Part shown: piece by piece, positions 1 through 64,000 of the stretch
Numbering within the stretch: position 1 is the first letter of the stretch
How the letters are laid out: every line of letters starts with the position of its first letter
Source of the DNA: Pelagibacterium halotolerans B2
GTDB taxonomy: Bacteria > Pseudomonadota > Alphaproteobacteria > Rhizobiales > Devosiaceae
Length of the DNA stretch: 64,000 nt
Assembly (NCBI RefSeq): GCF_000230555.1
Contig: NC_016078.1
Coordinates: 744,001-808,000, forward strand
Direction of reading: 5' to 3'
Notes under the pieces: generated by a model
The model's input: only the letters and a program-made list of their open reading frames with translations
Told to the model about the DNA's origin: nothing
Database searches by the model: none
Made by a program: the position numbers and the translations under genes

Positions 1-1140
1 GGTTCGGGCTTCATCATCTCGGCGGACGGTTACATCGTGACCAACAATCACGTCGTCCAGGATGCGAGCGAAGTCACCGTCCTGCTCGAGGACGACACCG
101 AGCTGGCAGCCGACATCATCGGCACCGATCCGCGCACCGATCTCGCCCTGCTCAAGGTTCGCGAAGAGCGCAACGACCTGCCCTTCGTCGAATTTGCCAC
201 CGAGGAAGCCCGTGTGGGTGACTGGGTGGTTGCCGTGGGCAATCCGTTCGGTCTGGGCGGTACGGTGACCGCCGGTATCGTTTCGGCTCGTGGCCGCGAC
301 ATCAACGCCTCCTATTATGACGACTTCCTCCAGATCGATGCGGCCGTGAACCGTGGCAATTCCGGTGGCCCTTCGTTCAACACCGAGGGTGACGTCGTTG
401 GCGTCAACACCGCCATCTTCTCGCCTTCGGGCGGCAATGTGGGTATCGCGTTCGCCATTCCGGCGGCTCTGGCCCAGAACGTCATTTCCCAGCTTCAGGA
501 AACCGGCTTTGTGACCCGAGGCTTCCTGGGCGTTTCGCTTCAGGATCTCAATGACGATCTCGCCGATGCGCTGGGCCTGGCCAATGCCAATGGTGCGCTG
601 GTCACCCAGCCCATCGAAGGTGCCCCTGCGGCGGACGCCGGAGTGGAATCTGGCGACGTCATCGTCTCGGTCAATGGGCAGGGTGTGAGTACGGCGCGTG
701 AACTCTCGCGCGTGATTTCCCAGCAGTCGCCTGGCTCCGATGTGGACCTCGGCATTATACGCAATGGCGACGAACTCGACATCACGGTGACACTCGACCG
801 TCTCGAGGAAGACGAGGAATCCGCCCCTGCACCCCAGGTTCAGGAGGAAGAGGCCGAGCCCGAAACGACAAGCTCGTCGATCGGTGTGACGGTCATCCCC
901 AATGAAGACGGCGAAGGACTTGTCGTCGATTCCATCGAGGCCGACAGTGCTGCCGCCTCCCGCGGCCTGATGCCCGGCGACGTGATCGAGCAGGCCAACG
1001 GCGGTGCCGTGTCCTCGCCCGATGACTTCGAAGCGGCCATCGATGCCGCCCGGAGCGAAGGCAAGTCCGCGGTTTCCCTGCGGGTGTCGCGCGACGGTGT
1101 CGTCCGCTTCGTGGGCGTGCCGCTCGACATCGAAGAGTAA
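1..1140 (+). CDS. degP: DegP/Do-like periplasmic serine protease (5' partial)
   Basis: Trypsin-like HtrA protease that degrades or refolds misfolded envelope proteins. The reading frame is open from base 1, so the signal peptide and N-terminus lie outside the window; the first GTG inside the frame (37) is not the real start. The catalytic triad is visible: His in TNNHVV, Asp in the RTDLALLKV segment and Ser in RGNSGGPSFN. Two PDZ domains follow, the first with the carboxylate loop near GFLGVSLQ, the second near the C-terminus after an acidic Glu/Pro-rich linker. It precedes a two-component pair and may be co-transcribed with it, although a hairpin separates them. I recall the order protease, regulator, kinase, glnE from other Hyphomicrobiales. 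Family call secure; exact paralog (DegP versus DegQ) not determined. Confidence 0.93.
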   Translation, partial: GSGFIISADGYIVTNNHVVQDASEVTVLLEDDTELAADIIGTDPRTDLALLKVREERNDLPFVEFATEEARVGDWVVAVGNPFGLGGTVTAGIVSARGRDINASYYDDFLQIDAAVNRGNSGGPSFNTEGDVVGVNTAIFSPSGGNVGIAFAIPAALAQNVISQLQETGFVTRGFLGVSLQDLNDDLADALGLANANGALVTQPIEGAPAADAGVESGDVIVSVNGQGVSTARELSRVISQQSPGSDVDLGIIRNGDELDITVTLDRLEEDEESAPAPQVQEEEAEPETTSSSIGVTVIPNEDGEGLVVDSIEADSAAASRGLMPGDVIEQANGGAVSSPDDFEAAIDAARSEGKSAVSLRVSRDGVVRFVGVPLDIEE

Positions 1141-1148
1141 GAACCATC

Positions 1149-1172
1149 GGGATCGGCCTTTGGGCCGGTCCC
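1149..1172 (+). terminator. Hairpin between degP and the response regulator
   Basis: Ten-bp stem GGGATCGGCC / GGCCGGTCCC (one G-T pair) with loop TTTG, starting 9 bp after the degP stop. No T-run follows, so it may be a partial terminator or a processing site rather than a strong intrinsic terminator. Confidence 0.45.
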
Positions 1173-1195
1173 GTCCATCCCCGGGGGCGCTGACA

Positions 1196-1867
1196 GTGAA
1201 GATATTGCTGATTGAAGACGACCGCGAAGCGGCGACCTATCTCATTCAGGCCCTCGACGAATGCGGCCATGTCACCCACCACGCCAGCGACGGCGAGACC
1301 GGCTTTGCCATGGCGTCGGGCATGGAATACGACGTTCTGATCGTCGACCGCATGCTGCCGCGCCGCGACGGCCTCTCGATCATCGAATCCCTGCGCGCCG
1401 AAGACGATAACACGCCCGTTCTGATCCTGTCGGCGCTGGGCGAGGTCGATGACCGCGTCACCGGTTTGCGCGCCGGCGGCGATGACTATCTCGTCAAACC
1501 CTACGCCTTTTCCGAACTCCTGGCCCGCATCGAAGTGATGGCGCGCCGCTCGGCCCCGAGCGAAGCGGCCACCTCCTACCAGGTGGGCGATCTCATTCTC
1601 GATCGGCTGTCGCGCAAGGTCGAGAGGGCATCGGAGACCATTGTTCTGCAGCCCCGTGAATTTCGCCTCCTCGAATATCTCATGAAAAACGCCGGGCGGG
1701 TCGTCACCCGCACCATGCTGCTCGAAAATGTCTGGGATTATCATTTCGACCCCCAGACCAATGTTATCGACGTCCACATGTCCCGCCTGCGCGGAAAGGT
1801 GGACAAGGGCCATCAGCGCCAGTTGCTCCAGACCGTGCGTGGCGCGGGATATATGATCCGTGACTGA
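1196..1867 (+). CDS. OmpR-family response regulator
   Basis: Two-domain DNA-binding regulator of 223 residues. The receiver domain comes first, with acidic residues at IEDD, phospho-acceptor Asp51 in LIVDRMLP and the conserved Lys in YLVKPYAF. The C-terminal winged helix (about 125-223) contains the OmpR-type PREFRLLEYL and the VIDVHMSRLRGK recognition region, ending in VRGAGYMI. The GTG at 1196 is chosen because it begins directly at the receiver domain; the frame stays open further upstream but that part does not resemble protein. It overlaps the kinase gene by 8 bp, so the two are translationally coupled partners. The signal and target are unknown; proximity to degP suggests envelope homeostasis (inference). 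Confidence 0.92.
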   Translation: MKILLIEDDREAATYLIQALDECGHVTHHASDGETGFAMASGMEYDVLIVDRMLPRRDGLSIIESLRAEDDNTPVLILSALGEVDDRVTGLRAGGDDYLVKPYAFSELLARIEVMARRSAPSEAATSYQVGDLILDRLSRKVERASETIVLQPREFRLLEYLMKNAGRVVTRTMLLENVWDYHFDPQTNVIDVHMSRLRGKVDKGHQRQLLQTVRGAGYMIRD

Positions 1868-3275
1868 CGCCGCACCCGGGCCCCTTCAACGGCGCAACCT
1901 GTGGCGGACCACCACGGTCCGCCTTACAGCCATGTTCATCGCGATCTTTGTGGGTTTTGCCATCGTGCTTTTGGGCCTGATCGCCTATCAGAGCTCGATA
2001 CAGATCCAGCGCGAACAGTTGCGCGATGTCCAGCGCGAGATCGTCCAGATACGGCTGCTGTCCAGCCAGTCGGGCGTGCGCGCCGTGGCCTTTGCCGTCC
2101 AGAGGCTGGCCGACAGGCCGGGACCGGGCATCTATTATCTCGGCGATCCGACCGGCGTGATGATTGCAGGCAACGTTACCGACTTTCCGGCCACCATCCT
2201 GGCCGATCCGGGGCGCTATGAGCTCAATTACGAACGTGGGCGGGAAATCTATGGCGGTCCGGAAGACGAGGTGCCCACGAGCGGCACGGCCATCGTCGAA
2301 TCTCTGGAACTGCCGAACGGCCTGCGGCTGGTCATCGGCCGGGACGTCGGCGAGCGGCGCGGGTTCAACGCGATCATCCTGCGCACGTTTTTCGGCGGCG
2401 CCATTGGTATCATCGTGCTTTCGGTGCTGGCCGGCGGTCTGACGGCGCGCTATGTGCTGCGCCGCATCGATGCCATAACCGGCACCTCGACCAAGATCAT
2501 GTCAGGCAATCTGTCCGAGCGCGTGCCGGTGACCGGCCGCAACGACGAGTTCGACGCGGTGGCCACCAGCCTCAACGCGATGCTCGAGCGGATCGAGCGG
2601 CTGATGGTTGGCCTCAAGGAAGTGACCGACAACGTCGCCCACGACCTCAAGACCCCGCTCACACGCCTGCGCAACAAGGCCGAAGCGGCGTTGCGCAATC
2701 CCGACCCCGAGGCGCGGCGCACGGCGCTCGAAACCACCATCGCCGAATCCGACCAGCTCATTCGCACCTTCAACGCCTTGCTGCTCATCGCCCGGGCCGA
2801 GGCGGGAACCTCCACCGGGGCGTTCTCGGATATCGATCTGAGCGAAGTCGTCGCCGATGTTGCCGAACTCTATACGCCGGTGGCCGAAGATGCGGGGATG
2901 ACACTGGAAACCGACATCGCCCCAGGAATCAGGCTCGATGCGAACAGGGAACTCATCGGTCAAGCCCTTGTAAATCTTGTCGAAAACGCCATAAAGTACG
3001 GTCAGAACACCGAAGGCGGCGGCATATCGATTTCCGCCCGCCGCGAAGCGGGGAGGATCGTCATTGAAGTTGCCGACAAGGGGCCGGGCATACCCGAGGC
3101 CGATCGTGCGCGCGTCTTCGAACGCTTTGCGCGGCTGGAAGCCAGCCGTACCGAGCCAGGGGCCGGACTTGGGCTTGCGCTCGTCTCGGCCGTCGTGCGC
3201 TTGCACAGGGGCGATATCCGCTTTGAGGACAACGCGCCGGGCGCAAAAGCGGTCATTACCTTTCCGGCAAACTGA
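1860..3275 (+). CDS. Membrane sensor histidine kinase (HAMP, HisKA, HATPase)
   Basis: Partner kinase of the preceding regulator, 471 residues, starting with GTG inside the regulator's 3' end. There is a first membrane segment at about residues 23-45, a periplasmic sensor region of about 130 residues, a second membrane segment near 175-200, then a HAMP domain, a HisKA domain with phospho-His261 in AHDLKTPLTRL, and a HATPase_c domain with N-box NLVENAIKYG, G1 DKGPGIP and G2 GAGLGLALV. Architecture and length fit an EnvZ-like class I kinase. It is followed after 12 bp by glnE on the same strand. Confidence 0.93.
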   Translation: MTDAAPGPLQRRNLWRTTTVRLTAMFIAIFVGFAIVLLGLIAYQSSIQIQREQLRDVQREIVQIRLLSSQSGVRAVAFAVQRLADRPGPGIYYLGDPTGVMIAGNVTDFPATILADPGRYELNYERGREIYGGPEDEVPTSGTAIVESLELPNGLRLVIGRDVGERRGFNAIILRTFFGGAIGIIVLSVLAGGLTARYVLRRIDAITGTSTKIMSGNLSERVPVTGRNDEFDAVATSLNAMLERIERLMVGLKEVTDNVAHDLKTPLTRLRNKAEAALRNPDPEARRTALETTIAESDQLIRTFNALLLIARAEAGTSTGAFSDIDLSEVVADVAELYTPVAEDAGMTLETDIAPGIRLDANRELIGQALVNLVENAIKYGQNTEGGGISISARREAGRIVIEVADKGPGIPEADRARVFERFARLEASRTEPGAGLGLALVSAVVRLHRGDIRFEDNAPGAKAVITFPAN

Positions 3276-3287
3276 AGTGCTTGTCTC

Positions 3288-6185
3288 ATGACGGCGCTGG
3301 GACCGCGATTGCACGCATTGAGGGATGCGCCTGAAAATACGGCGCTGCCGGATGATCTGTCCCAGGTGCTGGGCGAGAGCGAGCGTGCGGCGTTTGAAAG
3401 CGCTGGAGCCACCCTCGGCCCGATCTTTGCCACGGCCCCCTATCTGCGCGACCTTGCTATCCGTCATGCCCAATGGTTTGCCGGCGTTCTGGAGGCCGGG
3501 CCGGAAGCGGCTTTTTCCCAATTGATCGCCGACATGATTTCGGCGGGCTCATGCGAGGCCGAGGAAGAACTGTCGCGACGTCTGCGTGTTGGCAAGGCGC
3601 GCGGGGCGCTATTGTCGGCGGTGGCGGAAATCGGCGGCGTGTGGACGGCGCGGGAAACCACGCGCTGCATGTCCGATCTTGCCGATGCCGCATTGCAGGC
3701 AGCGCTCGATTTCCTGATGGCCGAGGCTGGACGGGAAGACAAGCTGGCTCAACCGGCCGAACAGGCAAGCGCTGCCAATTCCGGGCTGGCGATCTTTGCG
3801 CTCGGCAAGCATGGCGGCCAGGAGCTCAACTATTCTTCGGACATCGACATCGTGGCGTTTTACGATCCCATGGTGGCGGTTTTGCCCGAGGATGCCGACC
3901 ACAACAAATTCTATGTCCGTATCATCCGCCGGCTGGTCTCGATCATGCAGGACCGCACTGCTGAAGGCTATGTGTTTCGCACCGATGTGCGGCTGCGCCC
4001 CGATCCTGGCTCGACCCCGGTGGCGATATCGTTCGATGCGGCGCTGGGCTATTATGAATCGCGCGGCCAGAACTGGGAGCGGGCGGCCTGGATCAAGGCA
4101 CGGCCCTGCGCCGGCGATATCGGGGTGGGCAATCAGTTTTTGAAGGAACTGGCGCCGTTCATCTGGCGCAAGCACCTCGACTTCGCGATGATTGCCGATA
4201 TTCAGGCGATGAAACGCCAGATCAACATTCATCGCAAGGTCGGCGAACAGCGCGTTCTGGGCCACAATGTCAAGCTGGGGCGAGGCGGTATCCGCGAGAT
4301 CGAGTTTTTCGTCCAGACCCAGCAGCTTATCGCCGGTGGCCGCGATCCCGACCTGCGGGTGCGCCCCACGGTCAAGGCGCTGGCGGCACTGGTTGAGGGC
4401 AAATGGATCAGCCCGGAAGCTGCGCGCGACCTTGAGGAAACCTATTGGTTCCTGCGGGCGGTCGAAAACCGTCTGCAGATGCTGCGCGACGAGCAGACCC
4501 ATGTGATGCCCGAAACCGAGGAAGGTGTCGGTGAGATCGCGCTGCTGATGGGTTATGAAAACCGTGAGGCATTCGAGGCCGATTATCGCGCCGCGCTGGC
4601 GCGGGTGTCGGACTATTACGCCGAGCTGTTTTCCGAGGGAGAAAGCCTGTCGGGGGAGTTGGGCAATCTGGTCTTCACCGGATCGGACGACGATCCCGAT
4701 ACCCTTGAAACACTTGCCAATCTCGGGTTTTCCGATCCCGCTGCGGTCTCTGCCACCATCCGCAAATGGCATTATGGCGGTTATGCCGCGACCCGCGCCG
4801 CAAAGGCGCGCGAGCATTTGACCGAGTTGATCCCCGGCCTGCTCAAAACCTTTGCCGGGAGCGGCAATGCCGACATCGCCTTTGCCCGGTTCAACGATTT
4901 CCTCACCCGGCTGCCCGCGGGCGTGCAGATGTTCGCGCTGTTGCGCAACCACGCCCATTTGCGTCAATTGCTGCTCGATTTCATGTCGTCGGCGCCCCGG
5001 CTCGCCGAGGCGGTGATCCATCGGGCCCATGTGGTGGACGGATTGATCGATCCGCACTTTGCCGGAGATATCGCGACCTCGGATTCGCTTGTGGCCAATG
5101 TCGATGCCTTTCTGGCCGAGGCCCGCAGCTTTGAAGATCTCATCGACCGGGCGCGCATCATCGGCCAGGAACAGAAATTCCTTATCGCTGCCGGTCTGGT
5201 GGGGGGAGCACTGTCCGCGCAACAGGCCGGACGCCAATTCACGGCGCTCGCCGAAACACTCCTGGCCCGCCTGTTTGCCGCCGTACGCGAAAATTTTGCA
5301 CAACGGCACGGCACCATCGCCGGCGCGCGGGTCGGCTTGTTGGGCTTCGGCAAGATGGCCAGCCGCGAAATGACGCTGACCTCCGATCTCGATTTCATCC
5401 TCCTCTATGATGTGCCTGAAGGCACGGCGGGCTCGGATGGCGAGCGCGAACTCGATGTCGCCACCTATTTCACCCGCCTCACCCAACGGCTGGTCGCCGC
5501 GATTTCCGCCCCGACTGCCGAAGGGGTGCTGTACGAGGCCGATATGCGGCTGCGCCCCTCGGGCAATGCCGGTCCGCTTGCCACGAGCCTCAAACGCTTC
5601 CGCACCTATCAGAGCGATGAGGCCTGGACGTGGGAACATCTGGCGCTGACCCGCGCCCGCGTGGCGATCGGTGACGAGGGGTTGGCCGAAACCGTCGGTG
5701 CCGAGATTTCTCGCATCATGGCCCTGCCGCGCGATCGGGCGAAAATTGTCGGCGATGTGCTCGATATGCGGGCCCTGATGGCAAGGGAGCGTCCGCCCCG
5801 CCACCCGTTCGATCTCAAGCTGCACGATGGCGGGCTGGTCGATCTCGAATTCATCGCCCAGACGGCGCAATTGCTCGAAGGGGAAAAGCTCGACGTGCCA
5901 CAGGCGCCCCCCGCCAAAGTGCTGTTGCGGTTGGCCGAAACGGGCATCCTGCCGCAAGGCGAGCGGCTCGCGGAAATCCATGCGATCTACGCAACGATCC
6001 TGCAATTGATGAGTGCGTGCCTTGTCGATCCGCTCAAGGACGAGGGGTGGACACCCGCCTTCCGCGAACTGGTGGCCCGCCGCGCCAACTATCCGGATTT
6101 CTTGAGACTGGAGGCCGATATCATCGCGATGCGTGCCGAGGTGAGCGAGGCGGCGGCCCGGTTCTATGAAAAGATGAAGGCTTAA
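3288..6185 (+). CDS. glnE: Bifunctional glutamine synthetase adenylyltransferase/deadenylase
   Basis: Controls glutamine synthetase by adding AMP to, or phosphorolytically removing AMP from, its subunits in response to PII and glutamine. The 965 residues match the usual length of about 950. Two nucleotidyltransferase domains are visible: an N-terminal de-adenylylating one with GKHGGQELNYSSDIDI (Asp185 and Asp187) and a C-terminal adenylylating one with GFGKMASREMTLTSDLDF (Asp700 and Asp702), each followed by the helical segment typical of GlnE. The ATG at 3288 lies 12 bp after the kinase gene. Its stop codon overlaps that of the convergent kinase at 6182, so the two transcripts must run into each other or end within coding sequence. 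Confidence 0.96.
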   Translation: MTALGPRLHALRDAPENTALPDDLSQVLGESERAAFESAGATLGPIFATAPYLRDLAIRHAQWFAGVLEAGPEAAFSQLIADMISAGSCEAEEELSRRLRVGKARGALLSAVAEIGGVWTARETTRCMSDLADAALQAALDFLMAEAGREDKLAQPAEQASAANSGLAIFALGKHGGQELNYSSDIDIVAFYDPMVAVLPEDADHNKFYVRIIRRLVSIMQDRTAEGYVFRTDVRLRPDPGSTPVAISFDAALGYYESRGQNWERAAWIKARPCAGDIGVGNQFLKELAPFIWRKHLDFAMIADIQAMKRQINIHRKVGEQRVLGHNVKLGRGGIREIEFFVQTQQLIAGGRDPDLRVRPTVKALAALVEGKWISPEAARDLEETYWFLRAVENRLQMLRDEQTHVMPETEEGVGEIALLMGYENREAFEADYRAALARVSDYYAELFSEGESLSGELGNLVFTGSDDDPDTLETLANLGFSDPAAVSATIRKWHYGGYAATRAAKAREHLTELIPGLLKTFAGSGNADIAFARFNDFLTRLPAGVQMFALLRNHAHLRQLLLDFMSSAPRLAEAVIHRAHVVDGLIDPHFAGDIATSDSLVANVDAFLAEARSFEDLIDRARIIGQEQKFLIAAGLVGGALSAQQAGRQFTALAETLLARLFAAVRENFAQRHGTIAGARVGLLGFGKMASREMTLTSDLDFILLYDVPEGTAGSDGERELDVATYFTRLTQRLVAAISAPTAEGVLYEADMRLRPSGNAGPLATSLKRFRTYQSDEAWTWEHLALTRARVAIGDEGLAETVGAEISRIMALPRDRAKIVGDVLDMRALMARERPPRHPFDLKLHDGGLVDLEFIAQTAQLLEGEKLDVPQAPPAKVLLRLAETGILPQGERLAEIHAIYATILQLMSACLVDPLKDEGWTPAFRELVARRANYPDFLRLEADIIAMRAEVSEAAARFYEKMKA

Positions 6186-7882
6186 GCGGCCTGCGCCGGA
6201 GCGAGTGAAATCGGGGTCGGAAACTGGTGTTCCTGCGCCGGAGCCATGGGCAGGGAAATTGCCACGGTCGTGCCGATGCCTTCCAGGGAGTCTATAGCCA
6301 GCCGTCCCCCACTTTGTTCGGCCACGGCGCGGGCGATGGCGATGCCAAGTCCGACGCCGTCATGCTCGCGGGTAAAGGCCGCATCGGGAAGAACGAAGGG
6401 CTGGGATAGCTTGCTCATCTGCTCTTCGTTCATGCCGATTCCGGTATCGGTGACTTCCAATACGACGCCGTTTTCGGCGGGCCACGCTGCAACCCGGATC
6501 ACACCCCCTGCCGGCGTGAACCGCAAGGCGTTCTCGATGAGATTGGTCATCATGCGATCGAGATAGTGCCGGTCGGCCGCGAGCCAGCCCTGCGTGCGCC
6601 GTGCCACGTCCAGCCGCACTCCGGCTTTTGCGGCGCGACCCGCAAAACGGATCGAGCAGCCCGAAAGCAGGTCATCAATCGCGATGGGTTCTTTCCTGAG
6701 CGTCTTGCGGCCGGCTTCGAGTTCGGCAAATTCGAGAATTTCCGCAAAGGATTTCAGCAGCTTTTCGCCCGCGCATTTGATGTCGGTCACATAGGACTGG
6801 TATTTGGGGTCTCCCAACGGTCCGAACGTCTCCATCCGGATCATCTCCGCAAAGCCGATGATGTGATTGAGCGGGGTGCGGATATCGTGGGAAAGATGAG
6901 AGAGAAAACTGGTCTTGGCGCGGCTCGAGGCTTCCGCCCTGATTTTTTCTTCGTGATAGCGACGGGCGAGGAGGCGCTGTTCTTCCCGCACCGATCCCAG
7001 CAGCCGGTCGGCGGCCTTGCGTTCGGTGATGTCGGTGACGATGGTCACGAACCCACCGGAAGGACATGGGCGTTCGTCCAGCATCAGGACCGATCCGTCG
7101 GCCCGCTCGACCTCGACGACGCGCTGGCGATTCATGTCGAGTACAGGGCGGGCCGAAATCCGGCCGGCAATGGTCTTGGAAACATCGGCGTATGGGATGC
7201 CCGGGACAGTTGCGTTCGCATCGAGCCGCAACAGGCGGGCAAAGGCTCGATTGGTGCAGACCAGAAGGCCGTCCTCGGACCAATGGGCAAGCCCGTACGG
7301 CACCGCGTCCATGGCCGGAAGCAGCGCCGTTTCGTGCCTGGAGCGCTTGCGGGTCGAGTACGCGATCAGTCCCGCGCCAAGAAAAAGGGCGGCAAGGACC
7401 CATCCGTGACGCCATGCGAGGTCATCGAGAACCGACATCCGCGGGATAAAAACAGCGACTTCGCCCGACTCGCCCGAAAGCGGCGCGGTGGCTTGAACAT
7501 ACTGATCCGTCAGCGATGAGGGGCTGCCATAGCCCTCGGAGATCTCGGGCGACGAGCTGAACAGCACTTCGCCGTTTTCGCCGAGAACGGCGATATGAAT
7601 ATCGTCCGAAAGGGTCGGCATTTCGGGGACAAGAGCGTCGAGTTGGCCGGGTGTGACCTGCGCGGCCGCCAGGGCTGCAACGAGTTCGGCGCGGTTCTCG
7701 AGAGCGGCCTGCGAGCGCGCCATGTCGTTGCCGACGAAAAAGCCGGCCGATGCAAGCGTTGCGACAAGCGCCAGAAGGGCCGGAAGAGGCAGGTTGCCTG
7801 CCGTAAGGATACGCTGAACGAGCCCGCCGGCGCCGCCTTCGAATCCCTTATCGCTGACGCCGGATGTCTCCGCCGAACCCAT
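6182..7882 (-). CDS. PAS-containing membrane histidine kinase (PleC/DivJ-like core)
   Basis: Sensor kinase of 566 residues. There is a membrane segment near residues 30-55, a short extracytoplasmic domain, a second membrane segment near 155-175, a degenerate PAS-type domain (about 190-285), and then a HisKA domain with His332 in LSHDIRTPLNHIIGF and a HATPase_c domain with NLIENALRF, DTGIGM and GVGLGIAIARA. The HisKA sequence resembles the PleC/DivJ/PdhS class of alphaproteobacteria, which act on DivK-like regulators; this assignment is tentative. No response regulator is adjacent, so it is an orphan kinase. ATG at 7882; convergent with glnE, with overlapping stop codons. Confidence 0.88.
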   Translation of the reverse strand: MGSAETSGVSDKGFEGGAGGLVQRILTAGNLPLPALLALVATLASAGFFVGNDMARSQAALENRAELVAALAAAQVTPGQLDALVPEMPTLSDDIHIAVLGENGEVLFSSSPEISEGYGSPSSLTDQYVQATAPLSGESGEVAVFIPRMSVLDDLAWRHGWVLAALFLGAGLIAYSTRKRSRHETALLPAMDAVPYGLAHWSEDGLLVCTNRAFARLLRLDANATVPGIPYADVSKTIAGRISARPVLDMNRQRVVEVERADGSVLMLDERPCPSGGFVTIVTDITERKAADRLLGSVREEQRLLARRYHEEKIRAEASSRAKTSFLSHLSHDIRTPLNHIIGFAEMIRMETFGPLGDPKYQSYVTDIKCAGEKLLKSFAEILEFAELEAGRKTLRKEPIAIDDLLSGCSIRFAGRAAKAGVRLDVARRTQGWLAADRHYLDRMMTNLIENALRFTPAGGVIRVAAWPAENGVVLEVTDTGIGMNEEQMSKLSQPFVLPDAAFTREHDGVGLGIAIARAVAEQSGGRLAIDSLEGIGTTVAISLPMAPAQEHQFPTPISLAPAQAA

Positions 7883-8285
7883 GCCCGTTCAGCCGCGTTC
7901 CGGCGGCTGCCCCAACCAATTGCGTGATGCTAAGACTTTGAATCGGTTGATTGACTCTTGTCTATAGGCATTTTTTGCCGGTGTTTGATCGGACAAAAAT
8001 TATCGAGTCGGCAGAGTCACTTAGGGGCGAGAAAAATATTTCCACTTTGTTAAGGGTTGCGCCGCGCCGGCCCAATGTCATCGAAGAGACATGCGACTCG
8101 TTCCCAAGGATGCTATCCTGCCCGGCTTGCCCGGCGGGCCTATCCGGTGTCGGATTTGCCGCTGCGGAACCGTCCTTGGGCAAGGTCGATGCTTGACGAA
8201 ATTCGCAATTGAATTTATCAAGCATTATCTTGTTTAATTAATCTCCTCTGTTTCCGTTCGCGCATGTGGGAAGGCGCGGGCGGCG
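7883..8285. other. Gene-free divergent intergenic region
   Basis: This 403-bp stretch lies between the divergent histidine kinase and the first ABC exporter. I see no convincing protein-coding frame or RNA gene; short open frames across it lack ribosome sites and family resemblance. It becomes AT-rich towards the exporter gene and must hold promoters for both directions. The only clear structure is the dyad at 8190-8224. Confidence 0.6.
8190..8224 (+). promoter_or_regulatory. Inverted repeat upstream of ABC exporter 1
   Basis: Arms TGCTTGA (8190-8196) and TCAAGCA (8218-8224) form a perfect 7-bp inverted repeat around a 21-bp AT-rich centre. It ends about 60 bp before the exporter start. The sequence right after it (TTATCTTG then TAATCTCC) resembles the promoter region of the second exporter. 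Likely an operator; the regulator is unknown. Confidence 0.4.
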
Positions 8286-10181
8286 ATGCCGGTCCTCTTC
8301 CCGTCTGGTTGTCCGATGTTCCGCTGGTTCGAAAATCTGCTCAATCCCTATCCGCCCGATGCGCCCTCGCAGCCGCCGAAATCCCTGTTGGCCTTCTGCC
8401 TGCATTACATGGACGGCGTGAAGCTGCCTCTGATTGCAATGGCGGTGCTCTCCACACTGGTTGCATTGGCCGAAATCGCCCTGTTCGGATTTTTGGGCAA
8501 TGTGATCGACTGGCTTTCGGCTGCCGACAAGGAGACCTTTCTGGCCGATGAAGGCCCGATGCTGTTCTGGATGAGCCTGTTTGTGCTGCTGGTCGTGCCG
8601 ACGCTGGTGCTGGTCTCGAACCTGATCATCCACCAGACGCTTCTGGGCAATTTCCCCCAGCGCATCCGCTGGATGGCGCATCGCTATCTCATCCGCCAGT
8701 CGATGAGCTATTTCCAGGATGAATTTGCCGGTCGCATCGCCACAAAGGTGATGCAGACGGCGCTCGCCGTGCGCGAAACCGTGATGAAACTGCTCGATGT
8801 GCTCAACTACGTCATCGTCTATTTCATCGGCGCCGTCGTGCTCGCGGCCATGAACAATATCTGGCTGGCGCTGCCCTTCATCGTCTGGGTCGTCGCCTAT
8901 GTCGGGCTGCTGCGCCACTATGTGCCCAAACTGGGCAAGATTTCCGAGCTGCAGGCCGACGCGCGCTCGATGATGACCGGCCGGATCGTCGACAGCTACA
9001 CCAACATCGCGACGGTCAAGCTGTTCTCCCATTCGAGCCGCGAGGAGACCTACGCCCGAGAGGCGATGGACGAGTTCCTCGAAACCGTCCATGGCCAGAT
9101 GCGCTATGTGACGATCCTCAACCAGGGCATCACCATTCTCAATGGATTGTTGCTGTTTGCCGTGGGCTTTGTCGGCATCTGGCTCTGGCTTGACGATCTG
9201 GTCAGCGCCGGTGCCGTTGCCGCGGCCGCGGCCATCGTGCTGCGCTTCCAGGGCATGAGCCAGTGGATCATGTGGGAGATGTCGGCGCTGTTCGAGAATA
9301 TCGGCACCGTGCGCGATGGCATCAATTCCCTTTCGCTCCCCTCGATCGTCGCCGACGAACCCGATGCGCCAAGACTTGAACGGGTCAAGGGCGATATCGT
9401 CTTTAAAGACGTGGCCTTCAACTACGGCAAGAAGGGCGACGACCAGACCGCCAAGGTCATCGAAGGGCTCAACCTGCATATCCGGGCCGGCGAAAAGATC
9501 GGGCTTGTCGGCCGCTCGGGTGCGGGCAAGTCGACCATCGTCAACCTGCTGTTGCGCTTCTACGACCGCCAGAGCGGGCACGTGTTTATCGACGGCACCG
9601 ACGTCGCTTCGGTGGCCCAGGACTCATTGCGCGCCAATATTGGCGTCGTGACTCAGGACACCTCGCTCCTGCATCGCTCGGTGGCTGACAACATCAAATA
9701 TGGCCGTCCCGACGCCACCGATGAGGAAATGATCGCCGCCGCGCAGAAGGCCGAGGCGCATGATTTCATCCTGACGCTGGTCGATGCCAAGGGCCGTAAG
9801 GGCTATGATGCCCATGTGGGCGAGCGTGGCGTCAAGCTCTCGGGCGGCCAGCGGCAACGCATCGCGATTGCGCGCGTGCTGCTCAAGGATGCTCCGATCC
9901 TTGTGCTCGATGAAGCCACTTCGGCGCTCGATTCCGAGGTCGAGGCGGCAATTCAGGGCCAGCTCGACATGCTCATGGAAGGCAAGACGGTCATCGCCAT
10001 CGCCCACCGGCTTTCGACTATCGCCGCCATGGATCGGCTTATTATCCTCGAAGAGGGCAGGGTCGTGGAACAAGGCACCCACACAGAGCTTGTGGAAACG
10101 GGTGGCACTTATGCCCGACTTTGGGCACGCCAGTCCGGCGGGTTCATCGACGCGGATGCCGAGGAGGTCGCCGCGCAGTAA
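8286..10181 (+). CDS. ABC exporter half-transporter (TMD-NBD)
   Basis: Type IV (exporter-fold) ABC half-transporter of 631 residues: six membrane helices in the first 330 residues, then a nucleotide-binding domain with Walker A GRSGAGKST, signature LSGGQRQR, Walker B ILVLDEATSALD and H-loop AIAHRLST, all intact. An ATG at 8316 (residue 11) is an alternative start, and aligns better with the N-terminus of the next gene; GGGAAGG about 10 bp upstream favours 8286. It resembles the second exporter at 10269 throughout, so the pair probably arose by duplication and may form a heterodimer, although both sites look catalytic and homodimers are equally possible. Substrate unknown (multidrug or lipid). 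Confidence 0.9.
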   Translation: MPVLFPSGCPMFRWFENLLNPYPPDAPSQPPKSLLAFCLHYMDGVKLPLIAMAVLSTLVALAEIALFGFLGNVIDWLSAADKETFLADEGPMLFWMSLFVLLVVPTLVLVSNLIIHQTLLGNFPQRIRWMAHRYLIRQSMSYFQDEFAGRIATKVMQTALAVRETVMKLLDVLNYVIVYFIGAVVLAAMNNIWLALPFIVWVVAYVGLLRHYVPKLGKISELQADARSMMTGRIVDSYTNIATVKLFSHSSREETYAREAMDEFLETVHGQMRYVTILNQGITILNGLLLFAVGFVGIWLWLDDLVSAGAVAAAAAIVLRFQGMSQWIMWEMSALFENIGTVRDGINSLSLPSIVADEPDAPRLERVKGDIVFKDVAFNYGKKGDDQTAKVIEGLNLHIRAGEKIGLVGRSGAGKSTIVNLLLRFYDRQSGHVFIDGTDVASVAQDSLRANIGVVTQDTSLLHRSVADNIKYGRPDATDEEMIAAAQKAEAHDFILTLVDAKGRKGYDAHVGERGVKLSGGQRQRIAIARVLLKDAPILVLDEATSALDSEVEAAIQGQLDMLMEGKTVIAIAHRLSTIAAMDRLIILEEGRVVEQGTHTELVETGGTYARLWARQSGGFIDADAEEVAAQ

Positions 10182-10222
10182 CAGCGAATGCGGGAAGGCG
10201 CGTGGCGGCGAAAGGTGCGTCT

Positions 10223-10262
10223 AAGATATATCTTGACATAATCTCTTGCCGGCACCATTTAT
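10223..10262 (+). promoter_or_regulatory. Promoter with overlapping palindrome before ABC exporter 2
   Basis: A consensus -35 TTGACA (10233-10238) is followed after 18 bp by ATTTAT (10257-10262). A perfect 12-bp palindrome AAGATATATCTT (10223-10234) overlaps the -35 box and looks like an operator. The predicted transcription start lies at or within a base or two of the ATG at 10269, so the message may be leaderless or nearly so. Confidence 0.45.
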
Positions 10263-10268
10263 CAGGAC

Positions 10269-12161
10269 ATGACGCAACAGACCCTCAGCCTTCCCGCCCG
10301 CATCTCGAAAATTTTCGAAACGTGGATCAAGCCCTTCGAGTACAAGGGCGATATCCAGCCACCTGACACCATCTGGGCGTTCCTCTGGTATTATATTCGC
10401 CAAGCAAAGGCGCCCTATCTTGCGGTCCTGTTGTTTACGGGCCTGACCTCGCTGTTCGAGGCGCTGTTCTTTTTCTATATGGGCCGGCTCATCGACCTGC
10501 TCGAGAGCACCGATGCTGCGGGCGGCTGGGCCGGACTGATCGCGGCCCACGGCACCGAGCTTTCCATAATGCTTGTCGTGGTCGTGGTGGGGCGCTTTGC
10601 AGCGCCGGCGCTTCAGGCGCTGGTCGAAGAGCAGACCATTGGTCGGGGGTTCAACACCATGGTGCGCTGGCAGACCTATGCCTATGTGTCGCGCCAGTCG
10701 ATCCGCTTCTTCAACGATGATTTCGCCGGACGGCTGGTCACCAAGGTGTCCCAGGCCGCCCAATCGCTCAACGACTTCGTCGCCAGCGTGATCCAGATCG
10801 GCTGGGCGCTGACCATTTTTGCCGGCACGACGATTTTCCTTTTTGCCCAGCTCGATTGGCGCATGGCGGCGCTTGTGGTGATCTGGATTGCGGCCATTCT
10901 TTTGATGGCGCGCTACTATGTACCGCGCATGCGCAGCCGCGCCGCCGAGAACGCCGAAAACGCTTCCGTGCTCAACGGGCGGATCACCGACAGCTTCGCC
11001 AACGTCCAGACCCTGCGCCTGTTTGGAAATGCCGAGGACAACGATACTTACGTCAAAAAAGGCTTCGAGCGTTTCCTCGATTCCGCGACACGGCTGGCGC
11101 GGCTCGTCACAGGCATGCGGGCCTCGATGGGCCTGCTGAGCACGGTCATGATTATCGCCTTTGGCTGGCTGGCCATCCAGCTCTGGACGGCCAACGCCAT
11201 TACCGTGGGCGCTATCGCCTTTACCCTCAGTCTGGTGCTGCGCCTCAACATGATGCAGGGGCGCCTTATGGGCCAACTCAACGGCATGATGCGCCATTTC
11301 GGCGTCGCCCAGAATGCGATGGAAACCATCGCCCAGCCGCTCGAATTGACCGACGCGCCCGACGCGGAGCCGCTCAAGGTTACGGGCGCCGGGATCAAAT
11401 TCGAAAATGTCCGATTCCACTACGGTCGCGAGAAGGGCATCATCGAAGGTGTCGATCTCAACGTGCGCCCCGGCGAAAAGATCGGGTTGGTCGGCCATTC
11501 GGGCGCCGGCAAATCCACGCTCGTCAATCTTTTGCTGCGCTTTTACGATCTGGAAAGCGGGCGCATCCTGATCGACGGGCAGGATATCTCAAAAGTCACC
11601 CAGGAATCGCTGCGCGCCAATATCGGGGTTGTCACCCAGGACACGGCCCTGCTGCACCGCTCGGTCAAGGCTAACATCCTGTTCGGCAAGGCCGGCGCGA
11701 GCGAAGAGGAGATGATCGCCGCTGCCAGGAGCGCCGAGGCCCACGACTTTATCATGGACCTCAAGGACAGCCGCGGACGGACGGGCTATGAAGCGCAGGT
11801 GGGCGAGCGCGGAGTCAAGCTTTCCGGCGGCCAACGCCAGCGCGTTGCCATCGCCCGCGTTCTGCTCAAGGACGCACCTATTCTCGTGCTCGATGAAGCG
11901 ACGTCCGCGCTCGATAGCGAGGTTGAAGCGGCTATTCAAAGCCAGCTCGACAAGCTCATGGATGGCAAGACGGTGATTGCCATTGCCCACCGGCTCTCCA
12001 CAATCGCCGCCATGGACCGCCTGGTCATCCTCGATCACGGTCGCATCGTCGAGGAGGGGACTCACGAGGCACTGCTGGCGCGGGGCGGCCACTACGCCCG
12101 GCTCTGGGAGCGCCAATCGGGCGGTTTCCTCGATCTCGAGGACGAAGAAGCCGCCGAATAG
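10269..12161 (+). CDS. ABC exporter half-transporter (TMD-NBD), second copy
   Basis: A 630-residue paralog of the preceding gene. The membrane domain (about 1-330) has six predicted helices and the NBD has GHSGAGKST, LSGGQRQRVAIARVLL, ILVLDEATSALD and IAIAHRLST intact. The two NBDs are nearly identical in motif regions, while the membrane domains diverge, as expected of paralogs with different substrate contacts. The gap of 87 bp contains its own promoter-like sequence, so it can be transcribed alone. AGGA sits only one base before the ATG, too close for a normal ribosome site, which supports a leaderless start or an undetected alternative start. Convergent with the methyltransferase at 12162. 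Confidence 0.9.
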   Translation: MTQQTLSLPARISKIFETWIKPFEYKGDIQPPDTIWAFLWYYIRQAKAPYLAVLLFTGLTSLFEALFFFYMGRLIDLLESTDAAGGWAGLIAAHGTELSIMLVVVVVGRFAAPALQALVEEQTIGRGFNTMVRWQTYAYVSRQSIRFFNDDFAGRLVTKVSQAAQSLNDFVASVIQIGWALTIFAGTTIFLFAQLDWRMAALVVIWIAAILLMARYYVPRMRSRAAENAENASVLNGRITDSFANVQTLRLFGNAEDNDTYVKKGFERFLDSATRLARLVTGMRASMGLLSTVMIIAFGWLAIQLWTANAITVGAIAFTLSLVLRLNMMQGRLMGQLNGMMRHFGVAQNAMETIAQPLELTDAPDAEPLKVTGAGIKFENVRFHYGREKGIIEGVDLNVRPGEKIGLVGHSGAGKSTLVNLLLRFYDLESGRILIDGQDISKVTQESLRANIGVVTQDTALLHRSVKANILFGKAGASEEEMIAAARSAEAHDFIMDLKDSRGRTGYEAQVGERGVKLSGGQRQRVAIARVLLKDAPILVLDEATSALDSEVEAAIQSQLDKLMDGKTVIAIAHRLSTIAAMDRLVILDHGRIVEEGTHEALLARGGHYARLWERQSGGFLDLEDEEAAE

Positions 12162-12644
12162 TCAAAGCCATCGGCGGGTCTTTGCCAGAAATGCTTCGTA
12201 ACCGGCCCCGAACTTGCGGGCAAGATAGGCCTCTTCGCGCCGCACCACCACGCGATCGAGCACGAACCACAAGATGGGCAGTCCGATCAACGCCCATTCC
12301 AGCGCAAACAGCAGACCGATGCCGGTAAAGCTCAGCAGGAAGCCCACATACATCGGATTGCGCGTGAACCTGTAGGGGCCATTTGCGACGATTGCCGTGG
12401 TCGGTTTGAAAGGCTCGGGATTTGTTCCGGCAGCCCTGAACAGCCGGAAAGCCCAGATGTCGAGCGCGAGGCCCGCCACAAGCAGCACCCCGCCCACCAG
12501 CGTTTGCGGCGACCATACCGCCGGTGCGACCAGGAAACGGAGGGGAACCACAAACTCCAGAATGATCGCCAGCACCAGAAAGCCAACCGGATAGGTCGGC
12601 GGCAGGTGGGGAAGGCCGGGATTGTCTCGGTCCATATCGCTCAT
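12162..12644 (-). CDS. Isoprenylcysteine methyltransferase-like membrane protein (ICMT/PEMT)
   Basis: Integral membrane protein of 160 residues with about four helices and the family signature NGPYRFTRNPMYVGF, followed by a C-terminal RREEAYLARKFG segment that matches the SAM-binding end of this superfamily. Such proteins methylate phospholipids, isoprenyl groups or small hydrophobic molecules; the bacterial substrate cannot be predicted. The frame is open much further upstream because it runs antisense to the mannosidase, but AGGAGG five bases before the ATG at 12644 fixes the start. The gene ends one base after the exporter stop and is convergent with it. Confidence 0.85.
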   Translation of the reverse strand: MSDMDRDNPGLPHLPPTYPVGFLVLAIILEFVVPLRFLVAPAVWSPQTLVGGVLLVAGLALDIWAFRLFRAAGTNPEPFKPTTAIVANGPYRFTRNPMYVGFLLSFTGIGLLFALEWALIGLPILWFVLDRVVVRREEAYLARKFGAGYEAFLAKTRRWL

Positions 12645-12689
12645 CGGTGCCTCCTGTGGGCCGTCGGATATTTTTATTTCATCCCGGCA

Positions 12690-12718
12690 TTGAACTAAAG
12701 TAGAAGGCGGAACGATAG
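12690..12718 (+). promoter_or_regulatory. Candidate promoter of the mannosidase operon
   Basis: TTGAAC (12690-12695), a 17-bp spacer and CGATAG (12713-12718), about 38 bp before the beta-mannosidase start. A moderate match to the sigma-70 pattern, found by eye. Confidence 0.3.
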
Positions 12719-12755
12719 CGGACAAGCATCCAGAAGCGTCAGGAGGAGAAGCGCC

Positions 12756-15233
12756 ATGGCCGAGGCACACGCTGCATCGCAAAAGGTAATCGATTACAGG
12801 GCGCTCGATCTCGGGGGGCGTTTTGCCCTTTCTGCGCCTGAACGCGGCTGGTCGGGCGAGATAGAGCTTCCCGGTGACGTTCACAATGCATTGCTGCAGG
12901 CGGGTGAAATCCCCGACCCTTATTTCGGCCAGAACGAGGACATCGTCGCCTGGGTTTATAAGACCCCGTGGACCGTCGAGCGGCGCTTTGACGTGCCCGC
13001 CGCCATGGCGCAGGGCTATCTGACGCTCACCCTCTCCGAGGTCGATTGCATAGCGACCGTGTTCCTCAACGGCGAAGAGATTGCGCAAACCCAGAACCAG
13101 TTCATTCGCTACGATCTCGACGTCACGGGCAAGATCGGGGCAGGGGAGAATACGCTCACCATCGCTTTCGCGGCCGTGCCGGAGATCGCCCAATCGCGTG
13201 CCGATGCGCACCCCTTCGCCATTCCCTACGCGGCCATGAACCAGAAGGTCGCCCACCTCAATTTCGTGCGCAAGACCGCCTGTCATGCCGGATGGGACTG
13301 GGGCATCTGCCTGATGCCGATCGGCGTCTATGGCCGCATGGAATTGCGCCGGTCCGCATTGGCGCGCACCGAAAGCGTCCAGGTCGAACAGCATCATGAA
13401 GACGGGAAGGTGAATCTGGTTCTCAAGACCAGGGTTCATGCCTTTGATTCCGGTGTGGTTTCGCTCACCCACACTATCGATGGCCAGACCGTCGGCGGCG
13501 ATGTGACGGTGGAAAAGGGCGAGAACTTGATCGAGCACACAGTCATCATCGACCGTCCGAACCTGTGGTGGCCCGCCGGGCAGGGGGCGCAGCCGCTCTA
13601 CGATCTCATCACCGATCTCGACGGCGAAACGACCGCCCGGAAGATCGGCCTGCGCCAGCTCGAATGGATCGTCGAAGCCGACGAGATCGATCACAGTTTC
13701 AAGTGTCGTATCAATGGACGCGACATCACGATGATGGGCGCCAACTGGATACCGGCTGATGCCATCCCCTCGCGCATTACGCCCGAGGTGGTCGAAGACC
13801 TGCTGCAAAGCGCGAGAGCGGCGAACTACAATATGGTCCGCGTCTGGGGCGGCGGGCAGTACGAGCCGGACTGGTTCTATGATCTGTGCGACGAGATGGG
13901 CCTGCTCATCTGGCACGATTTCATGTTTTCCTGCATGCCCTATCCGTCGGATCGCGCCTTCCTCGCTGACGTGCAGATCGAGATCACCCAACAGGTCCGC
14001 CGTCTTTCTTATCACGCTTCGATTGCCCTTTGGTGCGGCGACAACGAGGTGATCGGGTCGCTCAACTGGTATCCCGAAACCAAAGCCAACCGCGACCGGC
14101 ATCTGGCCAATTACGACAGGCTTTCCAAACTGCTCGCCGAGACCGTCGAGGACGAGGACCCTCAGCGCCGTTTCTGGCCCTCCTCGCCCTCGCTTGGCTA
14201 CATGGATTTTGCCGATGGCTGGCATATCGATACGCGCGGCGACATGCATTTCTGGGACGTCTGGCACTCGGCAAAACCCTTCGAGCACTACCGTACAGTG
14301 CAGCCCCGCTTTGCCTCCGAATTCGGCTTTCAGTCGTTCACGTCGATGAATGTCATCGAGAGCTTCACCGACCCCAAGGACCGCAATCCATCGTCCCCGG
14401 TCATGGAAACCCACCAGCGAAACGATGGTGGCAATGCCCGCATCCTTGAAACCATGTGCCGCTATTTCCGCTTTCCCAAGGGGTTTGAGGAAATGGTGTT
14501 TCTCAGCCAGATCCAGCAAGGGCTCGCCATCAAGACGGCAATCGAGTTCTGGCGCTCCACCAAGCCGCGCTGCATGGGTACGCTCTATTGGCAGATCAAC
14601 GACATCTGGCCGGTGGCGAGCTGGTCCAGTCTCGATTATGGCGGGCAGTGGAAACCGCTGCACTACCTCGCCAAACGCTTCTTTGCGCCAATCAATATCG
14701 TGGCCGTCCCCGAGGGCGATGATATTGTCATCAAGGGCATGAACGATGGTCCGACGCCCACCGATATCACGCTCAATGTGTTTTCCGTCGATATGGAGGG
14801 TAACGCCAAGCCCTTGCACGGACTCGATGTTTCGCTCGGACTTGAATCTGCGTCTGAACTGGTTCGTGTAGCGCGTGAGGCCGTATCGGCGGGGCAGTTT
14901 CTGATGCTCGAATGGCGCGATCGCAACGGCGTGATGATCGGCAGCAATGATTTCTTTCCCCGCGCCCACAAATATTACGATCTGCCGCAGGCGCGGATCG
15001 AGGCACGGTGGACGCGAGGGCCAAGCGGCCCTGAACTCACCCTGCAATCGGACGCGTGTGCCTTCTTTGTCACGGCGCAGGTCGAACCTGCGGGATATTT
15101 CTCGGACAACTGTTTCACCCTCTTGCCCGGTCGCCCGGTTACCCTTAGCTTCTCGCCTCGCAGGGGTGCGGCGCCGGGCCTGGACGATCTCCAAAACAGT
15201 TTGCGGATCAGCCATTTGGCGGAAACATATTGA
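12756..15233 (+). CDS. Beta-mannosidase, glycoside hydrolase family 2
   Basis: Removes terminal beta-D-mannose from manno-oligosaccharides. The 825 residues carry the GH2 order: sugar-binding jelly roll (family hallmark GDVHNALLQAGEIPDPY near residues 37-53), immunoglobulin-like domain, then the TIM barrel. Catalytic acid/base Glu431 lies in WCGDNEVIG and nucleophile Glu522 in FASEFGFQS; VRVWGGGQYEPDWFY and GLLIWHDFMF are also diagnostic. There is no signal peptide, so it acts in the cytoplasm on imported oligosaccharide. A strong GGAGGAG precedes the ATG. The next gene (18 bp on) encodes a lyxose/mannose-type isomerase, so released mannose probably goes straight to fructose (inference). No transporter for the substrate is adjacent. 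Confidence 0.94.
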   Translation: MAEAHAASQKVIDYRALDLGGRFALSAPERGWSGEIELPGDVHNALLQAGEIPDPYFGQNEDIVAWVYKTPWTVERRFDVPAAMAQGYLTLTLSEVDCIATVFLNGEEIAQTQNQFIRYDLDVTGKIGAGENTLTIAFAAVPEIAQSRADAHPFAIPYAAMNQKVAHLNFVRKTACHAGWDWGICLMPIGVYGRMELRRSALARTESVQVEQHHEDGKVNLVLKTRVHAFDSGVVSLTHTIDGQTVGGDVTVEKGENLIEHTVIIDRPNLWWPAGQGAQPLYDLITDLDGETTARKIGLRQLEWIVEADEIDHSFKCRINGRDITMMGANWIPADAIPSRITPEVVEDLLQSARAANYNMVRVWGGGQYEPDWFYDLCDEMGLLIWHDFMFSCMPYPSDRAFLADVQIEITQQVRRLSYHASIALWCGDNEVIGSLNWYPETKANRDRHLANYDRLSKLLAETVEDEDPQRRFWPSSPSLGYMDFADGWHIDTRGDMHFWDVWHSAKPFEHYRTVQPRFASEFGFQSFTSMNVIESFTDPKDRNPSSPVMETHQRNDGGNARILETMCRYFRFPKGFEEMVFLSQIQQGLAIKTAIEFWRSTKPRCMGTLYWQINDIWPVASWSSLDYGGQWKPLHYLAKRFFAPINIVAVPEGDDIVIKGMNDGPTPTDITLNVFSVDMEGNAKPLHGLDVSLGLESASELVRVAREAVSAGQFLMLEWRDRNGVMIGSNDFFPRAHKYYDLPQARIEARWTRGPSGPELTLQSDACAFFVTAQVEPAGYFSDNCFTLLPGRPVTLSFSPRRGAAPGLDDLQNSLRISHLAETY

Positions 15234-15251
15234 GCAGACGGAGATCACGGG

Positions 15252-15962
15252 ATGAAACGTTCCCGCGTCAATGAAATCATTTCCGAAGCGGACGAATTCA
15301 TCCGCTCTTTCGGCTATATCCTGCCCCCCTTCGCCTATTGGACACCGTCCGAAATGAAGGACAAGCAGGACCAGATCGACAACATCTTGCGCTCCGGGTT
15401 GGGCTGGGACGTGACCGATTACGGGCAGGGCGATTTCGATGCCCTCGGCCTGTTCCTGTTCACCGTCCGCAACGGCGATGCGGCCGATCTCGGCAAGGGG
15501 CGCGGCATGCTGTACGCGGAAAAGATCATGATTTCGCGTCACGATCAGATTTCGCCCATGCACCGTCACGCCATCAAGGCCGAGGACATCATCAATCGCG
15601 GCGGCGCCACGCTGGCGCTTCAGCTCTACAATGATGACGGGACCAACGAAGGCATCGACACCTCCGGGGACGTTGAAGTGTTTACCGATGGCATTCGCCG
15701 CGTCCTGCCCGCCGGGGGCATTCTCGAACTGTCCCCCGGCGAAAGCGTGACCCTGTTGCCGGGAAATTGGCACAAGTTCTGGGGTGAGGGCGGGGATGTG
15801 CTGATCGGTGAAGTCTCCACGGTCAACGACGATCGCACCGACAACACCTTCCTCGACCCCATCGGGCGATTCTCGGAGATCGAAGAAGACGTGGACCCGA
15901 TCCATCTGCTGGTATCGGACTATGAAAAATGGTTCGGAATTGCAGGCGGCTCGGGCTACTGA
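15252..15962 (+). CDS. D-lyxose ketol-isomerase (cupin), probable mannose isomerase role
   Basis: Cupin-fold sugar isomerase of 236 residues. The metal-binding segment MHRHAIKAEDIINRGG (His104, His106, Glu111) and a later His174 in GNWHKFWGEG match the D-lyxose isomerase family, whose members interconvert D-lyxose with D-xylulose and often D-mannose with D-fructose. It starts 18 bp after the beta-mannosidase, so D-mannose released by that enzyme is the likely physiological substrate (inference from context). GATCACGGG before the ATG gives only a weak ribosome site, consistent with translation within an operon. Confidence 0.86.
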   Translation: MKRSRVNEIISEADEFIRSFGYILPPFAYWTPSEMKDKQDQIDNILRSGLGWDVTDYGQGDFDALGLFLFTVRNGDAADLGKGRGMLYAEKIMISRHDQISPMHRHAIKAEDIINRGGATLALQLYNDDGTNEGIDTSGDVEVFTDGIRRVLPAGGILELSPGESVTLLPGNWHKFWGEGGDVLIGEVSTVNDDRTDNTFLDPIGRFSEIEEDVDPIHLLVSDYEKWFGIAGGSGY

Positions 15963-16008
15963 CGTCATCGTGATTATCGCATAGCGGAACAACTATCGCC
16001 TCGCTCGA

Positions 16009-16025
16009 TTGGCAAAGTATGCCAA
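16009..16025 (+). promoter_or_regulatory. Perfect dyad TTGGCA-N5-TGCCAA
   Basis: A 17-bp inverted repeat (arms 16009-16014 and 16020-16025) placed 17 bp before the sugar dehydrogenase ATG and just before its ribosome site. It is suitable as an operator or as a 5' hairpin. It lies after the isomerase gene, so it would control only the dehydrogenase. Confidence 0.4.
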
Positions 16026-16042
16026 TCAACGAGGAGAAAACG

Positions 16043-17185
16043 ATGTTCCGACAAGCTCTTGCGGGTCTTGCCTGTGCCACGGCGCTCACGGCGCCCGCCA
16101 TCGCCCAGACCTTCGAAACCGAGACGGGTTCGGTAACGCTCGTCCCGGTCGTCGAAGGGCTGCAATCGCCTTGGGGTATGGTGTTCCTGCCCGATGAGAG
16201 CATGCTGGTGACCGAACGGCCGGGCAATTTGCGGCACGTTTCGGCCGATGGTTCGATTTCCGACCCGATCGCGGGAATACCTGAGGTGGTTTTCGAAGGG
16301 CAGGGTGGTCTGCTCGATGTGGCGCTCGATCCCGAATTTGAAACCAACCGCTATGTCTATTTGAGCTACGCCGAGCCTGGCGACGAGGCCGGGACAAATT
16401 CGACGGCAGTCGCACGCGGTGTGCTGAGCGATGACATGACCCAATTGACCGACGTCGAGGTCATCTTCTCCCAGCAACCCAAACTGCCATCGGCGCTGCA
16501 TTTCGGTTCCCGTCTGACGTTCGACAATGAGGGCTATCTGTTCATCACGACCGGTGAGCGGTCCGATGCCGAGTTCCGCGTGCAGGCGCAGGATCTCGAT
16601 TCCCATCTCGGCAAGGTGATCCGCATCCTGCCCGATGGTTCGGTGCCCGAGGATAACCCGTTCGTTGATACGGAAGGGGCGTTGCCGGAAATCTGGAGCT
16701 ATGGCCATCGCAACATGCAGGGCGCGGCGTTTCATCCCGATACGGGCGAGCTTTGGGTGGCCGAACACGGCCCCCGCGGCGGCGACGAGCTCAACAGGAT
16801 CGTCGAGGGCGGCAATTTCGGTTGGCCATTGCTGACCGAGGGTACGGAATATTCCGGTGATCCGATCAATCCGCCCCAGGAACTGCCCGACGACCTGGTG
16901 GAAGCAGAAAGGACCTGGGTGCCATCTCCCGCGCCGTCCGGACTTGCGTTCTATACGGGCGATCTGTTCCCGGACTGGCAGGGTGATGCCTTCATGGGTG
17001 CGCTGGCAGGCACCGACCTGATCCGCATCGACCTCGAGGGTGAAGAGGTGCTGGGCGATGAATTTCTGTTCGGAGACGATTTTCCCCATCGTATTCGAGA
17101 CGTGACGCAAGGTCCCGATGACGCGCTCTATCTGATAACCGACGCCGATCCGGGGCAGATTCTGCGGTTGAGCCCGGCCCAGTGA
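16043..17185 (+). CDS. PQQ-dependent soluble aldose sugar dehydrogenase (YliI/Asd type)
   Basis: Periplasmic six-bladed beta-propeller that oxidises aldoses to lactones with PQQ. A signal peptide (about residues 1-22, ending ALTAPAIAQ) is followed by the glucose/sorbosone dehydrogenase fold; HFGSRLTFDNEGYLFIT and the HRNMQGAAFHP and AEHGPRGGDELN blocks are typical of the YliI group. The ATG at 16043 is preferred over the one at 16019 because GAGGAG lies six bases upstream and the signal peptide then begins at Met1. No PQQ synthesis genes are in the window. It follows the mannose genes on the same strand but behind its own dyad. Confidence 0.88.
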   Translation: MFRQALAGLACATALTAPAIAQTFETETGSVTLVPVVEGLQSPWGMVFLPDESMLVTERPGNLRHVSADGSISDPIAGIPEVVFEGQGGLLDVALDPEFETNRYVYLSYAEPGDEAGTNSTAVARGVLSDDMTQLTDVEVIFSQQPKLPSALHFGSRLTFDNEGYLFITTGERSDAEFRVQAQDLDSHLGKVIRILPDGSVPEDNPFVDTEGALPEIWSYGHRNMQGAAFHPDTGELWVAEHGPRGGDELNRIVEGGNFGWPLLTEGTEYSGDPINPPQELPDDLVEAERTWVPSPAPSGLAFYTGDLFPDWQGDAFMGALAGTDLIRIDLEGEEVLGDEFLFGDDFPHRIRDVTQGPDDALYLITDADPGQILRLSPAQ

Positions 17186-17198
17186 TGGGATAATCAGT

Positions 17199-17225
17199 CC
17201 GGGCACCGGGGGAACCGGTGCCCGG
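17199..17225 (+). terminator. Hairpin after the sugar dehydrogenase
   Basis: Perfect 11-bp stem CCGGGCACCGG / CCGGTGCCCGG with a 5-base loop, 14 bp after the stop codon. It lacks a clear T-run but is a strong GC-rich stem in the right place for a terminator. Confidence 0.6.
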
Positions 17226-17308
17226 GACTTGCCAAGCGCCCGGAGCGGGATCGAACTCGCACAGGGTGAGAGGCACCCTTGCTGGTCCCGCGCATTTGGG
17301 GACCATTC

Positions 17309-18331
17309 ATGTTCACCAGAATCCTGCTCGCGGCGGCGCTTTGTGGCGTTGCCTCCATTTCGTCTGCGCCGGCTCAGGAGTTTACCTTCCGGCTGCACCA
17401 ATTCCTGCCCATGACCGACAGCGTACCGCGCGACGGCCTCATTCCGTGGGCCGAGACCATAGAGGCGCAATCGGGGGGGAGGATAAAAATCGAATATTAT
17501 CCCTCGATGATCCTCGGCGGCGCGCCCGCCAATCTGTTCGACCAGGCCCAGGATGGCGTTGTCGATCTGATCTGGACGGTGTTGGGCTATACGCCAGGGC
17601 GCTTTCCCAAATCCGAAGTGTTCGAGATGCCCTTTCTCGTCACCAATGCCGAGGACACCTCGCGCGCTTTCCAGCGTTTCGTCGAAGAAAACGCCATGGA
17701 CGAATTTGCAGGGGTCAAGCTGATCGCCGTCCATACCCACGGACCCGGCGTTTTTCATTCGTCCAGCCCAATTGAAACGCTCGAGGATCTTGAGGGCTTG
17801 AAGGTACGGGGCGGCTCGCGGGTCATTTCCGCCATGCTGACCGATCTGGGCGCCGAAGCCATCGGCATGCCGGTGCCGCAGGTGCCCGAAAGCCTCTCGC
17901 GCGGCGTGATCGATGCCGCGACCATTCCCTGGCAGGTGACCATGGCGCTGCGCACCAGCGAGATCGTTTCCAACCACACCGAGTTTTCCGGCGATCATGG
18001 GCTCTATACCCAGACCTTTGCTTTCGTCATGAACCGGGACGCCTATGAAAGCTTGCCTGACGATCTCAAAGCGGTAATCGACGCCAATTCGGGTATCGAA
18101 TGGGCGGGGCGCTTCGGCGCGGCCAACGATGCCGACGATATCGTGGCCCGCAATGAGGCGGTGGCCAACGGCAATACCATCGTGACGCTCGACGCCGAAG
18201 AAACCGCCCGCTGGCGCGCTGCGGCGCAGGTGACCATCGACAACTGGTTTGCCGAGGCCGCTGCGGGCGGTATCGATGGCGAGGCGCTGTATGGGCGAGC
18301 GCTTGAGTTGGTGGCGCAAGAGACGCAGTAA
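17309..18331 (+). CDS. TRAP transporter substrate-binding protein (DctP family), orphan
   Basis: Periplasmic solute receptor of 340 residues with a signal peptide (about 1-22, cut after SSAPAQ) and the DctP fold; LEGLKVRGGSR carries the arginine that usually grips a ligand carboxylate, and the FEMPFLV and AFVMNRDAYESLP segments are typical. The ATG at 17309 starts at the signal peptide; a TTG ten codons earlier is open but unlikely. No DctQ or DctM permease gene is adjacent, so it must work with membrane subunits elsewhere or be a remnant. The ligand is unknown. Confidence 0.85.
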   Translation: MFTRILLAAALCGVASISSAPAQEFTFRLHQFLPMTDSVPRDGLIPWAETIEAQSGGRIKIEYYPSMILGGAPANLFDQAQDGVVDLIWTVLGYTPGRFPKSEVFEMPFLVTNAEDTSRAFQRFVEENAMDEFAGVKLIAVHTHGPGVFHSSSPIETLEDLEGLKVRGGSRVISAMLTDLGAEAIGMPVPQVPESLSRGVIDAATIPWQVTMALRTSEIVSNHTEFSGDHGLYTQTFAFVMNRDAYESLPDDLKAVIDANSGIEWAGRFGAANDADDIVARNEAVANGNTIVTLDAEETARWRAAAQVTIDNWFAEAAAGGIDGEALYGRALELVAQETQ

Positions 18332-18430
18332 GGGAGCAAATGTGGCGGTGGCGCGTTGTCGTGCTATAGGCTGACGGCGCGCCGCCCGCACAATCCATTT
18401 TGATTTGATCGATAACGAGGTTCCCACCCC

Positions 18431-19978
18431 GTGCCCAAACTCTCCGACAAGCCGCTCCTTGAGGTGCGGACTGCCAAGATTCGCGATATCCCCGCCATCA
18501 TCAAGCTGACCCAGAGGGTCTATCCCGAGGAAGGGCCCTACCTTCCCGGCACCATCCGCGGACAGATCAACGCCTTTCCCGAAGGCCAGTTCGTTGCCGT
18601 TTATGACGGGCAGATCGTTGGCTATGCGGCCACGCTGCAATTGGCCGAAAAGCAGATCTTCAAGCAGCACACCTGGGAAAATATCACCGGCGCCGGTTAT
18701 GGCAGCCTGCACAACGCCAAGGGCGAATGGCTTTATGGCGTGGAAGTCTGTGTCGATCCGGGCCGCCAGCGCAACCGGATCGGGCGGCGGCTGTACGAAG
18801 CCCGCCAGCGGTTGTGCGAGGAACTCTGGCTCAAGGGCATTGCGTTCGGCGGGCGCCTGCCGGGCTATCGCCGCAACAAGAAGGATTATCCGCGCGCCAG
18901 CCAGTATTTCCAGGCGGTGGTCGATCGCGAAGTGCGCGATCCGGTGGCGAGCTTTCAGATGAAGCTCGGCTTCGAGCCCGAACTGCTGCTGCGCAACTAT
19001 CATCCGGACGATAAGGCCTCGGGCGGACATGCCGCGCTCATGGTGTGGCGCAATCCGCGCTACGATGAGGAAGACGAGGCACGTCCGGCCCACAAGCGCA
19101 GCCGGGAAACCGTGCGCGTGACCACCGTTCAACTCGAAGCGCGCCGGTTTGTCGATGCGGACGCCTTCTTCGAACACATGGAATATTTCGCCGACGTGGC
19201 CGCTGACTATTCGTCGGATTTTGTCGTGTTTCCCGAGCTCTTCACGCTGATGCTGCTGTCGAGCGAGCCCGAGCAGCCGCCCCATGAGGCGATCCTGAGG
19301 CTGACTGAATATACCCCGCAATTTGTCGAGCGCATGCAGCAGATGGCGCTCAAATACAACATCAACATCATCGGTGGGACGCATCCGACCATCACCGAGG
19401 ACGAGGATATCCAGAACGTGTGTTACGTTTTCCTGCGCGACGGCACCGTCCACGCCCAGGAAAAAATGCACCCGACCCCCGACGAACGCGATTATTGGGG
19501 GATCGTCGGCGGGGATTCCGTTGACGTGATCGATACCGATTGCGGGCCGATCGGGGTGATGATCTGCTACGATAGCGAGTTTCCCGAAGTCGCCCGCCGG
19601 CTTGCCGATCAGGGCGCCCGCATCATGTTCGTGCCCTATTGCACCGACACCCGGCAAGGCCACCTGCGGGTGAAATATTGCTGCCAGGCCCGCACCATCG
19701 AGAACCAGTGTTACGTCGTGACCTCGGGGATCACCGGCAATCTGGCCAATGTCGACAACCTCGATATCAACTACGCACACTCTTCGATCTTCACGCCCTC
19801 CGATATGCCCTTCGCCCGCGACGGGATTGCGGCGGAGGCCAGCGAGAATGTGGAGATGGTGGTGGTCGCCGACCTCAACCTCTCGACCCTGCAATGGGCC
19901 CGCTCTCAGGGTGCCGTACGGAACCTGCGCGACCGGCGTTTCGACCTTTATCGCATCCGCTGGAAGGATGGTGGATAA
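18431..19978 (+). CDS. GNAT acetyltransferase-carbon/nitrogen hydrolase fusion
   Basis: A 515-residue fusion. The N-terminal part (about 1-200) has the GNAT acetyl-CoA site around GVEVCVDPGRQRNRIGRRLY; the C-terminal part (about 220-510) is a nitrilase-superfamily amidohydrolase with the catalytic Glu in VVFPELFTL, Lys in EKMHPTPDER and Cys in GVMICYDSEFPE. The same domain pairing occurs in a widespread family of unknown function. GTG start at 18431, no signal peptide. It stands alone between the TRAP receptor and the repeat block. Substrate unknown: amide hydrolysis coupled to acyl transfer is plausible. Confidence 0.88.
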   Translation: MPKLSDKPLLEVRTAKIRDIPAIIKLTQRVYPEEGPYLPGTIRGQINAFPEGQFVAVYDGQIVGYAATLQLAEKQIFKQHTWENITGAGYGSLHNAKGEWLYGVEVCVDPGRQRNRIGRRLYEARQRLCEELWLKGIAFGGRLPGYRRNKKDYPRASQYFQAVVDREVRDPVASFQMKLGFEPELLLRNYHPDDKASGGHAALMVWRNPRYDEEDEARPAHKRSRETVRVTTVQLEARRFVDADAFFEHMEYFADVAADYSSDFVVFPELFTLMLLSSEPEQPPHEAILRLTEYTPQFVERMQQMALKYNINIIGGTHPTITEDEDIQNVCYVFLRDGTVHAQEKMHPTPDERDYWGIVGGDSVDVIDTDCGPIGVMICYDSEFPEVARRLADQGARIMFVPYCTDTRQGHLRVKYCCQARTIENQCYVVTSGITGNLANVDNLDINYAHSSIFTPSDMPFARDGIAAEASENVEMVVVADLNLSTLQWARSQGAVRNLRDRRFDLYRIRWKDGG

Positions 19979-20195
19979 GTTTGCGCTTATGCAGCCGCGC
20001 ATGCCAAACCCACCGACGGCGATATCGCCTCGGTTTCTTATGGGATAGACGGCATGGGGCGATGAACGCTCCGCATGATTTAGTTTTTATATGAAGCGAT
20101 CATCGCCCCACGCATCCGAGGTTTTGGGCTTATGGCGGCGTCTCGGGCTGGGGTTTGTTGGCTTTTTGTGGGTCGGTTGGTCGAACCGGAAGGGC

Positions 20196-20222
20196 CATCC
20201 CCGGATCAAGTCCGAGGACATG
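20196..20222. repeat. Diverged half-copy of the palindromic repeat
   Basis: CATCCCCGGATCAAGTCC and the following GAGGACATG match, with a few changes, the right-hand arm (ATCCCCGGGTCAAGCCC, then GAGGATGAC) of the modules at 20478, 20808 and 21142. Probably an older, decayed copy. Confidence 0.55.
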
Positions 20223-20477
20223 CTTTTCCTGCCAACCTCCCGTATCCCCCAAAACCACCGGTGCCCCTCTCCCTTTCGGGAGTACGACGTGGACTCCCAT
20301 CCTCGCCCGGCCATCCGTCCGCTTTGGGCCTTCCCTGCGGCGACCCGCATGGAACCCGGATCGGTCTCACCGGAAGCTCGTATGCATCCTCGTCTCTGGC
20401 GACACCGTGCGGGGAGAATGCATGAGATTGAGGGAGCGGGGATAAAGTTTTTTGCGCAGCATTTCCACCTTCACCCG

Positions 20478-20620
20478 CGTCATCCTCGGGCTCGACCCGG
20501 GGATCCGCAACGCTGCTGTTGTGCAGCGCAGAAGTGGCGCCCCCTCGCGCCTCACGGCTCCTCAACCCCTTCACCGGCTGCCCGACGCAGCAGATCCCCG
20601 GGTCAAGCCCGAGGATGACG
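20478..20620. repeat. Palindrome-ended repeat module, copy 1
   Basis: A 143-bp module with about 28-bp terminal inverted repeats (left CGTCATCCTCGGGCTCGACC, right end GGTCAAGCCCGAGGATGACG). Inside is a hairpin CGCTGC-TGTTGT-GCAGCG. Size and ends recall a non-coding MITE-like or intergenic palindromic element common in alphaproteobacteria. Confidence 0.75.
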
Positions 20621-20807
20621 ATGGGGGTGGGGTGAATGGTGGTGATGGAGCCGAGAAGGTGGCCCAAGCCCCATTGCTATCTTGGACATGATCCGGGACC
20701 CAGCAGCCTTGCCGACCCTCCGGTGCGTGAAGAGAGGCTCATGGACCCCGGCCTTCGCCGGAGCAAGGGAGGGTGAGGCTTGCTCTCCAGCATCTCATCC
20801 TCCCCCG

Positions 20808-20950
20808 CGTCATCCTCGGGCTTGACCCGGGGATCCGCAACGCTGCTGTTGTGCAGCGCAGAAGTGGCGGCCCCTCGCGCCTCACGGCTCCTCAATCCCT
20901 TCACCGGCTGCCCGATGCAGCAGATCCCCGGGTCAAGCCCGAGGATGACG
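20808..20950. repeat. Palindrome-ended repeat module, copy 2
   Basis: Same 143-bp length and same inverted ends as copy 1, with only a few base differences, for example CTTGACC in place of CTCGACC in the left arm. Confidence 0.75.
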
Positions 20951-21141
20951 ATGGGGGTGGGGTGAATGGTGGTGATGGAGCCGAGAAGGTGGCCCAAGCC
21001 CCATTGCTATCTTGGACATGATCCGGGACCCAGCAGCCTAGCCGACCCTCCGGTGCGTGAAGAGAGGCTCATGGACCCCGGCCTTCGCCGGGGCAGCAAG
21101 GGAGGGTGAGGCTTGCCCTCCAGCATCTCATCCTTCCCCAT

Positions 21142-21284
21142 CGTCATCCTCGGGCTCGACCCGGGGATCCGCAACGCTGCTGTTGTGCAGCGCAGACGTG
21201 GCGACCCCTCGCGTCTCACGGCTCCTCAAGCCCTTCACCGGCTTCCCGACGCAGCGGATCCCCGGGTCAAGCCCGAGGATGACG
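21142..21284. repeat. Palindrome-ended repeat module, copy 3
   Basis: Third 143-bp copy, slightly more diverged (GACGTGGCGACC in place of GAAGTGGCG). It ends about 70 bp before the stop codon of the convergent VOC gene. Confidence 0.75.
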
Positions 21285-21353
21285 ATGGGGTGGGTGAATG
21301 TCTGGTGATGGAGCCGAGAGCATGACCCGACACCCATCGCTGCCCCACTGGCC

Positions 21354-21752
21354 CTAATCGACGTTGAACATCCATTTTACGCCCCAGCGGTCATAGAGCA
21401 TGCCGAAACGCTTGGCCCAGAAGGTTTGTTCGAGCTCCATTTCCACTTCGCCACCCTCGCTGAGGGCGGCGAACATGCGCTCGGCCTCCTCGACGGTTTC
21501 GGGGTGGACGGAAAGATAGGCGCCGGAGAAGGAATTGGCCTGCGCCATGGGGGCATCGGAGGCGAAGAGCTTGCCGTCCGGCCAGTTCAGGACCGCGTGC
21601 ATGATCTGGTTCTGCATCTCGGCCGGAACGTGCTCGGCCGATGGCGTGTCCTTGTGGGCGGTCATTTCCAGTTCGCCGCCCAGCACCGATTGGTAAAAGC
21701 TCATCGCCTCGCGGCAATCGCCGGCGAAGTTGAGATACGGTGTGATCTTCAT
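21354..21752 (-). CDS. VOC-superfamily protein, PhnB-like
   Basis: Small cytoplasmic protein of 132 residues with two beta-alpha-beta-beta-beta modules. The opening MKITPYLNFAGDCREAM and ending YDRWGVKWMFN are characteristic of the PhnB/3-demethylubiquinone methyltransferase-like VOC group, whose members mostly lack a known reaction. GGAGGCTCCAC precedes the ATG at 21752. It faces the repeat block and may share an upstream region with nothing else. Function not predicted. Confidence 0.85.
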   Translation of the reverse strand: MKITPYLNFAGDCREAMSFYQSVLGGELEMTAHKDTPSAEHVPAEMQNQIMHAVLNWPDGKLFASDAPMAQANSFSGAYLSVHPETVEEAERMFAALSEGGEVEMELEQTFWAKRFGMLYDRWGVKWMFNVD

Positions 21753-21869
21753 GTGGAGCCTCCTCGGGCCAGATCAGGAAAAGACGTTCATTTTCAATAT
21801 CTAAGGCAAAGGATCGGATTCAGATTACGATACCCCTGAATCCGATCGTCAGCCAATTGAATCTCTTTA

Positions 21870-22793
21870 TTAATTGGCCTGCGCGGCGATAAAGTTCTCG
21901 ATCAGCGGCAACAGCAGGTCGGTCTTGAGCACGATATCGTAATGCGTTGCGCCCGGGATCACCGCGAACTGGCGGGCGGTATTGAGATCGGGTCCCATGG
22001 GGCCGGTCGAGGACTGGCCGCCGAGCAGGCGGAACATCTCGAGCGCCTTGTCGAACTGGACGAGATCGGTGTCCCCGATGATCATCAGAACCGGCACCGG
22101 GATCGAGGCGATCTGCTCGTCGGTCCATGACTGTTCGCCCGAAACCATCGATTCGCGGATCTTGTCCACGAATCCGGCAAACCGCTCGGGTTGGGGCGCA
22201 ACGGCCTCATAGGCGGCGAGCATGGGCGTGCCTTCCATCATGTCCGCCGTCATATAGGGCCAGCCGGCACGCACCGAATCCCAGATCGAATCCGGCTGGT
22301 GAGAGGCCGAGATGATGACAAGGTTCCTGACCAGTTCGGGATGCAGGACGCCCACGCCCATTGCGGTGCCCCCACCCATGGAAAAGCCCACGATATCGAT
22401 GGGACCCAGATCCATCTGCTCGATGAACCCCGAAACGTCCTGGGCGAACTGCTGTATGGACAAGGGGCGGTCGAGATCGACGGTACGGCCATGGCCTTCG
22501 AGTTCGATGGCATAGACCTTGCGGTTTTCCGCGAGCGCGGGAAGGATCGGGCCCCAGGCTTCGATGGTCATCAGCCCGCCATGGATGAGCAGCAGCGGCT
22601 CGCCTTCGCCATGGACCTGATAATACATGTCGAGCCCGTCCACGTTGACGGTTCCATCTTCGGAAGGAGCCGGAAAATCGGTGCTGAGCTGGATGGGATC
22701 GAACGTCTCTGCCATGGTGGCCTCCTGAGCGCCGGCAGGCAAGGAAACGAGCGCCGCAAGGGCGATCGCCGCGAAAGTGGTCTTGATGAACAT
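21870..22793 (-). CDS. Exported alpha/beta hydrolase
   Basis: A 307-residue serine hydrolase with signal peptide (about 1-22, ending SLPAGAQ). The alpha/beta fold shows the oxyanion segment LLIHGG, nucleophile elbow GFSMGGG, acid near MIIGDTD and His in PGATHYD. AAGGAGG five bases before the ATG at 22793 sets the start; the longer open frame upstream is not coding. An ECF-type promoter matching that of the DGPF-ECF42 operon sits 30-56 bp upstream, so this hydrolase is a predicted ECF42 target. Natural substrate unknown (ester or lactone). Confidence 0.88.
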   Translation of the reverse strand: MFIKTTFAAIALAALVSLPAGAQEATMAETFDPIQLSTDFPAPSEDGTVNVDGLDMYYQVHGEGEPLLLIHGGLMTIEAWGPILPALAENRKVYAIELEGHGRTVDLDRPLSIQQFAQDVSGFIEQMDLGPIDIVGFSMGGGTAMGVGVLHPELVRNLVIISASHQPDSIWDSVRAGWPYMTADMMEGTPMLAAYEAVAPQPERFAGFVDKIRESMVSGEQSWTDEQIASIPVPVLMIIGDTDLVQFDKALEMFRLLGGQSSTGPMGPDLNTARQFAVIPGATHYDIVLKTDLLLPLIENFIAAQAN

Positions 22794-22822
22794 GGTGTCC
22801 TCCTTGGGTATGATGCCTCTAG

Positions 22823-22849
22823 GACGGACAGCCGTTTTGCATCCCGACA
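22823..22849 (-). promoter_or_regulatory. ECF-type promoter of the alpha/beta hydrolase
   Basis: Reading the minus strand: TGTCGG (22849-22844), 17 bp, CGTC (22826-22823). The spacer contains GCAAAACGG, shared with the promoter at 24544-24518. From memory, ECF42 promoters have TGTCGA at -35 and CGWC at -10; this is a close match. Confidence 0.6.
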
Positions 22850-22863
22850 AAACGCGAAAAAAA

Positions 22864-24123
22864 TTATGCGCCCGAGGGCGAGCCGCCCAGTTTGTCGAGA
22901 TGAGCCCGGATATGAACGGCCTCGGCCGTGGTATTGGCATGGGCAATGGCGATGTCGAAAGCGATGCGCGCTTCCTCGATGCGGCCGAGATCCTTGAGCA
23001 GTCCGCCACGCAATCCGTGGAAATAGAAATAGCCTCCCAGCGCGTCGGCCAGAGGCTCGATCAGGTCGAGCGCCGCTTGCGGACCATCGATCTTCGAGAC
23101 CGCCACGGCGCGGTTGAGCGTGACGACGGGGGAGGGCTGCAGGCTTTCGAGCACCCGGTAGAGCAATTCGATTTCGGTCCAGTCGGTATCGGCTGGCGTC
23201 TTCGCATGGGCGTGCAGCGCCGCAATGGCCGCCTGAACCTGAAACACACCGGGGCGGCGGTGCCGCATCGCCTTGTCGATCAGGGCAAGGCCCTCGTCGA
23301 TCATGCGCCGATCCCAGAGCGTGCGGTCCTGATCGTCGAGCAGGACGATATTGCCGTTCGCGTCGAACCGCGCGGCGTCGCGCGACTGCTGGATCAAAAG
23401 CAGCGCCAGAAGGCCCATCAATTCGGGCTCGGTCGGGAACAGACCCAGCAGCAGACGGGCCAGCCGGATCGCCTCCTCGGCAAAGGTGCTGCGGGTTTCC
23501 GACCGCTCGCCGGCCGAGGTGTAGCCTTCGTTGAACACCAGATAGACCATGGCCGCGACCGCTCCCACCCGCTCGGCGCGGTCGGCCGCGTCAGGCGTTT
23601 CGAAACTCGCGCCCGATTTGGCGATGCGCGCCTTGGCGCGGGTTATGCGCTGTTCCATGGCTGCGTCCGAAACCAGGAAGGCGCGGGCGATCTGCTTGAC
23701 CGTCAACCCCGAAACGATGCGCAGCGCCAGGGCGATCTGCTGGGTAGCGGGCAGGTCCGGGTGGCAGCACACAAACAACAGCCGCAAGATGTCGTCCCGA
23801 TAGTGCGAATCGTCGATCCGCTCGGCGATGTCGGTTTCCGCGTCCGAGGTGTCGGAAATCTTGTCTTCTTCGGGCAGGGCGGTGAAGCGCGCGCGGCGGC
23901 GGACGCTGTCTATGCCCGAATTGCGGCCCACAAGGATCAGCCATGCCGCCGGATCGCGCGGCGGCCCGTTTTTCGGCCAGGATTTCAGCGCCCGCAGGCA
24001 GGCCTCCTGGAAGGCTTCCTCGGCCATGTCGAGGTCGCGAAAATACCTGTACAGCGCGGCAACCGCCCGGGGGCGGGCGCCTGCCAGTGTCAGGCCAATC
24101 CAGTCGGCATCCTTGTCGTTCAC
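22864..24123 (-). CDS. ECF42-type RNA polymerase sigma factor with C-terminal TPR-like extension
   Basis: A 419-residue sigma factor. Region 2 lies near the N-terminus (YRYFRDLDMAEEAFQEA, then AWLILVGRNSGIDSVRRRAR) and region 4 includes LTVKQIARAFLVSDAAMEQR. The following 220 residues form the helical extension typical of the ECF42 group (FNEGYTSAGE, then repeated helices). No anti-sigma gene is present, as is usual for this group. GTG start overlaps the upstream DGPF gene by 4 bp (GTGA), so the two are co-translated; this pairing is the hallmark of ECF42. The extension is thought to regulate activity in place of an anti-sigma factor. Confidence 0.9.
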   Translation of the reverse strand: MNDKDADWIGLTLAGARPRAVAALYRYFRDLDMAEEAFQEACLRALKSWPKNGPPRDPAAWLILVGRNSGIDSVRRRARFTALPEEDKISDTSDAETDIAERIDDSHYRDDILRLLFVCCHPDLPATQQIALALRIVSGLTVKQIARAFLVSDAAMEQRITRAKARIAKSGASFETPDAADRAERVGAVAAMVYLVFNEGYTSAGERSETRSTFAEEAIRLARLLLGLFPTEPELMGLLALLLIQQSRDAARFDANGNIVLLDDQDRTLWDRRMIDEGLALIDKAMRHRRPGVFQVQAAIAALHAHAKTPADTDWTEIELLYRVLESLQPSPVVTLNRAVAVSKIDGPQAALDLIEPLADALGGYFYFHGLRGGLLKDLGRIEEARIAFDIAIAHANTTAEAVHIRAHLDKLGGSPSGA

Positions 24124-24494
24124 TTTGCTTGGGCTCCGGGGAAAAAGTCGCGGACCGGCCGGATCTCATAGGACCCCATGCCGGGATTGGCTTCGGCCAG
24201 ATCGCGCACAACCTGCACGACCTCTTCGAGGCTCTCCGCGTCGATGACATAAAAACCGAGGAATTGTTCCTTGGTTTCGGCGAAAGGCCCGTCCAGCACC
24301 ATGGGCTCGCCCGCTGTCTTGCGCAGCGTCGTGGCGGCGGTGGTCGGCATCAGCCGCGCCACCGGGCCCATCTTGCCCGCTTCGACCAGCGGCTGCTGGA
24401 CGGCGAGAAGATCGGCCATGATCTTGTCGTCGTGTTCTTTCGACCACCCGCCAACAGCGGCTTCGTCGTTGTAGCAAAGGATTGCGTAGAGCAT
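24120..24494 (-). CDS. YCII/DGPF-domain protein, ECF42 partner
   Basis: A 124-residue dimeric alpha/beta-barrel protein of the YCII family, with the DGPF motif present as LDGPFAETKEQFLGFY. Such proteins are nearly always encoded next to ECF42 sigma factors, and one proposal is that they sense or are controlled by them. AAGGAG seven bases before the ATG at 24494 fixes the start; the open frame upstream is spurious. The promoter at 24518-24544 matches the ECF pattern, so the operon is probably autoregulated. Confidence 0.9.
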   Translation of the reverse strand: MLYAILCYNDEAAVGGWSKEHDDKIMADLLAVQQPLVEAGKMGPVARLMPTTAATTLRKTAGEPMVLDGPFAETKEQFLGFYVIDAESLEEVVQVVRDLAEANPGMGSYEIRPVRDFFPGAQAK

Positions 24495-24517
24495 GGCCAA
24501 ACTCCTTATATGGCGAG

Positions 24518-24544
24518 GACGTACCCGTTTTGCCGTATCCGACA
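24518..24544 (-). promoter_or_regulatory. ECF-type promoter of the DGPF-ECF42 operon
   Basis: Minus strand: TGTCGG (24544-24539), 17 bp, CGTC (24521-24518). The -35, the -10, the spacing and an internal GCAAAACGG block are shared with the promoter before the alpha/beta hydrolase. Transcription would begin about 15 bp before the ATG. Confidence 0.6.
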
Positions 24545-24683
24545 GGGCGGGCGAAATTTTCCATAGGTTAAAGCAAACGGCAGATTGCATCGGGTTGCTA
24601 CCGATTGCCAGTGTCGGCGTGCAACCCTGGCCGGTCATGCGGCGTTGGATATCGTGCGAGCAAATCCTCGGGAGATATTTGCC

Positions 24684-24944
24684 ATGACGCTGACGCGGAG
24701 CGAGATCGAGCGGGTGCTCGGTCCTATCGATGAACATCTTGCGGCTGAAATATCGGCCACCGAAGCGACCACGGCCGACCTGACCATGGCATTGGCCTGG
24801 CTCGAGGCCGATGAGGCGCGGGTCAATGAGGGCGACCATTTGCCAACCGGCAAGGTTGCCGAATTGATCGGCATTCTTGAAACTGCAGATGATGAGGAAG
24901 GATACGCTCTTCCCCCCTCGCAGCCTCAAGACTGGGCGCAGTAA
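24684..24944 (+). CDS. Small conserved-looking protein, function unknown
   Basis: An 86-residue acidic helical protein beginning MTLTRSEIERVLGPIDEHLA. GGAG about 11 bases before the ATG at 24684 supports this start; the frame is open to 24585 but that part is unlike protein. No membrane segment, cysteine motif or known domain is recognised. Its composition matches the neighbouring genes, so I judge it real. It is divergent from the DGPF gene and lies 86 bp before the cyclopropane synthase gene, with which it could be transcribed. Confidence 0.6.
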   Translation: MTLTRSEIERVLGPIDEHLAAEISATEATTADLTMALAWLEADEARVNEGDHLPTGKVAELIGILETADDEEGYALPPSQPQDWAQ

Positions 24945-25030
24945 GGGACTGGACAAGACGGACAAATTTTAGTGAGGTAGGAGTCTTTCCCCGCGCTTTG
25001 GCGCGTCACTATATTTGTTTGAGCGGGGCC

Positions 25031-26146
25031 ATGTCGGCAAAGTTCAAGTCGTTTATCACCGATCTTCTTGCCCAAATTGACATCGAAATCGGCGGCTCCA
25101 GGCCTTGGGATATCCAGGTTCATGACGACCGGCTGTTCAGCCGCGTGATGACCCAGGGCACCCTTGGGCTGGGCGAAGCCTATATGGATGGCTGGTGGGA
25201 CAGCGAGGCGATCGACCAGTTTTTATACCGATGCCTGACGGGACAGCTACAGAGCAAGGTCAAGTTCGATCCGGCGCTGGCGCTTCTGACCATCAAGGGC
25301 ATGGTGCTCAATCCCCAGCGGCTGCATGTGCGCGAAGTGGGCGAAAAGCACTATGACATCGGCAACGATCTTTACAGGCGCATGCTCGATCCGCGCATGA
25401 TCTATTCGTGCGGATATTGGCGCGAAGCGGAAACACTCGATGCGGCGCAGGAAGCCAAACTCGACCTGATCTGCCGCAAGATCGGCCTCAAGGAGGGCAT
25501 GCGCATCCTCGATATCGGCTCGGGCTGGGGCGGCCTTCTCAAATTCGCGGCCGAGCGTTATGGCGTCTCGGGGCTGGGAATCACGGTTTCCAAGGAACAG
25601 ATGGCCTACGCCAACGAAACGCGGGGCGACCTGCCCATCGAAACCAGGCTCATGGACTATATGGACCTCGATGGCCAGTTCGACAGGATCGTCTCGGTCG
25701 GCATGTTCGAGCATGTGGGCTACAAGAACTACCGTCCCTATTTCTCCAAGGTCAGCGAATTGCTGTCCGATGACGGGCTGTTTCTTTTGCACACGATCGG
25801 CGGCAGCCTGACACGCAGGGCTGGTGAGCCCTGGCTGGAAAAATACATATTCCCCAACGGCATGCTGCCCTCGCCCAAACAGGTCGCGACAGCGGTGGAA
25901 GGCAAGCTGATCATGGAGGACTGGCACAATTTCGGCGCAGACTACGATCCGACGCTCATGGCGTGGTATCGGAATTTCGAGGCCGCGTGGCCCGAGATTT
26001 CCGAAAACTACGGCGAGCGCTTCCATCGCATGTGGCGCTATTACCTTTTGAGTTGCGCCGCCATATTCCGCGCCCGCTGGGTGCATCTGTGGCAGGTGGT
26101 CTATTCAAAGGACGGGCTGCAGGGTGGATATCTGTCGGTGCGCTAA
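25031..26146 (+). CDS. Cyclopropane-fatty-acyl-phospholipid synthase family protein
   Basis: SAM-dependent enzyme of 371 residues that adds a methylene bridge across double bonds of membrane phospholipid acyl chains. Visible are the N-terminal lipid-binding part with GLGEAYMDGWWD, the substrate segment EKHYDIGNDLYRRMLD, SAM-binding LDIGSGWGGL, and FEHVGYKNYRPYF with the active-site region. The ATG at 25031 fits the family start better than the in-frame ATG at 24998. The stop overlaps that of the convergent AEC transporter by 4 bp. Confidence 0.92.
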   Translation: MSAKFKSFITDLLAQIDIEIGGSRPWDIQVHDDRLFSRVMTQGTLGLGEAYMDGWWDSEAIDQFLYRCLTGQLQSKVKFDPALALLTIKGMVLNPQRLHVREVGEKHYDIGNDLYRRMLDPRMIYSCGYWREAETLDAAQEAKLDLICRKIGLKEGMRILDIGSGWGGLLKFAAERYGVSGLGITVSKEQMAYANETRGDLPIETRLMDYMDLDGQFDRIVSVGMFEHVGYKNYRPYFSKVSELLSDDGLFLLHTIGGSLTRRAGEPWLEKYIFPNGMLPSPKQVATAVEGKLIMEDWHNFGADYDPTLMAWYRNFEAAWPEISENYGERFHRMWRYYLLSCAAIFRARWVHLWQVVYSKDGLQGGYLSVR

Positions 26147-27084
26147 AGCCCGGCGCCAACAAGGGGCGCGAGAAACACCAGCGTAATCGGGACGGTTACG
26201 ACCCCTAAAACCGTTTGGAACGCGATGATGCCCGCCATAAGGGGTGCATCGCCGCCCAGTTGCCGTGCCATGACATAGGCCGACGATGCCGTGGGCAGGC
26301 ACTGGATCAACAGCACCACCAACGCCGCCGGCCCCGTCAGCCCGACGGCGAGACAGATCGCGGCAGTGAGGGCCGGAATGAGCAGGAAACGCGCGGCGGT
26401 TGCGACCAGGGCGGGGCGGATGCCGCGCCCCAGCGCTTCCCAGTTCAGTGCCGCACCGACGCACAAAAGGCCGATCGGCAGGGCCGCCTGACCCATGGCC
26501 TGCATGAAGCCTTCGAGGCCGGCAGGCAAAGCGATGCCGGTCAGTCGCAGGATGACCCCCGCCACGCAACCCAGAATCAATGGATTGAAGGCTATGGATT
26601 TGACCACGCCCATGGCGGAGGGCTGGCGATCGCCATAACGGGCGAAAACCAGCGAACACACGATGTTGACGGTGGGAACCAGGATGGCGTTGACGACGGC
26701 CGCCAGCGCCGCGCCGGGCACGCCAAGCAACCCGACGGCGGCGGTGACGCCGACGTAATTGTTAAAGCGTATGCCACCCTGGACCACCGAAGTCAGGGCC
26801 GGGCCGTCGAACCGCGTTATCCGGTTGGCGGCAAGGAGAACCAATGTTCCGATCACCGCCGGACTGACCAGCCCCGCAGCGATCAGCCCGATGGGAGCCT
26901 CGGAAAGGTCGGCCTTGTAAAGCCCGTGAGCAAACAGCAGCGGGAGAAGGACGAAATAGGCAAGCCGCTCGGCCTGCGGCCAGAATCCCTCACCCAGAAA
27001 GCCGAAACGCTTGAGCAGGTGCCCAAGCGTGATGATGAGCGCGATGGGCAGCAGGGCGGAAAAGATAAGAGCGAGCATGGACAT
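26143..27084 (-). CDS. AEC-family (auxin efflux carrier-like) transporter
   Basis: Integral membrane protein of 313 residues with about ten helices in two five-helix halves, as in the AEC/bile-acid transporter fold; the short NRITRF and QGGIRFNNYVGV segments and the half-repeat are typical. Bacterial members export or import dicarboxylates or amino acids. The open frame begins with a TTG at 27102; the ATG at 27084 is chosen as the more likely start, though neither has a good ribosome site. The gene is divergent from the rhodanese and convergent with the cyclopropane synthase. Substrate unknown. Confidence 0.85.
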   Translation of the reverse strand: MSMLALIFSALLPIALIITLGHLLKRFGFLGEGFWPQAERLAYFVLLPLLFAHGLYKADLSEAPIGLIAAGLVSPAVIGTLVLLAANRITRFDGPALTSVVQGGIRFNNYVGVTAAVGLLGVPGAALAAVVNAILVPTVNIVCSLVFARYGDRQPSAMGVVKSIAFNPLILGCVAGVILRLTGIALPAGLEGFMQAMGQAALPIGLLCVGAALNWEALGRGIRPALVATAARFLLIPALTAAICLAVGLTGPAALVVLLIQCLPTASSAYVMARQLGGDAPLMAGIIAFQTVLGVVTVPITLVFLAPLVGAGL

Positions 27085-27301
27085 CCAGACATCAAGGAGC
27101 AAGCGTTTTTAGCGGCCACTATCGGATCGGCCAAGCTCTACCTGTTCGGTCGGGATTTTCCACAGCGGGCAATTCCATGCTCATGGCGAACCATTTCCTG
27201 GCAGGCTTTTTTGCTCCTCACACAATTTTTGATCGCCCAGCCCTCGCACCTTCATCGCCATTGAGCGATAATGGGACAACAGAACAATCGGGAGATTTTT
27301 T

Positions 27302-28204
27302 ATGCGCCTGACCGTAACGGCACTGGCCATTTCCGCAGCGCTGACCGTACCGGCCCTCGCTCAATCCGAAGTCACGCCTTTGGTCGATGCCAACTGGCTG
27401 ATCGAAAATGCCGGGGCTGACAACGTGGTCATCCTCGACATTCGCGACAATATCGAAGGCACCGATCTGGGTGAATTGCCCTATGTCGCCAATTCGGTTG
27501 TCGCCCCGTACGGTTCGGCCGGTTGGCGCACCGAAATTGAAGGCGTTCCGGGGCAGATCCCGCCCGTCGAACAGGTTGCCGAACTGATCGGCTCGCTCGG
27601 GATCGACAATGACGATCACGTGGTGATCCTGCCCTGGGGCACCGATTCCTCGGAAATCGGCGGCGCCACGCGCGTTTATTGGACCTTCAAATATCTCGGC
27701 CATGACGAGGTTTCGATCCTCGATGGCGGCTGGCGCCAGTTCGATGCGGCCGGCGGCGAACGCGTTGCGGAACTTGCAGCGCCCGAAGCGGCCGAATTTA
27801 CCGCCGACGTGCGCCCCGAACTGATCGCCACCACCGACGACGTCCTCGAAGCGCTCGAAAACGGCACGGCGCTGGTCGATGGCCGTCCTGTGGAACAGCA
27901 TCTGGGCCAGTCCAAGAGCCCGGTGGTTGCCACGGCGGGCACGATCCCCGGCTCGGTCAACATTCCGCACTCTGAATTCTACAGCTCGGAATATGCCCGC
28001 TTTGCCCAGCCCGATACCGTGGCTGCGCTGCTCGAAGCGGTGAACGTAACCTCGGATGAAGACAGCATCGTCTTCTGCAACACCGGCCACTGGGCGTCGG
28101 TCGCCTGGTTCGGCCTGCACGAAATCCTCGGCAATGAAAACGCCTCGATGTATGACGGCTCGATGGCTGAATGGACAGCCGACCCGTCACGTCCGGTAGA
28201 ATAA
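27302..28204 (+). CDS. Exported tandem-domain rhodanese (thiosulfate sulfurtransferase)
   Basis: A 300-residue protein with a signal peptide (about 1-20, ending PALAQ) and two rhodanese domains. The first is inactive. The second has the active-site cysteine in IVFCNTGHWAS and the preceding DGRPVEQHLG and PGSVNIPHSEF segments. It transfers sulfane sulfur from thiosulfate to a thiol acceptor in the periplasm. It precedes the YeeE/TsuA-like transporter by 93 bp, but a strong terminator separates them. Context suggests thiosulfate use as a sulfur source (inference). Confidence 0.88.
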   Translation: MRLTVTALAISAALTVPALAQSEVTPLVDANWLIENAGADNVVILDIRDNIEGTDLGELPYVANSVVAPYGSAGWRTEIEGVPGQIPPVEQVAELIGSLGIDNDDHVVILPWGTDSSEIGGATRVYWTFKYLGHDEVSILDGGWRQFDAAGGERVAELAAPEAAEFTADVRPELIATTDDVLEALENGTALVDGRPVEQHLGQSKSPVVATAGTIPGSVNIPHSEFYSSEYARFAQPDTVAALLEAVNVTSDEDSIVFCNTGHWASVAWFGLHEILGNENASMYDGSMAEWTADPSRPVE

Positions 28205-28230
28205 TCGGTAGACCTCCAGTCCGGCCCTTG

Positions 28231-28263
28231 CAGATGCCCCGATGTTCGGGGCATCTGTTGTTT
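28231..28263 (+). terminator. Rho-independent terminator after the rhodanese
   Basis: Perfect 11-bp stem CAGATGCCCCG / CGGGGCATCTG with a 5-base loop, followed by TTGTTT. It lies between two functionally related genes on the same strand, so it may act as a partial terminator that lowers expression of the downstream genes. Confidence 0.8.
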
Positions 28264-28297
28264 CGCTGAAAAGCCTGCTCATTTTTGAAAGATCGAC

Positions 28298-29512
28298 ATG
28301 TCTGACGTCGCTCTCGATCGCCCATCCTATCTTCCCGCCGCGGTGTCCGATCGGGGCCCAACGCTGGTTACCGGGCTGGGACTGATCCTCGGTTTCATCG
28401 CCATCTGGTATCTCGTCGATCTGCGGCAGGCCTCCCTGTTCGCCATCGGCGGCGGGCTGGGTGCCGCGCTCTATCACGGTGCTTTCGGCTTTACCGGCGG
28501 CTGGCGCCGCATGGTGGTGGAAAAGCGCGGCCGCGGCATGCGCGCCCAGATGCTCATGATCGGGGTTACCGCGATAGCCATGATGCCGCTTCTGGCGGCC
28601 GGCGATCTCGGTGGGCAGCCGCTCGTGGGCGCGCTGGCGCCGGTCGGTGTCTCGGTCATCGTCGGCGCGACGATGTTCGGCTTCGGCATGCAACTGGGCG
28701 GTGGCTGCGGATCGGGTACGCTGTTCACGGTCGGCGGCGGATCGGCGCGCATGCTGGTGACGCTGGCCTTCTTTATCGTCGGTGCGGTGCTCGGCACGGC
28801 TCACCTGCCGTTCTGGCTCGAAACGCCTTCGTTTGGCGTTATCGATGCGCGGGTGCAGTTCGGGCTGCCCGTCGCCATCGGCCTGACAATCATTGCCCTT
28901 TCGCTCGTTGCCATCGTTACCGCTGTGATCGAAAAGCGCGCGCACGGTAATCTCGAACCCGAGCCCGCGCCCAAGCGTCCAGGCTGGTCATGGCTGCTCT
29001 ATGGTCCCTGGCCGCTGGTCGGGGCAGGGCTGGTGCTGGCCATCCTCAATATCGCGACCCTGCTGGTGGCCGGCCATCCGTGGTCGATCACCTATGGTTT
29101 CGGGTTGTGGGGCGCAAAGATTGCCGATGCCGTCGGTATTCCCGTCGCGACCTGGGAATTCTGGACCTGGCCGGCTCAGGCTCAGGCGCTCAATTCCTCG
29201 GTTCTGACCGATAACACTTCGGTCATGGATTTCGGCATCATCCTTGGCGCCGGTCTAGCCGCCGCGCTGGCCGGAAAATTTGCTCCCAAGGCCAAACTGC
29301 CGCTCGGTTCGCTGATCGCAGCCGCCGTGGGCGGCATCCTGATGGGCTATGGTGCCCGGCTTTCGTTTGGCTGCAACATCGGCGCGCTGTTTTCCGGCAT
29401 CGCCTCGGGCAGCCTGCATGGCTGGCTGTGGTTTGTCTGTGCCTTTGTCGGTTCGTTTATCGGCATCTGGGCCCGCCCTCTGTTCGGACTTGATGGATTC
29501 GCCAAGAAATGA
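28298..29512 (+). CDS. YeeE/YedE-family transporter (TsuA-like, thiosulfate uptake)
   Basis: Inner-membrane protein of 404 residues with about ten helices. Two conserved cysteine motifs lie in the transport path: GGGCGSGTLFTVGGG and SFGCNIGALFSG, as in TsuA, which moves thiosulfate by transient contacts with cysteines. A rhodanese gene upstream fits this substrate. The 3' end overlaps the next gene by 4 bp (ATGA), so it is coupled to the Cys/Pro-rich protein. No separate TsuB-like gene is present. Confidence 0.88.
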   Translation: MSDVALDRPSYLPAAVSDRGPTLVTGLGLILGFIAIWYLVDLRQASLFAIGGGLGAALYHGAFGFTGGWRRMVVEKRGRGMRAQMLMIGVTAIAMMPLLAAGDLGGQPLVGALAPVGVSVIVGATMFGFGMQLGGGCGSGTLFTVGGGSARMLVTLAFFIVGAVLGTAHLPFWLETPSFGVIDARVQFGLPVAIGLTIIALSLVAIVTAVIEKRAHGNLEPEPAPKRPGWSWLLYGPWPLVGAGLVLAILNIATLLVAGHPWSITYGFGLWGAKIADAVGIPVATWEFWTWPAQAQALNSSVLTDNTSVMDFGIILGAGLAAALAGKFAPKAKLPLGSLIAAAVGGILMGYGARLSFGCNIGALFSGIASGSLHGWLWFVCAFVGSFIGIWARPLFGLDGFAKK

Positions 29513-29952
29513 CCACCGGACGTAACACCCTCCTGTTCGGTGCGGCGCTGGCCGTCGGCACCGTGGCTATCGCCGCCGACCACATCTCCAACCCGGTCGT
29601 CCGCGCCTCAAACCCCGTGGCGCAGAGCGAAGCGGGCACCGCAAGCCCCGCCGTCGCGCCCTGTGCCGCTGGTGCCCCCTGCGCAGCCGGTGCGCCTGTC
29701 GCTGCGGCCCCTTGCGCTGCCGGGGCTCCCGTAGCGGCGGCCCCCTGCGCGGCGGGGGCGCCGTTAGCCTCCGCCCCGCCGCCGCCTGCGCCAATGCCCG
29801 AGGAACCGGCAAGCCAGCTTGCCGCTCCGCCCCCGCCGCCCGCGCCCATGCCCGAACCGGAAGAGGCCGAACCCGAACTGGCCCCGCCGCCTCCGCCTCC
29901 AGCCGCGATGCCCGAGGGGGCGACCGAAGCACCCGATCTCGTGGTGAACTGA
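29509..29952 (+). CDS. Cys/Ala/Pro-repeat membrane-anchored or exported protein
   Basis: A 147-residue protein not assignable to a known family. Residues 8-22 form a hydrophobic signal or anchor. Residues 51-87 hold four APCAAGAP-type repeats, with the protein's only cysteines at 52, 58, 69 and 80. Residues 89-137 are three PPPPPAPMPE-type proline stretches separated by acidic linkers. This layout suggests a flexible periplasmic arm carrying four thiols. It overlaps the TsuA-like gene by 4 bp and the next gene by one base, so it belongs to the thiosulfate operon; a sulfur-carrier or handoff role is my inference only. Confidence 0.7.
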   Translation: MTTGRNTLLFGAALAVGTVAIAADHISNPVVRASNPVAQSEAGTASPAVAPCAAGAPCAAGAPVAAAPCAAGAPVAAAPCAAGAPLASAPPPPAPMPEEPASQLAAPPPPPAPMPEPEEAEPELAPPPPPPAAMPEGATEAPDLVVN

Positions 29953-30533
29953 TGAGTGATGCCCGCCAGCAGGCCATGCACGAAATCGCTTTCTGCGAAT
30001 CGGTGCTCGCCAAGGGCGGACTCACGGTCCTGACCGAAACCCTGCGCGATGCGCCCGACATTTCGGTCTGGACCCATTACCCCAAGGACGACGTCTTCGA
30101 TCCGCAAACCGGAGCGCAATGGTTTTACCATTCACACCCCGCCGACGACCCCGACGGGGCGATCGAGCACGGTCATTTTCACTGTTTCGTGCGCCCGCAG
30201 GGCACCAGCGGTCCCATCCACCACCTGATCGCCATTGGCGTCGATCCCTTCGGCAAGCTCAAGCGGCTGTTCACGGTCAACCAATGGGTGGTGGGCGACG
30301 ACTGGCTCGACGCCGCGCCCACAATTGCGCTGCTGGAAAAATTCGACGTTCACATGCCGCGCCCCTCCTATCTGGTCAATCGCTGGCTGACGGCGGTGCT
30401 GGCCGCTTACGATGACGAGATTCGGACGCTGATTCACGAGCGCGACAGAACTCTCGCCGCACACCGTCCCGAGGGCGATATCGCCGTGCGGGACGACAAG
30501 AGTCTCGAAGTCACCTCCGAACTAATACTTTAG
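29952..30533 (+). CDS. HxH-motif protein, DUF6969-like, function unknown
   Basis: A 193-residue cytoplasmic protein; the pattern WFYHSHP followed by EHGHFHCFVRP suggests a metal-binding site, and I associate it tentatively with DUF6969. The start ATG overlaps the upstream stop (TGATG at 29950-29954), placing it as the last gene of the thiosulfate operon. No signal peptide or membrane helix. The reaction is unknown; a dioxygenase-like or hydrolase-like role is possible given the clustered histidines. Confidence 0.7.
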   Translation: MSDARQQAMHEIAFCESVLAKGGLTVLTETLRDAPDISVWTHYPKDDVFDPQTGAQWFYHSHPADDPDGAIEHGHFHCFVRPQGTSGPIHHLIAIGVDPFGKLKRLFTVNQWVVGDDWLDAAPTIALLEKFDVHMPRPSYLVNRWLTAVLAAYDDEIRTLIHERDRTLAAHRPEGDIAVRDDKSLEVTSELIL

Positions 30534-30537
30534 AGTA

Positions 30538-30557
30538 TCCGTTCAGGTTTTAACGGA
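30538..30557 (+). terminator. Weak hairpin after the thiosulfate operon
   Basis: TCCGTT and AACGGA flank an 8-base loop containing GGTTTT, five bases after the stop codon. The stem is only 6 bp, so terminator function is uncertain. Confidence 0.3.
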
Positions 30558-30578
30558 ACCGCTTGTCGTCCTCTCCGT

Positions 30579-30672
30579 CGCTGCCCCGGCGAAAGCCGGG
30601 GTCCAGAAGCGCGAACCGAGGCACCAGCGTTTGGAGCAGCTCTCATGGGCCCCGGCTTTCGCCCGGGCAGCG
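30579..30672. repeat. Inverted palindromic repeat pair (94 bp)
   Basis: CGCTGCCCCGGCGAAAGCC (left) and its near-complement GGCTTTCGCCCGGGCAGCG (right) face each other. Each arm contains its own small hairpin (CCCCGGC-GAAA-GCCGGGG). The same short palindrome occurs inside the tandem block near 20750 and 21080. A typical alphaproteobacterial intergenic palindrome. Confidence 0.7.
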
Positions 30673-30750
30673 CAAGAGGAAAAGGGTGCTTGCGTAATTA
30701 AGGGCTCCGGCTGTCTCTTTGTCGTCAAACAGCTACTTTTGTGCTCAGAC

Positions 30751-30785
30751 TTGCCAAATGGCATTATTCTTCCTATTTTATGCCA
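30751..30785 (+). promoter_or_regulatory. Promoter and operator of the toxin-antitoxin operon
   Basis: TTGCCA (30751-30756), 17 bp, TATTTT (30774-30779). TGCCA (30752), TGGCA (30759) and TGCCA (30781) half-sites cover the promoter, as expected where an antitoxin represses its own operon. Predicted transcription start about 12 bp before the antitoxin ATG. Confidence 0.5.
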
Positions 30786-30797
30786 AGAGGTAAAACC

Positions 30798-31208
30798 ATG
30801 CTCCACGAACTACCCAGAGCCGACGCCGCCCCCGAGCGTCCCCAGATCACGGCGACCGAAGCCGCCGCCATGGCGCGCACGGTTGTAAACCTGTTTGCGC
30901 GTTGGGATCTTTCGGACGCCGAGGCGCGGGAAATCCTTGGGGGCCTCGCCGCCCGCACCTATGCGCGCTGGAAAGCAGGGGAGGTGGGGCGCATCGACCG
31001 CGATCTGGCGACTCGCCTGTCGCTGCTCATGGGCATCCACAAGGGGTTGCGTTATCTCTTTACCGATCCGGCGCGCGGTTACGCTTGGGTCAAAAAGACA
31101 AATTCGGCGCTCGGTGGTCGCACACCGGTCGATATCATGGCCGAAGGTTCCATTTTCGCGCTGGCCCGCATCCGCAGCTATCTCGACGCCGAACGGGGCG
31201 GCTGGTGA
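30798..31208 (+). CDS. Xre/MbcA/ParS-type antitoxin
   Basis: A 136-residue antitoxin with an N-terminal Xre-like helix-turn-helix (about 25-80, including LFARWDLSDAEAREILGGLA) and the C-terminal MbcA/ParS toxin-binding domain that ends ALGGRTPVDIMAEGS. It blocks the RES toxin and represses the operon. AGAGG seven bases before the ATG at 30798 is the reason for this start rather than the ATG at 30780. The stop codon overlaps the toxin GTG by 4 bp (GTGA). Confidence 0.87.
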   Translation: MLHELPRADAAPERPQITATEAAAMARTVVNLFARWDLSDAEAREILGGLAARTYARWKAGEVGRIDRDLATRLSLLMGIHKGLRYLFTDPARGYAWVKKTNSALGGRTPVDIMAEGSIFALARIRSYLDAERGGW

Positions 31209-31891
31209 GTGTTCCGCTTACCCCCGTAAAATGGGGCAGGGCGTTTCGGATCATCCGTACCATCTATCCGCCCATAGATCTGTTCGAGGACATCGCCGAC
31301 CCCGCCGATTGGGAGGCGCTGGCATCGGCGGAATCGAAAACCAACCCGCGTGTCTGGGAGCACCTGGGCCGGCTCGACCTGATCCCGCCGCACCGCCGGG
31401 TGGCTGGGCAGGGGGCAAGCTGGCTGATGGCGCCCTTCGTTCATGTCAGCACCGACCGGCCGGGCCGGTTTGCCGACGGGACCTATGGCGTTTACAGCGC
31501 CGGCAGCAGCGAGGAAGTGGCCATCCGCGAAGTGGCCCATCATCACGGTATCGCCATGGCGGCCAGCGCCGAGGAGCCCGGCTGGACCTCGCAATTTCGC
31601 GTTCTGGTCAACGCGCTCGATCTCGACCTGCACGATGTGCGCGGGCGTCCCGATTGTCACCTGCCGGACGATTATGGACCGCCGCAAACGCTCGGCAAGA
31701 CGTTGCGCGCGACCGGCAGCAATGGCGTTATTTACCGCAGCGTGCGCGCACCGGGCGGCGAATGTGTCGGCATCTTCTGGCCCGACCTCATGGAAATCCC
31801 GGTGCAGGGCGACCATTTCGATTTCCACTGGGACGGCACGCGCGTCGACCGCGTGCGCAACTCGAGCACCAGCGCCATCTTCGCCCTGTAA
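31205..31891 (+). CDS. RES-domain toxin (NAD+-degrading)
   Basis: A 228-residue RES toxin. Family members such as MbcT phosphorolyse NAD+, and others ADP-ribosylate targets; the fold resembles ADP-ribosyltransferases. The region WGRAFRIIRT, the RFADGTYGVYSAGSSEEVA block with Tyr and Ser, and the downstream AIREVAHHH carry the residues usual for the family. It starts with GTG at 31205, coupled to the antitoxin. The pair sits directly after a palindromic repeat, a frequent insertion setting for such modules. Confidence 0.87.
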   Translation: MSVPLTPVKWGRAFRIIRTIYPPIDLFEDIADPADWEALASAESKTNPRVWEHLGRLDLIPPHRRVAGQGASWLMAPFVHVSTDRPGRFADGTYGVYSAGSSEEVAIREVAHHHGIAMAASAEEPGWTSQFRVLVNALDLDLHDVRGRPDCHLPDDYGPPQTLGKTLRATGSNGVIYRSVRAPGGECVGIFWPDLMEIPVQGDHFDFHWDGTRVDRVRNSSTSAIFAL

Positions 31892-31920
31892 TTGTGGCCC
31901 CGACCACCCTATATCAAGGC

Positions 31921-31951
31921 TTGACCTTACCATGATGGGAAGCCTTACCGT
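31921..31951 (+). promoter_or_regulatory. CueR-type copper promoter of copA
   Basis: -35 TTGACC (31921-31926) and a weak -10 near TACCGT (31946-31951) are separated by about 19 bp, the long spacing used by MerR-family activators. Between them lies an imperfect dyad CCTTACC-ATGAT-GGGAAGC centred at about 31934, matching the CueR operator pattern. Confidence 0.6.
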
Positions 31952-31977
31952 GGCTTCACACAGTCAAGGATTACGCC

Positions 31978-34469
<2,492 letters not shown>

Positions 34470-34473
<4 letters not shown>

Positions 34474-34859
34474 ACATCGGACAAGCTGCAAAGGCGTCGG
34501 GCGTGACGGCCAAGATGATCCGCTATTACGAATCCATCGACCTCATCACTCCGGCCGACCGGACCGAAAGCAATTACCGCGTCTATGGCACCGACGATAT
34601 TCACACGCTGCGCTTCATCAAGCGGGCCCGCAAGCTGGGCTTTTCCATGGATGAAACCGCGGCGCTTCTGGGCCTCTGGCAGGACAAGTCCCGCGCCAGC
34701 GCCGACGTCAGGGCCATCGCCACCAACCACATCGCCGACCTTGAGCGCAAGATCACCGAGCTCCAGGAAATGGCGGGCACCCTCAAGCACCTCGTCCATT
34801 GCTGCTCGGGCGACGACCGGCCCGACTGTCCTATCCTCGGCCAGCTCGCCGGGGCCTGA
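34470..34859 (+). CDS. cueR: CueR-type MerR-family copper regulator
   Basis: A 129-residue MerR regulator: winged helix ([21 protein letters not shown]), long dimerisation helix, and C-terminal copper loop [13 protein letters not shown], the cysteine pattern of CueR. It activates the copA promoter upstream when Cu(I) is bound. It is translationally coupled to copA, so the operon is autoregulated. Confidence 0.93.
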
Positions 34860-34890
34860 CGAGGAGGGCCGCTGGCGCGGTTCCGTCAGG
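34855..34890. terminator. Inverted repeat between convergent cueR and TRAP genes
   Basis: CCTGACG (34855-34861) and CGTCAGG (34884-34890) form a perfect 7-bp dyad that spans both stop codons. Likely a shared two-way stop signal; no T-run. Confidence 0.35.
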
Positions 34891-37519
34891 CGGGCTGCGT
34901 CTGGCGCTTCGGCATGCCGGGTTGGTCCCAATTGCGGCGACGCCATTGCAGGGCGGCAACGAGCCCGATCAGCAGGAGTGCCGGAATATAGGTCAGCTCG
35001 TTGGCCGGGCTGTTGGGATCCCGGACAAAGACACGGCTGATGGTCTGGCCGGCTGAGATCCCCAGCCTTTCGGCCTGGCTGCCAAAGCCGGTGCCCAGCA
35101 CCTGCACCGCGTCGCCGACCGGCGTAACCTGCACGCCGACAGCCGCCAGCCGCTCCGCTCCGGATGCGGGTTCGCCCATGGGAAGCCGCATCACGCGCGT
35201 CTCTTCGATGCCGGTTATGATGTCGGCACCGCTGACCTCGACACGCAGAAAGCCGTCTTCGGGCACCTGCTCGGCCAGTTCGAGCACCTGATTTCCGGGA
35301 ACCGAGGTGTATTCGGGCACGATCTTGTCCATGAACCAGCCCGGCTGAAACAGCATGGCCGCCGCTACCAGCAGCATTGCCGACTCCCATATGCGGCTGC
35401 GCGTGATGAAGATCTGCTGGGTGACCGAAACGAACATGAACATACCGATCAGGGCTGCGCCCACGATCAGCACCAGTTGGAACCAGTTATCGATACCGAT
35501 CAGCAGCAATTGGTGGTTGAAAATGAACAGCAATGGCAGGATGGCCGTGCGCATTTCATAGCGGAAGGCCTGTACGCCTGTCTTGACCGGATCGGCGCGG
35601 CTGATCGCCGAGGCGGCAAAGGATGCAAGCCCCACCGGCGGCGTAACGTCCGCCATCAGGCCGAAATAGAAGACATAGAGATGCACCGCGACCAGCGCCA
35701 CGGCGACCCCGTTAAGTGTGGCGACGTCCACGATCACCGGCGCGATCAGCGTTGCAACGACCACATAGTTCGCAGTCGTCGGCATGCCCAGGCCCAGGAT
35801 CATGCAGATCAGCGCCGTCAGCAGCAGCATGATGATGAGATTGCCCGCCGAGATCGCAATGACGATTTCTGTCAGCACCAGCCCTACGCCGGTCAGCGAG
35901 ACCGTGCCCACGATGATCCCCGCCGCCGCCGTGGCGATGGCGATGCCGATCATGTTGCGCGCACCGGTGACCAGCCCGTCCAAAAGATCATTGAGCCCGT
36001 CGCGGAACTGCCCGGCCAGATTTCCCGCGCCCCGAAACAGCGCGATGAGCGGCTTCTGGGTGACGACCAAAAAGATAAGGGCCGTGGTGCCATAAAATGC
36101 CGACAGGCCCGGAGACAGTTCCTCGACCATCAGGCACCAGACCAGAATGAAGACCGGCATCAGGTAGTGAATGCCCGTCGGCGCGACTTTGGCCGTGTCG
36201 GGCAGGACGACGTCGGGGTTGCTGGGATCGTCGAGTTCCAGATCGGGGAAGCGCGACCGGATGGCGACCGAGCCGACATAGATCGCCAGCGCGCCAAGGC
36301 CCGCCGCCCAGCTCGCGCCGGCCCCGAAGACGTCGCGCGTCCAGCCCAGTCCAACGCCGATCAGCCAGCAGAAAATCACAAAGCCGGCGGCGGTCATGCC
36401 GAACAGGGCGGCGCTCATAAGGCCCGAACGATGGGATTCGCGCGGCAGACCCTTGAGGTTGGCTTTGCGCGCCTCGATATCGACCACGTAGAACAGCGAA
36501 ATATAGGTCAGCAGCGCAGGGATGATGGCGTGTTGGACCACCTGGCTGTAGGAAATCCCGACATATTCCGCGATCAGGAAGGCGGCCGCGCCCATGACCG
36601 GGGGCATGATCTGACCGTTGACCGACGCCGAAACCTCGATGGCGCCCGCCTTGACCGGGGGGTAGCCCACACGCTTCATCAACGGAATTGTGAAGGTGCC
36701 GGTGGTAACCACATTGGCGACCGAAGAACCCGAGATCAGCCCCGTCGCGCCCGAACCGAGCACGGCGGCCTTGGCCGGCCCGCCGCGGAAATGGCCGAGC
36801 AGCGCGAAGGCCACCTTGATGAAGTAGTTTCCGGCTCCGGCCTTTTCCAGCAAGGAACCAAACAGCACGAACAAAAAGACAAATGAGGTCGAAACACCCA
36901 GCGCGACGCCGAAAACGCCTTCCGTGGTCAGCCAGTACTGCGTTGCCGCGCGCGGAATCGAGGCGCCGCGATGGGCAAAAAGATCGGGCATATACGGCCC
37001 GAAAAACGCATAGACCAGGAACAGCATTGCGACGATGGGAAGCGCCAGACCGAGCGAGCGCCGCGCTGCTTCGAGAAGGAACACGACCCCGGCGATTCCG
37101 ACGACCACATCGAGCGTTGTGGGCAGGCCCGGCCGCGCCGCCAGCGCATCCTGAAAGACAAACAGATAGAGTGAGCAACCCGCGCCGAGCAGCGCCAACA
37201 GCCAGTCCTGCACCGGAATCTTGTGTCGTGGCGATGATTTGAGCGCGGGATAGGCTGTGAACACCAGAATCAGCGCAAAGGCGAGATGAATGGCCCGCGC
37301 TTCCCCGGCGTTGAAGACGCCGATGCGAAGCGAATAGGGGAGCGGCGAAGCGTACCAGAGCTGGAACAGGCTCCAGGCCAGGGGCACCAGCAGCAAGAGC
37401 CATCGCGAAAAGCCGTCATCGGGCTTGCGCCCGCCGGTATCGGCCTCTGCCACCAGTTGCGTGGCCGCCGAAAGGTCGGGCCGGTCCTCTTGTCCTTTGG
37501 TGTCGCTGTCGTGTGTCAT
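34886..37519 (-). CDS. TRAP transporter fused permease (4TM/12TM)
   Basis: A single protein of 877 residues that combines the small DctQ-like and large DctM-like permease domains, as found with TAXI-type receptors. The small domain forms the first few helices (about 20-170), the large domain runs through a GRQ-type region with GSGATGLISGSSVANVVTTG and EVSASVNGQIMPPVMGAAAF. A C-terminal soluble region of about 100 residues follows the last helices. The ATG at 37519 is chosen because the GTG at 37561 lies inside a hairpin. It follows the TAXI receptor gene in one operon. Confidence 0.9.
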   Translation of the reverse strand: MTHDSDTKGQEDRPDLSAATQLVAEADTGGRKPDDGFSRWLLLLVPLAWSLFQLWYASPLPYSLRIGVFNAGEARAIHLAFALILVFTAYPALKSSPRHKIPVQDWLLALLGAGCSLYLFVFQDALAARPGLPTTLDVVVGIAGVVFLLEAARRSLGLALPIVAMLFLVYAFFGPYMPDLFAHRGASIPRAATQYWLTTEGVFGVALGVSTSFVFLFVLFGSLLEKAGAGNYFIKVAFALLGHFRGGPAKAAVLGSGATGLISGSSVANVVTTGTFTIPLMKRVGYPPVKAGAIEVSASVNGQIMPPVMGAAAFLIAEYVGISYSQVVQHAIIPALLTYISLFYVVDIEARKANLKGLPRESHRSGLMSAALFGMTAAGFVIFCWLIGVGLGWTRDVFGAGASWAAGLGALAIYVGSVAIRSRFPDLELDDPSNPDVVLPDTAKVAPTGIHYLMPVFILVWCLMVEELSPGLSAFYGTTALIFLVVTQKPLIALFRGAGNLAGQFRDGLNDLLDGLVTGARNMIGIAIATAAAGIIVGTVSLTGVGLVLTEIVIAISAGNLIIMLLLTALICMILGLGMPTTANYVVVATLIAPVIVDVATLNGVAVALVAVHLYVFYFGLMADVTPPVGLASFAASAISRADPVKTGVQAFRYEMRTAILPLLFIFNHQLLLIGIDNWFQLVLIVGAALIGMFMFVSVTQQIFITRSRIWESAMLLVAAAMLFQPGWFMDKIVPEYTSVPGNQVLELAEQVPEDGFLRVEVSGADIITGIEETRVMRLPMGEPASGAERLAAVGVQVTPVGDAVQVLGTGFGSQAERLGISAGQTISRVFVRDPNSPANELTYIPALLLIGLVAALQWRRRNWDQPGMPKRQTQPA

Positions 37520-37549
37520 GGAATGGCCGCCGGCAGGAGGGGAGTGGGA

Positions 37550-37576
37550 GCGGCCCGTCACTTGATGACGGGCCGC
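37550..37576 (-). terminator. Intercistronic hairpin between TAXI receptor and permease
   Basis: Perfect 11-bp stem GCGGCCCGTCA / TGACGGGCCGC with loop CTTGA. Such hairpins after a binding-protein gene often protect its message or reduce read-through, giving more receptor than permease. Confidence 0.6.
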
Positions 37577-37598
37577 CCGGAGAGAAGGTCAGGCGTTA

Positions 37599-38561
37599 TT
37601 ACAGCCAGCCCTGCTCGCTATAGTACTGCTCGGCACCCGGATGCAGCGGGGCTTCGAGACCGTCGACAATCATGTTCTCGGGCTCGAGATTGGCGAGCGC
37701 CGGATGCAGAGCCTTGAAGGCGTCGAAATTATCGAACACCGCGCTGACCAGGGCATAAACCGCCTCGTCAGGCGTGTCGGCGCCGACGGCGAGAGCGGCC
37801 AGAACGCCGAAGGTCTCCACATCATCGTCATTGTTTGAGTAGGTGCCGCCCGGAATGGTGGCGGTCGCGTAGAACGGGCGATCTGCGATGATGCCGTCAA
37901 TAGCCTCGCCGGTGATCGGCACGATCTGTGCTTCGCAAGTCGTCGTCGGATCGGCGATATTGGCCGAGGGGTGGCCGACGGCATAGAAGAACGCGTCGAT
38001 CTGGTTGTCGCACAGCGCGGGGCCATGCTCGTCAGGACGCAGTTCCGAAACCAGGGCGAAATCCTCCCGGCTCATGTCCAACGACTCGAGGATGATATCG
38101 ATCGAAGTCTGGGTGCCCGACCCGGGAGCGCCGACATTGACGCGTTTACCCGCAAGATCCTCGAAGCTCTCGATGCCCGCATCGGGACGCGCCACGAGAG
38201 TAAAGGGCTCGGGGTGGAGCGAGAAAACGGCGCGCAGGTCTTCCTGCGGTCCGGCATCAGCGAAATCCTGCTCGCCATTGACGGCATAGGACAGCACGTC
38301 CGTCTGGGTGACACCAAAGGTGAGTTCGCCCGTGCCGATGGCGTTGAGGTTGTAAACCGAGGCTGCGGTGGATTCGACCGAGCAGCGGAAACCATGGTCG
38401 GCGCGGGTTTCGTTCATCAGCCGGCAGATGGCGCCGCCCACCGGATAATAGACGCCGGTGACGCCCCCCGTGCCGATGGTGACGAACTGATCCTGGGCCT
38501 GAGCAGCGCCAGTGCCCGCCAAAACCGTGGCGGCCACGAGGCCGAAAAGCTTCCGATTCAT
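37599..38561 (-). CDS. TAXI-family TRAP solute receptor
   Basis: Periplasmic binding protein of 320 residues with signal peptide (about 1-22, ending GAAQAQ), then the TAXI signature [22 protein letters not shown] receptors bind glutamate, 2-oxoglutarate or similar acids. It is the first gene of the operon with the fused permease and is divergent from a D-amino acid dehydrogenase, so an amino acid-like ligand is plausible (inference). Confidence 0.9.
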
Positions 38562-38652
38562 TGCGTTTCCTTCCGTGTTTTGAACTCGCCGGTTATGATC
38601 GGACCCGATGGTGTTGAGGTCCGCCTCCGGGACACGGGCATTAAGGAGAAAA

Positions 38653-38751
38653 ATGTTTCAAAGGGCAAGTTTCGGTGCGAAATTTGCCCCTGGTCCGGGA
38701 TGCGCGAAGCATGGGGCCAACGCGCAGCAGCAGACGAGACCGGGTTCATGA
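38653..38751 (+). CDS. Candidate 32-residue leader peptide before dadA
   Basis: An ATG at 38653 has an excellent AAGGAG four bases upstream and opens a 32-codon frame ([16 protein letters not shown] to TRPGS). Its stop overlaps the ATG of the dehydrogenase gene by 4 bp (ATGA). dadA itself has no good ribosome site, so translation may depend on this short frame. A 12-bp hairpin lies inside it. Whether the peptide is made or conserved is unknown. Confidence 0.4.
38663..38689 (+). promoter_or_regulatory. Strong hairpin or dyad upstream of dadA
   Basis: GGGCAAGTTTCG (38663-38674) pairs with CGAAATTTGCCC (38678-38689) around a 3-base loop, with one G-T pair. As DNA it is also a near-perfect operator-like dyad. 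No T-run follows. Confidence 0.5.
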
Positions 38752-39962
38752 AAATCATCATCATCGGGGCGGGAATTGTGGGGTTGGCCACGGCCCGATG
38801 CCTCGTGAACGACGGACACGACGTGACCGTCATCGACCGAAACGCCGGGCCCGGGCTCAGTTCGAGCTATGCCAATGGTGCCCAGCTCAGCTATTCCTAT
38901 GTCGCCCCGCTTGCCGACCCTTCGGTGTGGCGGCAACTCCCCGGTCTCCTTGTTGATCGCGATTCTCCGGTTCGGTTCCGGGCAGGATTCGATCCGTTCC
39001 AATACCGTTGGCTGCTGCAATTTCTTGCAGCGTGTACCGAGCGCCAGGCAAACGAAACGATCGACCGTCTGGGCGAATTGGCGCAACTGAGTCGCAAGGT
39101 CCTGCACAACTCGCCCGATCTCATGGCGGCGCAATTTAACTGGACGGCCAGCGGCAAGCTGGTGGTGTACAGCTCGGAAAAGAGCTTTGCATCGGCGCGG
39201 CGGTATGCGGACCGTCAGGTGGCCAGCGGCACCGACAAGCGGGCCCTCGGACGCGATGAGTGCCTGGTACTCGAACCCGCGCTGGCCTCGATCGGCGATC
39301 GGCTGGTCGGCGGCATTTTTGCGCCCGATGACGAAACGGCCGACGCCCTGCTCATGTGCCGCGAGATGGAGCGGCTGATGGCCGAAAGCGGGAACCCTCC
39401 GCAATTTCTCTACAACACCGAGGTCAGCCGGTTCATAAAGCGGGGGCGCACGATCGACGGCCTTCAGACCGGTCATGGCCGGCTATCGGCGGACATGTAT
39501 ATCCTCGCCGCAGGAGTTGGTTCACGCCCATTGGGACGACAGGTCGGGCTCGACCTTCCGATCTATCCGATCAAGGGCTATTCCCTGTCGGTTCCCGTCG
39601 CGCGTGAGGCGGCGGCGCCCCGCGTCAGTGTGACCGATGCGGCCCGCAAGATCGTTCTGGCGCGTCTGGGCGATACGTTGCGGCTGGCCGGAGCGGCCGA
39701 TATCGTCGGGGACGGTCTCGATATCGACTTTCGCCGCACCGGCAAGCTGATCGCCGACGCGCGTGCCGATTTTCCCGATGCCGCCGACTGGCAGAGCGCC
39801 AAACTCTGGGCAGGACTTCGCCCGGCCACACCGACCGGCCAGCCGATTGTCGGGCCCACCCGGGTCGATAACCTCATGGTCAATGTCGGTCACGGGGCGC
39901 TGGGGTTTACTCTGGCGCTCGGCACCGCCCAGCGCCTTGCCGATCAGATTGCCGGGCGCTGA
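38748..39962 (+). CDS. dadA: FAD-dependent D-amino acid dehydrogenase (DadA-like)
   Basis: A 404-residue DAO-family oxidoreductase. FAD-binding begins at residue 1 ([20 protein letters not shown]), followed by GLSSSYANGAQLSYSY, typical of DadA, and a C-terminal GLRPATPTGQPIVGPT with GHGALGFTLALGTAQ that closes the FAD site. It deaminates D-amino acids to 2-keto acids and passes electrons to the respiratory chain. The ATG at 38748 is the only start that leaves the Rossmann motif at the N-terminus; it overlaps the candidate leader frame. No alanine racemase is adjacent. Confidence 0.88.
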   Translation: MKIIIIGAGIVGLATARCLVNDGHDVTVIDRNAGPGLSSSYANGAQLSYSYVAPLADPSVWRQLPGLLVDRDSPVRFRAGFDPFQYRWLLQFLAACTERQANETIDRLGELAQLSRKVLHNSPDLMAAQFNWTASGKLVVYSSEKSFASARRYADRQVASGTDKRALGRDECLVLEPALASIGDRLVGGIFAPDDETADALLMCREMERLMAESGNPPQFLYNTEVSRFIKRGRTIDGLQTGHGRLSADMYILAAGVGSRPLGRQVGLDLPIYPIKGYSLSVPVAREAAAPRVSVTDAARKIVLARLGDTLRLAGAADIVGDGLDIDFRRTGKLIADARADFPDAADWQSAKLWAGLRPATPTGQPIVGPTRVDNLMVNVGHGALGFTLALGTAQRLADQIAGR

Positions 39963-39989
39963 ACTTGCGTCAAAACCAGATAAATCAGG

Positions 39990-40013
39990 CGTGAAAAGTC
40001 ATTTTATCACGCG
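39990..40013. terminator. Hairpin between dadA and the DHFR-like remnant
   Basis: GCGTGA and TCACGC flank an A/T-rich centre with AAAA on one side and TTTTA on the other, a layout that could stop transcription from both directions. It overlaps the end of the minus-strand remnant. Confidence 0.4.
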
Positions 40014-40193
40014 ATAGGTAAGGTGCGTGGCGGCCCCGGTATCGACCATCGATAGACGCTTTAGACTCACCGGCTCGGACAACCGGGAGAACATCGGTAA
40101 TCCGTCACCGAACAGCACGGGCACGATACTGACAACGATCTCGTCCACGAGGCCCGCCGCGATTGCCTGATTGCCGATACCGGGCCCGCCCAT
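39999..40193 (-). pseudogene. C-terminal remnant of a dihydrofolate reductase/RibD-like protein
   Basis: Only about 64 residues remain: MGGPGIGNQAIAAGLVDEIV and then VPVLFGDGLPMFSRL, the recognisable C-terminal third of the RibD-C/DHFR-like fold, where a full protein has about 180-200 residues. The matching frame continues a few codons upstream (VLPIMGG) and then enters the 3' end of the neighbouring binding-protein gene, so the N-terminal part is missing. Probably a deletion product; it is unlikely to fold. Confidence 0.7.
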
Positions 40194-41065
40194 TATGGGC
40201 AGAACATTCGGGCGATTGCGGGCGCCATGTTTGGATAGAGCGCATGAAGAACCGAGTTGGTCTTGCTGATCGCGTCAGGGGCAAGGCTCATATAGGCGTC
40301 GGGCTGTCCCATCATGGTAAGAAAATAGCGATTTGAGTGACGCTCCTGTTCCAGGGAAAGGCCTGGAGCGAAGTACTGGGCCCAAAGCCTGTCGACCAAA
40401 AGATCGGGGTCGTCGGAGTTGATTTTCCATCCCTGGCGGCTGGCCTCGAGCCAGCGCCGCAGCGCCGGTCCTTGCGTATCGAGAACCGATGCCGCTACCA
40501 CGACCACATTGTTGGGAAGCGTCGCGCCCAGATTCCAGAGGTTGGTGACGTGAGCGGCATAGCCACTTTTCGCATATCGGTAGGTGGCCGCAACGGGGAA
40601 GTCTATAAAGCCGTCGATAAGTCCGTTCGGCAATTGGTCGACGTCGTGGTCGTAATCGACAATCACGGTCGCTTCGATGCCGGCCCGTTCGAGCAGGTTT
40701 TGCAAAAGAAGCCGGTTGGCGTGCGGGACCCCGATTGTACGCCCAGTGAGATCGTTCAGCGTTTCCAGCGGGTCCGCCGCGGGGCTGACAAGCGAAAGGG
40801 GGCTTTTCTGCAATTGGGCGCCGATTATGCGCAAATCGGCGCCGGTTTGGGCCATTGTGGCCACTACCGACTCCGGCGAACTGAGCGCAATATCGGCACT
40901 GCCGTCCACAAGGGACATTTCCGGCACAAGGCCGGAGCGGCCGGGCAGGTGTTCAACCACGATCTCGCGCGCCGCATAAAGCCCGTCTGCCATTGCCGCA
41001 AAGTAGCCGACAAATTCGCTGTCATTGATCCAGGATGCCTGCAGGCGGATTGCTGTAGGTTCCAT
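40193..41065 (-). CDS. NMT1/THI5-like substrate-binding domain protein, no signal peptide
   Basis: A 290-residue protein with the fold of SsuA/ThiY-type receptors (IRLQASWINDSEFVGYFAA, then SADIALSSPESVV and LTGRTIGVPHANRLL). It has no signal peptide, unlike normal periplasmic receptors, so it may act in the cytoplasm or be a truncated copy. GGAGG precedes the ATG at 41065. The 3' end abuts the DHFR remnant, and the last residues (MFCP) may come from that join. It is divergent from the sugar-type operon and shares its regulatory region. Confidence 0.65.
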   Translation of the reverse strand: MEPTAIRLQASWINDSEFVGYFAAMADGLYAAREIVVEHLPGRSGLVPEMSLVDGSADIALSSPESVVATMAQTGADLRIIGAQLQKSPLSLVSPAADPLETLNDLTGRTIGVPHANRLLLQNLLERAGIEATVIVDYDHDVDQLPNGLIDGFIDFPVAATYRYAKSGYAAHVTNLWNLGATLPNNVVVVAASVLDTQGPALRRWLEASRQGWKINSDDPDLLVDRLWAQYFAPGLSLEQERHSNRYFLTMMGQPDAYMSLAPDAISKTNSVLHALYPNMAPAIARMFCP

Positions 41066-41103
41066 CGCTCCTCCATTAGCCCAAAAAGGGACTTGACGGG
41101 TTT

Positions 41104-41118
41104 AATGAAACGTTTAAC
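41104..41118. promoter_or_regulatory. LacI-type operator, left copy
   Basis: AATGAAACGTTTAAC with palindromic core AAACGTTT (41108-41115). A TTGACG element (41093-41098) lies just upstream. The identical 15 bp occurs at 55037-55051 before the convergent permease operon. A LacI-family gene lies between them, and LacI-family operators commonly have a central CG, as here. Confidence 0.65.
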
Positions 41119-41195
41119 CTCCTATTCACAGCCGTTGCAAGTGCTTTTGCACGGTGAGTGTGTTGCTGCTCTCGTCTTCAACAGAGGGGTTTGAA

Positions 41196-42512
41196 ATGAA
41201 GCGTTTGCTATTGATTGGAACCGCCGCGTATGCGGTCCTGGGCTCCGCCGCGATGGCGGCAGAGCCTGTAACCTTGTGGTTTTGGGGCGCGCCGCCGAAC
41301 CTTCAGGACGCCTTCGAGGAGGTGCTTGTCGGGCCGTTCAATGCTTCCCAGGATGAATACGAACTCCAGATCGAGTTCCTTCAGGACGTTGACAATGACG
41401 TCCGCACCGCGGTTCTGGCCGGGGAAGGGCCGGATCTGGTCTATACATCGGGCCCGTCCTACATCGCGCCGCTCGCCCGCGCCGGCGCCATCGAACCGCT
41501 CGATGCTTATGCCGAACAATATGGCTGGCATGATCGGCTGCTCGAGCCGGTTCTCGACACCTGCTACCAGCTCGACCACCTCTATTGCATGCCCCCGGCG
41601 CTGATTTCCGACGGCATGTTCTACAACCGTGCCCTGCTCGAGGAGAAGGGCTGGGAGGTTCCCACCACGCTGGCCGAAGTCGAACAGGTCATGGATGCCG
41701 CCATTGCCGACGGGCTCTATGCCTCGGTGACGGGCAACAAGGGCTGGCAGCCGGTGAACGAGAACTATGCCTCGATCTTCATCAATAACGTCGTCGGTCC
41801 CGCCCGGTTCTATGAGATCCTTTCGACGGGCGAAGGCTGGGATTCTGCGGAAATGATCAAGGCGATCGAAGAGTCCGCGCGCTGGTTCAAGGCCGGATAT
41901 CTCGGCGGTTCGGACTATTTCTCGCTCAATTTTGACGAGTCCATTTCGCTTGTCAGCCAGAAGCGCTCGCCGTTCTTTTTTGCGCCCTCGATCGGCTTCC
42001 AGTGGGCGACCAACTACTTTACGGGTGACGCGGCCGGCGACTTCGCCTTCGCGCCAATCCCCCAGATGGATGAAAGCCTGCCCTATCCGATTTACGATCT
42101 GGGCGTGGCCTTCACCCTGTCGATCAACGCCAATTCGGACGTTAAGGACGGCGCGGCCGCCGTTCTCGATCTCATCTTCTCGCCCGAATTCGCATCCGAC
42201 ATGGCAGACGTATGGCCGGGCTATTGGGGCATCCCGCTCAGGGAGTTTCCCACCAACCCAGACGCTACCGGCCTGACCGCCTCGTTTCTGGACGCCATGG
42301 CCGATATGACCGCCGCCGTCGATGCTGGAACCTTCGGCTTCAAGATCGGTACCTTCTTCCCGCCGGCCACCAGCCAGGTGATGTTTGAAGATATCGAATC
42401 CGTCTGGCTCGACCGGATGACGGCACAAGATATGCTGGCCAAGGCTGCCAGCGCCTATGCCGATGAAATGGCACAGGGGCTGACCCAGGATCTGCCGCAG
42501 CCTTCAATGTAG
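41196..42512 (+). CDS. Sugar-type ABC transporter substrate-binding protein
   Basis: Periplasmic family-1 (MalE-like) receptor of 438 residues with signal peptide (about 1-20, ending GSAAMAAE). Typical segments are VLAGEGPDLVYTSGPSYI, FYNRALLEEKGWEVPTTLAEV and many aromatic residues that stack on sugars. The ATG at 41196 starts the signal peptide; the open frame from 41154 is not used. Its permeases and ATPase are encoded in the convergent operon 9-14 kb away under a matching operator. An intercistronic hairpin follows. Confidence 0.88.
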   Translation: MKRLLLIGTAAYAVLGSAAMAAEPVTLWFWGAPPNLQDAFEEVLVGPFNASQDEYELQIEFLQDVDNDVRTAVLAGEGPDLVYTSGPSYIAPLARAGAIEPLDAYAEQYGWHDRLLEPVLDTCYQLDHLYCMPPALISDGMFYNRALLEEKGWEVPTTLAEVEQVMDAAIADGLYASVTGNKGWQPVNENYASIFINNVVGPARFYEILSTGEGWDSAEMIKAIEESARWFKAGYLGGSDYFSLNFDESISLVSQKRSPFFFAPSIGFQWATNYFTGDAAGDFAFAPIPQMDESLPYPIYDLGVAFTLSINANSDVKDGAAAVLDLIFSPEFASDMADVWPGYWGIPLREFPTNPDATGLTASFLDAMADMTAAVDAGTFGFKIGTFFPPATSQVMFEDIESVWLDRMTAQDMLAKAASAYADEMAQGLTQDLPQPSM

Positions 42513-42521
42513 GCCGAACCG

Positions 42522-42549
42522 GGCGGCGGTGCCTTGTGGAACCGCCGCC
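42522..42549 (+). terminator. Intercistronic hairpin after the binding-protein gene
   Basis: GGCGGCGGT and ACCGCCGCC form a perfect 9-bp stem around a 10-base loop. Likely to stabilise the receptor message and reduce expression of the downstream enzymes. Confidence 0.55.
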
Positions 42550-42606
42550 TGCACTGCTCCTCCCCGAAATTTGTGATCGGGCCCGATAGGGCCCGGGAGT
42601 CTTCCC

Positions 42607-43722
42607 ATGCCGTCGACAGACAACCCAATGCGCGATCAGATCATCGCAACGCCCGCCGGCCTAAAGGCCGGGTTTGAACACTTCGAGCGCGACGCCCGGC
42701 TGGCCGTGCCGACGCCCTTGGTCTATCGCACCCGCAGGATTGTCCTGATCGGCAGCGGCGACTCGTATTTTGCCGCGAAGGCCGCCGAACTGGCGCTGAT
42801 GGCCCATTCGGGTATCCCCGTCGAGGTCCGTACGCCGCTCGAAGCGGGACGGTATCACGCCGCCTATTCGAGCGCGCCGGACATGGAGAACACCCTGGTC
42901 GTCGCCATTTCCAATTCCGGCGGCGCGGCGCGCGTGTGCGAAGCCGCAACACTCTATCGGCAGGCCGGGGCGACGGTTCTCGCTCTCACCAAGGCGCCTC
43001 AGGGACGTCTTGCCCGGATCTGCGACCATGTCCTGATCGCACCGGTGCCGGGCCTGCCCAGCGCGCCGGGATACGGCCCCTACCTCTTCGCGTTCGTCGG
43101 CTTGCTGCTGCTTGGCATTCGCTTCGGCGAGGTCCGCATGAACATCCTCATGGACGACGCCCAGGCGCTCCGCGGTCGCCTGGCCGACCATTTCGACGAT
43201 CTCGAGACGTTGACCGCCGCGATGGACGTACCGGTTGCCGCCCTGGCCGAAAGGATGTCGAAGGCAAGTCTTTTCGAATTTGTCGGCGGAGGACCCAACC
43301 TCGCGGTGGCCGAATATGGCGCCGCCAAACTGCTTGAAGCCGCCGGTCGACATGCTTTGGCGCGCGATGTCGAGGAATGGACCCATCTCAATTATTTCGA
43401 CCGCGCTCCAGGCGAGATCGCGACGCTGATGATCGATCCCCAGGGGAGTCGCAGCGCCAGCCGCAACGAGGAGGTGCGCACGTATATGCGCCGGCTCGGC
43501 CGCCATCTTGCGGTTGTCGGGACCGGAGAAGATATGCCGCCACTGCCCGAAATTTCCGAATTGTGGTCGCCGCTGTTCACGAGCCTCCCCGTCGCCCTTT
43601 TCGCCGCCCGGATGGCGGCGCTCGACGGAGAAGATTACGGCCGCGGCTCCAAAGGGGCGTGGAGCGACAGCGCCGACGCCTCCACCGTCCAGAAAAGCGC
43701 GATGTTCGAGGCACAGCCATGA
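42607..43722 (+). CDS. SIS-domain protein, GlmS/AgaS/FrlB-like
   Basis: A 371-residue protein with two SIS domains. MRDQIIATPAGL matches the opening of GlmS-like isomerases; the first phosphosugar site is IVLIGSGDSYFAA and AISNSGGAARVCEA. The family includes glucosamine-6-phosphate synthase, aldose-ketose isomerases and the fructoselysine-6-phosphate deglycase FrlB. Being next to a PfkB kinase and an ABC importer recalls frl-type operons, so a deglycase or aminosugar isomerase is possible. Its stop overlaps the next start (ATGA). Confidence 0.8.
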   Translation: MPSTDNPMRDQIIATPAGLKAGFEHFERDARLAVPTPLVYRTRRIVLIGSGDSYFAAKAAELALMAHSGIPVEVRTPLEAGRYHAAYSSAPDMENTLVVAISNSGGAARVCEAATLYRQAGATVLALTKAPQGRLARICDHVLIAPVPGLPSAPGYGPYLFAFVGLLLLGIRFGEVRMNILMDDAQALRGRLADHFDDLETLTAAMDVPVAALAERMSKASLFEFVGGGPNLAVAEYGAAKLLEAAGRHALARDVEEWTHLNYFDRAPGEIATLMIDPQGSRSASRNEEVRTYMRRLGRHLAVVGTGEDMPPLPEISELWSPLFTSLPVALFAARMAALDGEDYGRGSKGAWSDSADASTVQKSAMFEAQP

Positions 43723-44126
43723 CGCTTTCCAACCACAAGCTCAAGACGCTCGCCAATGCAGCCTATGAGATCACCGAAACCGTGCGCGAGGCGGTGGCGG
43801 CCAGCGGCGTGCAGGAGGGCCTTTGCGTCGTTTTCCTGCCCCACACCACCGCCGGGCTGTCGATTACTTCGTTCTGGGACCCCAAGGGGCTCGAAGACGT
43901 CCATGACGATATCAACCGCCTCGTGCCGACCCGCATCGATTTCAAGCACGAGTTCGATACACCCCAGGATGCGGCCGGTCATATAAAATCGGTTCTGATT
44001 GGCGTGAGCCTGACCCTCATTGTGACCGAGGGCAAACCGCTTCTCGGCCATTCGCAGGGTATATTCTTCAACGAATTCGACGGCCCGCGCCAACGCCAGT
44101 TCTTCGTCAAGTGTTCAAATGACTGA
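43719..44126 (+). CDS. YjbQ/UPF0047 family protein
   Basis: A 135-residue single-domain protein of the YjbQ family with the conserved LPHTTAGLSI and GHSQGIFF segments, whose His and acidic residues bind a metal. E. coli YjbQ has a weak thiamine-phosphate synthase activity, but the real role is unsettled. Both ends overlap neighbours (SIS gene by 4 bp, PfkB gene by 8 bp), so it is firmly inside this operon. Confidence 0.88.
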   Translation: MTLSNHKLKTLANAAYEITETVREAVAASGVQEGLCVVFLPHTTAGLSITSFWDPKGLEDVHDDINRLVPTRIDFKHEFDTPQDAAGHIKSVLIGVSLTLIVTEGKPLLGHSQGIFFNEFDGPRQRQFFVKCSND

Positions 44127-45048
44127 CGGAGACGACCTGATCGTCAGCGCCGTGCTGATGGACAATCTCATTTTTGCCGACGGAACCGAACGGCCCAACG
44201 TTCCGGGCGGGGCGGGGCTGTATGCGCTCGCCGGTGCTGCCCTGTTTTCCGAACGGGCAATGCTGGTGGCGGGGACCGGAACCGACTTTCCCCACACCTT
44301 TGCTCCGTGGATGGAACGCAACGGCCTGGCCACAGAGGGTCTGCGGTTCGACGACGCGCATGCGCCGCGCAATGTCCTGCGCTACATCGACGATCACACG
44401 CGCACCGAAACGCCGGTCTATGGCGCTGCCCATTTCGCCCGCCTGGAGCCCCGCCCATCCGACGTTGCGCGCTTCATCGGCAGGGCGCGCAGCATTTACA
44501 TCTTCCGTAATCTCGATGCCGCGTTCTGGCATGGGATCGACACGATGGTCTTTCCCCAAAGGCCGTTGATCTTCTGGGAAATCGCTCTCGACGTCTGCGA
44601 TCCAAAAAACCGCACGGCAATCGAATCCCGTCTCGAAAGGGTCGACGCGCTCTCCATAAACTATGCCGAAGCCAGCGCGATTTTTGGAAGCAGCGACGAA
44701 GCGGACATCATTGCCGGACTTTCCGATTGGCCCGTTGCGACGGTTTTTCTGCGTCTGGGTGCCCGCGGCAGCATGGTCGTGGGGCAGGGCGGCGCCCAGT
44801 TCGTGCCGAGCCTGCCGGTCGATCCCGTCGACGTGACGGGGGGCGGTAACGCTTATGGAGGCGCCGCGATGATCGGCCTGGCACTGGGGTATTCGCAACG
44901 CGAAGCCGCGGCCATGGGCACCGTGGCAGCCAGTTTCGCCATCGGCCAGTTCGGTCCGCCCGAATCGGGCACGCAACCGGTTCGAAACCTGGCGCGGGAG
45001 CGCGTTCAAACACTTTTGCAGGAAATGGAGGCAGCGGTAGCGCCATGA
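44119..45048 (+). CDS. PfkB-family kinase with altered active site
   Basis: A 309-residue ribokinase-fold protein; NVPGGAGLYALAGAALF at the front matches the sugar-binding motif and DVTGGGNAYGGA at the back is the second PfkB signature. The usual catalytic Asp of GAGD is Asn244 here. This change is seen in some Mak32-like relatives, so the protein may be a specialised kinase, very slow, or not a kinase. It overlaps YjbQ by 8 bp and the nucleoside hydrolase by 4 bp. In context it would phosphorylate a ribose-like sugar. Confidence 0.82.
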   Translation: MTDGDDLIVSAVLMDNLIFADGTERPNVPGGAGLYALAGAALFSERAMLVAGTGTDFPHTFAPWMERNGLATEGLRFDDAHAPRNVLRYIDDHTRTETPVYGAAHFARLEPRPSDVARFIGRARSIYIFRNLDAAFWHGIDTMVFPQRPLIFWEIALDVCDPKNRTAIESRLERVDALSINYAEASAIFGSSDEADIIAGLSDWPVATVFLRLGARGSMVVGQGGAQFVPSLPVDPVDVTGGGNAYGGAAMIGLALGYSQREAAAMGTVAASFAIGQFGPPESGTQPVRNLARERVQTLLQEMEAAVAP

Positions 45049-45992
45049 AAAAAATTCTGATCGATACCGATCCAGGCATGGACGATACGCTCGCCATCGT
45101 GCTGGCCATCAAGTCGCCGGCCGTCGACGTAATGGGAATTTCCACGGTCGCGGGCAACTACCCCATCGAGGTCACCACCGCCAATGCCCTCAAGACGCTC
45201 GAACTGCTCGACAGCCGTGAAATTCCCGTGGCGCGTGGCATGGGCAAGCCGCTGGCCCGGCCTTTGCCCAAGGACCCGTTTTCACATGGCTCGGACGGTC
45301 AGGCCGAAATCCATCTTCCCGCCCCCGGTCTCGAACCGGTCGGATCGCACGGTGTCGATCTGATAATCGATACGGTCAAGGCCAACCCCGGCGAAGTGAC
45401 AATTGTGACGCTCGGACCGTTTACCAATCTGGCAATGGCCATAATGAAGGCGCCGGAAATCGTTCCGATGATCGCCGAAGTGGTCTCGATCGCCGGCTCG
45501 TTCGGGCTCAACAAATATGCTTTCGCCAATGCCACCGGCGACACCCCGCAGAGCGAGTGGAACGTTTACGTCGATCCCGAGGCCGCCCAGCAGGTGTTTG
45601 CGTCGGGGGTGAAACTGCGTGCCGTGGGCCTGGATGTTGCGACCCATTTCGACATCAATTTCTCCGAAGAACAGCTCGCAGCGCTCAAATCGTCCGACCG
45701 CGCCGAAGCACATGCCGCCGAAAAAATGGTGCGCTTCGTTCAGGGTCGGGGGTTCGAATCCTACTGTGTCCTGATCGACTCCATGGCCGTTGCCGCTGTC
45801 ATCGATCCCACGCTCATCGGTACCGTCAAGGCCCGGGTGGGCGTCGAGACCAAAGGGGAACTGACCCTGGGACAGACCGTCGCCGATTTCCGCCATCACC
45901 ACGGTTGGATGCACCTGCCGGAAATTGATGTGGCCAACAGCGCCGATTATTCCCGCTTCCTCGATCTCATCATGAAGACGATGCTGGAGTAG
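45045..45992 (+). CDS. Inosine/uridine-preferring nucleoside hydrolase family protein
   Basis: A 315-residue N-ribohydrolase. The calcium-binding DTDPGMDD motif opens the protein, and TLGPFTNLAMA, the NVYVDPEAAQQVF block and a late catalytic region around DSMAVAAVIDP follow family order. It hydrolyses the N-glycosidic bond of ribonucleosides, giving base and ribose. No signal peptide, so it acts on imported nucleoside. Coupled to the PfkB gene by ATGA. Confidence 0.9.
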   Translation: MKKILIDTDPGMDDTLAIVLAIKSPAVDVMGISTVAGNYPIEVTTANALKTLELLDSREIPVARGMGKPLARPLPKDPFSHGSDGQAEIHLPAPGLEPVGSHGVDLIIDTVKANPGEVTIVTLGPFTNLAMAIMKAPEIVPMIAEVVSIAGSFGLNKYAFANATGDTPQSEWNVYVDPEAAQQVFASGVKLRAVGLDVATHFDINFSEEQLAALKSSDRAEAHAAEKMVRFVQGRGFESYCVLIDSMAVAAVIDPTLIGTVKARVGVETKGELTLGQTVADFRHHHGWMHLPEIDVANSADYSRFLDLIMKTMLE

Positions 45993-45995
45993 GCC

Positions 45996-48056
45996 ATGGA
46001 CCGCGCGATACAGGAAAAAATCTACGCCGGCGTTCTGGGCAAGATCATTGGCGTTTATCACGGCCGCCCGGTGGAAGGATGGTCCTATGAACGCATCATG
46101 GCCGAACACGGAGAAGTCGACTATTTCGTCAATGGCAGGATGAAGCTGCCCATAATGCTGCCCGATGACGATATTTCGGGAACGTTCGGCTTTTTCCGCG
46201 CTCTTGAGGACTTCGACTACCCCAAGGTGCTCGATCCGCAAATGGTCGGCAAGACCTGGCTCAATTACATAATCGAGGAAAAGACGATCCTTTGGTGGGG
46301 AGGTCTGGGGCGCTCGACCGAGCACACCGCCTACCTCCATCTCAAGAACGGAATTGCCGCGCCCCGGACCGGAAGCCACGAGTTGAACGGCCCTTGGCTT
46401 CCCGCTCAGATCGGGGCGCAGATCTTCATGGACGGGTTCGCCATGGCCTCGCCCAACGATCCCGACCGTGCCGCCCAGATGGTCCGAGCCGCGGCATCGG
46501 TCAGCCACGACGGGATCGCACTGGATGCCGCCGTGCTGCTGGGCGCCATGGAAGCGCTGGCCTTTTCCGAAACGAATGTCGACACGTTGCTCGACAAGGG
46601 ACTATCCCATGTTTCGGACCGCCATCTGCTTTCGGTCATCGAAGCGCTTCGCGCCCAATGCGAAAAAACCGACGACTGGCATGCGGTGCGCGCCTGGATC
46701 GCCGACAATCACGGTTACGATCACTATGATGGGCCGTGCCACATGGTGCCCAACCATCTGATCGTCCTTATGGCGTTTCTCATGGCCGGCGACGATTTTG
46801 CGCGCTCGCTCAAAATCGCCACGACCGCCGGCTGGGATACAGATTGCAATGCGGGCAATGTGGGGTGCCTCAACGGCATTCGCCTCGGTCTTTCTGCGCT
46901 CGACAAAGGACCCGATCTGCGCGGCCCGGTCTCCGATTTCATGTATGTGGTCACCGCCGACGGTGCCGCCGGCATCACCGATGCGGTGCAGCAAACACGT
47001 GCGATCGTTGCGGCGGCCGACACCCTTAACGACGAACCGGAACACGCTCCGCTTCCGCGTTACGCTTTCGAGTATCCCGGCGCGACACAAGGGTTCGCGC
47101 TCTGCCCGCGGCACGAGGGCCGCCAGGCCGCCCTCGATCTTCAAAACCCTCGGGGAGAGGGGCTGACCGTTGCGCTCAAGGGCCTCTCAATGGGGGTCGC
47201 CGGGGCAATTTCGACCCCGGTCTTCGTCGAACCGTTTGCTGCATCCTCAAGCTTTGCCATGGTTGCCAGCCCAACCCTTTATCCAGGCCAGACCGTAAGT
47301 TTGAACCTCGATATGCCTGATGGTGTAAAGGCGCGTCCCTATGCGCTTATCTACAACCGTGACGACGAGATCGAGCGAATCGAGGGTGATTGGTCGTCAT
47401 CGGCCAATATCGATTGGACCGTGCCCCAGACCAATGGCCTGCCGCTCTACCGCCTGGGCGTGGAGTTTGGCTCCGACACCCGCTTCGATGGCGAAGTGAC
47501 AATCCGCTCGATCGACTGGTCGGGTGCCCCGGCGGCCTACGACATCTCGGGTATGCTGGTAAAGTCGATATGGAACCTGACACCCTTCTGGACACGGGCC
47601 TGGGTGTCGTCCGCACGTCATTTCGCGCCGGACTTCAAATACACGCTGTGTTTTTCCCACCCTTTCGAAAATGGCGTCGCCACCACCGGCAGCAGGGACT
47701 GGAACGACTATTCAGTCGAAAGCTCGCTCGAATATTCGATCAACGACGGGGCAGGGCTGGTCGCCCGCTCACGCGGCCATCGGCGATATTATGCCGCCAT
47801 GCTCAAGGGCGGCGAAGCGCTCATCGTCAAGCGGCTCGACGACGAGGTCTTGGTGCTCTCCCGTCAGTCCGTCGCAATCGGCGCCGAAGGCAAGCGCGAT
47901 CTGCATTTGTCCGTCAAAGGCGACGAGATCACCTTCGCCGTCGATGGCCTTGTTGCCGGTACGGCGCGGGACAGCAGCTTTTCGAGCGGCGCCGCCGGGT
48001 TCATCGTCGAAAAGGGAACCATCGTCGCCGATGGTTTCCATGTCGCCGCATTGTAG
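45996..48056 (+). CDS. ADP-ribosylglycohydrolase-like protein with C-terminal beta-sandwich domain
   Basis: A 686-residue protein. The N-terminal part (about 1-340) is a DraG-type fold: YAGVLGKIIGVYHGRPVEGW, metal-binding PDDDISGT (Asp57-Asp59) and AGWDTDCNAGN (Asp281, Asp283). The C-terminal part (about 350-686) is beta-rich, with SRDWNDYSVESSL and GHRRYYAAM resembling a LamG/concanavalin-type carbohydrate-binding domain (tentative). DraG enzymes cleave N-glycosidic ADP-ribose links. No signal peptide. It is about the same length as, and clearly paralogous to, the gene at 51143. Confidence 0.87.
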   Translation: MDRAIQEKIYAGVLGKIIGVYHGRPVEGWSYERIMAEHGEVDYFVNGRMKLPIMLPDDDISGTFGFFRALEDFDYPKVLDPQMVGKTWLNYIIEEKTILWWGGLGRSTEHTAYLHLKNGIAAPRTGSHELNGPWLPAQIGAQIFMDGFAMASPNDPDRAAQMVRAAASVSHDGIALDAAVLLGAMEALAFSETNVDTLLDKGLSHVSDRHLLSVIEALRAQCEKTDDWHAVRAWIADNHGYDHYDGPCHMVPNHLIVLMAFLMAGDDFARSLKIATTAGWDTDCNAGNVGCLNGIRLGLSALDKGPDLRGPVSDFMYVVTADGAAGITDAVQQTRAIVAAADTLNDEPEHAPLPRYAFEYPGATQGFALCPRHEGRQAALDLQNPRGEGLTVALKGLSMGVAGAISTPVFVEPFAASSSFAMVASPTLYPGQTVSLNLDMPDGVKARPYALIYNRDDEIERIEGDWSSSANIDWTVPQTNGLPLYRLGVEFGSDTRFDGEVTIRSIDWSGAPAAYDISGMLVKSIWNLTPFWTRAWVSSARHFAPDFKYTLCFSHPFENGVATTGSRDWNDYSVESSLEYSINDGAGLVARSRGHRRYYAAMLKGGEALIVKRLDDEVLVLSRQSVAIGAEGKRDLHLSVKGDEITFAVDGLVAGTARDSSFSSGAAGFIVEKGTIVADGFHVAAL

Positions 48057-48074
48057 GATTGGGAGGACGTTTCG

Positions 48075-48992
48075 ATGTCGAGAGACGAAGTCGCGCGGCG
48101 CTCCGCGCTCAGGGCAATCCAAGAGCGCTATGCCTATTGGAACAATGTGCCCCACCGGGGGCTGATGGTGGATGGCAAGCCCGCCATGACCCAGATCGAC
48201 CCTGAAAAGGTGGGCGATTTCGTCCTGGTGACCGTGCGCGACCCGCTGATCGATTATCTTGCCGATCCCGCACATCAGATTTCGGGCCTGCTCGAAGGTG
48301 CTGAACTTATCGGCCAGTCGCGAATGTTCACAAGTTACACAGGCACCTATGAGGGTGCGCGCATCACGGTGGTCAGTGGTGGCAGCGGTTCGTCGGAAGC
48401 CGAACTGCTGCTTTACGACTTCATGGAGTTCTCGGGCGCCCACACCTATCTGCGTGTTGGCGGCTCGGGCGGTGTCGGAACGGACGTCAAGCCTGGAGAC
48501 ATTGTCGTCTCCAGCGGCGTGGTCAGGGAAGAGGGTATGACCCGCGCCTATATCGACAGGGCCTTTCCCGCCGCCAGTCACTATGAGGTGGTCGCGGCGA
48601 TGGCCCAGTCTGCCGACGAGTTGGGAGCCAATTACCATGTTGGCGTTACCCTCTCGGTCGATAGCGATTTCGCCGGCGTGGGGCGTCCGGGGGTGGGTGG
48701 CTATCTCCAGCCCTGGAACATAGAGATGATGGGAATCTACAACCGCGCCGGTGTGCTCAATGGCGATCGTGAATCCGCCGCCGTCGTGACGCTGGCCGCG
48801 CTTTATGGGTTCCGGGGAGGGTCGGTCTGCTCGGTGGCCGACAACATAGTGACGGGCGCCGAGTTCAGCCACGGCGCCGGGCACACCGCGGCCATCGACG
48901 TTGCGCTCAAGGGATGCGCGATCCTCAACCGCATGGACAAGAAGCGTGCCGAAACCGGAAAGCGTTACTGGCTGCCCGGCATGGGGCTCTGA
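48075..48992 (+). CDS. Nucleoside phosphorylase family protein (uridine phosphorylase-like)
   Basis: A 305-residue PNP/UDP-family protein: ARITVVSGGSGSSEAELLL and YLRVGGSGGVGTDVKPGDIVV match the phosphate- and nucleoside-binding strands. It cleaves a nucleoside phosphorolytically to base and ribose-1-phosphate, complementing the hydrolase upstream. GGGAGG lies before the ATG. Its last 28 bp overlap the end of the convergent LacI gene. Confidence 0.86.
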   Translation: MSRDEVARRSALRAIQERYAYWNNVPHRGLMVDGKPAMTQIDPEKVGDFVLVTVRDPLIDYLADPAHQISGLLEGAELIGQSRMFTSYTGTYEGARITVVSGGSGSSEAELLLYDFMEFSGAHTYLRVGGSGGVGTDVKPGDIVVSSGVVREEGMTRAYIDRAFPAASHYEVVAAMAQSADELGANYHVGVTLSVDSDFAGVGRPGVGGYLQPWNIEMMGIYNRAGVLNGDRESAAVVTLAALYGFRGGSVCSVADNIVTGAEFSHGAGHTAAIDVALKGCAILNRMDKKRAETGKRYWLPGMGL

Positions 48993-49996
48993 CCAATCGG
49001 GGCTGCTGCCGTGCTGTCGCGTTGAACCAGGCTGACGCCGACCTTGAAATGGCGCACAGGGCGTGCCGGATCCGCCAGTCGATCGAGCAGCAGCGTCAAC
49101 GCAGCGGCAGCCATTTCCTCGACCGGCTGTTTGACCGTGGTCAACCCAGGCGTAACGATCGAGGCCCAGGGAATATCATCGAAACCCGCCACCGACATTT
49201 CGCCGGGAACGTCGATTCCCAATTGCCGCGCCGTTCGCAGCGCGCCGATAGCCAGCATGTCATTGCCGCACATCAGCGCCGTCACGTCGCGCTGAGCCAT
49301 TCGGTCCCGCACCGCATCCGGAAGGTCGATCGAAAACGGTGTCCGCTCGCGCCAGACGATTTCGCCCTTGCCTTCAAGTGCTTCGATAAAGCCATTGGTG
49401 CGCTCGTTCCTGCCCTCGGCCACCGATGCTCCGGCGAGGATGCCGAAGCGGCGATGCCCCAGCGCCAAAAGGTGGTGTGCCAGCTGGCGCCCGCCCTGCC
49501 GGTCTTCGATGGTCACATTGTCATAGATGAGGTCCGGAACCCCGATAATCACCACGGGCATCACAAAGGGCCGCGTTGGCGCATCCATGACGCTTGTGGT
49601 CTGGCACCAGATTGCGCCGGCAACGCCCTGGCTCTCAAGGTGGCGCATGCCCTCGAGTTCGTCATCGGCCACCCCGGACGTGTCGATCAGCATGACCGTG
49701 TAACCGGCTTGCCTCGCCGCATGCTCGATCGATTGCGCCAGTGCCGGAAAGTATGGATTGCGCAGATCGGGCAGGAGTAGCCCCAGCGTGGTGTTGCGTC
49801 CGGTTCGCACCGACTGCGCCGACCGGTTGGGGCGATAGCCGAGCCGCTGGGCAACATCGCGCACACGGGCGCGAACCTCGTCACCGATCGTCCCGCCGCC
49901 ATTGAGCGAATAGGACGCCGCGGCAATCGACACCCCGGCCTCACGCGCGACGTCTTTGAGCGTCGCCGCTTTTGACAGTTTCGGTTGGCCCGTCAT
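48965..49996 (-). CDS. LacI-family transcriptional regulator
   Basis: A 343-residue repressor: helix-turn-helix at about 11-33 (TLKDVAREAGVSIAAAS), hinge helix SAQSVRTGRN, then a periplasmic-binding-like sensor domain (TLGLLLPDLRNPYFPALAQS). It lies at the 3' end of the permease operon, 66 bp after the ATPase gene, and probably controls both outer promoters through the shared AATGAAACGTTTAAC sites. The inducer is presumably the imported compound or a metabolite. Confidence 0.92.
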   Translation of the reverse strand: MTGQPKLSKAATLKDVAREAGVSIAAASYSLNGGGTIGDEVRARVRDVAQRLGYRPNRSAQSVRTGRNTTLGLLLPDLRNPYFPALAQSIEHAARQAGYTVMLIDTSGVADDELEGMRHLESQGVAGAIWCQTTSVMDAPTRPFVMPVVIIGVPDLIYDNVTIEDRQGGRQLAHHLLALGHRRFGILAGASVAEGRNERTNGFIEALEGKGEIVWRERTPFSIDLPDAVRDRMAQRDVTALMCGNDMLAIGALRTARQLGIDVPGEMSVAGFDDIPWASIVTPGLTTVKQPVEEMAAAALTLLLDRLADPARPVRHFKVGVSLVQRDSTAAAPIGQSPMPGSQ

Positions 49997-50062
49997 CGAT
50001 CCCCCGATCCTCGATCATCTCAACTTATGCCGATTCAAGTCCGGGGCGCAAAGCGCCATGCG

Positions 50063-51139
50063 CTAAATTCGCCGACCCTCGGAGTCAAAGGCCAGGATAT
50101 GGTCGGTTTCCGGCGTCACGAACACCTGTGCGCCGGGCCGGTGCGCTGTCAGCCTGCGCTGCTCGACAGTCAGCGAACCGCCGCCGGCGGTGTCGAGATA
50201 GAGATAGGAAAGATTGCCCAACTGCTCGGTGACGCGCACTGTCGCGGCAATTCCTGTCTCGGTTATCGCGCAGTGCTCTGGCCGGAAGCCGACACGGACC
50301 CCGCTTCCCGTTGCTCGATGTTCGGCCCGCGGCCTGACCGTCAGCAGGACATCGCCCATCTCGGGAACCTTGACCTTGATGCCCTCGTCGGAGGTCTCCA
50401 CGACAGTTCCTGAAACGAAGTTCATTTTCGGTGACCCGATAAATCCCGCGACGAACATGTTGTCGGGATCCTCATAGAGATCGATCGGACGCCCAACCTG
50501 CTCCACTCGCCCGTCTCGCAGCACCACGATCTTGTCGGCCAAGGTCATGGCCTCCACCTGATCGTGCGTTACATAGATCATCGTGGCGCCCAACTCGGTG
50601 TGCAGCCTGGCGATTTCGAGCCGCATCTGCACGCGCAATTCCGCATCGAGATTGGACAACGGCTCATCGAAAAGGAAGATCTTGGGGTTTTTGACAATGG
50701 CGCGGCCGATTGCGACACGCTGACGCTGCCCGCCCGAAAGCGCCTTGGGCTTGCGCGCCAGCAGGGGCTCGAGCTGCAGGGTGCGGGCCGCTTCGGCGAC
50801 CTTGGCGTCGCGCTCTGCCTTCTTCATTCCCTGGATGCGCAGCCCGAAGCCGATATTGTCGGCGACATTCATGTGGGGATAAAGCGCATAGGATTGGAAT
50901 ACCATGGCGACGCCGCGATCGAGCGGCAGCATGCCCGTCACATCGTCACCATCGATCGCGATAGTGCCATCGGTGACATGATCGAGCCCGGCGATCATGC
51001 GCAGCAGTGTGGATTTCCCGCAGCCCGACGGACCGACGAACACGACGAACTCGCCGTCGTCCACCGACAGGTTGACCGATTTGATGACTTCGGTGCTCCC
51101 GAAGTTCTTCTTGACGTCCTTTAGCGACAGACGTTCCAT
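50063..51139 (-). CDS. ABC transporter ATPase, MalK/UgpC type
   Basis: A 358-residue ATPase with Walker A GPSGCGKST, LSGGQRQRVAIGRAIV, Walker B FLFDEPLSNLD and a C-terminal regulatory TOBE domain (about 240-358), as in sugar importers of the CUT1 type. It energises the two permeases encoded upstream in the same operon with the receptor encoded at 41196. Three bp separate it from the ADP-ribosylglycohydrolase paralog. Confidence 0.93.
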   Translation of the reverse strand: MERLSLKDVKKNFGSTEVIKSVNLSVDDGEFVVFVGPSGCGKSTLLRMIAGLDHVTDGTIAIDGDDVTGMLPLDRGVAMVFQSYALYPHMNVADNIGFGLRIQGMKKAERDAKVAEAARTLQLEPLLARKPKALSGGQRQRVAIGRAIVKNPKIFLFDEPLSNLDAELRVQMRLEIARLHTELGATMIYVTHDQVEAMTLADKIVVLRDGRVEQVGRPIDLYEDPDNMFVAGFIGSPKMNFVSGTVVETSDEGIKVKVPEMGDVLLTVRPRAEHRATGSGVRVGFRPEHCAITETGIAATVRVTEQLGNLSYLYLDTAGGGSLTVEQRRLTAHRPGAQVFVTPETDHILAFDSEGRRI

Positions 51140-51142
51140 GGG

Positions 51143-53290
51143 CTACTCCTTGATACGCCTGACGGCAAAGCCGAGGGCCGGAACGGTGCCGCCTTCGATG
51201 AAAAATCCGGCACCGCCCGACAGATACTCGGCATCGGTGGCGTTCAACAGTGCGTGGCCGTCGATGGCGAGAGCTATTGTCTCGCCCTTGACCGATAGCG
51301 CAAACCGTTTGCGGGCATTGGCCTGAAACGCAAATGGCGCGCGCGCCAGCACCGTCTCGGTCCTGTCGCGGCGCTTTATGATCTGGACTTCGCCGTCGCG
51401 GACGATTCCGGCGTAATAGCGCTTGTGGCCGCGTGCCCTGGCCACCAGTCCCACGGCATCGTGCAATTCAAGAGCCAGTTCGGACGACACCGTGTAGTCG
51501 GTCCAGTCGCGCGTGCCGGTCGTTATGACGCCTTCGGCGTCCGGGTGGGACAGGGTGAAGGTGTTGTAGATGTCGGTCGCATAGTGCTTGGCCGAACTGA
51601 CGAACGATTTGGTCCAGAACGTCGTCACGTCCCAGGGCGTGAGGGCAGGGGTCAATTCACGGGCTGTGCCGAATTCGAGATTGTCGGGAGCTCCGGACCA
51701 GTCGAGGTCGATCAGCCCGACCCGGCCCGACAGGCGCTTTTCCGAGGAAAGCTCGATCCCCAGCCTGTGAATGGGGCGCCCTCCCGTGTCGGGAACCGGC
51801 CAGACCAGCTCATTGTCGCCTTTCGCGATCACGAACGGATTGCCGTCTATGCGTGCGAGCTGCTCGGCCTCGTCGAAATACTGGATGAAAAAACGAAAGC
51901 GCGGATTGTCGGATCCGAACCCCCGAACCGTCGCCCGCACTGTCTGCGTACCGTAGAGCGAGGGGCTGGCTATGACCTCGAAGTACGAGGTGTCAGAAAC
52001 CCCGCGCGGTTTGGGGTCTATGAATGTCGGAACCGAAATCGTCCCGGTCACGCCGGGCGCAAGGGCGTGATAGGTGATATCAAGGCCGTTCTCAGGTCCG
52101 GTTTCGTTGAGGTTGCCCACTTTGGTGATCGCCTGAAAACCCTCATGCAGCGGGCACCGTTGGAAGCCCTGCACCGACCCAGGAAATTCAAAGGCAAAAC
52201 GGCTCGTCGGTGCTTTGTGAGATTTCCCCGCCAACGCCGCCGCTGTCCGCAGCACGCGCCGTGTTTCGATCACCGCGTCCGTGACGCATTCGCCGCCATC
52301 GGCACCGACAATATACATGAGATCCGCCACCGGGCCGCGAAAATCGGGACCCTGGCTCAACCCGTCAAGCCCGAGCCGGATGCCGTTGAGCGCACCCAGA
52401 TTGCCCGCATTGCAGTCGGTATCCCACCCCGACGATACGGCGATCTTGAGTCCCTTTTGAACGTCGTCGCCGCCAAGCAGGAGAGAGGCGATCAACAGCG
52501 CGTGGTTGGGCACCATGGGGCAATTGCCCGGATAGCGTTCATAGCCATGATGAGCGCCCAGCCAGCGGCGCACGGCGCGCCAGTCATCGCCGGCGTTAGC
52601 GCATTGATCGCGTACGTCGGAAATTACGCCATTGAGCGCGTCCGACCGGGAATGGCGCAGCCCCAGATCGAGAAGGGTGTCGATATCGCGCTCTGTATAA
52701 GCAGCGGCCTGCATGGCGGCCAGAAGACATGCCGCTTCCACGGCCACGCCATCATGGCTGACCGAGCCTGCGGCCCTCGCCATAGCGGCGGCGCGCTCGG
52801 GGTCTCCGGGATTGACCATCGCCCATGCGTCGATGAAGATTTCCGCACCGATCTGCTCGGCCATGCCCACCCCATTGTGTGCGATCGAACCGCTTTGGGG
52901 CGCTTCGATGCCGGATTTGAGCCGCAGATAAGCGGTGTGTTCGGTTGACCGGCCCAACCCGCCCCACCACAGCACCGTCCGGTCTTCGATGATATAATTG
53001 AGCCAGGTATCGCCGATCGTCCTGGCGGAGATGTCGGTCGGATATCCGTTGTCCTCCAGCGCCCGATAGAAAAGAAACGTCCCCGAAATGTCGTCGTCGG
53101 GCACGATCAGCGGCCACTTGACCTTGTGGTTCACATAATAATCGATTTCCCCGAAGGTCTTTTCGATATCCTCATAGAACCAGCCCTCGACGGCCCTTCC
53201 CAGATAGACCCCGATCAGCTTGCCGAGCACGCCGGCATAGGTGCGGTTCACGACATCGGTTGAGAGCGAGGAAGGGGAATACTGGTTCAT
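51143..53290 (-). CDS. ADP-ribosylglycohydrolase-like protein, second paralog
   Basis: A 715-residue paralog of the protein at 45996: YAGVLGKLIGVYLGRAVEGW, PDDDISGT and SGWDTDCNAGN are kept, as are the C-terminal TRDWTDYTVSSEL and GHKRYYAGIV segments. All metal-binding aspartates are intact, so both copies look active. Its position between permease and ATPase genes ties it to the transporter. Having two copies with the same domain order in one regulon suggests two related linkages or substrates (inference). Confidence 0.87.
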   Translation of the reverse strand: MNQYSPSSLSTDVVNRTYAGVLGKLIGVYLGRAVEGWFYEDIEKTFGEIDYYVNHKVKWPLIVPDDDISGTFLFYRALEDNGYPTDISARTIGDTWLNYIIEDRTVLWWGGLGRSTEHTAYLRLKSGIEAPQSGSIAHNGVGMAEQIGAEIFIDAWAMVNPGDPERAAAMARAAGSVSHDGVAVEAACLLAAMQAAAYTERDIDTLLDLGLRHSRSDALNGVISDVRDQCANAGDDWRAVRRWLGAHHGYERYPGNCPMVPNHALLIASLLLGGDDVQKGLKIAVSSGWDTDCNAGNLGALNGIRLGLDGLSQGPDFRGPVADLMYIVGADGGECVTDAVIETRRVLRTAAALAGKSHKAPTSRFAFEFPGSVQGFQRCPLHEGFQAITKVGNLNETGPENGLDITYHALAPGVTGTISVPTFIDPKPRGVSDTSYFEVIASPSLYGTQTVRATVRGFGSDNPRFRFFIQYFDEAEQLARIDGNPFVIAKGDNELVWPVPDTGGRPIHRLGIELSSEKRLSGRVGLIDLDWSGAPDNLEFGTARELTPALTPWDVTTFWTKSFVSSAKHYATDIYNTFTLSHPDAEGVITTGTRDWTDYTVSSELALELHDAVGLVARARGHKRYYAGIVRDGEVQIIKRRDRTETVLARAPFAFQANARKRFALSVKGETIALAIDGHALLNATDAEYLSGGAGFFIEGGTVPALGFAVRRIKE

Positions 53291-53297
53291 GACAGGA

Positions 53298-54143
53298 TCA
53301 GCCTTTGACTGCCCCGGCCGACATGCCGGAAACGAAATAGCGTTGCATGACGAGGAAAAAGACGACGATGGGCGCGACCAGGATGAAGGCCCCTGCCATC
53401 ATTGCCCCCTGATCGGTCGCATAGGTGCCGTTCATCGACAAATAGCCGAGCGTCATCGTGACGTTGTCGCGCCCTTTCTGGAAGGTCGAGGTGATGAGGA
53501 ACTCATTCCAGGAATTGAGGAAAACGATGATCGCAACGGTAATCAGCCCCGGCTGCATCAACGGCAGCAGAATATATCGGAACGTCTGCCACGAGTTGGC
53601 ACCGTCCATGAACGCTGCGTCGTCGATCTCGCGTGGAATGGAAATCACATAGGCGCGCAAGAGGAAAATGGCGACGGGCAGGTTGATCGCGGTCAGGACC
53701 ACCCCTGTCGCTGCGAAATTGCCCACAAGGCCCAGCCGCGCGAAAACGAAATAGAGCGGAAAAAGGAAAAGCTGGATCGGTACGGTGGTGGCACACAGGA
53801 AATAGATGGTGACAAGCTTCCAGCCGGCAATGTGCTGGCGGGCGAGGGCGACCGCAGCAAGGGACGCGCAGACCAGGGTGAGCACCACCGTCGTGCCGCT
53901 CAAAAGCAGGGAGTTGACAAGGCCGACACCGAAATTGCCACCGCGCCAGGCGCGCGCGAAGTTGGAAAAATCAAAGCTCGTTGGAAGGCTAAGCGGGTTG
54001 GCCACGATGGACGCGTGCGGTTTGAATGTATTGACCGCCACAAGCAGCAGCGGAAGGACCGCAATGAGCACTGCACCGACAAGAAAGGCATTGGCCAGGG
54101 TGCGGCTGATCGGTCGCGGCGATTGGCGTACGGTGTCGGCCAT
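53298..54143 (-). CDS. Sugar-type ABC permease (MalG-like)
   Basis: A 281-residue CUT1 permease with six membrane helices and the EAA loop EIDDAAFMDGANSWQTF near residue 175-190 that docks the ATPase. It pairs with the permease encoded just upstream (3-bp gap) and is followed by the glycohydrolase paralog. Confidence 0.92.
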   Translation of the reverse strand: MADTVRQSPRPISRTLANAFLVGAVLIAVLPLLLVAVNTFKPHASIVANPLSLPTSFDFSNFARAWRGGNFGVGLVNSLLLSGTTVVLTLVCASLAAVALARQHIAGWKLVTIYFLCATTVPIQLFLFPLYFVFARLGLVGNFAATGVVLTAINLPVAIFLLRAYVISIPREIDDAAFMDGANSWQTFRYILLPLMQPGLITVAIIVFLNSWNEFLITSTFQKGRDNVTMTLGYLSMNGTYATDQGAMMAGAFILVAPIVVFFLVMQRYFVSGMSAGAVKG

Positions 54144-54146
54144 GAT

Positions 54147-55013
54147 CTATCTCTCGATGCTCGATCTGCTCAGGGCCACATAGGCGATGGAAGCCAAAAG
54201 CCCGAAAAAGCTCATGATGAGGGCCACCGCCGCTGCCTTACCCACCTGGAAACTGGTGAAGGCGAACTTGTAGGCATAGGTCGAAAGGATTTCGGTGGCG
54301 CGCGCCGGGCCGCCCTGGGTAATCAGATAGACATAGTCGAAGGTGAGGAACGAAAAGATCGTCACCAGCACAAGCATCAGCCCCAGCGTGGGCATGATGT
54401 TGGGCAGCGTAACGAAGCGGAACACCTGCCATCCGTTAGCGCCCTCGAGAAATGCTGCTTCGAGCTGGTCCGTCGGCGTTTGCCGCATGGCGGCGAAAAA
54501 GATGACGGTGAGATAGCCCCAGAAATGCCAGATATCGACCGCGGCCACCGCATAAAGGGCCGTGTCGGGGTTGGCGAGCGGGCTTTGCAGGGGAATGAGG
54601 GTGCGCGAGATGAAAGAGACGACGCCGGAAACCGGGCTGAAAATTATGTTCTGCCAGATGACCGCATTGGCAACCGGCGAGAGCACGTAGGGCAGAAGAA
54701 AAATCACCTGGAACACCGCGGCACTGCGACTGCGGCCCAGAAGCACCGAAGCGGCAACAAGCGCTATCGCCATTGGTATGGTCAGGAAAATCAGCGTCCA
54801 CTGGATGTTGTTTCCGATGGCTATCCACAAGACCGGATCGGCGGCGATGGCCGAAAAATTGGAGAGACCGGTAAAGTGCGGCGCCGACACGCCGTCCCAG
54901 AGCGTGAAAGCCGCCCCGAAGGTCAGGAGCGCGGGAACGAGCACGATGGACAGGCTGATGACAAGGGCCGGTGCCAGGAACAGATAATGCGCGCGGTCCC
55001 GCCGTAGGGCCAT
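54147..55013 (-). CDS. Sugar-type ABC permease (MalF-like)
   Basis: A 288-residue permease with six membrane helices and the EAA loop LEAAFLEGANGWQVF. First gene of the minus operon, it lies right after the operator at 55037-55051. Typical CUT1 F-subunit length. Confidence 0.92.
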   Translation of the reverse strand: MALRRDRAHYLFLAPALVISLSIVLVPALLTFGAAFTLWDGVSAPHFTGLSNFSAIAADPVLWIAIGNNIQWTLIFLTIPMAIALVAASVLLGRSRSAAVFQVIFLLPYVLSPVANAVIWQNIIFSPVSGVVSFISRTLIPLQSPLANPDTALYAVAAVDIWHFWGYLTVIFFAAMRQTPTDQLEAAFLEGANGWQVFRFVTLPNIMPTLGLMLVLVTIFSFLTFDYVYLITQGGPARATEILSTYAYKFAFTSFQVGKAAAVALIMSFFGLLASIAYVALSRSSIER

Positions 55014-55036
55014 GAGACGATCTCCCGATATCCGTG

Positions 55037-55066
55037 AATGAAACGTTTAACTAAGGCGATTGTCAA
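55037..55066 (-). promoter_or_regulatory. Promoter and LacI-type operator, right copy
   Basis: On the minus strand, -35 TTGACA (55066-55061), 17 bp, TTTCAT (55043-55038). The 15-bp site AATGAAACGTTTAAC (plus strand 55037-55051) covers the -10 region, so a bound repressor would block polymerase. It is identical to the site at 41104-41118. Confidence 0.65.
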
Positions 55067-55133
55067 TACGATATTTGCATCGTCGGCGACCCCTCGAACA
55101 ATCCTGTAGATGCCGGTTTCTCTTTGACGCTCC

Positions 55134-56252
55134 CTAGGCCGCCGGGTCCTCGAGGGTGCCGCGACCCGTCAGAAAGTCCCTGAGCGCACCGGCGTAGGGG
55201 GCGATGTCGATCTCGTGTTCGGAAAGCCAGTCGTCATTGTAGTATGTCGACGCATATCGCTCACCGCTGTCGCAGATGATTGATACCAAAGAGCCGCTTT
55301 CGGCTTTTTCGCGCATCTGCGAGGCCACCCAGCACAGCGCCCAGAAATTGGTGCCGGTCGAACCGCCCACGCGCCGCCCCAGATGGTCCGACAGGACCCG
55401 CATCGCGGCAATGGACGCCGCGTCGGGAATTTTGATCATGTGGTCGATGACGCCCGGCATGAAGGACGGCTCGACGCGAGGGCGCCCCACGCCTTCGATG
55501 CGGGACGGCGTGTTGCACACGATGTCCCGACTTTTCGAGCAGTAGGCGTCGTAGAATGCTGAATGCTCCACATCCACAACACAAAGCCGGGTCGCTAGAT
55601 TGCGGTAGCGAATATAGCGGCCGAGCGTTGCCGAAGTGCCACCGGTGCCGGCACTCATCACCACCCATGCGGGGATTGGATGAGGTTCCTTTTCCATCTG
55701 TGAGAAGATGCTTTCGGCAATGTTGTTGTTGCCGCGCCAATCGGTTGCCTGTTCGGCATAGGTGAACTGGTCGAGATAATGCCCCCCGCATTCGCGCGCC
55801 AGCCGCTCGGCTTCGGCATAGACCTGACCCGGCGAGTCCACGAAATGGCATCGTCCGTTATACCGAACGATGGCGTCGATTTTCTGCTCGCTGGTGCTTT
55901 GCGGCATGACCGCGACAAAAGGAAGGCCGAGCAGGTGTGCGAAATAGGCCTCGCTTACCGCCGTCGACCCCGAAGACGCCTCGACCAATGTTGTCCGGCG
56001 GCCGATCCATCCGTTTGCGATCCCGAAAAGGATCAGTGAGCGCGCAAGCCGATGTTTCAGGCTCCCGGTCGGATGGGTCGATTCATCCTTGAGATAGACC
56101 GAAACGCCTTCGAGGCCGGGAAACAGGGGATTGACCAGATGCGTGTCGGCCGACCGGCGGGCGTCGCCTTCAAGAATGGCTAGGGCATGCCGGCTCCATT
56201 CCCGGTCGGGGCAGGCGGCGGTATCGGCAAGGGGAGGGCAGATGGAAAACAT
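55134..56252 (-). CDS. PLP-dependent cysteine synthase-family enzyme (Cds1-like)
   Basis: A 372-residue fold-type II PLP enzyme. Schiff-base Lys66 lies in [11 protein letters not shown], the phosphate-binding loop in [13 protein letters not shown] and [13 protein letters not shown] binds the substrate carboxylate. Within the family the closest pattern I recognise is Cds1, an L-cysteine desulfhydrase, rather than CysK. Cysteine or S-substituted cysteine would give 2-aminoacrylate, which the adjacent RidA can hydrolyse. Last gene of the minus-strand TRAP operon. Confidence 0.83.
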
Positions 56253-56259
56253 GGCGCTT

Positions 56260-56640
56260 TTAGCCCTTGAGCGCGATCACGGCCTCGACCTCGACCTTGG
56301 CGCCTTTGGGCAGTGCACTGACTTCGTAACAGGCCCGCGCCGGATAGGGTGGTTCAAGAGCGGCGCTATAGGCCGCGTTGATGGCATCGAAGGCCCCGAG
56401 ATCGGTCACCAGAATCGTGGTTTTGACGACGTCATCCAATGTGGCGCCGGCAGCCCGCGCGATAGCGGCAATGTTGGCCATGCACCGGGTCATCTGCCCG
56501 CCCGCATCTTCCGATGAGAACGATCCCGTAGCGGGGTCGATGGGCAATTGCCCGGAAACGAAAAGCAGCGATCCCACTTTGCGGGCCTGGCTGTAGGGCC
56601 CAATGGCCGCTGGGGCATCGTCGGTAGAAATGGCAGACAT
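56260..56640 (-). CDS. RidA-family enamine/imine deaminase
   Basis: A 126-residue RidA protein with the conserved Arg102 in PARACYEV and Glu118 in VEVEAVIAL, equivalent to the catalytic Arg and Glu of the family. It hydrolyses reactive 2-aminoacrylate and related imines. Seven bp from the PLP-enzyme gene and overlapping the CMD gene by one base, it probably clears the product of the desulfhydrase. Confidence 0.92.
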
Positions 56641-57230
56641 CAGGGTTTCTCCCTTGTCGATATTGCGGGCTCGGAATGTCCTAAAGGGTGCATGAGCCGG
56701 TTGGCCCAGCCGAAAATCGCAATGGCATGGATGAGATCGATGATCTCGATATCGCTCAGTCCATTGGCCTTCAGGGCCGCGATGTGGTCTGGCCCGGCCC
56801 GCGAGGGGGTAACCGAGAGGGCCTGGCCGAACTCGTAGATGGCGCGGTCACGAGAAGAAAGGGCGTCGGGCCGGTCGAGCATGAGGGCCGAAACCACATG
56901 ATCGGATTGGCTGAGATTGGCGTGCTGGCGAGCGTGTACCACGGCGCAATACCGGCAGCCGTTCACGGTCGAGGCGGCCAGTGCGCCGAGTTCCCGGTCG
57001 GCGCGAGGGAGCCCGTCCCTCACATACATGATTGCGTTGAACAATTCGGTCCGCGCAACGTAGGAATCCGGGTCGTGCGCCAGTGTCCGCACATAGGGGG
57101 AGACCTTTTTCGCCGAAGGGGTGACCCGCATCGCCTGAAGTTGGCGATCGGTCGCTTCGGCCAGTTCGACCGGCGGAAGGTGCGGGTGCCAGACGAGCGG
57201 CTTGAGACGAATGGCGGGCAGGGTGGTCAC
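56640..57230 (-). CDS. Alkylhydroperoxidase-like protein, Avi_7169 family
   Basis: A 196-residue CMD/AhpD-fold protein with the redox CxxC Cys92-Cys95 and His99 in NGCRYCAVVHARQ. The pair with the next gene matches the Avi_7169/Avi_7170 families recalled from TIGRFAMs, found beside transporters for sulfur or peptide-like compounds. Probably a thiol-dependent peroxidase or isomerase; the substrate is unknown. It overlaps both neighbours by one base. Confidence 0.83.
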   Translation of the reverse strand: MTTLPAIRLKPLVWHPHLPPVELAEATDRQLQAMRVTPSAKKVSPYVRTLAHDPDSYVARTELFNAIMYVRDGLPRADRELGALAASTVNGCRYCAVVHARQHANLSQSDHVVSALMLDRPDALSSRDRAIYEFGQALSVTPSRAGPDHIAALKANGLSDIEIIDLIHAIAIFGWANRLMHPLGHSEPAISTREKP

Positions 57231-57793
57231 TAAGTCGTCTCCAAAAGGCTGAGACCATCGACGATGCGGCTTTCGAAATTGACGAAGGCCAGCAGTTCCG
57301 AAAGCGCAATAACCTGCGGCACGGTCAGTCCGGCGGAGAGCAGGGCCTGGAGATGATCTGCGCGCGCTTCGCGGGGGCGAAGGCAGATCATGTCGGTATG
57401 GCTCGCCAGCGCGGCGTGAACGCCGGTCAGGGTCTCCGGGTCCGCGCCCCTGGCCAGTTCGTGTTGTGCAACGTCGAGCTCGTGCCGCTCACAATCGGCG
57501 CCATAACGCTCGATCAGGGCGGTGTTTTTGTTGTGAACAGCCGATCGCAGGGCGATTGCCGCCCGCAGGCCCGATGACAGCCCGAGATCCTCCTCGGGCG
57601 CCAGGACGGCTCTGCGGCAGGCTTCAGCGCCCTCGACAAATTCCGGCCGGAAGGCGCGTGCCTCGAAAATGGGACTTCCCGGCGCAATATCGGCGGCAAG
57701 ATCGATGGCATCGGGCCGCTCATGGACCTTGTTCGGCACGGCTTCTCCAGACATTGGGGAACGTGAGGGCGAGTTCGGTGACAAGAGCGACAT
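57230..57793 (-). CDS. CMD-domain protein, Avi_7170 family
   Basis: A 187-residue protein with the same CMD-like helical fold as its neighbour but no CxxC; its cysteines are scattered (AEACRR, DCERHE, MICLRP). Probably a non-catalytic partner or an enzyme with different chemistry. It overlaps the CMD gene and the DctM gene by one base each. Confidence 0.75.
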   Translation of the reverse strand: MSLLSPNSPSRSPMSGEAVPNKVHERPDAIDLAADIAPGSPIFEARAFRPEFVEGAEACRRAVLAPEEDLGLSSGLRAAIALRSAVHNKNTALIERYGADCERHELDVAQHELARGADPETLTGVHAALASHTDMICLRPREARADHLQALLSAGLTVPQVIALSELLAFVNFESRIVDGLSLLETT

Positions 57794-59082
57794 CAGCGCG
57801 GCCCCAGCACCAGATCGGGCAGCCAGAGCGTAATTTCGGGGATCGCCGCGATCAGGATCAGAACGACGATGGGCGGGATCATCAAAGGCAATATGGCGAT
57901 CGCCAGCTTCTCAAAGCGAACGCCCGATACCGCCGACATCAGATAAAGCCCAACGCCGAGAGGAGGCGTTGCAATCCCCAAAAGCAGGGCAAGCGTGATG
58001 ACCATGCCAAACTGCACGCGATCGACGCCAAAGGCATCGGCCACCGGCAAAAGAAGCGGGAGCAGGATGATCTTTGCCGGCGAAGCCTCCATGAAACATC
58101 CGATCACCACCAGCAGGATGATGACGAACACCATAAACACGGCGCGCGAGTCGATCGTTTCGAGAATACCGGACGCAAACGCCTGCGGGACCTGCTCGAA
58201 CGCGAACAGCCAGCCCATGATCTGGGAAAACCCGATAATCATCATGATGAGAGACGAAAGGACGGCGCTTTCCGTCAGCGCGTGCCACAAAGCCTTCCAC
58301 GTCAGGGACTTGTAGAAGAGACCGATCAGGATGGAATAGGCGCAGGCAATGACGCCGGCCTCGGTGGCGGTGGCAAAACCGAAAATGATGGCGCCCAGGA
58401 TGATGCCGGGGGCAACCAGAGCGGGCAGGCCCTCGAGCGTGGCCTTGCCAATTCCCGCCAGCCCCACCTTTTCTTCACGCGGCATGGGCGTCCAGATCGA
58501 AATGATCCGGATATAGGCGATAAAGGAAATTGCAACGAGGATGCCCGGGATGATCCCTGCGAGAAACAGCCGTGACACGGACTCGTTTGCAAGCCACGCA
58601 TAGACGATCAGGCTGATCGAAGGGGGAATGATCGGGCCGACAAGCGAGGTCGCAACGGTAAGTGCGGCAGCGAATTCGGGATTATAGCCCCTCTTGCGCA
58701 TGGCCTTGACTTCGAGCTGGCCCAGCCCTGCGATATCGGCGGTGGCCGCGCCTGAAACGCCAGCGAAAAGCAGCGAGGCAAGCACGTTCACATAGGCCAG
58801 GCCGGCCCGAAAATGACCAACGATCGAAAGTGCGAAATTGAAGATGCGATCGGTTAGCCCGATTGCATTCATGAGGTTCCCGGCGAGAATGAAGAAGGGA
58901 ATGGCCAGCAGCGCAGGCTTGCCCGCTCCATCCAGAACCTGCTGGGGAACGACGATTGCGTTGTCGCCGAACCCCGCCCAGTACAGGCCGAAGATCGATC
59001 CCATGGCGATGGCCATGGTAACCGGAACGCCGACGAGCATCATGGCGATGAAGCCGCCGATGACGATAAAGCCCAGTGTCAT
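57793..59082 (-). CDS. TRAP transporter large permease (DctM)
   Basis: A 429-residue permease with about twelve helices and the DctM signatures GVSGAATADIAGLGQLEVKA and VTVATSLVGPIIPPSI-like region (here ALTVATSLVGPIIPPSISL). It imports the ligand of the DctP receptor using a sodium gradient. It overlaps the DctQ gene by 4 bp. Confidence 0.94.
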   Translation of the reverse strand: MTLGFIVIGGFIAMMLVGVPVTMAIAMGSIFGLYWAGFGDNAIVVPQQVLDGAGKPALLAIPFFILAGNLMNAIGLTDRIFNFALSIVGHFRAGLAYVNVLASLLFAGVSGAATADIAGLGQLEVKAMRKRGYNPEFAAALTVATSLVGPIIPPSISLIVYAWLANESVSRLFLAGIIPGILVAISFIAYIRIISIWTPMPREEKVGLAGIGKATLEGLPALVAPGIILGAIIFGFATATEAGVIACAYSILIGLFYKSLTWKALWHALTESAVLSSLIMMIIGFSQIMGWLFAFEQVPQAFASGILETIDSRAVFMVFVIILLVVIGCFMEASPAKIILLPLLLPVADAFGVDRVQFGMVITLALLLGIATPPLGVGLYLMSAVSGVRFEKLAIAILPLMIPPIVVLILIAAIPEITLWLPDLVLGPR

Positions 59083-59606
59083 TCGATGGCCCCTTCCTGC
59101 TCGGTGTCGGCGTGCTTCATGGGCGGGAAGGCCCGGATGGAACCGGACAACAGCCCGACAATGTCATTGGCGAAGTGAATGAGGATCAGCGCGGCAGAGA
59201 TGAAGATCGGGCCGCTTCTGACGTAAATCGGAAGCGCAATGGCCTCCATATCGGCCGTTTGCAGCGCCAGAAGCCCAGGCGCTGCACGCAGGATGGCAAG
59301 CATGACCAGAATGCCGACGATGTTGGTGGCAATGGCCACGGCGATGCGCGGACCATTGGGCAGCCGGGATACGAAGATATCGACCACAACGTCCCTGCGG
59401 CGGCGCACATAGACAAAAAAGCCCACCAGCAGCATCCACATGAAGAGCAGCAACGTCCATGAATAGACCCAACCGAACGCCAAGCCGAACACCGAACGTG
59501 TGATGATGTTCACCAGGTTGATGGTCAGCATGACGCCCAGGCTGATCGCCGCCAGTGCCATAAAGACACCGGCGATACGATCCAGGGCACGATCAATGAA
59601 AGGCAT
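59079..59606 (-). CDS. TRAP transporter small permease (DctQ)
   Basis: A 175-residue membrane protein with four helices and the FGWVYSWTLLLFMWM segment typical of DctQ. It forms the membrane complex with DctM; the genes overlap by 4 bp. Preceded by the receptor gene after 27 bp. Confidence 0.92.
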   Translation of the reverse strand: MPFIDRALDRIAGVFMALAAISLGVMLTINLVNIITRSVFGLAFGWVYSWTLLLFMWMLLVGFFVYVRRRRDVVVDIFVSRLPNGPRIAVAIATNIVGILVMLAILRAAPGLLALQTADMEAIALPIYVRSGPIFISAALILIHFANDIVGLLSGSIRAFPPMKHADTEQEGAIE

Positions 59607-59633
59607 GGCGGGGTTCCGGTCGTGCTTGGTGGA

Positions 59634-60629
59634 TCAGCGTGCCGCTTCCACGGCATCCAGCAGGCCCTCGGGCAGTTCGCCCGCTTCGGCCCGCGCCGCA
59701 TAGAACGCCCGCATCGATTCCACCCAGGCCGACGTGTCGAACTCGGTATCGAAAGTCACGTCGCCCTCGGCTGTAAGCGTTTCGACCATTGTCGCGGACT
59801 GTTCATCGATCAGCTCGCGTGCATAGGCCGCAGCTTCCTCATGCGCGCGGGTCACCGCTTGCTGATTTTCTTCCGAAAGGCCGTCCCAGGCTTGGGCATT
59901 CATCATCCAGCTGACGGCCTGGGGATATTCGTCAGTGCGCACGATGTAGGGCGCAACTTCGTAAAAGCGCATGGATTCGATGGATTCCGCGGGCGAGGTA
60001 ACAGCGTCGACGATGCCGCGGCTGATCCCGTCATAGACTTCGCCCCAGGGCAAAATTCGAACCTCGGCGCCAAGGTGTTCCCAGGCGGAAACCACGAGCT
60101 GGTCCTGATACTGGCGGACGCGCATCCCTTCGATCGATGATGCATCTTCGATGGGTTCGCTGGACAGCAGCGTCCGGAACGAGCCGCGTGGAAAATCTGG
60201 AATATCGCCCAGAATAGTGATGTCGGCCTCTTCCTCGACGGTATCGAGCCAGCCCTGGAACAGTTCGCCACGGATGAAGTTCGACCAATGCTCGTAATCG
60301 TCGAACAGGAATGGGGCCGCGGCGTAGCGGATCCCGTCTTCCCACCGGGAAAGGAAGGAAATGCCCGAGGGCGCGAGCTGGATGATGTTCTGGCTGAGCT
60401 GCTCGACGACCGCTTCCATATTGCCCAGTTGTTCGTTGGGATAGACGCGGACCGTGATCTCGCCGTCGGTATATTCGTTCACCAGATCGGCAAAGCGCTG
60501 ATAGGCCAAGCCCTCAAAGCTATCGGGTGTCATCATCGAGCTCAGGCGCCATGTCTCGGCGTTGGCCGGAGCCGCCATGCCCATGCCGGCGACAAGGGCG
60601 CCGATGCTTAGTCCTACAAGAGTTTTCAT
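59634..60629 (-). CDS. TRAP transporter solute receptor (DctP)
   Basis: A 331-residue periplasmic receptor with signal peptide (about 1-24, ending APANAE). The ligand-binding Arg lies in SIEGMRVRQYQD. First gene of a seven-gene operon (receptor, DctQ, DctM, CMD pair, RidA, PLP enzyme). GGGAGA eight bases before the ATG. The upstream inverted repeat probably binds the divergent LysR regulator. Confidence 0.93.
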   Translation of the reverse strand: MKTLVGLSIGALVAGMGMAAPANAETWRLSSMMTPDSFEGLAYQRFADLVNEYTDGEITVRVYPNEQLGNMEAVVEQLSQNIIQLAPSGISFLSRWEDGIRYAAAPFLFDDYEHWSNFIRGELFQGWLDTVEEEADITILGDIPDFPRGSFRTLLSSEPIEDASSIEGMRVRQYQDQLVVSAWEHLGAEVRILPWGEVYDGISRGIVDAVTSPAESIESMRFYEVAPYIVRTDEYPQAVSWMMNAQAWDGLSEENQQAVTRAHEEAAAYARELIDEQSATMVETLTAEGDVTFDTEFDTSAWVESMRAFYAARAEAGELPEGLLDAVEAAR

Positions 60630-60654
60630 GTTCGTCGTCTCCCTTTGACGCGAT

Positions 60655-60692
60655 GAGCAAGCTATCCGAAAAAGTTATAATAAGGCTTGCTC
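60655..60692. promoter_or_regulatory. Perfect inverted repeat in the TRAP-LysR divergent region
   Basis: GAGCAAGC (60655-60662) and GCTTGCTC (60685-60692) are exact 8-bp inverted arms 22 bp apart, with TATAAT (60676-60681) between them. Well placed to be the LysR binding region controlling both directions. Confidence 0.55.
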
Positions 60693-60723
60693 TATGTGAT
60701 AAGTGGATGATAAAAGATTGGCC

Positions 60724-61692
60724 ATGTCAAGTGATCCTGATCAATTTTTGGACATTCGCGCGCTGCAGGCCTTTCTTGCAGCGATGTCGACCGGCTCCAT
60801 GACCGGCGCCGCCCAACTGCTGGGTAAATCTCAGCCGGCGGTCACCCGGGTCGTGCGGGAATTGGAGGAGGCGGTGGGCTTCCAGCTCTTTCACCGGAAC
60901 GGCCCCCGCATCAGTCCCACTGAGCGCGGCCTGCTTTTTCACGAAGAGGCCGTGCGCCTCATGGCGGGCATGCGCCAGATTTCCAGCCGCGCCACCGCCA
61001 TACGCGACAACATCGCCGCTTCGCTCGACATCGCGGCAACCCCGACAATGTCAGGTGGCCTCATTGCTCCGGCCCTGGCGGGGCTGGGAGAAGCGCAGCC
61101 CGATTTTATCAATGTCCAGACTATGGGTGCCGAGCACGTGGTCCGCTCGGTTCATGCCCGAACTGCCGATATCGGCGTTTCAAGCTTTCCGCTCGACTAC
61201 GCCGGCCTTTCCATTCAGGCCATATGCGAGCGTGACTGTGTCGGGGTGGTCGCTGATGACGATCCTTTGGCCCGGCAGTCAGTATTGTCGCTGGCGTCCT
61301 TGACCGAACGACGGCTCGTGACCGTTGGTAACGCCTTTCGTCTGCGCCGGTCAATCGACCGGGCCATTTCGCAGGCCGGGATCCATCCCCCGCGCGACTT
61401 TTCGACCAACACGTCCCTCAATGCGGTCATGGCGGCGCGCGCCGGGCTTGGCGTTGCGATCATCGATCCCGTCACGGCATTTGGAATTCCCGTGCAGGGT
61501 GTGAAGGTTTTGCCACTCGATGTGCGGATACCCTATTTCTGGGGCCTGTTCTCCGATGCAGCGCGCGTGGTCTCGCCGCTGACATCGGCATTTGTGGATG
61601 CCTTCATCGGGAGTTGTTCGGCCATTATTCCCGATTGCCGTTTCCATGACCCCGCCGACCAACCCGATATGTCGCCGGATCGCGATCATTAG
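60724..61692 (+). CDS. LysR-family transcriptional regulator
   Basis: A 322-residue regulator with N-terminal helix-turn-helix (LDIRALQAFLAAMSTGSMTG, then KSQPAVTRVVRELE) and a periplasmic-binding-type effector domain. An in-frame GTG at 60703 is an alternative start. Divergent from the TRAP operon, it probably controls it, and perhaps the FMO-dipeptidase genes downstream. Its TAG stop lies in the TAGAGC end of a 117-bp gap. Confidence 0.9.
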   Translation: MSSDPDQFLDIRALQAFLAAMSTGSMTGAAQLLGKSQPAVTRVVRELEEAVGFQLFHRNGPRISPTERGLLFHEEAVRLMAGMRQISSRATAIRDNIAASLDIAATPTMSGGLIAPALAGLGEAQPDFINVQTMGAEHVVRSVHARTADIGVSSFPLDYAGLSIQAICERDCVGVVADDDPLARQSVLSLASLTERRLVTVGNAFRLRRSIDRAISQAGIHPPRDFSTNTSLNAVMAARAGLGVAIIDPVTAFGIPVQGVKVLPLDVRIPYFWGLFSDAARVVSPLTSAFVDAFIGSCSAIIPDCRFHDPADQPDMSPDRDH

Positions 61693-61806
61693 AGCGTGTC
61701 CGGCAACAGTGGGAACGGCCTTGCGGCCCGGACGCGCGACAAAAAGAAGACCTACTGGATTTTCGCGGTTTGAAGGGCCGCGCAAGCGAAAAGCGGAAAT
61801 GCTCTA
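61690..61806. repeat. 117-bp gap bounded by TAGAGC and GCTCTA
   Basis: A gap with complementary 6-bp ends, TAGAGC (61690) overlapping the LysR stop and GCTCTA (61801). The right end GCGGAAATGCTCTA resembles an intergenic repeat I have seen often in Rhizobiales. No gene inside. A second copy is not visible in this window. Confidence 0.4.
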
Positions 61807-61827
61807 GTGACAAAGGATCGACTGGCC

Positions 61828-63306
61828 ATGGGCGACACGCGATTGCACGGTCTCAAAGACCTGGAGGCCCGACTGGCCCAGGACATGGTGTGGCTCAACC
61901 TGCCGGCCAAGCCCTGGCTGAACCCGCTTGACGTCGAGGGACAACGCGTTCTGGACGTGGCCATTATCGGCGCCGGGCTGTGCGGCCTTGTCGCCGCGGC
62001 AGCGCTGCGCCACCTCGGCGTCGACAACGTGGAGCTTTTCGATCGCGCGCCCGAAGGCAGGGAAGGGCCATGGGTGACCTACGCACGCATGCGAACGCTT
62101 CGTACGGCAAAGGCTGCATCCGGCCCGGCCCTGGGCATCGGGTCGCTGACCTTCCGGGCCTGGTATGAGGCTCAATGGGGGGGCGATGCGTGGGATCGGA
62201 TGGATCTGGCGCCGCGAGAGATATGGATGGACTACCTTGTTTGGTATCGCAAGGTGACTCGGGCCAAGGTCAACAACGGCGCCGATGTAACGCGGATATC
62301 CATGCGCGAGGATGGCCTTTTGGAGCTGACCGTAAGCGGCCGGCCGGCTCTGGCCCGACGCGTGGTTCTGGCCACCGGTCTTGATGGGCTGGGAGCGCCC
62401 AAGCTCCCCGCCATCGCATCGGGGGTGGACAAGGCTTTCGTTGCTCACAGCTCGGACATGTTCGACCTTGAAGGTTTGGCCGGCAAGCGCGTCGGTGTCG
62501 TGGGGGCGGGGGCGTCTGCCATGGACAACGCCGCCGCGGCACTGGAAGCGGGGGCGGCCAGCGTCGATCTTTTCGTGCGCCGCAGCGAGCTGCCGCGTAT
62601 CGACAAGTTCACCGGCGTCGGCTCCAAGGGAATGACCCACGGCTTTTACGGCCTGCCCGACCCGATAAAATGGGAGTTCATCAACGAGGGCGATCGTGCC
62701 GCAGTGCCTCCGCCGCGACATTCGGTCAAACGGGTTTCAGCGCACGACAACGCCCGCCTCCACCTCGAGAGCCCCATAGTCGGCCTGCGAGATTGCGGTG
62801 ACCATATCGTTGCCCAGACGCCCAGGGGTGACTATCCGCTCGACTTCCTGATCTTTGCCACCGGGTTTGGCATCGATCTGGCCAGTCGGCCGGAGTTGGC
62901 AGACATTGCACCCCATATCCTGACCTGGGGCGACCGGGTGGATGAGCAAAGACGCGCCGCCAACCCGCAACTCGCCCGCGCGCCCTATCTGGCCGATGAC
63001 TTTACCTTTCTGGAGGCCGAACCCGGAAAATGCCCGGCGCTTTCTTCCATTGCCTGCTTTGCGTACCCGGCCGTGCCCACGCACGGCAAGCTCACCAGCG
63101 GCATTCCGGCGGTAAGCGACGGTGCGGACAGGTTGGCCAAGGGCATGGTCCGCTCGCTTTTCGTCGAAGAAGCCGAGGCCCATCTCCAGCGCTTCATGAC
63201 GTACCAGACACCCGAACTTCTGGGCGATGAATGGCCGGACGCCGACACGGTCCGCTCGACCGGTTCCGCGTCTTCCGCCCAATTTCTGCGAAAGGAAATT
63301 TCATGA
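61828..63306 (+). CDS. Flavin-containing monooxygenase family protein
   Basis: A 492-residue two-dinucleotide-binding flavoprotein. The FAD site is VAIIGAGLCGLVAAAAL near residue 45-60 and the NADPH site GVVGAGASAMDNAAA near residue 225; the closing DFLIFATGFGIDL is the FATGY-type motif. FMOs add oxygen to sulfur or nitrogen atoms. The ATG at 61828 has AAGGA about ten bases upstream; GTG at 61807 is possible. It overlaps the dipeptidase-like gene by 4 bp (ATGA). With the sulfur enzymes upstream, S-oxygenation of an imported compound is a reasonable guess. Confidence 0.85.
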   Translation: MGDTRLHGLKDLEARLAQDMVWLNLPAKPWLNPLDVEGQRVLDVAIIGAGLCGLVAAAALRHLGVDNVELFDRAPEGREGPWVTYARMRTLRTAKAASGPALGIGSLTFRAWYEAQWGGDAWDRMDLAPREIWMDYLVWYRKVTRAKVNNGADVTRISMREDGLLELTVSGRPALARRVVLATGLDGLGAPKLPAIASGVDKAFVAHSSDMFDLEGLAGKRVGVVGAGASAMDNAAAALEAGAASVDLFVRRSELPRIDKFTGVGSKGMTHGFYGLPDPIKWEFINEGDRAAVPPPRHSVKRVSAHDNARLHLESPIVGLRDCGDHIVAQTPRGDYPLDFLIFATGFGIDLASRPELADIAPHILTWGDRVDEQRRAANPQLARAPYLADDFTFLEAEPGKCPALSSIACFAYPAVPTHGKLTSGIPAVSDGADRLAKGMVRSLFVEEAEAHLQRFMTYQTPELLGDEWPDADTVRSTGSASSAQFLRKEIS

Positions 63307-64000
63307 CCGATGCCGACCAGTTGCACCGTCAGTCTATCGTCATCGACGGTCTGCAGTGCTCCGATTTCAACCGGGAGCTCTTCGAGGAGGCGCGGCGCGG
63401 TGGCGTGACGGCAATCAATTGCTCTGCGGTTCTGTGGGAGAACTTTAACGGCGGCATCGATTACGTTTCCATGTGGAAGCGCCTCATTCGCGACAACAGC
63501 GACATTGTGATCCCCGTCCGCAGCGTCGCCGATATCAGGCACGCCAAGGACACCGGCAAGCTCGGCATCATCATCGGCTGGCAGAACACATCGCCGATTG
63601 AAGACAGGCTCGACTACGTCGAGATATTCAAGGATCTCGGCGTCGGTATCATGCAACTGACCTACAATACGCAGAACTATTCCGGCGCAGGCTATCTCGA
63701 GGCCAGAGACTCCGGGCTGACCGGCTTCGGCAGGGAAGTCGTCTCCGAGATGAACCGTGTCGGTGTGCTCTGTGACCTCAGCCATGTCGGCGAGCGCACG
63801 GCACTCGATGCCATTGCCCATTCCCAAAAGCCCTGTGCCATCACCCATTGCCTGCCGCGCGGGCTTCGGGATGTGCCGCGCAACAAATCCGATGAGGTCT
63901 TCAAAGCCTGTGCCGAAAAGGGCGGAGTTGTCGGTACGTCCCTGTTCGCACCCGGCCTGGCCGATGGAAACGAAGCGACAGTGGCAAGCGTTATCGACGC
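63303..64000 (+). CDS. Membrane dipeptidase (M19)-like protein, 3' partial, altered metal site
   Basis: The frame runs to the window end (about 232 residues seen). The fold is M19 renal dipeptidase-like: LGVGIMQLTYNTQN, CDLSHVGERTALDA and CAITHCLPRGLRDVPRN match conserved strands. The N-terminal HxD metal motif is replaced by LQCSDFN and the bridging Glu position reads GWQNTSP with Gln. The two later histidines are kept. It may use a different metal arrangement or substrate. Coupled to the FMO by ATGA. Confidence 0.82.
   Translation, partial: MTDADQLHRQSIVIDGLQCSDFNRELFEEARRGGVTAINCSAVLWENFNGGIDYVSMWKRLIRDNSDIVIPVRSVADIRHAKDTGKLGIIIGWQNTSPIEDRLDYVEIFKDLGVGIMQLTYNTQNYSGAGYLEARDSGLTGFGREVVSEMNRVGVLCDLSHVGERTALDAIAHSQKPCAITHCLPRGLRDVPRNKSDEVFKACAEKGGVVGTSLFAPGLADGNEATVASVID

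Follow-up and report, generated by a model that had tools for sequence, protein, structure and literature searches.

Which compound would a bacterium import with a sugar-type ABC transporter and take apart with enzymes resembling those that act on nucleosides? The question is raised by a region of the genome of Pelagibacterium halotolerans B2 (GTDB lineage Bacteria; Pseudomonadota; Alphaproteobacteria; Rhizobiales; Devosiaceae). The window, i.e., the whole stretch analyzed, comprises 64,000 nucleotides (GCF_000230555.1, contig NC_016078.1, positions 744,001 to 808,000 of the forward strand; position 1 is its first letter), and the region under study spans its positions 41,104 to 55,066. It contains the following features:

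41106–41117, no strand assigned: LacI-type operator TGAAACGTTTAA, copy 1, ahead of the receptor operon
41196–42512, plus strand: receptor of the ABC importer (SBP_bac_1 by Pfam), with an N-terminal signal-like segment
42607–43722, plus strand: SIS-domain phosphosugar isomerase-like protein; K241/E244/H260 correspond to K485/E488/H504 of GlmS
43719–44126, plus strand: YjbQ/UPF0047 protein; His42, His77, His88, and Glu119 as in E. coli YjbQ
44119–45048, plus strand: PfkB-family protein with the motif DVTGGGN; Asn244 at the catalytic Asp position
45045–45992, plus strand: nucleoside hydrolase-like protein (IU_nuc_hydro); metal and ribose residues present, base-side His replaced by Ile244
45996–48056, plus strand: ARH1, 686 aa; ADP-ribosylglycohydrolase-like (ARH; ADP_ribosyl_GH) domain, followed by a long C-terminal region with homology to its ARH2 counterpart
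48075–48992, plus strand: phosphorylase-like protein (PNP_UDP_1, NP-I fold); Arg232 for Met, Asp198 for Phe, purine-type Asp256
48965–49996, minus strand: LacI-family regulator
50063–51139, minus strand: ABC importer ATPase, UgpC/MalK type
51143–53290, minus strand: ARH2, 715 aa; ARH domain and two predicted beta-sandwich domains
53298–54143, minus strand: ABC importer permease B
54147–55013, minus strand: ABC importer permease A
55039–55050, no strand assigned: LacI-type operator TGAAACGTTTAA, copy 2, ahead of the permease/ARH2/ATPase operon

All genes named in the original prediction were present at these coordinates, with families scoring above the Pfam gathering score; the YjbQ/UPF0047 gene had been overlooked. 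The operons are convergent and tight, with intergenic gaps of -8 to +94 bases, and, according to the coordinates, 28 bases are common to the LacI and phosphorylase-like genes. Judged by eye, a typical signal peptide is present only in the receptor. A crude hydropathy scan of the first 42 residues gave no clear separation: the receptor peaked at 2.24, PfkB at 2.06, the hydrolase at 2.01, and the remaining enzymes at 0.38–1.76. Of the neighboring genes, PALP (55134), the 38658 ORF, and DctM (57793) had no tblastn matches in the 38 related loci described below and were rejected as parts of the system; the NMT1-like gene (40193) was left out since it had matches only in L032 and L033.

Exact copies of TGAAACGTTTAA occur twice in the 3,948,887-base genome, one ahead of each operon, and the reversed sequence, taken as a control, is absent from the same 3,948,887 bases. 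Since this LacI-type operator is found only twice and once per operon, the convergent pair appears to be a single regulon. The hexamer TTGACG lies at about 41093, just 5' of operator copy 1. The exact operator is present at both corresponding promoters of the related loci L033 and L034 and at the single promoter covered in L032, and it occurs with one base changed at both promoters of L061.

The related loci came from one genome-contig scan with the phosphorylase-like protein and two peptide patterns, so that their number, at least 38, is a lower bound; a local curiosity is thereby ruled out. A large ARH protein is encoded near the phosphorylase-like gene in 28 of the 38 loci, and these 28 span alphaproteobacteria, Firmicutes, Actinobacteria, and Chloroflexi. 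With a tblastn score of at least 75 bits taken as presence, these 28 loci contained PfkB (28), YjbQ (27), the hydrolase (24), SIS (22), the receptor (25), and each permease (25), and 18 of them carried two ARH copies. The ATPase and the LacI regulator are not universal parts, since they were detected in only 9 and 12 of these loci, respectively. The original prediction had called for a search for the gene set in other genomes and regarded a lack of conservation as an argument against it; the set recurs together in several phyla. This co-conservation and the operator shared by both operons bear out the claim that the genes form one system. Among the phosphorylase-like, SIS, YjbQ, PfkB, and hydrolase proteins, distances vary in parallel (r 0.84–0.93 for 20–28 sequences including that of the window), and the transporter distances track the enzymes less closely (receptor, r 0.68–0.81; permeases, 0.58–0.84); such parallels can also stem from vertical descent.

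The ORFs of the loci come from a simple calling script and are in some cases fused or missing, and several loci are truncated at contig ends. The residue counts given below leave out ORFs with X or odd lengths and comprise 34 of 36 phosphorylase-like, 22 of 27 hydrolase, 22 of 25 SIS, 25 of 28 PfkB, 21 of 23 YjbQ, and 38 of 45 ARH ORFs, with the window's own protein or proteins added in each case.

PF03747 was found in ARH1 and ARH2 with 159.8 and 169.6 bits, respectively, against a gathering score of 26.2. The ARH metal-binding residues Glu35, Asp66, Asp67, Asp290, and Asp292, corresponding to Glu24, Asp61, Asp62, Asp280, and Asp282 of YegU, are kept in all 40 rows, two of which are the window proteins, and the two threonines of the YegU Thr-Asp-Asp-Thr motif give way to Asp and Ile throughout these 40. 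Among fold matches to the ARH2 beta domains, the tightest was the carbohydrate-binding module CBM66 (target TM 0.80–0.84 over 151–160 columns), and one of these predicted beta-sandwich domains probably has the CBM66 fold. The long ARH proteins have at least 7,258 relatives among 8,000 candidates scored, and no role for them was found in open-access PMC among the matches listed. The importer is of the CUT1 type, with an SBP_bac_1 receptor, two BPD_transp_1 permeases, and a MalK-type ATPase with a TOBE/OB domain. The best solved relatives of the receptor are sugar or glycerol-phosphate binders with weak E-values. The oligosaccharide-type family of this receptor and the carbohydrate-binding fold match of ARH2 speak against a ribofuranoside as the substrate.

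The hydrolase-like protein has the DxDxxxDD motif and the ribose and metal residues, nine positions each conserved in 23 of 23 rows. Its base-side His (His240 of RihA) is replaced by Ile in all 22 rows with a letter at this position, one row being gapped. Other groups of nucleoside hydrolases also lack the base-side His, and its loss need not alter the substrate class. The phosphorylase-like protein has the NP-I fold and belongs to PF01048; Glu233 and the purine-type Asp256 are found in 35 of 35 rows, and Arg91 and Glu198 of Udp are retained in 35 of 35. At other Udp positions, Met197 is replaced by Arg, Phe162 by Asp or Glu, and Thr94 by Gly, and Gln166 is absent, each in 35 of 35 rows; Arg48 is replaced by Gly in 34 of 35 rows, the window protein having Arg. 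These patterns in the ARH, hydrolase-like, and phosphorylase-like proteins point one way: the residues on the ribose side are kept and those on the base side replaced in a fixed manner. RihA/RihC, Udp, DeoD, and MTA/SAH nucleosidase share folds and ribose-side residues with the window enzymes, but differ from them in base-side and some phosphate-site residues. That the enzymes are mostly of the type acting on nucleoside C-N bonds, as originally proposed, agrees with the relatives, where a tandem nucleoside-deoxyribosyltransferase-like protein joins the set in many Firmicutes loci and an adenosine-deaminase homologue in four actinobacterial ones. A sister branch adjoins one gene of the 8-oxoguanine-deaminase type and one of the pseudouridine-glycosidase family.

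The window PfkB protein matched PF00294 with 70.4 bits (gathering score 25.8). The catalytic Asp of its GAGD motif (Asp255 of RbsK) is Asn in all 32 loci with a readable motif. The alignment shows Asn in all 26 rows; among the kept ORFs, the 28 that most resemble the window protein all have it, as do four of five further loci read directly, L063 giving no motif. A motif script applied to a database search of 8,000 candidates found this Asn in 87 of 91 proteins, query included, among the matches listed. In RikA, Asp343 is described as a critical residue (PMC13432705). The window protein is unlikely to act as a conventional sugar kinase. Canonical ribokinase-like PfkB genes are present inside some of the relatives' loci; the best NCBIfam model for that of L041, the only such gene run, is ribokinase, with a score below its cut-off. 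The SIS protein keeps the Lys/Glu/His isomerase triad of GlmS in 23 of 23 rows. The Glu and His are common to GlmS, FrlB, and the window protein, whereas the position of GlmS Lys485 is occupied by Lys241 in the SIS protein (23 of 23 rows) and by Thr in FrlB. If the pathway yields ribose, the need for such an isomerase is not obvious. A connection with chitin/GlcNAc genes, raised by an Enterobacter plasmid record, was judged positional. No function of YjbQ was found in open-access PMC among the matches listed.

The closest known systems share parts of this set. L010 (Agrobacterium), L011 (Nitratireductor), L008 (Rhizobium), and L083, the second ARH cluster of the P. halotolerans B2 genome, encode LacI, a CUT1-type importer, a large ARH, and a UgpC-type ATPase, as in the window, and L010 has a ribokinase alongside this simpler operon. 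However, tblastn found no SIS, YjbQ, hydrolase, phosphorylase-like, or window-type PfkB genes in these four regions of 17–26 kb each. The L008 copy may be broken, since its ARH, receptor, and permease B matches are in pieces. In E. coli yegTUV, a nucleoside-type transporter, an ARH, and a PfkB are adjacent (PMC10819704). Compared with the window set, yegTUV has a short ARH (334 aa), a PfkB with the usual Asp, an MFS transporter, and no further enzymes.

The original prediction offered two readings, salvage of an N-riboside and an Amadori-type pathway. The latter, in which an N-glycosyl-amino acid would be degraded as in the fructoselysine (frl) operon of E. coli, is favored by the co-occurrence of SIS, PfkB, and an importer, but the likeness is confined to families, and SIS and PfkB each differ from their frl counterparts in a catalytic residue. 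Salvage of an N-riboside fits better because the SIS protein shares the Lys of GlmS, which is Thr in FrlB, and PfkB lacks the catalytic Asp of FrlD. GlmS models were the top NCBIfam matches of the SIS protein and FrlB was absent from the model list; FrlB was listed weakly (19.5 bits, one of twelve models) for an accessory SIS protein of the actinobacterial locus L055. The frl operon has no ARH or nucleoside enzymes and gives no reason for the ARH, hydrolase, and phosphorylase-like genes. These residue differences led us to set the Amadori reading aside as very improbable. Ordinary salvage of inosine, uridine, or adenosine by an unusual operon would agree with the best scores of the hydrolase (RihC, UriH, and RihA models) and with the closeness of the phosphorylase-like protein to uridine and purine phosphorylases. 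However, all these NCBIfam scores are below the curated cut-offs, the Udp residues listed above are replaced or absent, and common nucleosides would not need two large ARH proteins, YjbQ, and SIS, which makes this explanation improbable.

Two further possibilities concern the substrate. If it were ADP-ribose or material derived from NAD or poly(ADP-ribose), ARH would cleave an alpha-ribosyl bond and the other enzymes would handle the adenosine part, as the ARH family and fold, the retained metal residues, the adenosine-deaminase homologues, and a phosphodiesterase-family gene with a second importer in L041, L043, and L044 allow. The window set nevertheless lacks a NUDIX protein, a nicotinamidase, and a phosphatase; both threonines of the YegU motif are replaced; and this importer family is not known to take up charged dinucleotides. 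We consider this possibility quite improbable. Alternatively, the system could degrade a furanosyl O-glycoside, an oligosaccharide or disaccharide ending in ribo-, arabino-, or fructofuranose, for which the nucleoside-like enzymes would have been recruited to serve as glycosidases or glycoside phosphorylases. The oligosaccharide-type importer, the CBM66 match of ARH2, and the replaced base-side residues are in line with this. So are a Deinococcus relative in which a large ARH adjoins GH2 and trehalase-type genes, an arrangement that suggests plain sugar glycosides, and the Arthrobacter locus L056, where the phosphorylase-like and PfkB genes are coupled to Gfo/Idh/MocA and xylose-isomerase-like proteins. 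On the contrary, the deoxyribosyltransferase-like and adenosine-deaminase-type genes of the relatives and the retained Asp256 favor nucleosides, and an O-glycoside of this kind is unlikely, though the least so of these alternatives.

Since a sugar importer and nucleoside-like enzymes recur together in very different bacteria, the gene set probably feeds on a ribose-containing compound. We give about an even chance to a single LacI-controlled regulon through which an uncommon ribofuranoside would be imported and taken apart in the cytoplasm; it is best read as an N- or O-linked riboside, perhaps purine-related. Judging by protein families, the receptor, two permeases, and ATPase would bring the compound in. 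ARH1 and ARH2, as metal-dependent furanosidases with carbohydrate-binding-like C-terminal domains, would free a ribofuranosyl unit, as their kept metal and diol residues suggest. The hydrolase-like and phosphorylase-like enzymes, in many Firmicutes together with the tandem deoxyribosyltransferase-like protein, would cut the ribosyl bond to an unusual aglycone, because the ribose side is kept and the base side replaced. This aglycone may be purine-like because of the purine-type Asp256, the actinobacterial adenosine-deaminase homologues, and the two base-related genes adjoining the sister branch. Ribose would reach central metabolism via a ribokinase such as those encoded inside some relatives' loci, and the SIS protein would isomerize a phosphosugar. 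The LacI regulator is predicted to bind the twin operator and would repress both operons.

No paper on this gene set was found among the matches listed in open-access PMC. We tentatively propose, at somewhat less than even probability, that the regulon is a catabolic pathway for a widespread ribosylated metabolite, not yet recognized as a nutrient, in gut Firmicutes, alphaproteobacteria, actinobacteria, and others, with the long ARH proteins acting as nutritional furanosidases and the PfkB clade without the kinase base performing a different reaction or sensing. This clade offers a clean natural case of a protein fixed without the catalytic Asp, and the dedicated receptor and repressor provide handles for finding the compound. 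If the long ARH proteins serve nutrient uptake, their family would have a place in carbon metabolism as well as in the reversal of ADP-ribosylation, for which it is known.

All genes named by the original prediction, which had joined two convergent operons into one N-glycoside import and breakdown system, were present with Pfam matches above the gathering score, and a YjbQ/UPF0047 gene had been overlooked. Intra-operon gaps range from -8 to +94 bases. The genes, in operon order, are as follows (ARH, ADP-ribosylglycohydrolase-like protein):

41196-42512 (+): importer receptor, SBP_bac_1
42607-43722 (+): SIS protein
43719-44126 (+): YjbQ/UPF0047 protein
44119-45048 (+): PfkB protein
45045-45992 (+): nucleoside hydrolase-like protein
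45996-48056 (+): ARH1
48075-48992 (+): phosphorylase-like protein, NP-I fold
54147-55013 (-): permease A
53298-54143 (-): permease B
51143-53290 (-): ARH2, 715 aa
next (-): importer ATPase
last (-): LacI regulator

TGAAACGTTTAA, a sequence whose core is palindromic, was found upstream of both operons (at 41106 and 55039) and represents a putative operator for the window's LacI protein. With up to two mismatches, its 13-base form occurs in the window only at these sites, but this test is modest, since 7 of 100 shuffles contained two or more matches (mean 0.42). The 12-base form, searched for across all 3,948,887 bases of the genome, has exactly two copies, one before each of these operons, and the reversed-sequence control gave 0. 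The exact operator also precedes the receptor gene in three loci of other genomes (L032, L033, and L034) and permease A in L033 and L034; the L032 sequence ends short of the second promoter. Locus L061 carries it at both places with one base changed, the second copy being on the opposite strand. A gene for an NMT1-like binding protein (40193-41065, -) diverges from the receptor operon and has the operator region in common with it; a homologue lies directly 5' of the receptor gene in two Devosia loci (L032, L033). A PLP enzyme gene (55134-56252, -) adjoins the second operator and is not conserved with the gene set; its product reached 563.8 bits with the model for the cysteine desulfhydrase Cds1, whose cut-off is 600. 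Elsewhere in the window, two adjacent very long ORFs (1276 and 1342 aa) occupy 12162-20002 (-).

The gene set recurs in other genomes. One profile scan with the phosphorylase-like protein, covering the genomes of 84,980 species, yielded at least 38 loci, and tblastn with the window proteins (threshold 75 bits) revealed a large ARH in 28 of them, with two copies in 18. These 28 loci contained PfkB (28), YjbQ (27), the hydrolase (24), SIS (22), the receptor (25), and each permease (25), while LacI was found in only 12 and the ATPase in only 9. Six lacked the window-type SIS, of which three (L050, L055, L062) have another SIS-domain protein according to Pfam. The ten loci without ARH comprise three short contigs (L040, L047, L052), two partial sets (L056, L067), and five loci of a sister branch of the phosphorylase-like protein. 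According to record titles, hosts include Devosia, Mesorhizobium, Pleomorphomonas, Lachnospiraceae, Hungatella, Vagococcus, Agromyces, Kribbella, Prauserella, and a Caldilineaceae MAG; a Treponema MAG carries the set without ARH on a 9-kb contig. No description of the gene set was found in open-access PMC among the matches listed, and one may exist elsewhere in print.

The pairwise distances of the five small enzymes correlate with one another (r 0.84-0.93, 20-28 sequences; 0 of 299 permutations as high), and transporter proteins track the enzymes less tightly (r 0.58-0.84). Parallel distances alone could be explained by vertical descent, but the distribution is patchy, since among 249 sampled genomes of the window's order 12 encode the large ARH (E 1e-60) and 6 the phosphorylase-like protein (E 1e-20), own genome included in both counts.

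Active sites were compared with E. coli proteins (YegU, Udp, DeoD, MTA/SAH nucleosidase, GlmS, and FrlB). The ARH proteins retain YegU Glu24, Asp61, Asp62, Asp280, and Asp282 (40/40 rows), whereas Thr60 and Thr63 are replaced by Asp and Ile. In the hydrolase, nine metal and ribose positions are conserved (23/23), and Ile stands in place of the base-side His in each of the 22 ungapped rows. The phosphorylase-like proteins keep Udp Arg91 and Glu198 (35/35); Met197 is replaced by Arg and Thr94 by Gly (35/35 each), Phe162 by Asp (31/35) or Glu (4/35), and Arg48 by Gly (34/35, the window protein itself having Arg), and Gln166 is absent. An Asp present in 35/35 matches that of DeoD and MTA/SAH nucleosidase, whereas Udp has Val there. 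Read together, and with residue roles that we take from the enzymology of these families, three unrelated folds keep the side that holds a ribose whose 2' and 3' hydroxyls are free, and have altered the base-gripping side.

The catalytic Asp of the PfkB GAGD motif is replaced by Asn in all 28 kept ORFs nearest the window's PfkB and in four of five further loci read directly (L063 yielded no motif). A database search with a motif script found Asn in 87 of 91 proteins among the matches listed, the four Asp-bearing exceptions being distant (26-32% identity). Other PfkB genes of the same loci have Asp wherever the motif was readable; the additional PfkB of locus L041 scored best as ribokinase in NCBIfam, below the cut-off. 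The equivalent Asp of Salmonella RikA is reported to be critical (PMC13432705). Fungal PfkB-family proteins (P0326, P0327, P0328, P0332-P0335; 26-27% identity) carry the same Asn. Yeast MAK32 belongs to the PfkB type and has no known role.

AlphaFold modelled ARH2 at middling confidence (mean pLDDT 72.2, pTM 0.58), predicting a helical part for the ARH domain along with a pair of beta sandwiches. The top Foldseek matches by E-value were to mouse galactocerebrosidase (TM 0.24 at most); Bacillus subtilis CBM66 matched tightly (target TM 0.80-0.84, 1.6-1.8 A, 151-160 columns), probably through the last sandwich, the Foldseek table being without residue ranges. The ARH part matched MJ1187, ARH3, and DraG (target TM 0.67-0.75), and galectins were also among the matches. 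In a Deinococcus aetherius plasmid (L009), large ARH, present at three places in the record, lies next to genes of the GH2, trehalase, and ricin-domain types, so that ARH proteins of this class may belong in a glycan setting.

Some smaller clusters on plasmid records comprise LacI, importer, short and long ARH, and ATPase, with ribokinase added in L010. Locus L008 has LacI, receptor, permeases, ARH, and ATPase, the ARH, receptor, and permease B matches being fragmented. An Enterobacter hormaechei plasmid record (L006) carries LacI, large ARH, and receptor genes between chiP and glnS, a chromosome-like stretch within a large plasmid. A second cluster of the simpler kind lies in the window's own genome (L083, C1:143000-160000), with the following genes:

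LacI, two permeases, receptor, ARH ORFs (432 and 739 aa), UgpC-type ATPase
after the ATPase: CoA-transferase, HpcH/HpaI aldolase, esterase, sulfatase-modifying-factor-like gene

By tblastn, the simpler stretches L008, L010, L011, and L083 (17-26 kb) contained no SIS, YjbQ, hydrolase, or phosphorylase-like genes. This absence points to the ARH step as the core, of which the window's gene set would be an elaboration.

Genes added in relatives and in the sister branch lie mostly in nucleoside and purine territory. Two nucleoside-deoxyribosyltransferase-type halves make up an extra protein of roughly 370 aa in 14 loci, 12 from Firmicutes by record title (Pfam run on 2 of 14), and four actinobacterial loci have an adenosine-deaminase homologue (family scan on one). 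In the sister branch (L059, L064, L065, L066, L069; four of five scanned), the phosphorylase-like protein stands beside a different ABC importer, whose receptor in L064 is 2-aminoethylphosphonate-like below the cut-off, and PfkB has the usual Asp in the four scanned loci. Amidohydrolases were found there by Pfam and NCBIfam, the L059 protein passing the 8-oxoguanine deaminase cut-off, as were indigoidine-synthase-A-type (the pseudouridine-5'-phosphate glycosidase family), PucR regulator, creatininase-type, and NADAR proteins, each from a test of one locus. This branch possibly has its own modified-nucleoside pathway. Against the nucleoside and purine picture, the phosphorylase-like and PfkB genes of L056 accompany Gfo/Idh/MocA and xylose-isomerase-like proteins, company seen in sugar pathways.

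The main rival, a furanosyl O-glycoside substrate handled by re-used nucleoside folds, would suit the L056 neighbourhood and is rather improbable beside the mainly nucleoside-related additions. Ordinary nucleosides are less likely, given the altered base side; ADP-ribose-type compounds, which the ARH fold matches and retained metal residues would suit, are likewise less likely, both Thr of the YegU motif being replaced. For Amadori compounds, FrlB shares the Glu and His of GlmS and the SIS protein; however, SIS retains GlmS Lys485, Glu488, and His504 (23/23 rows), whereas FrlB has Thr at the Lys485 position, and this substrate too is less likely. Of the two readings first proposed, riboside salvage is favored in its uncommon-riboside form, and the ADP-ribose-type and Amadori parts recede. 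The likeliest reading of the gene set, with about an even chance, is a pathway for an uncommon riboside, which would be cleaved to ribose in the cytoplasm.
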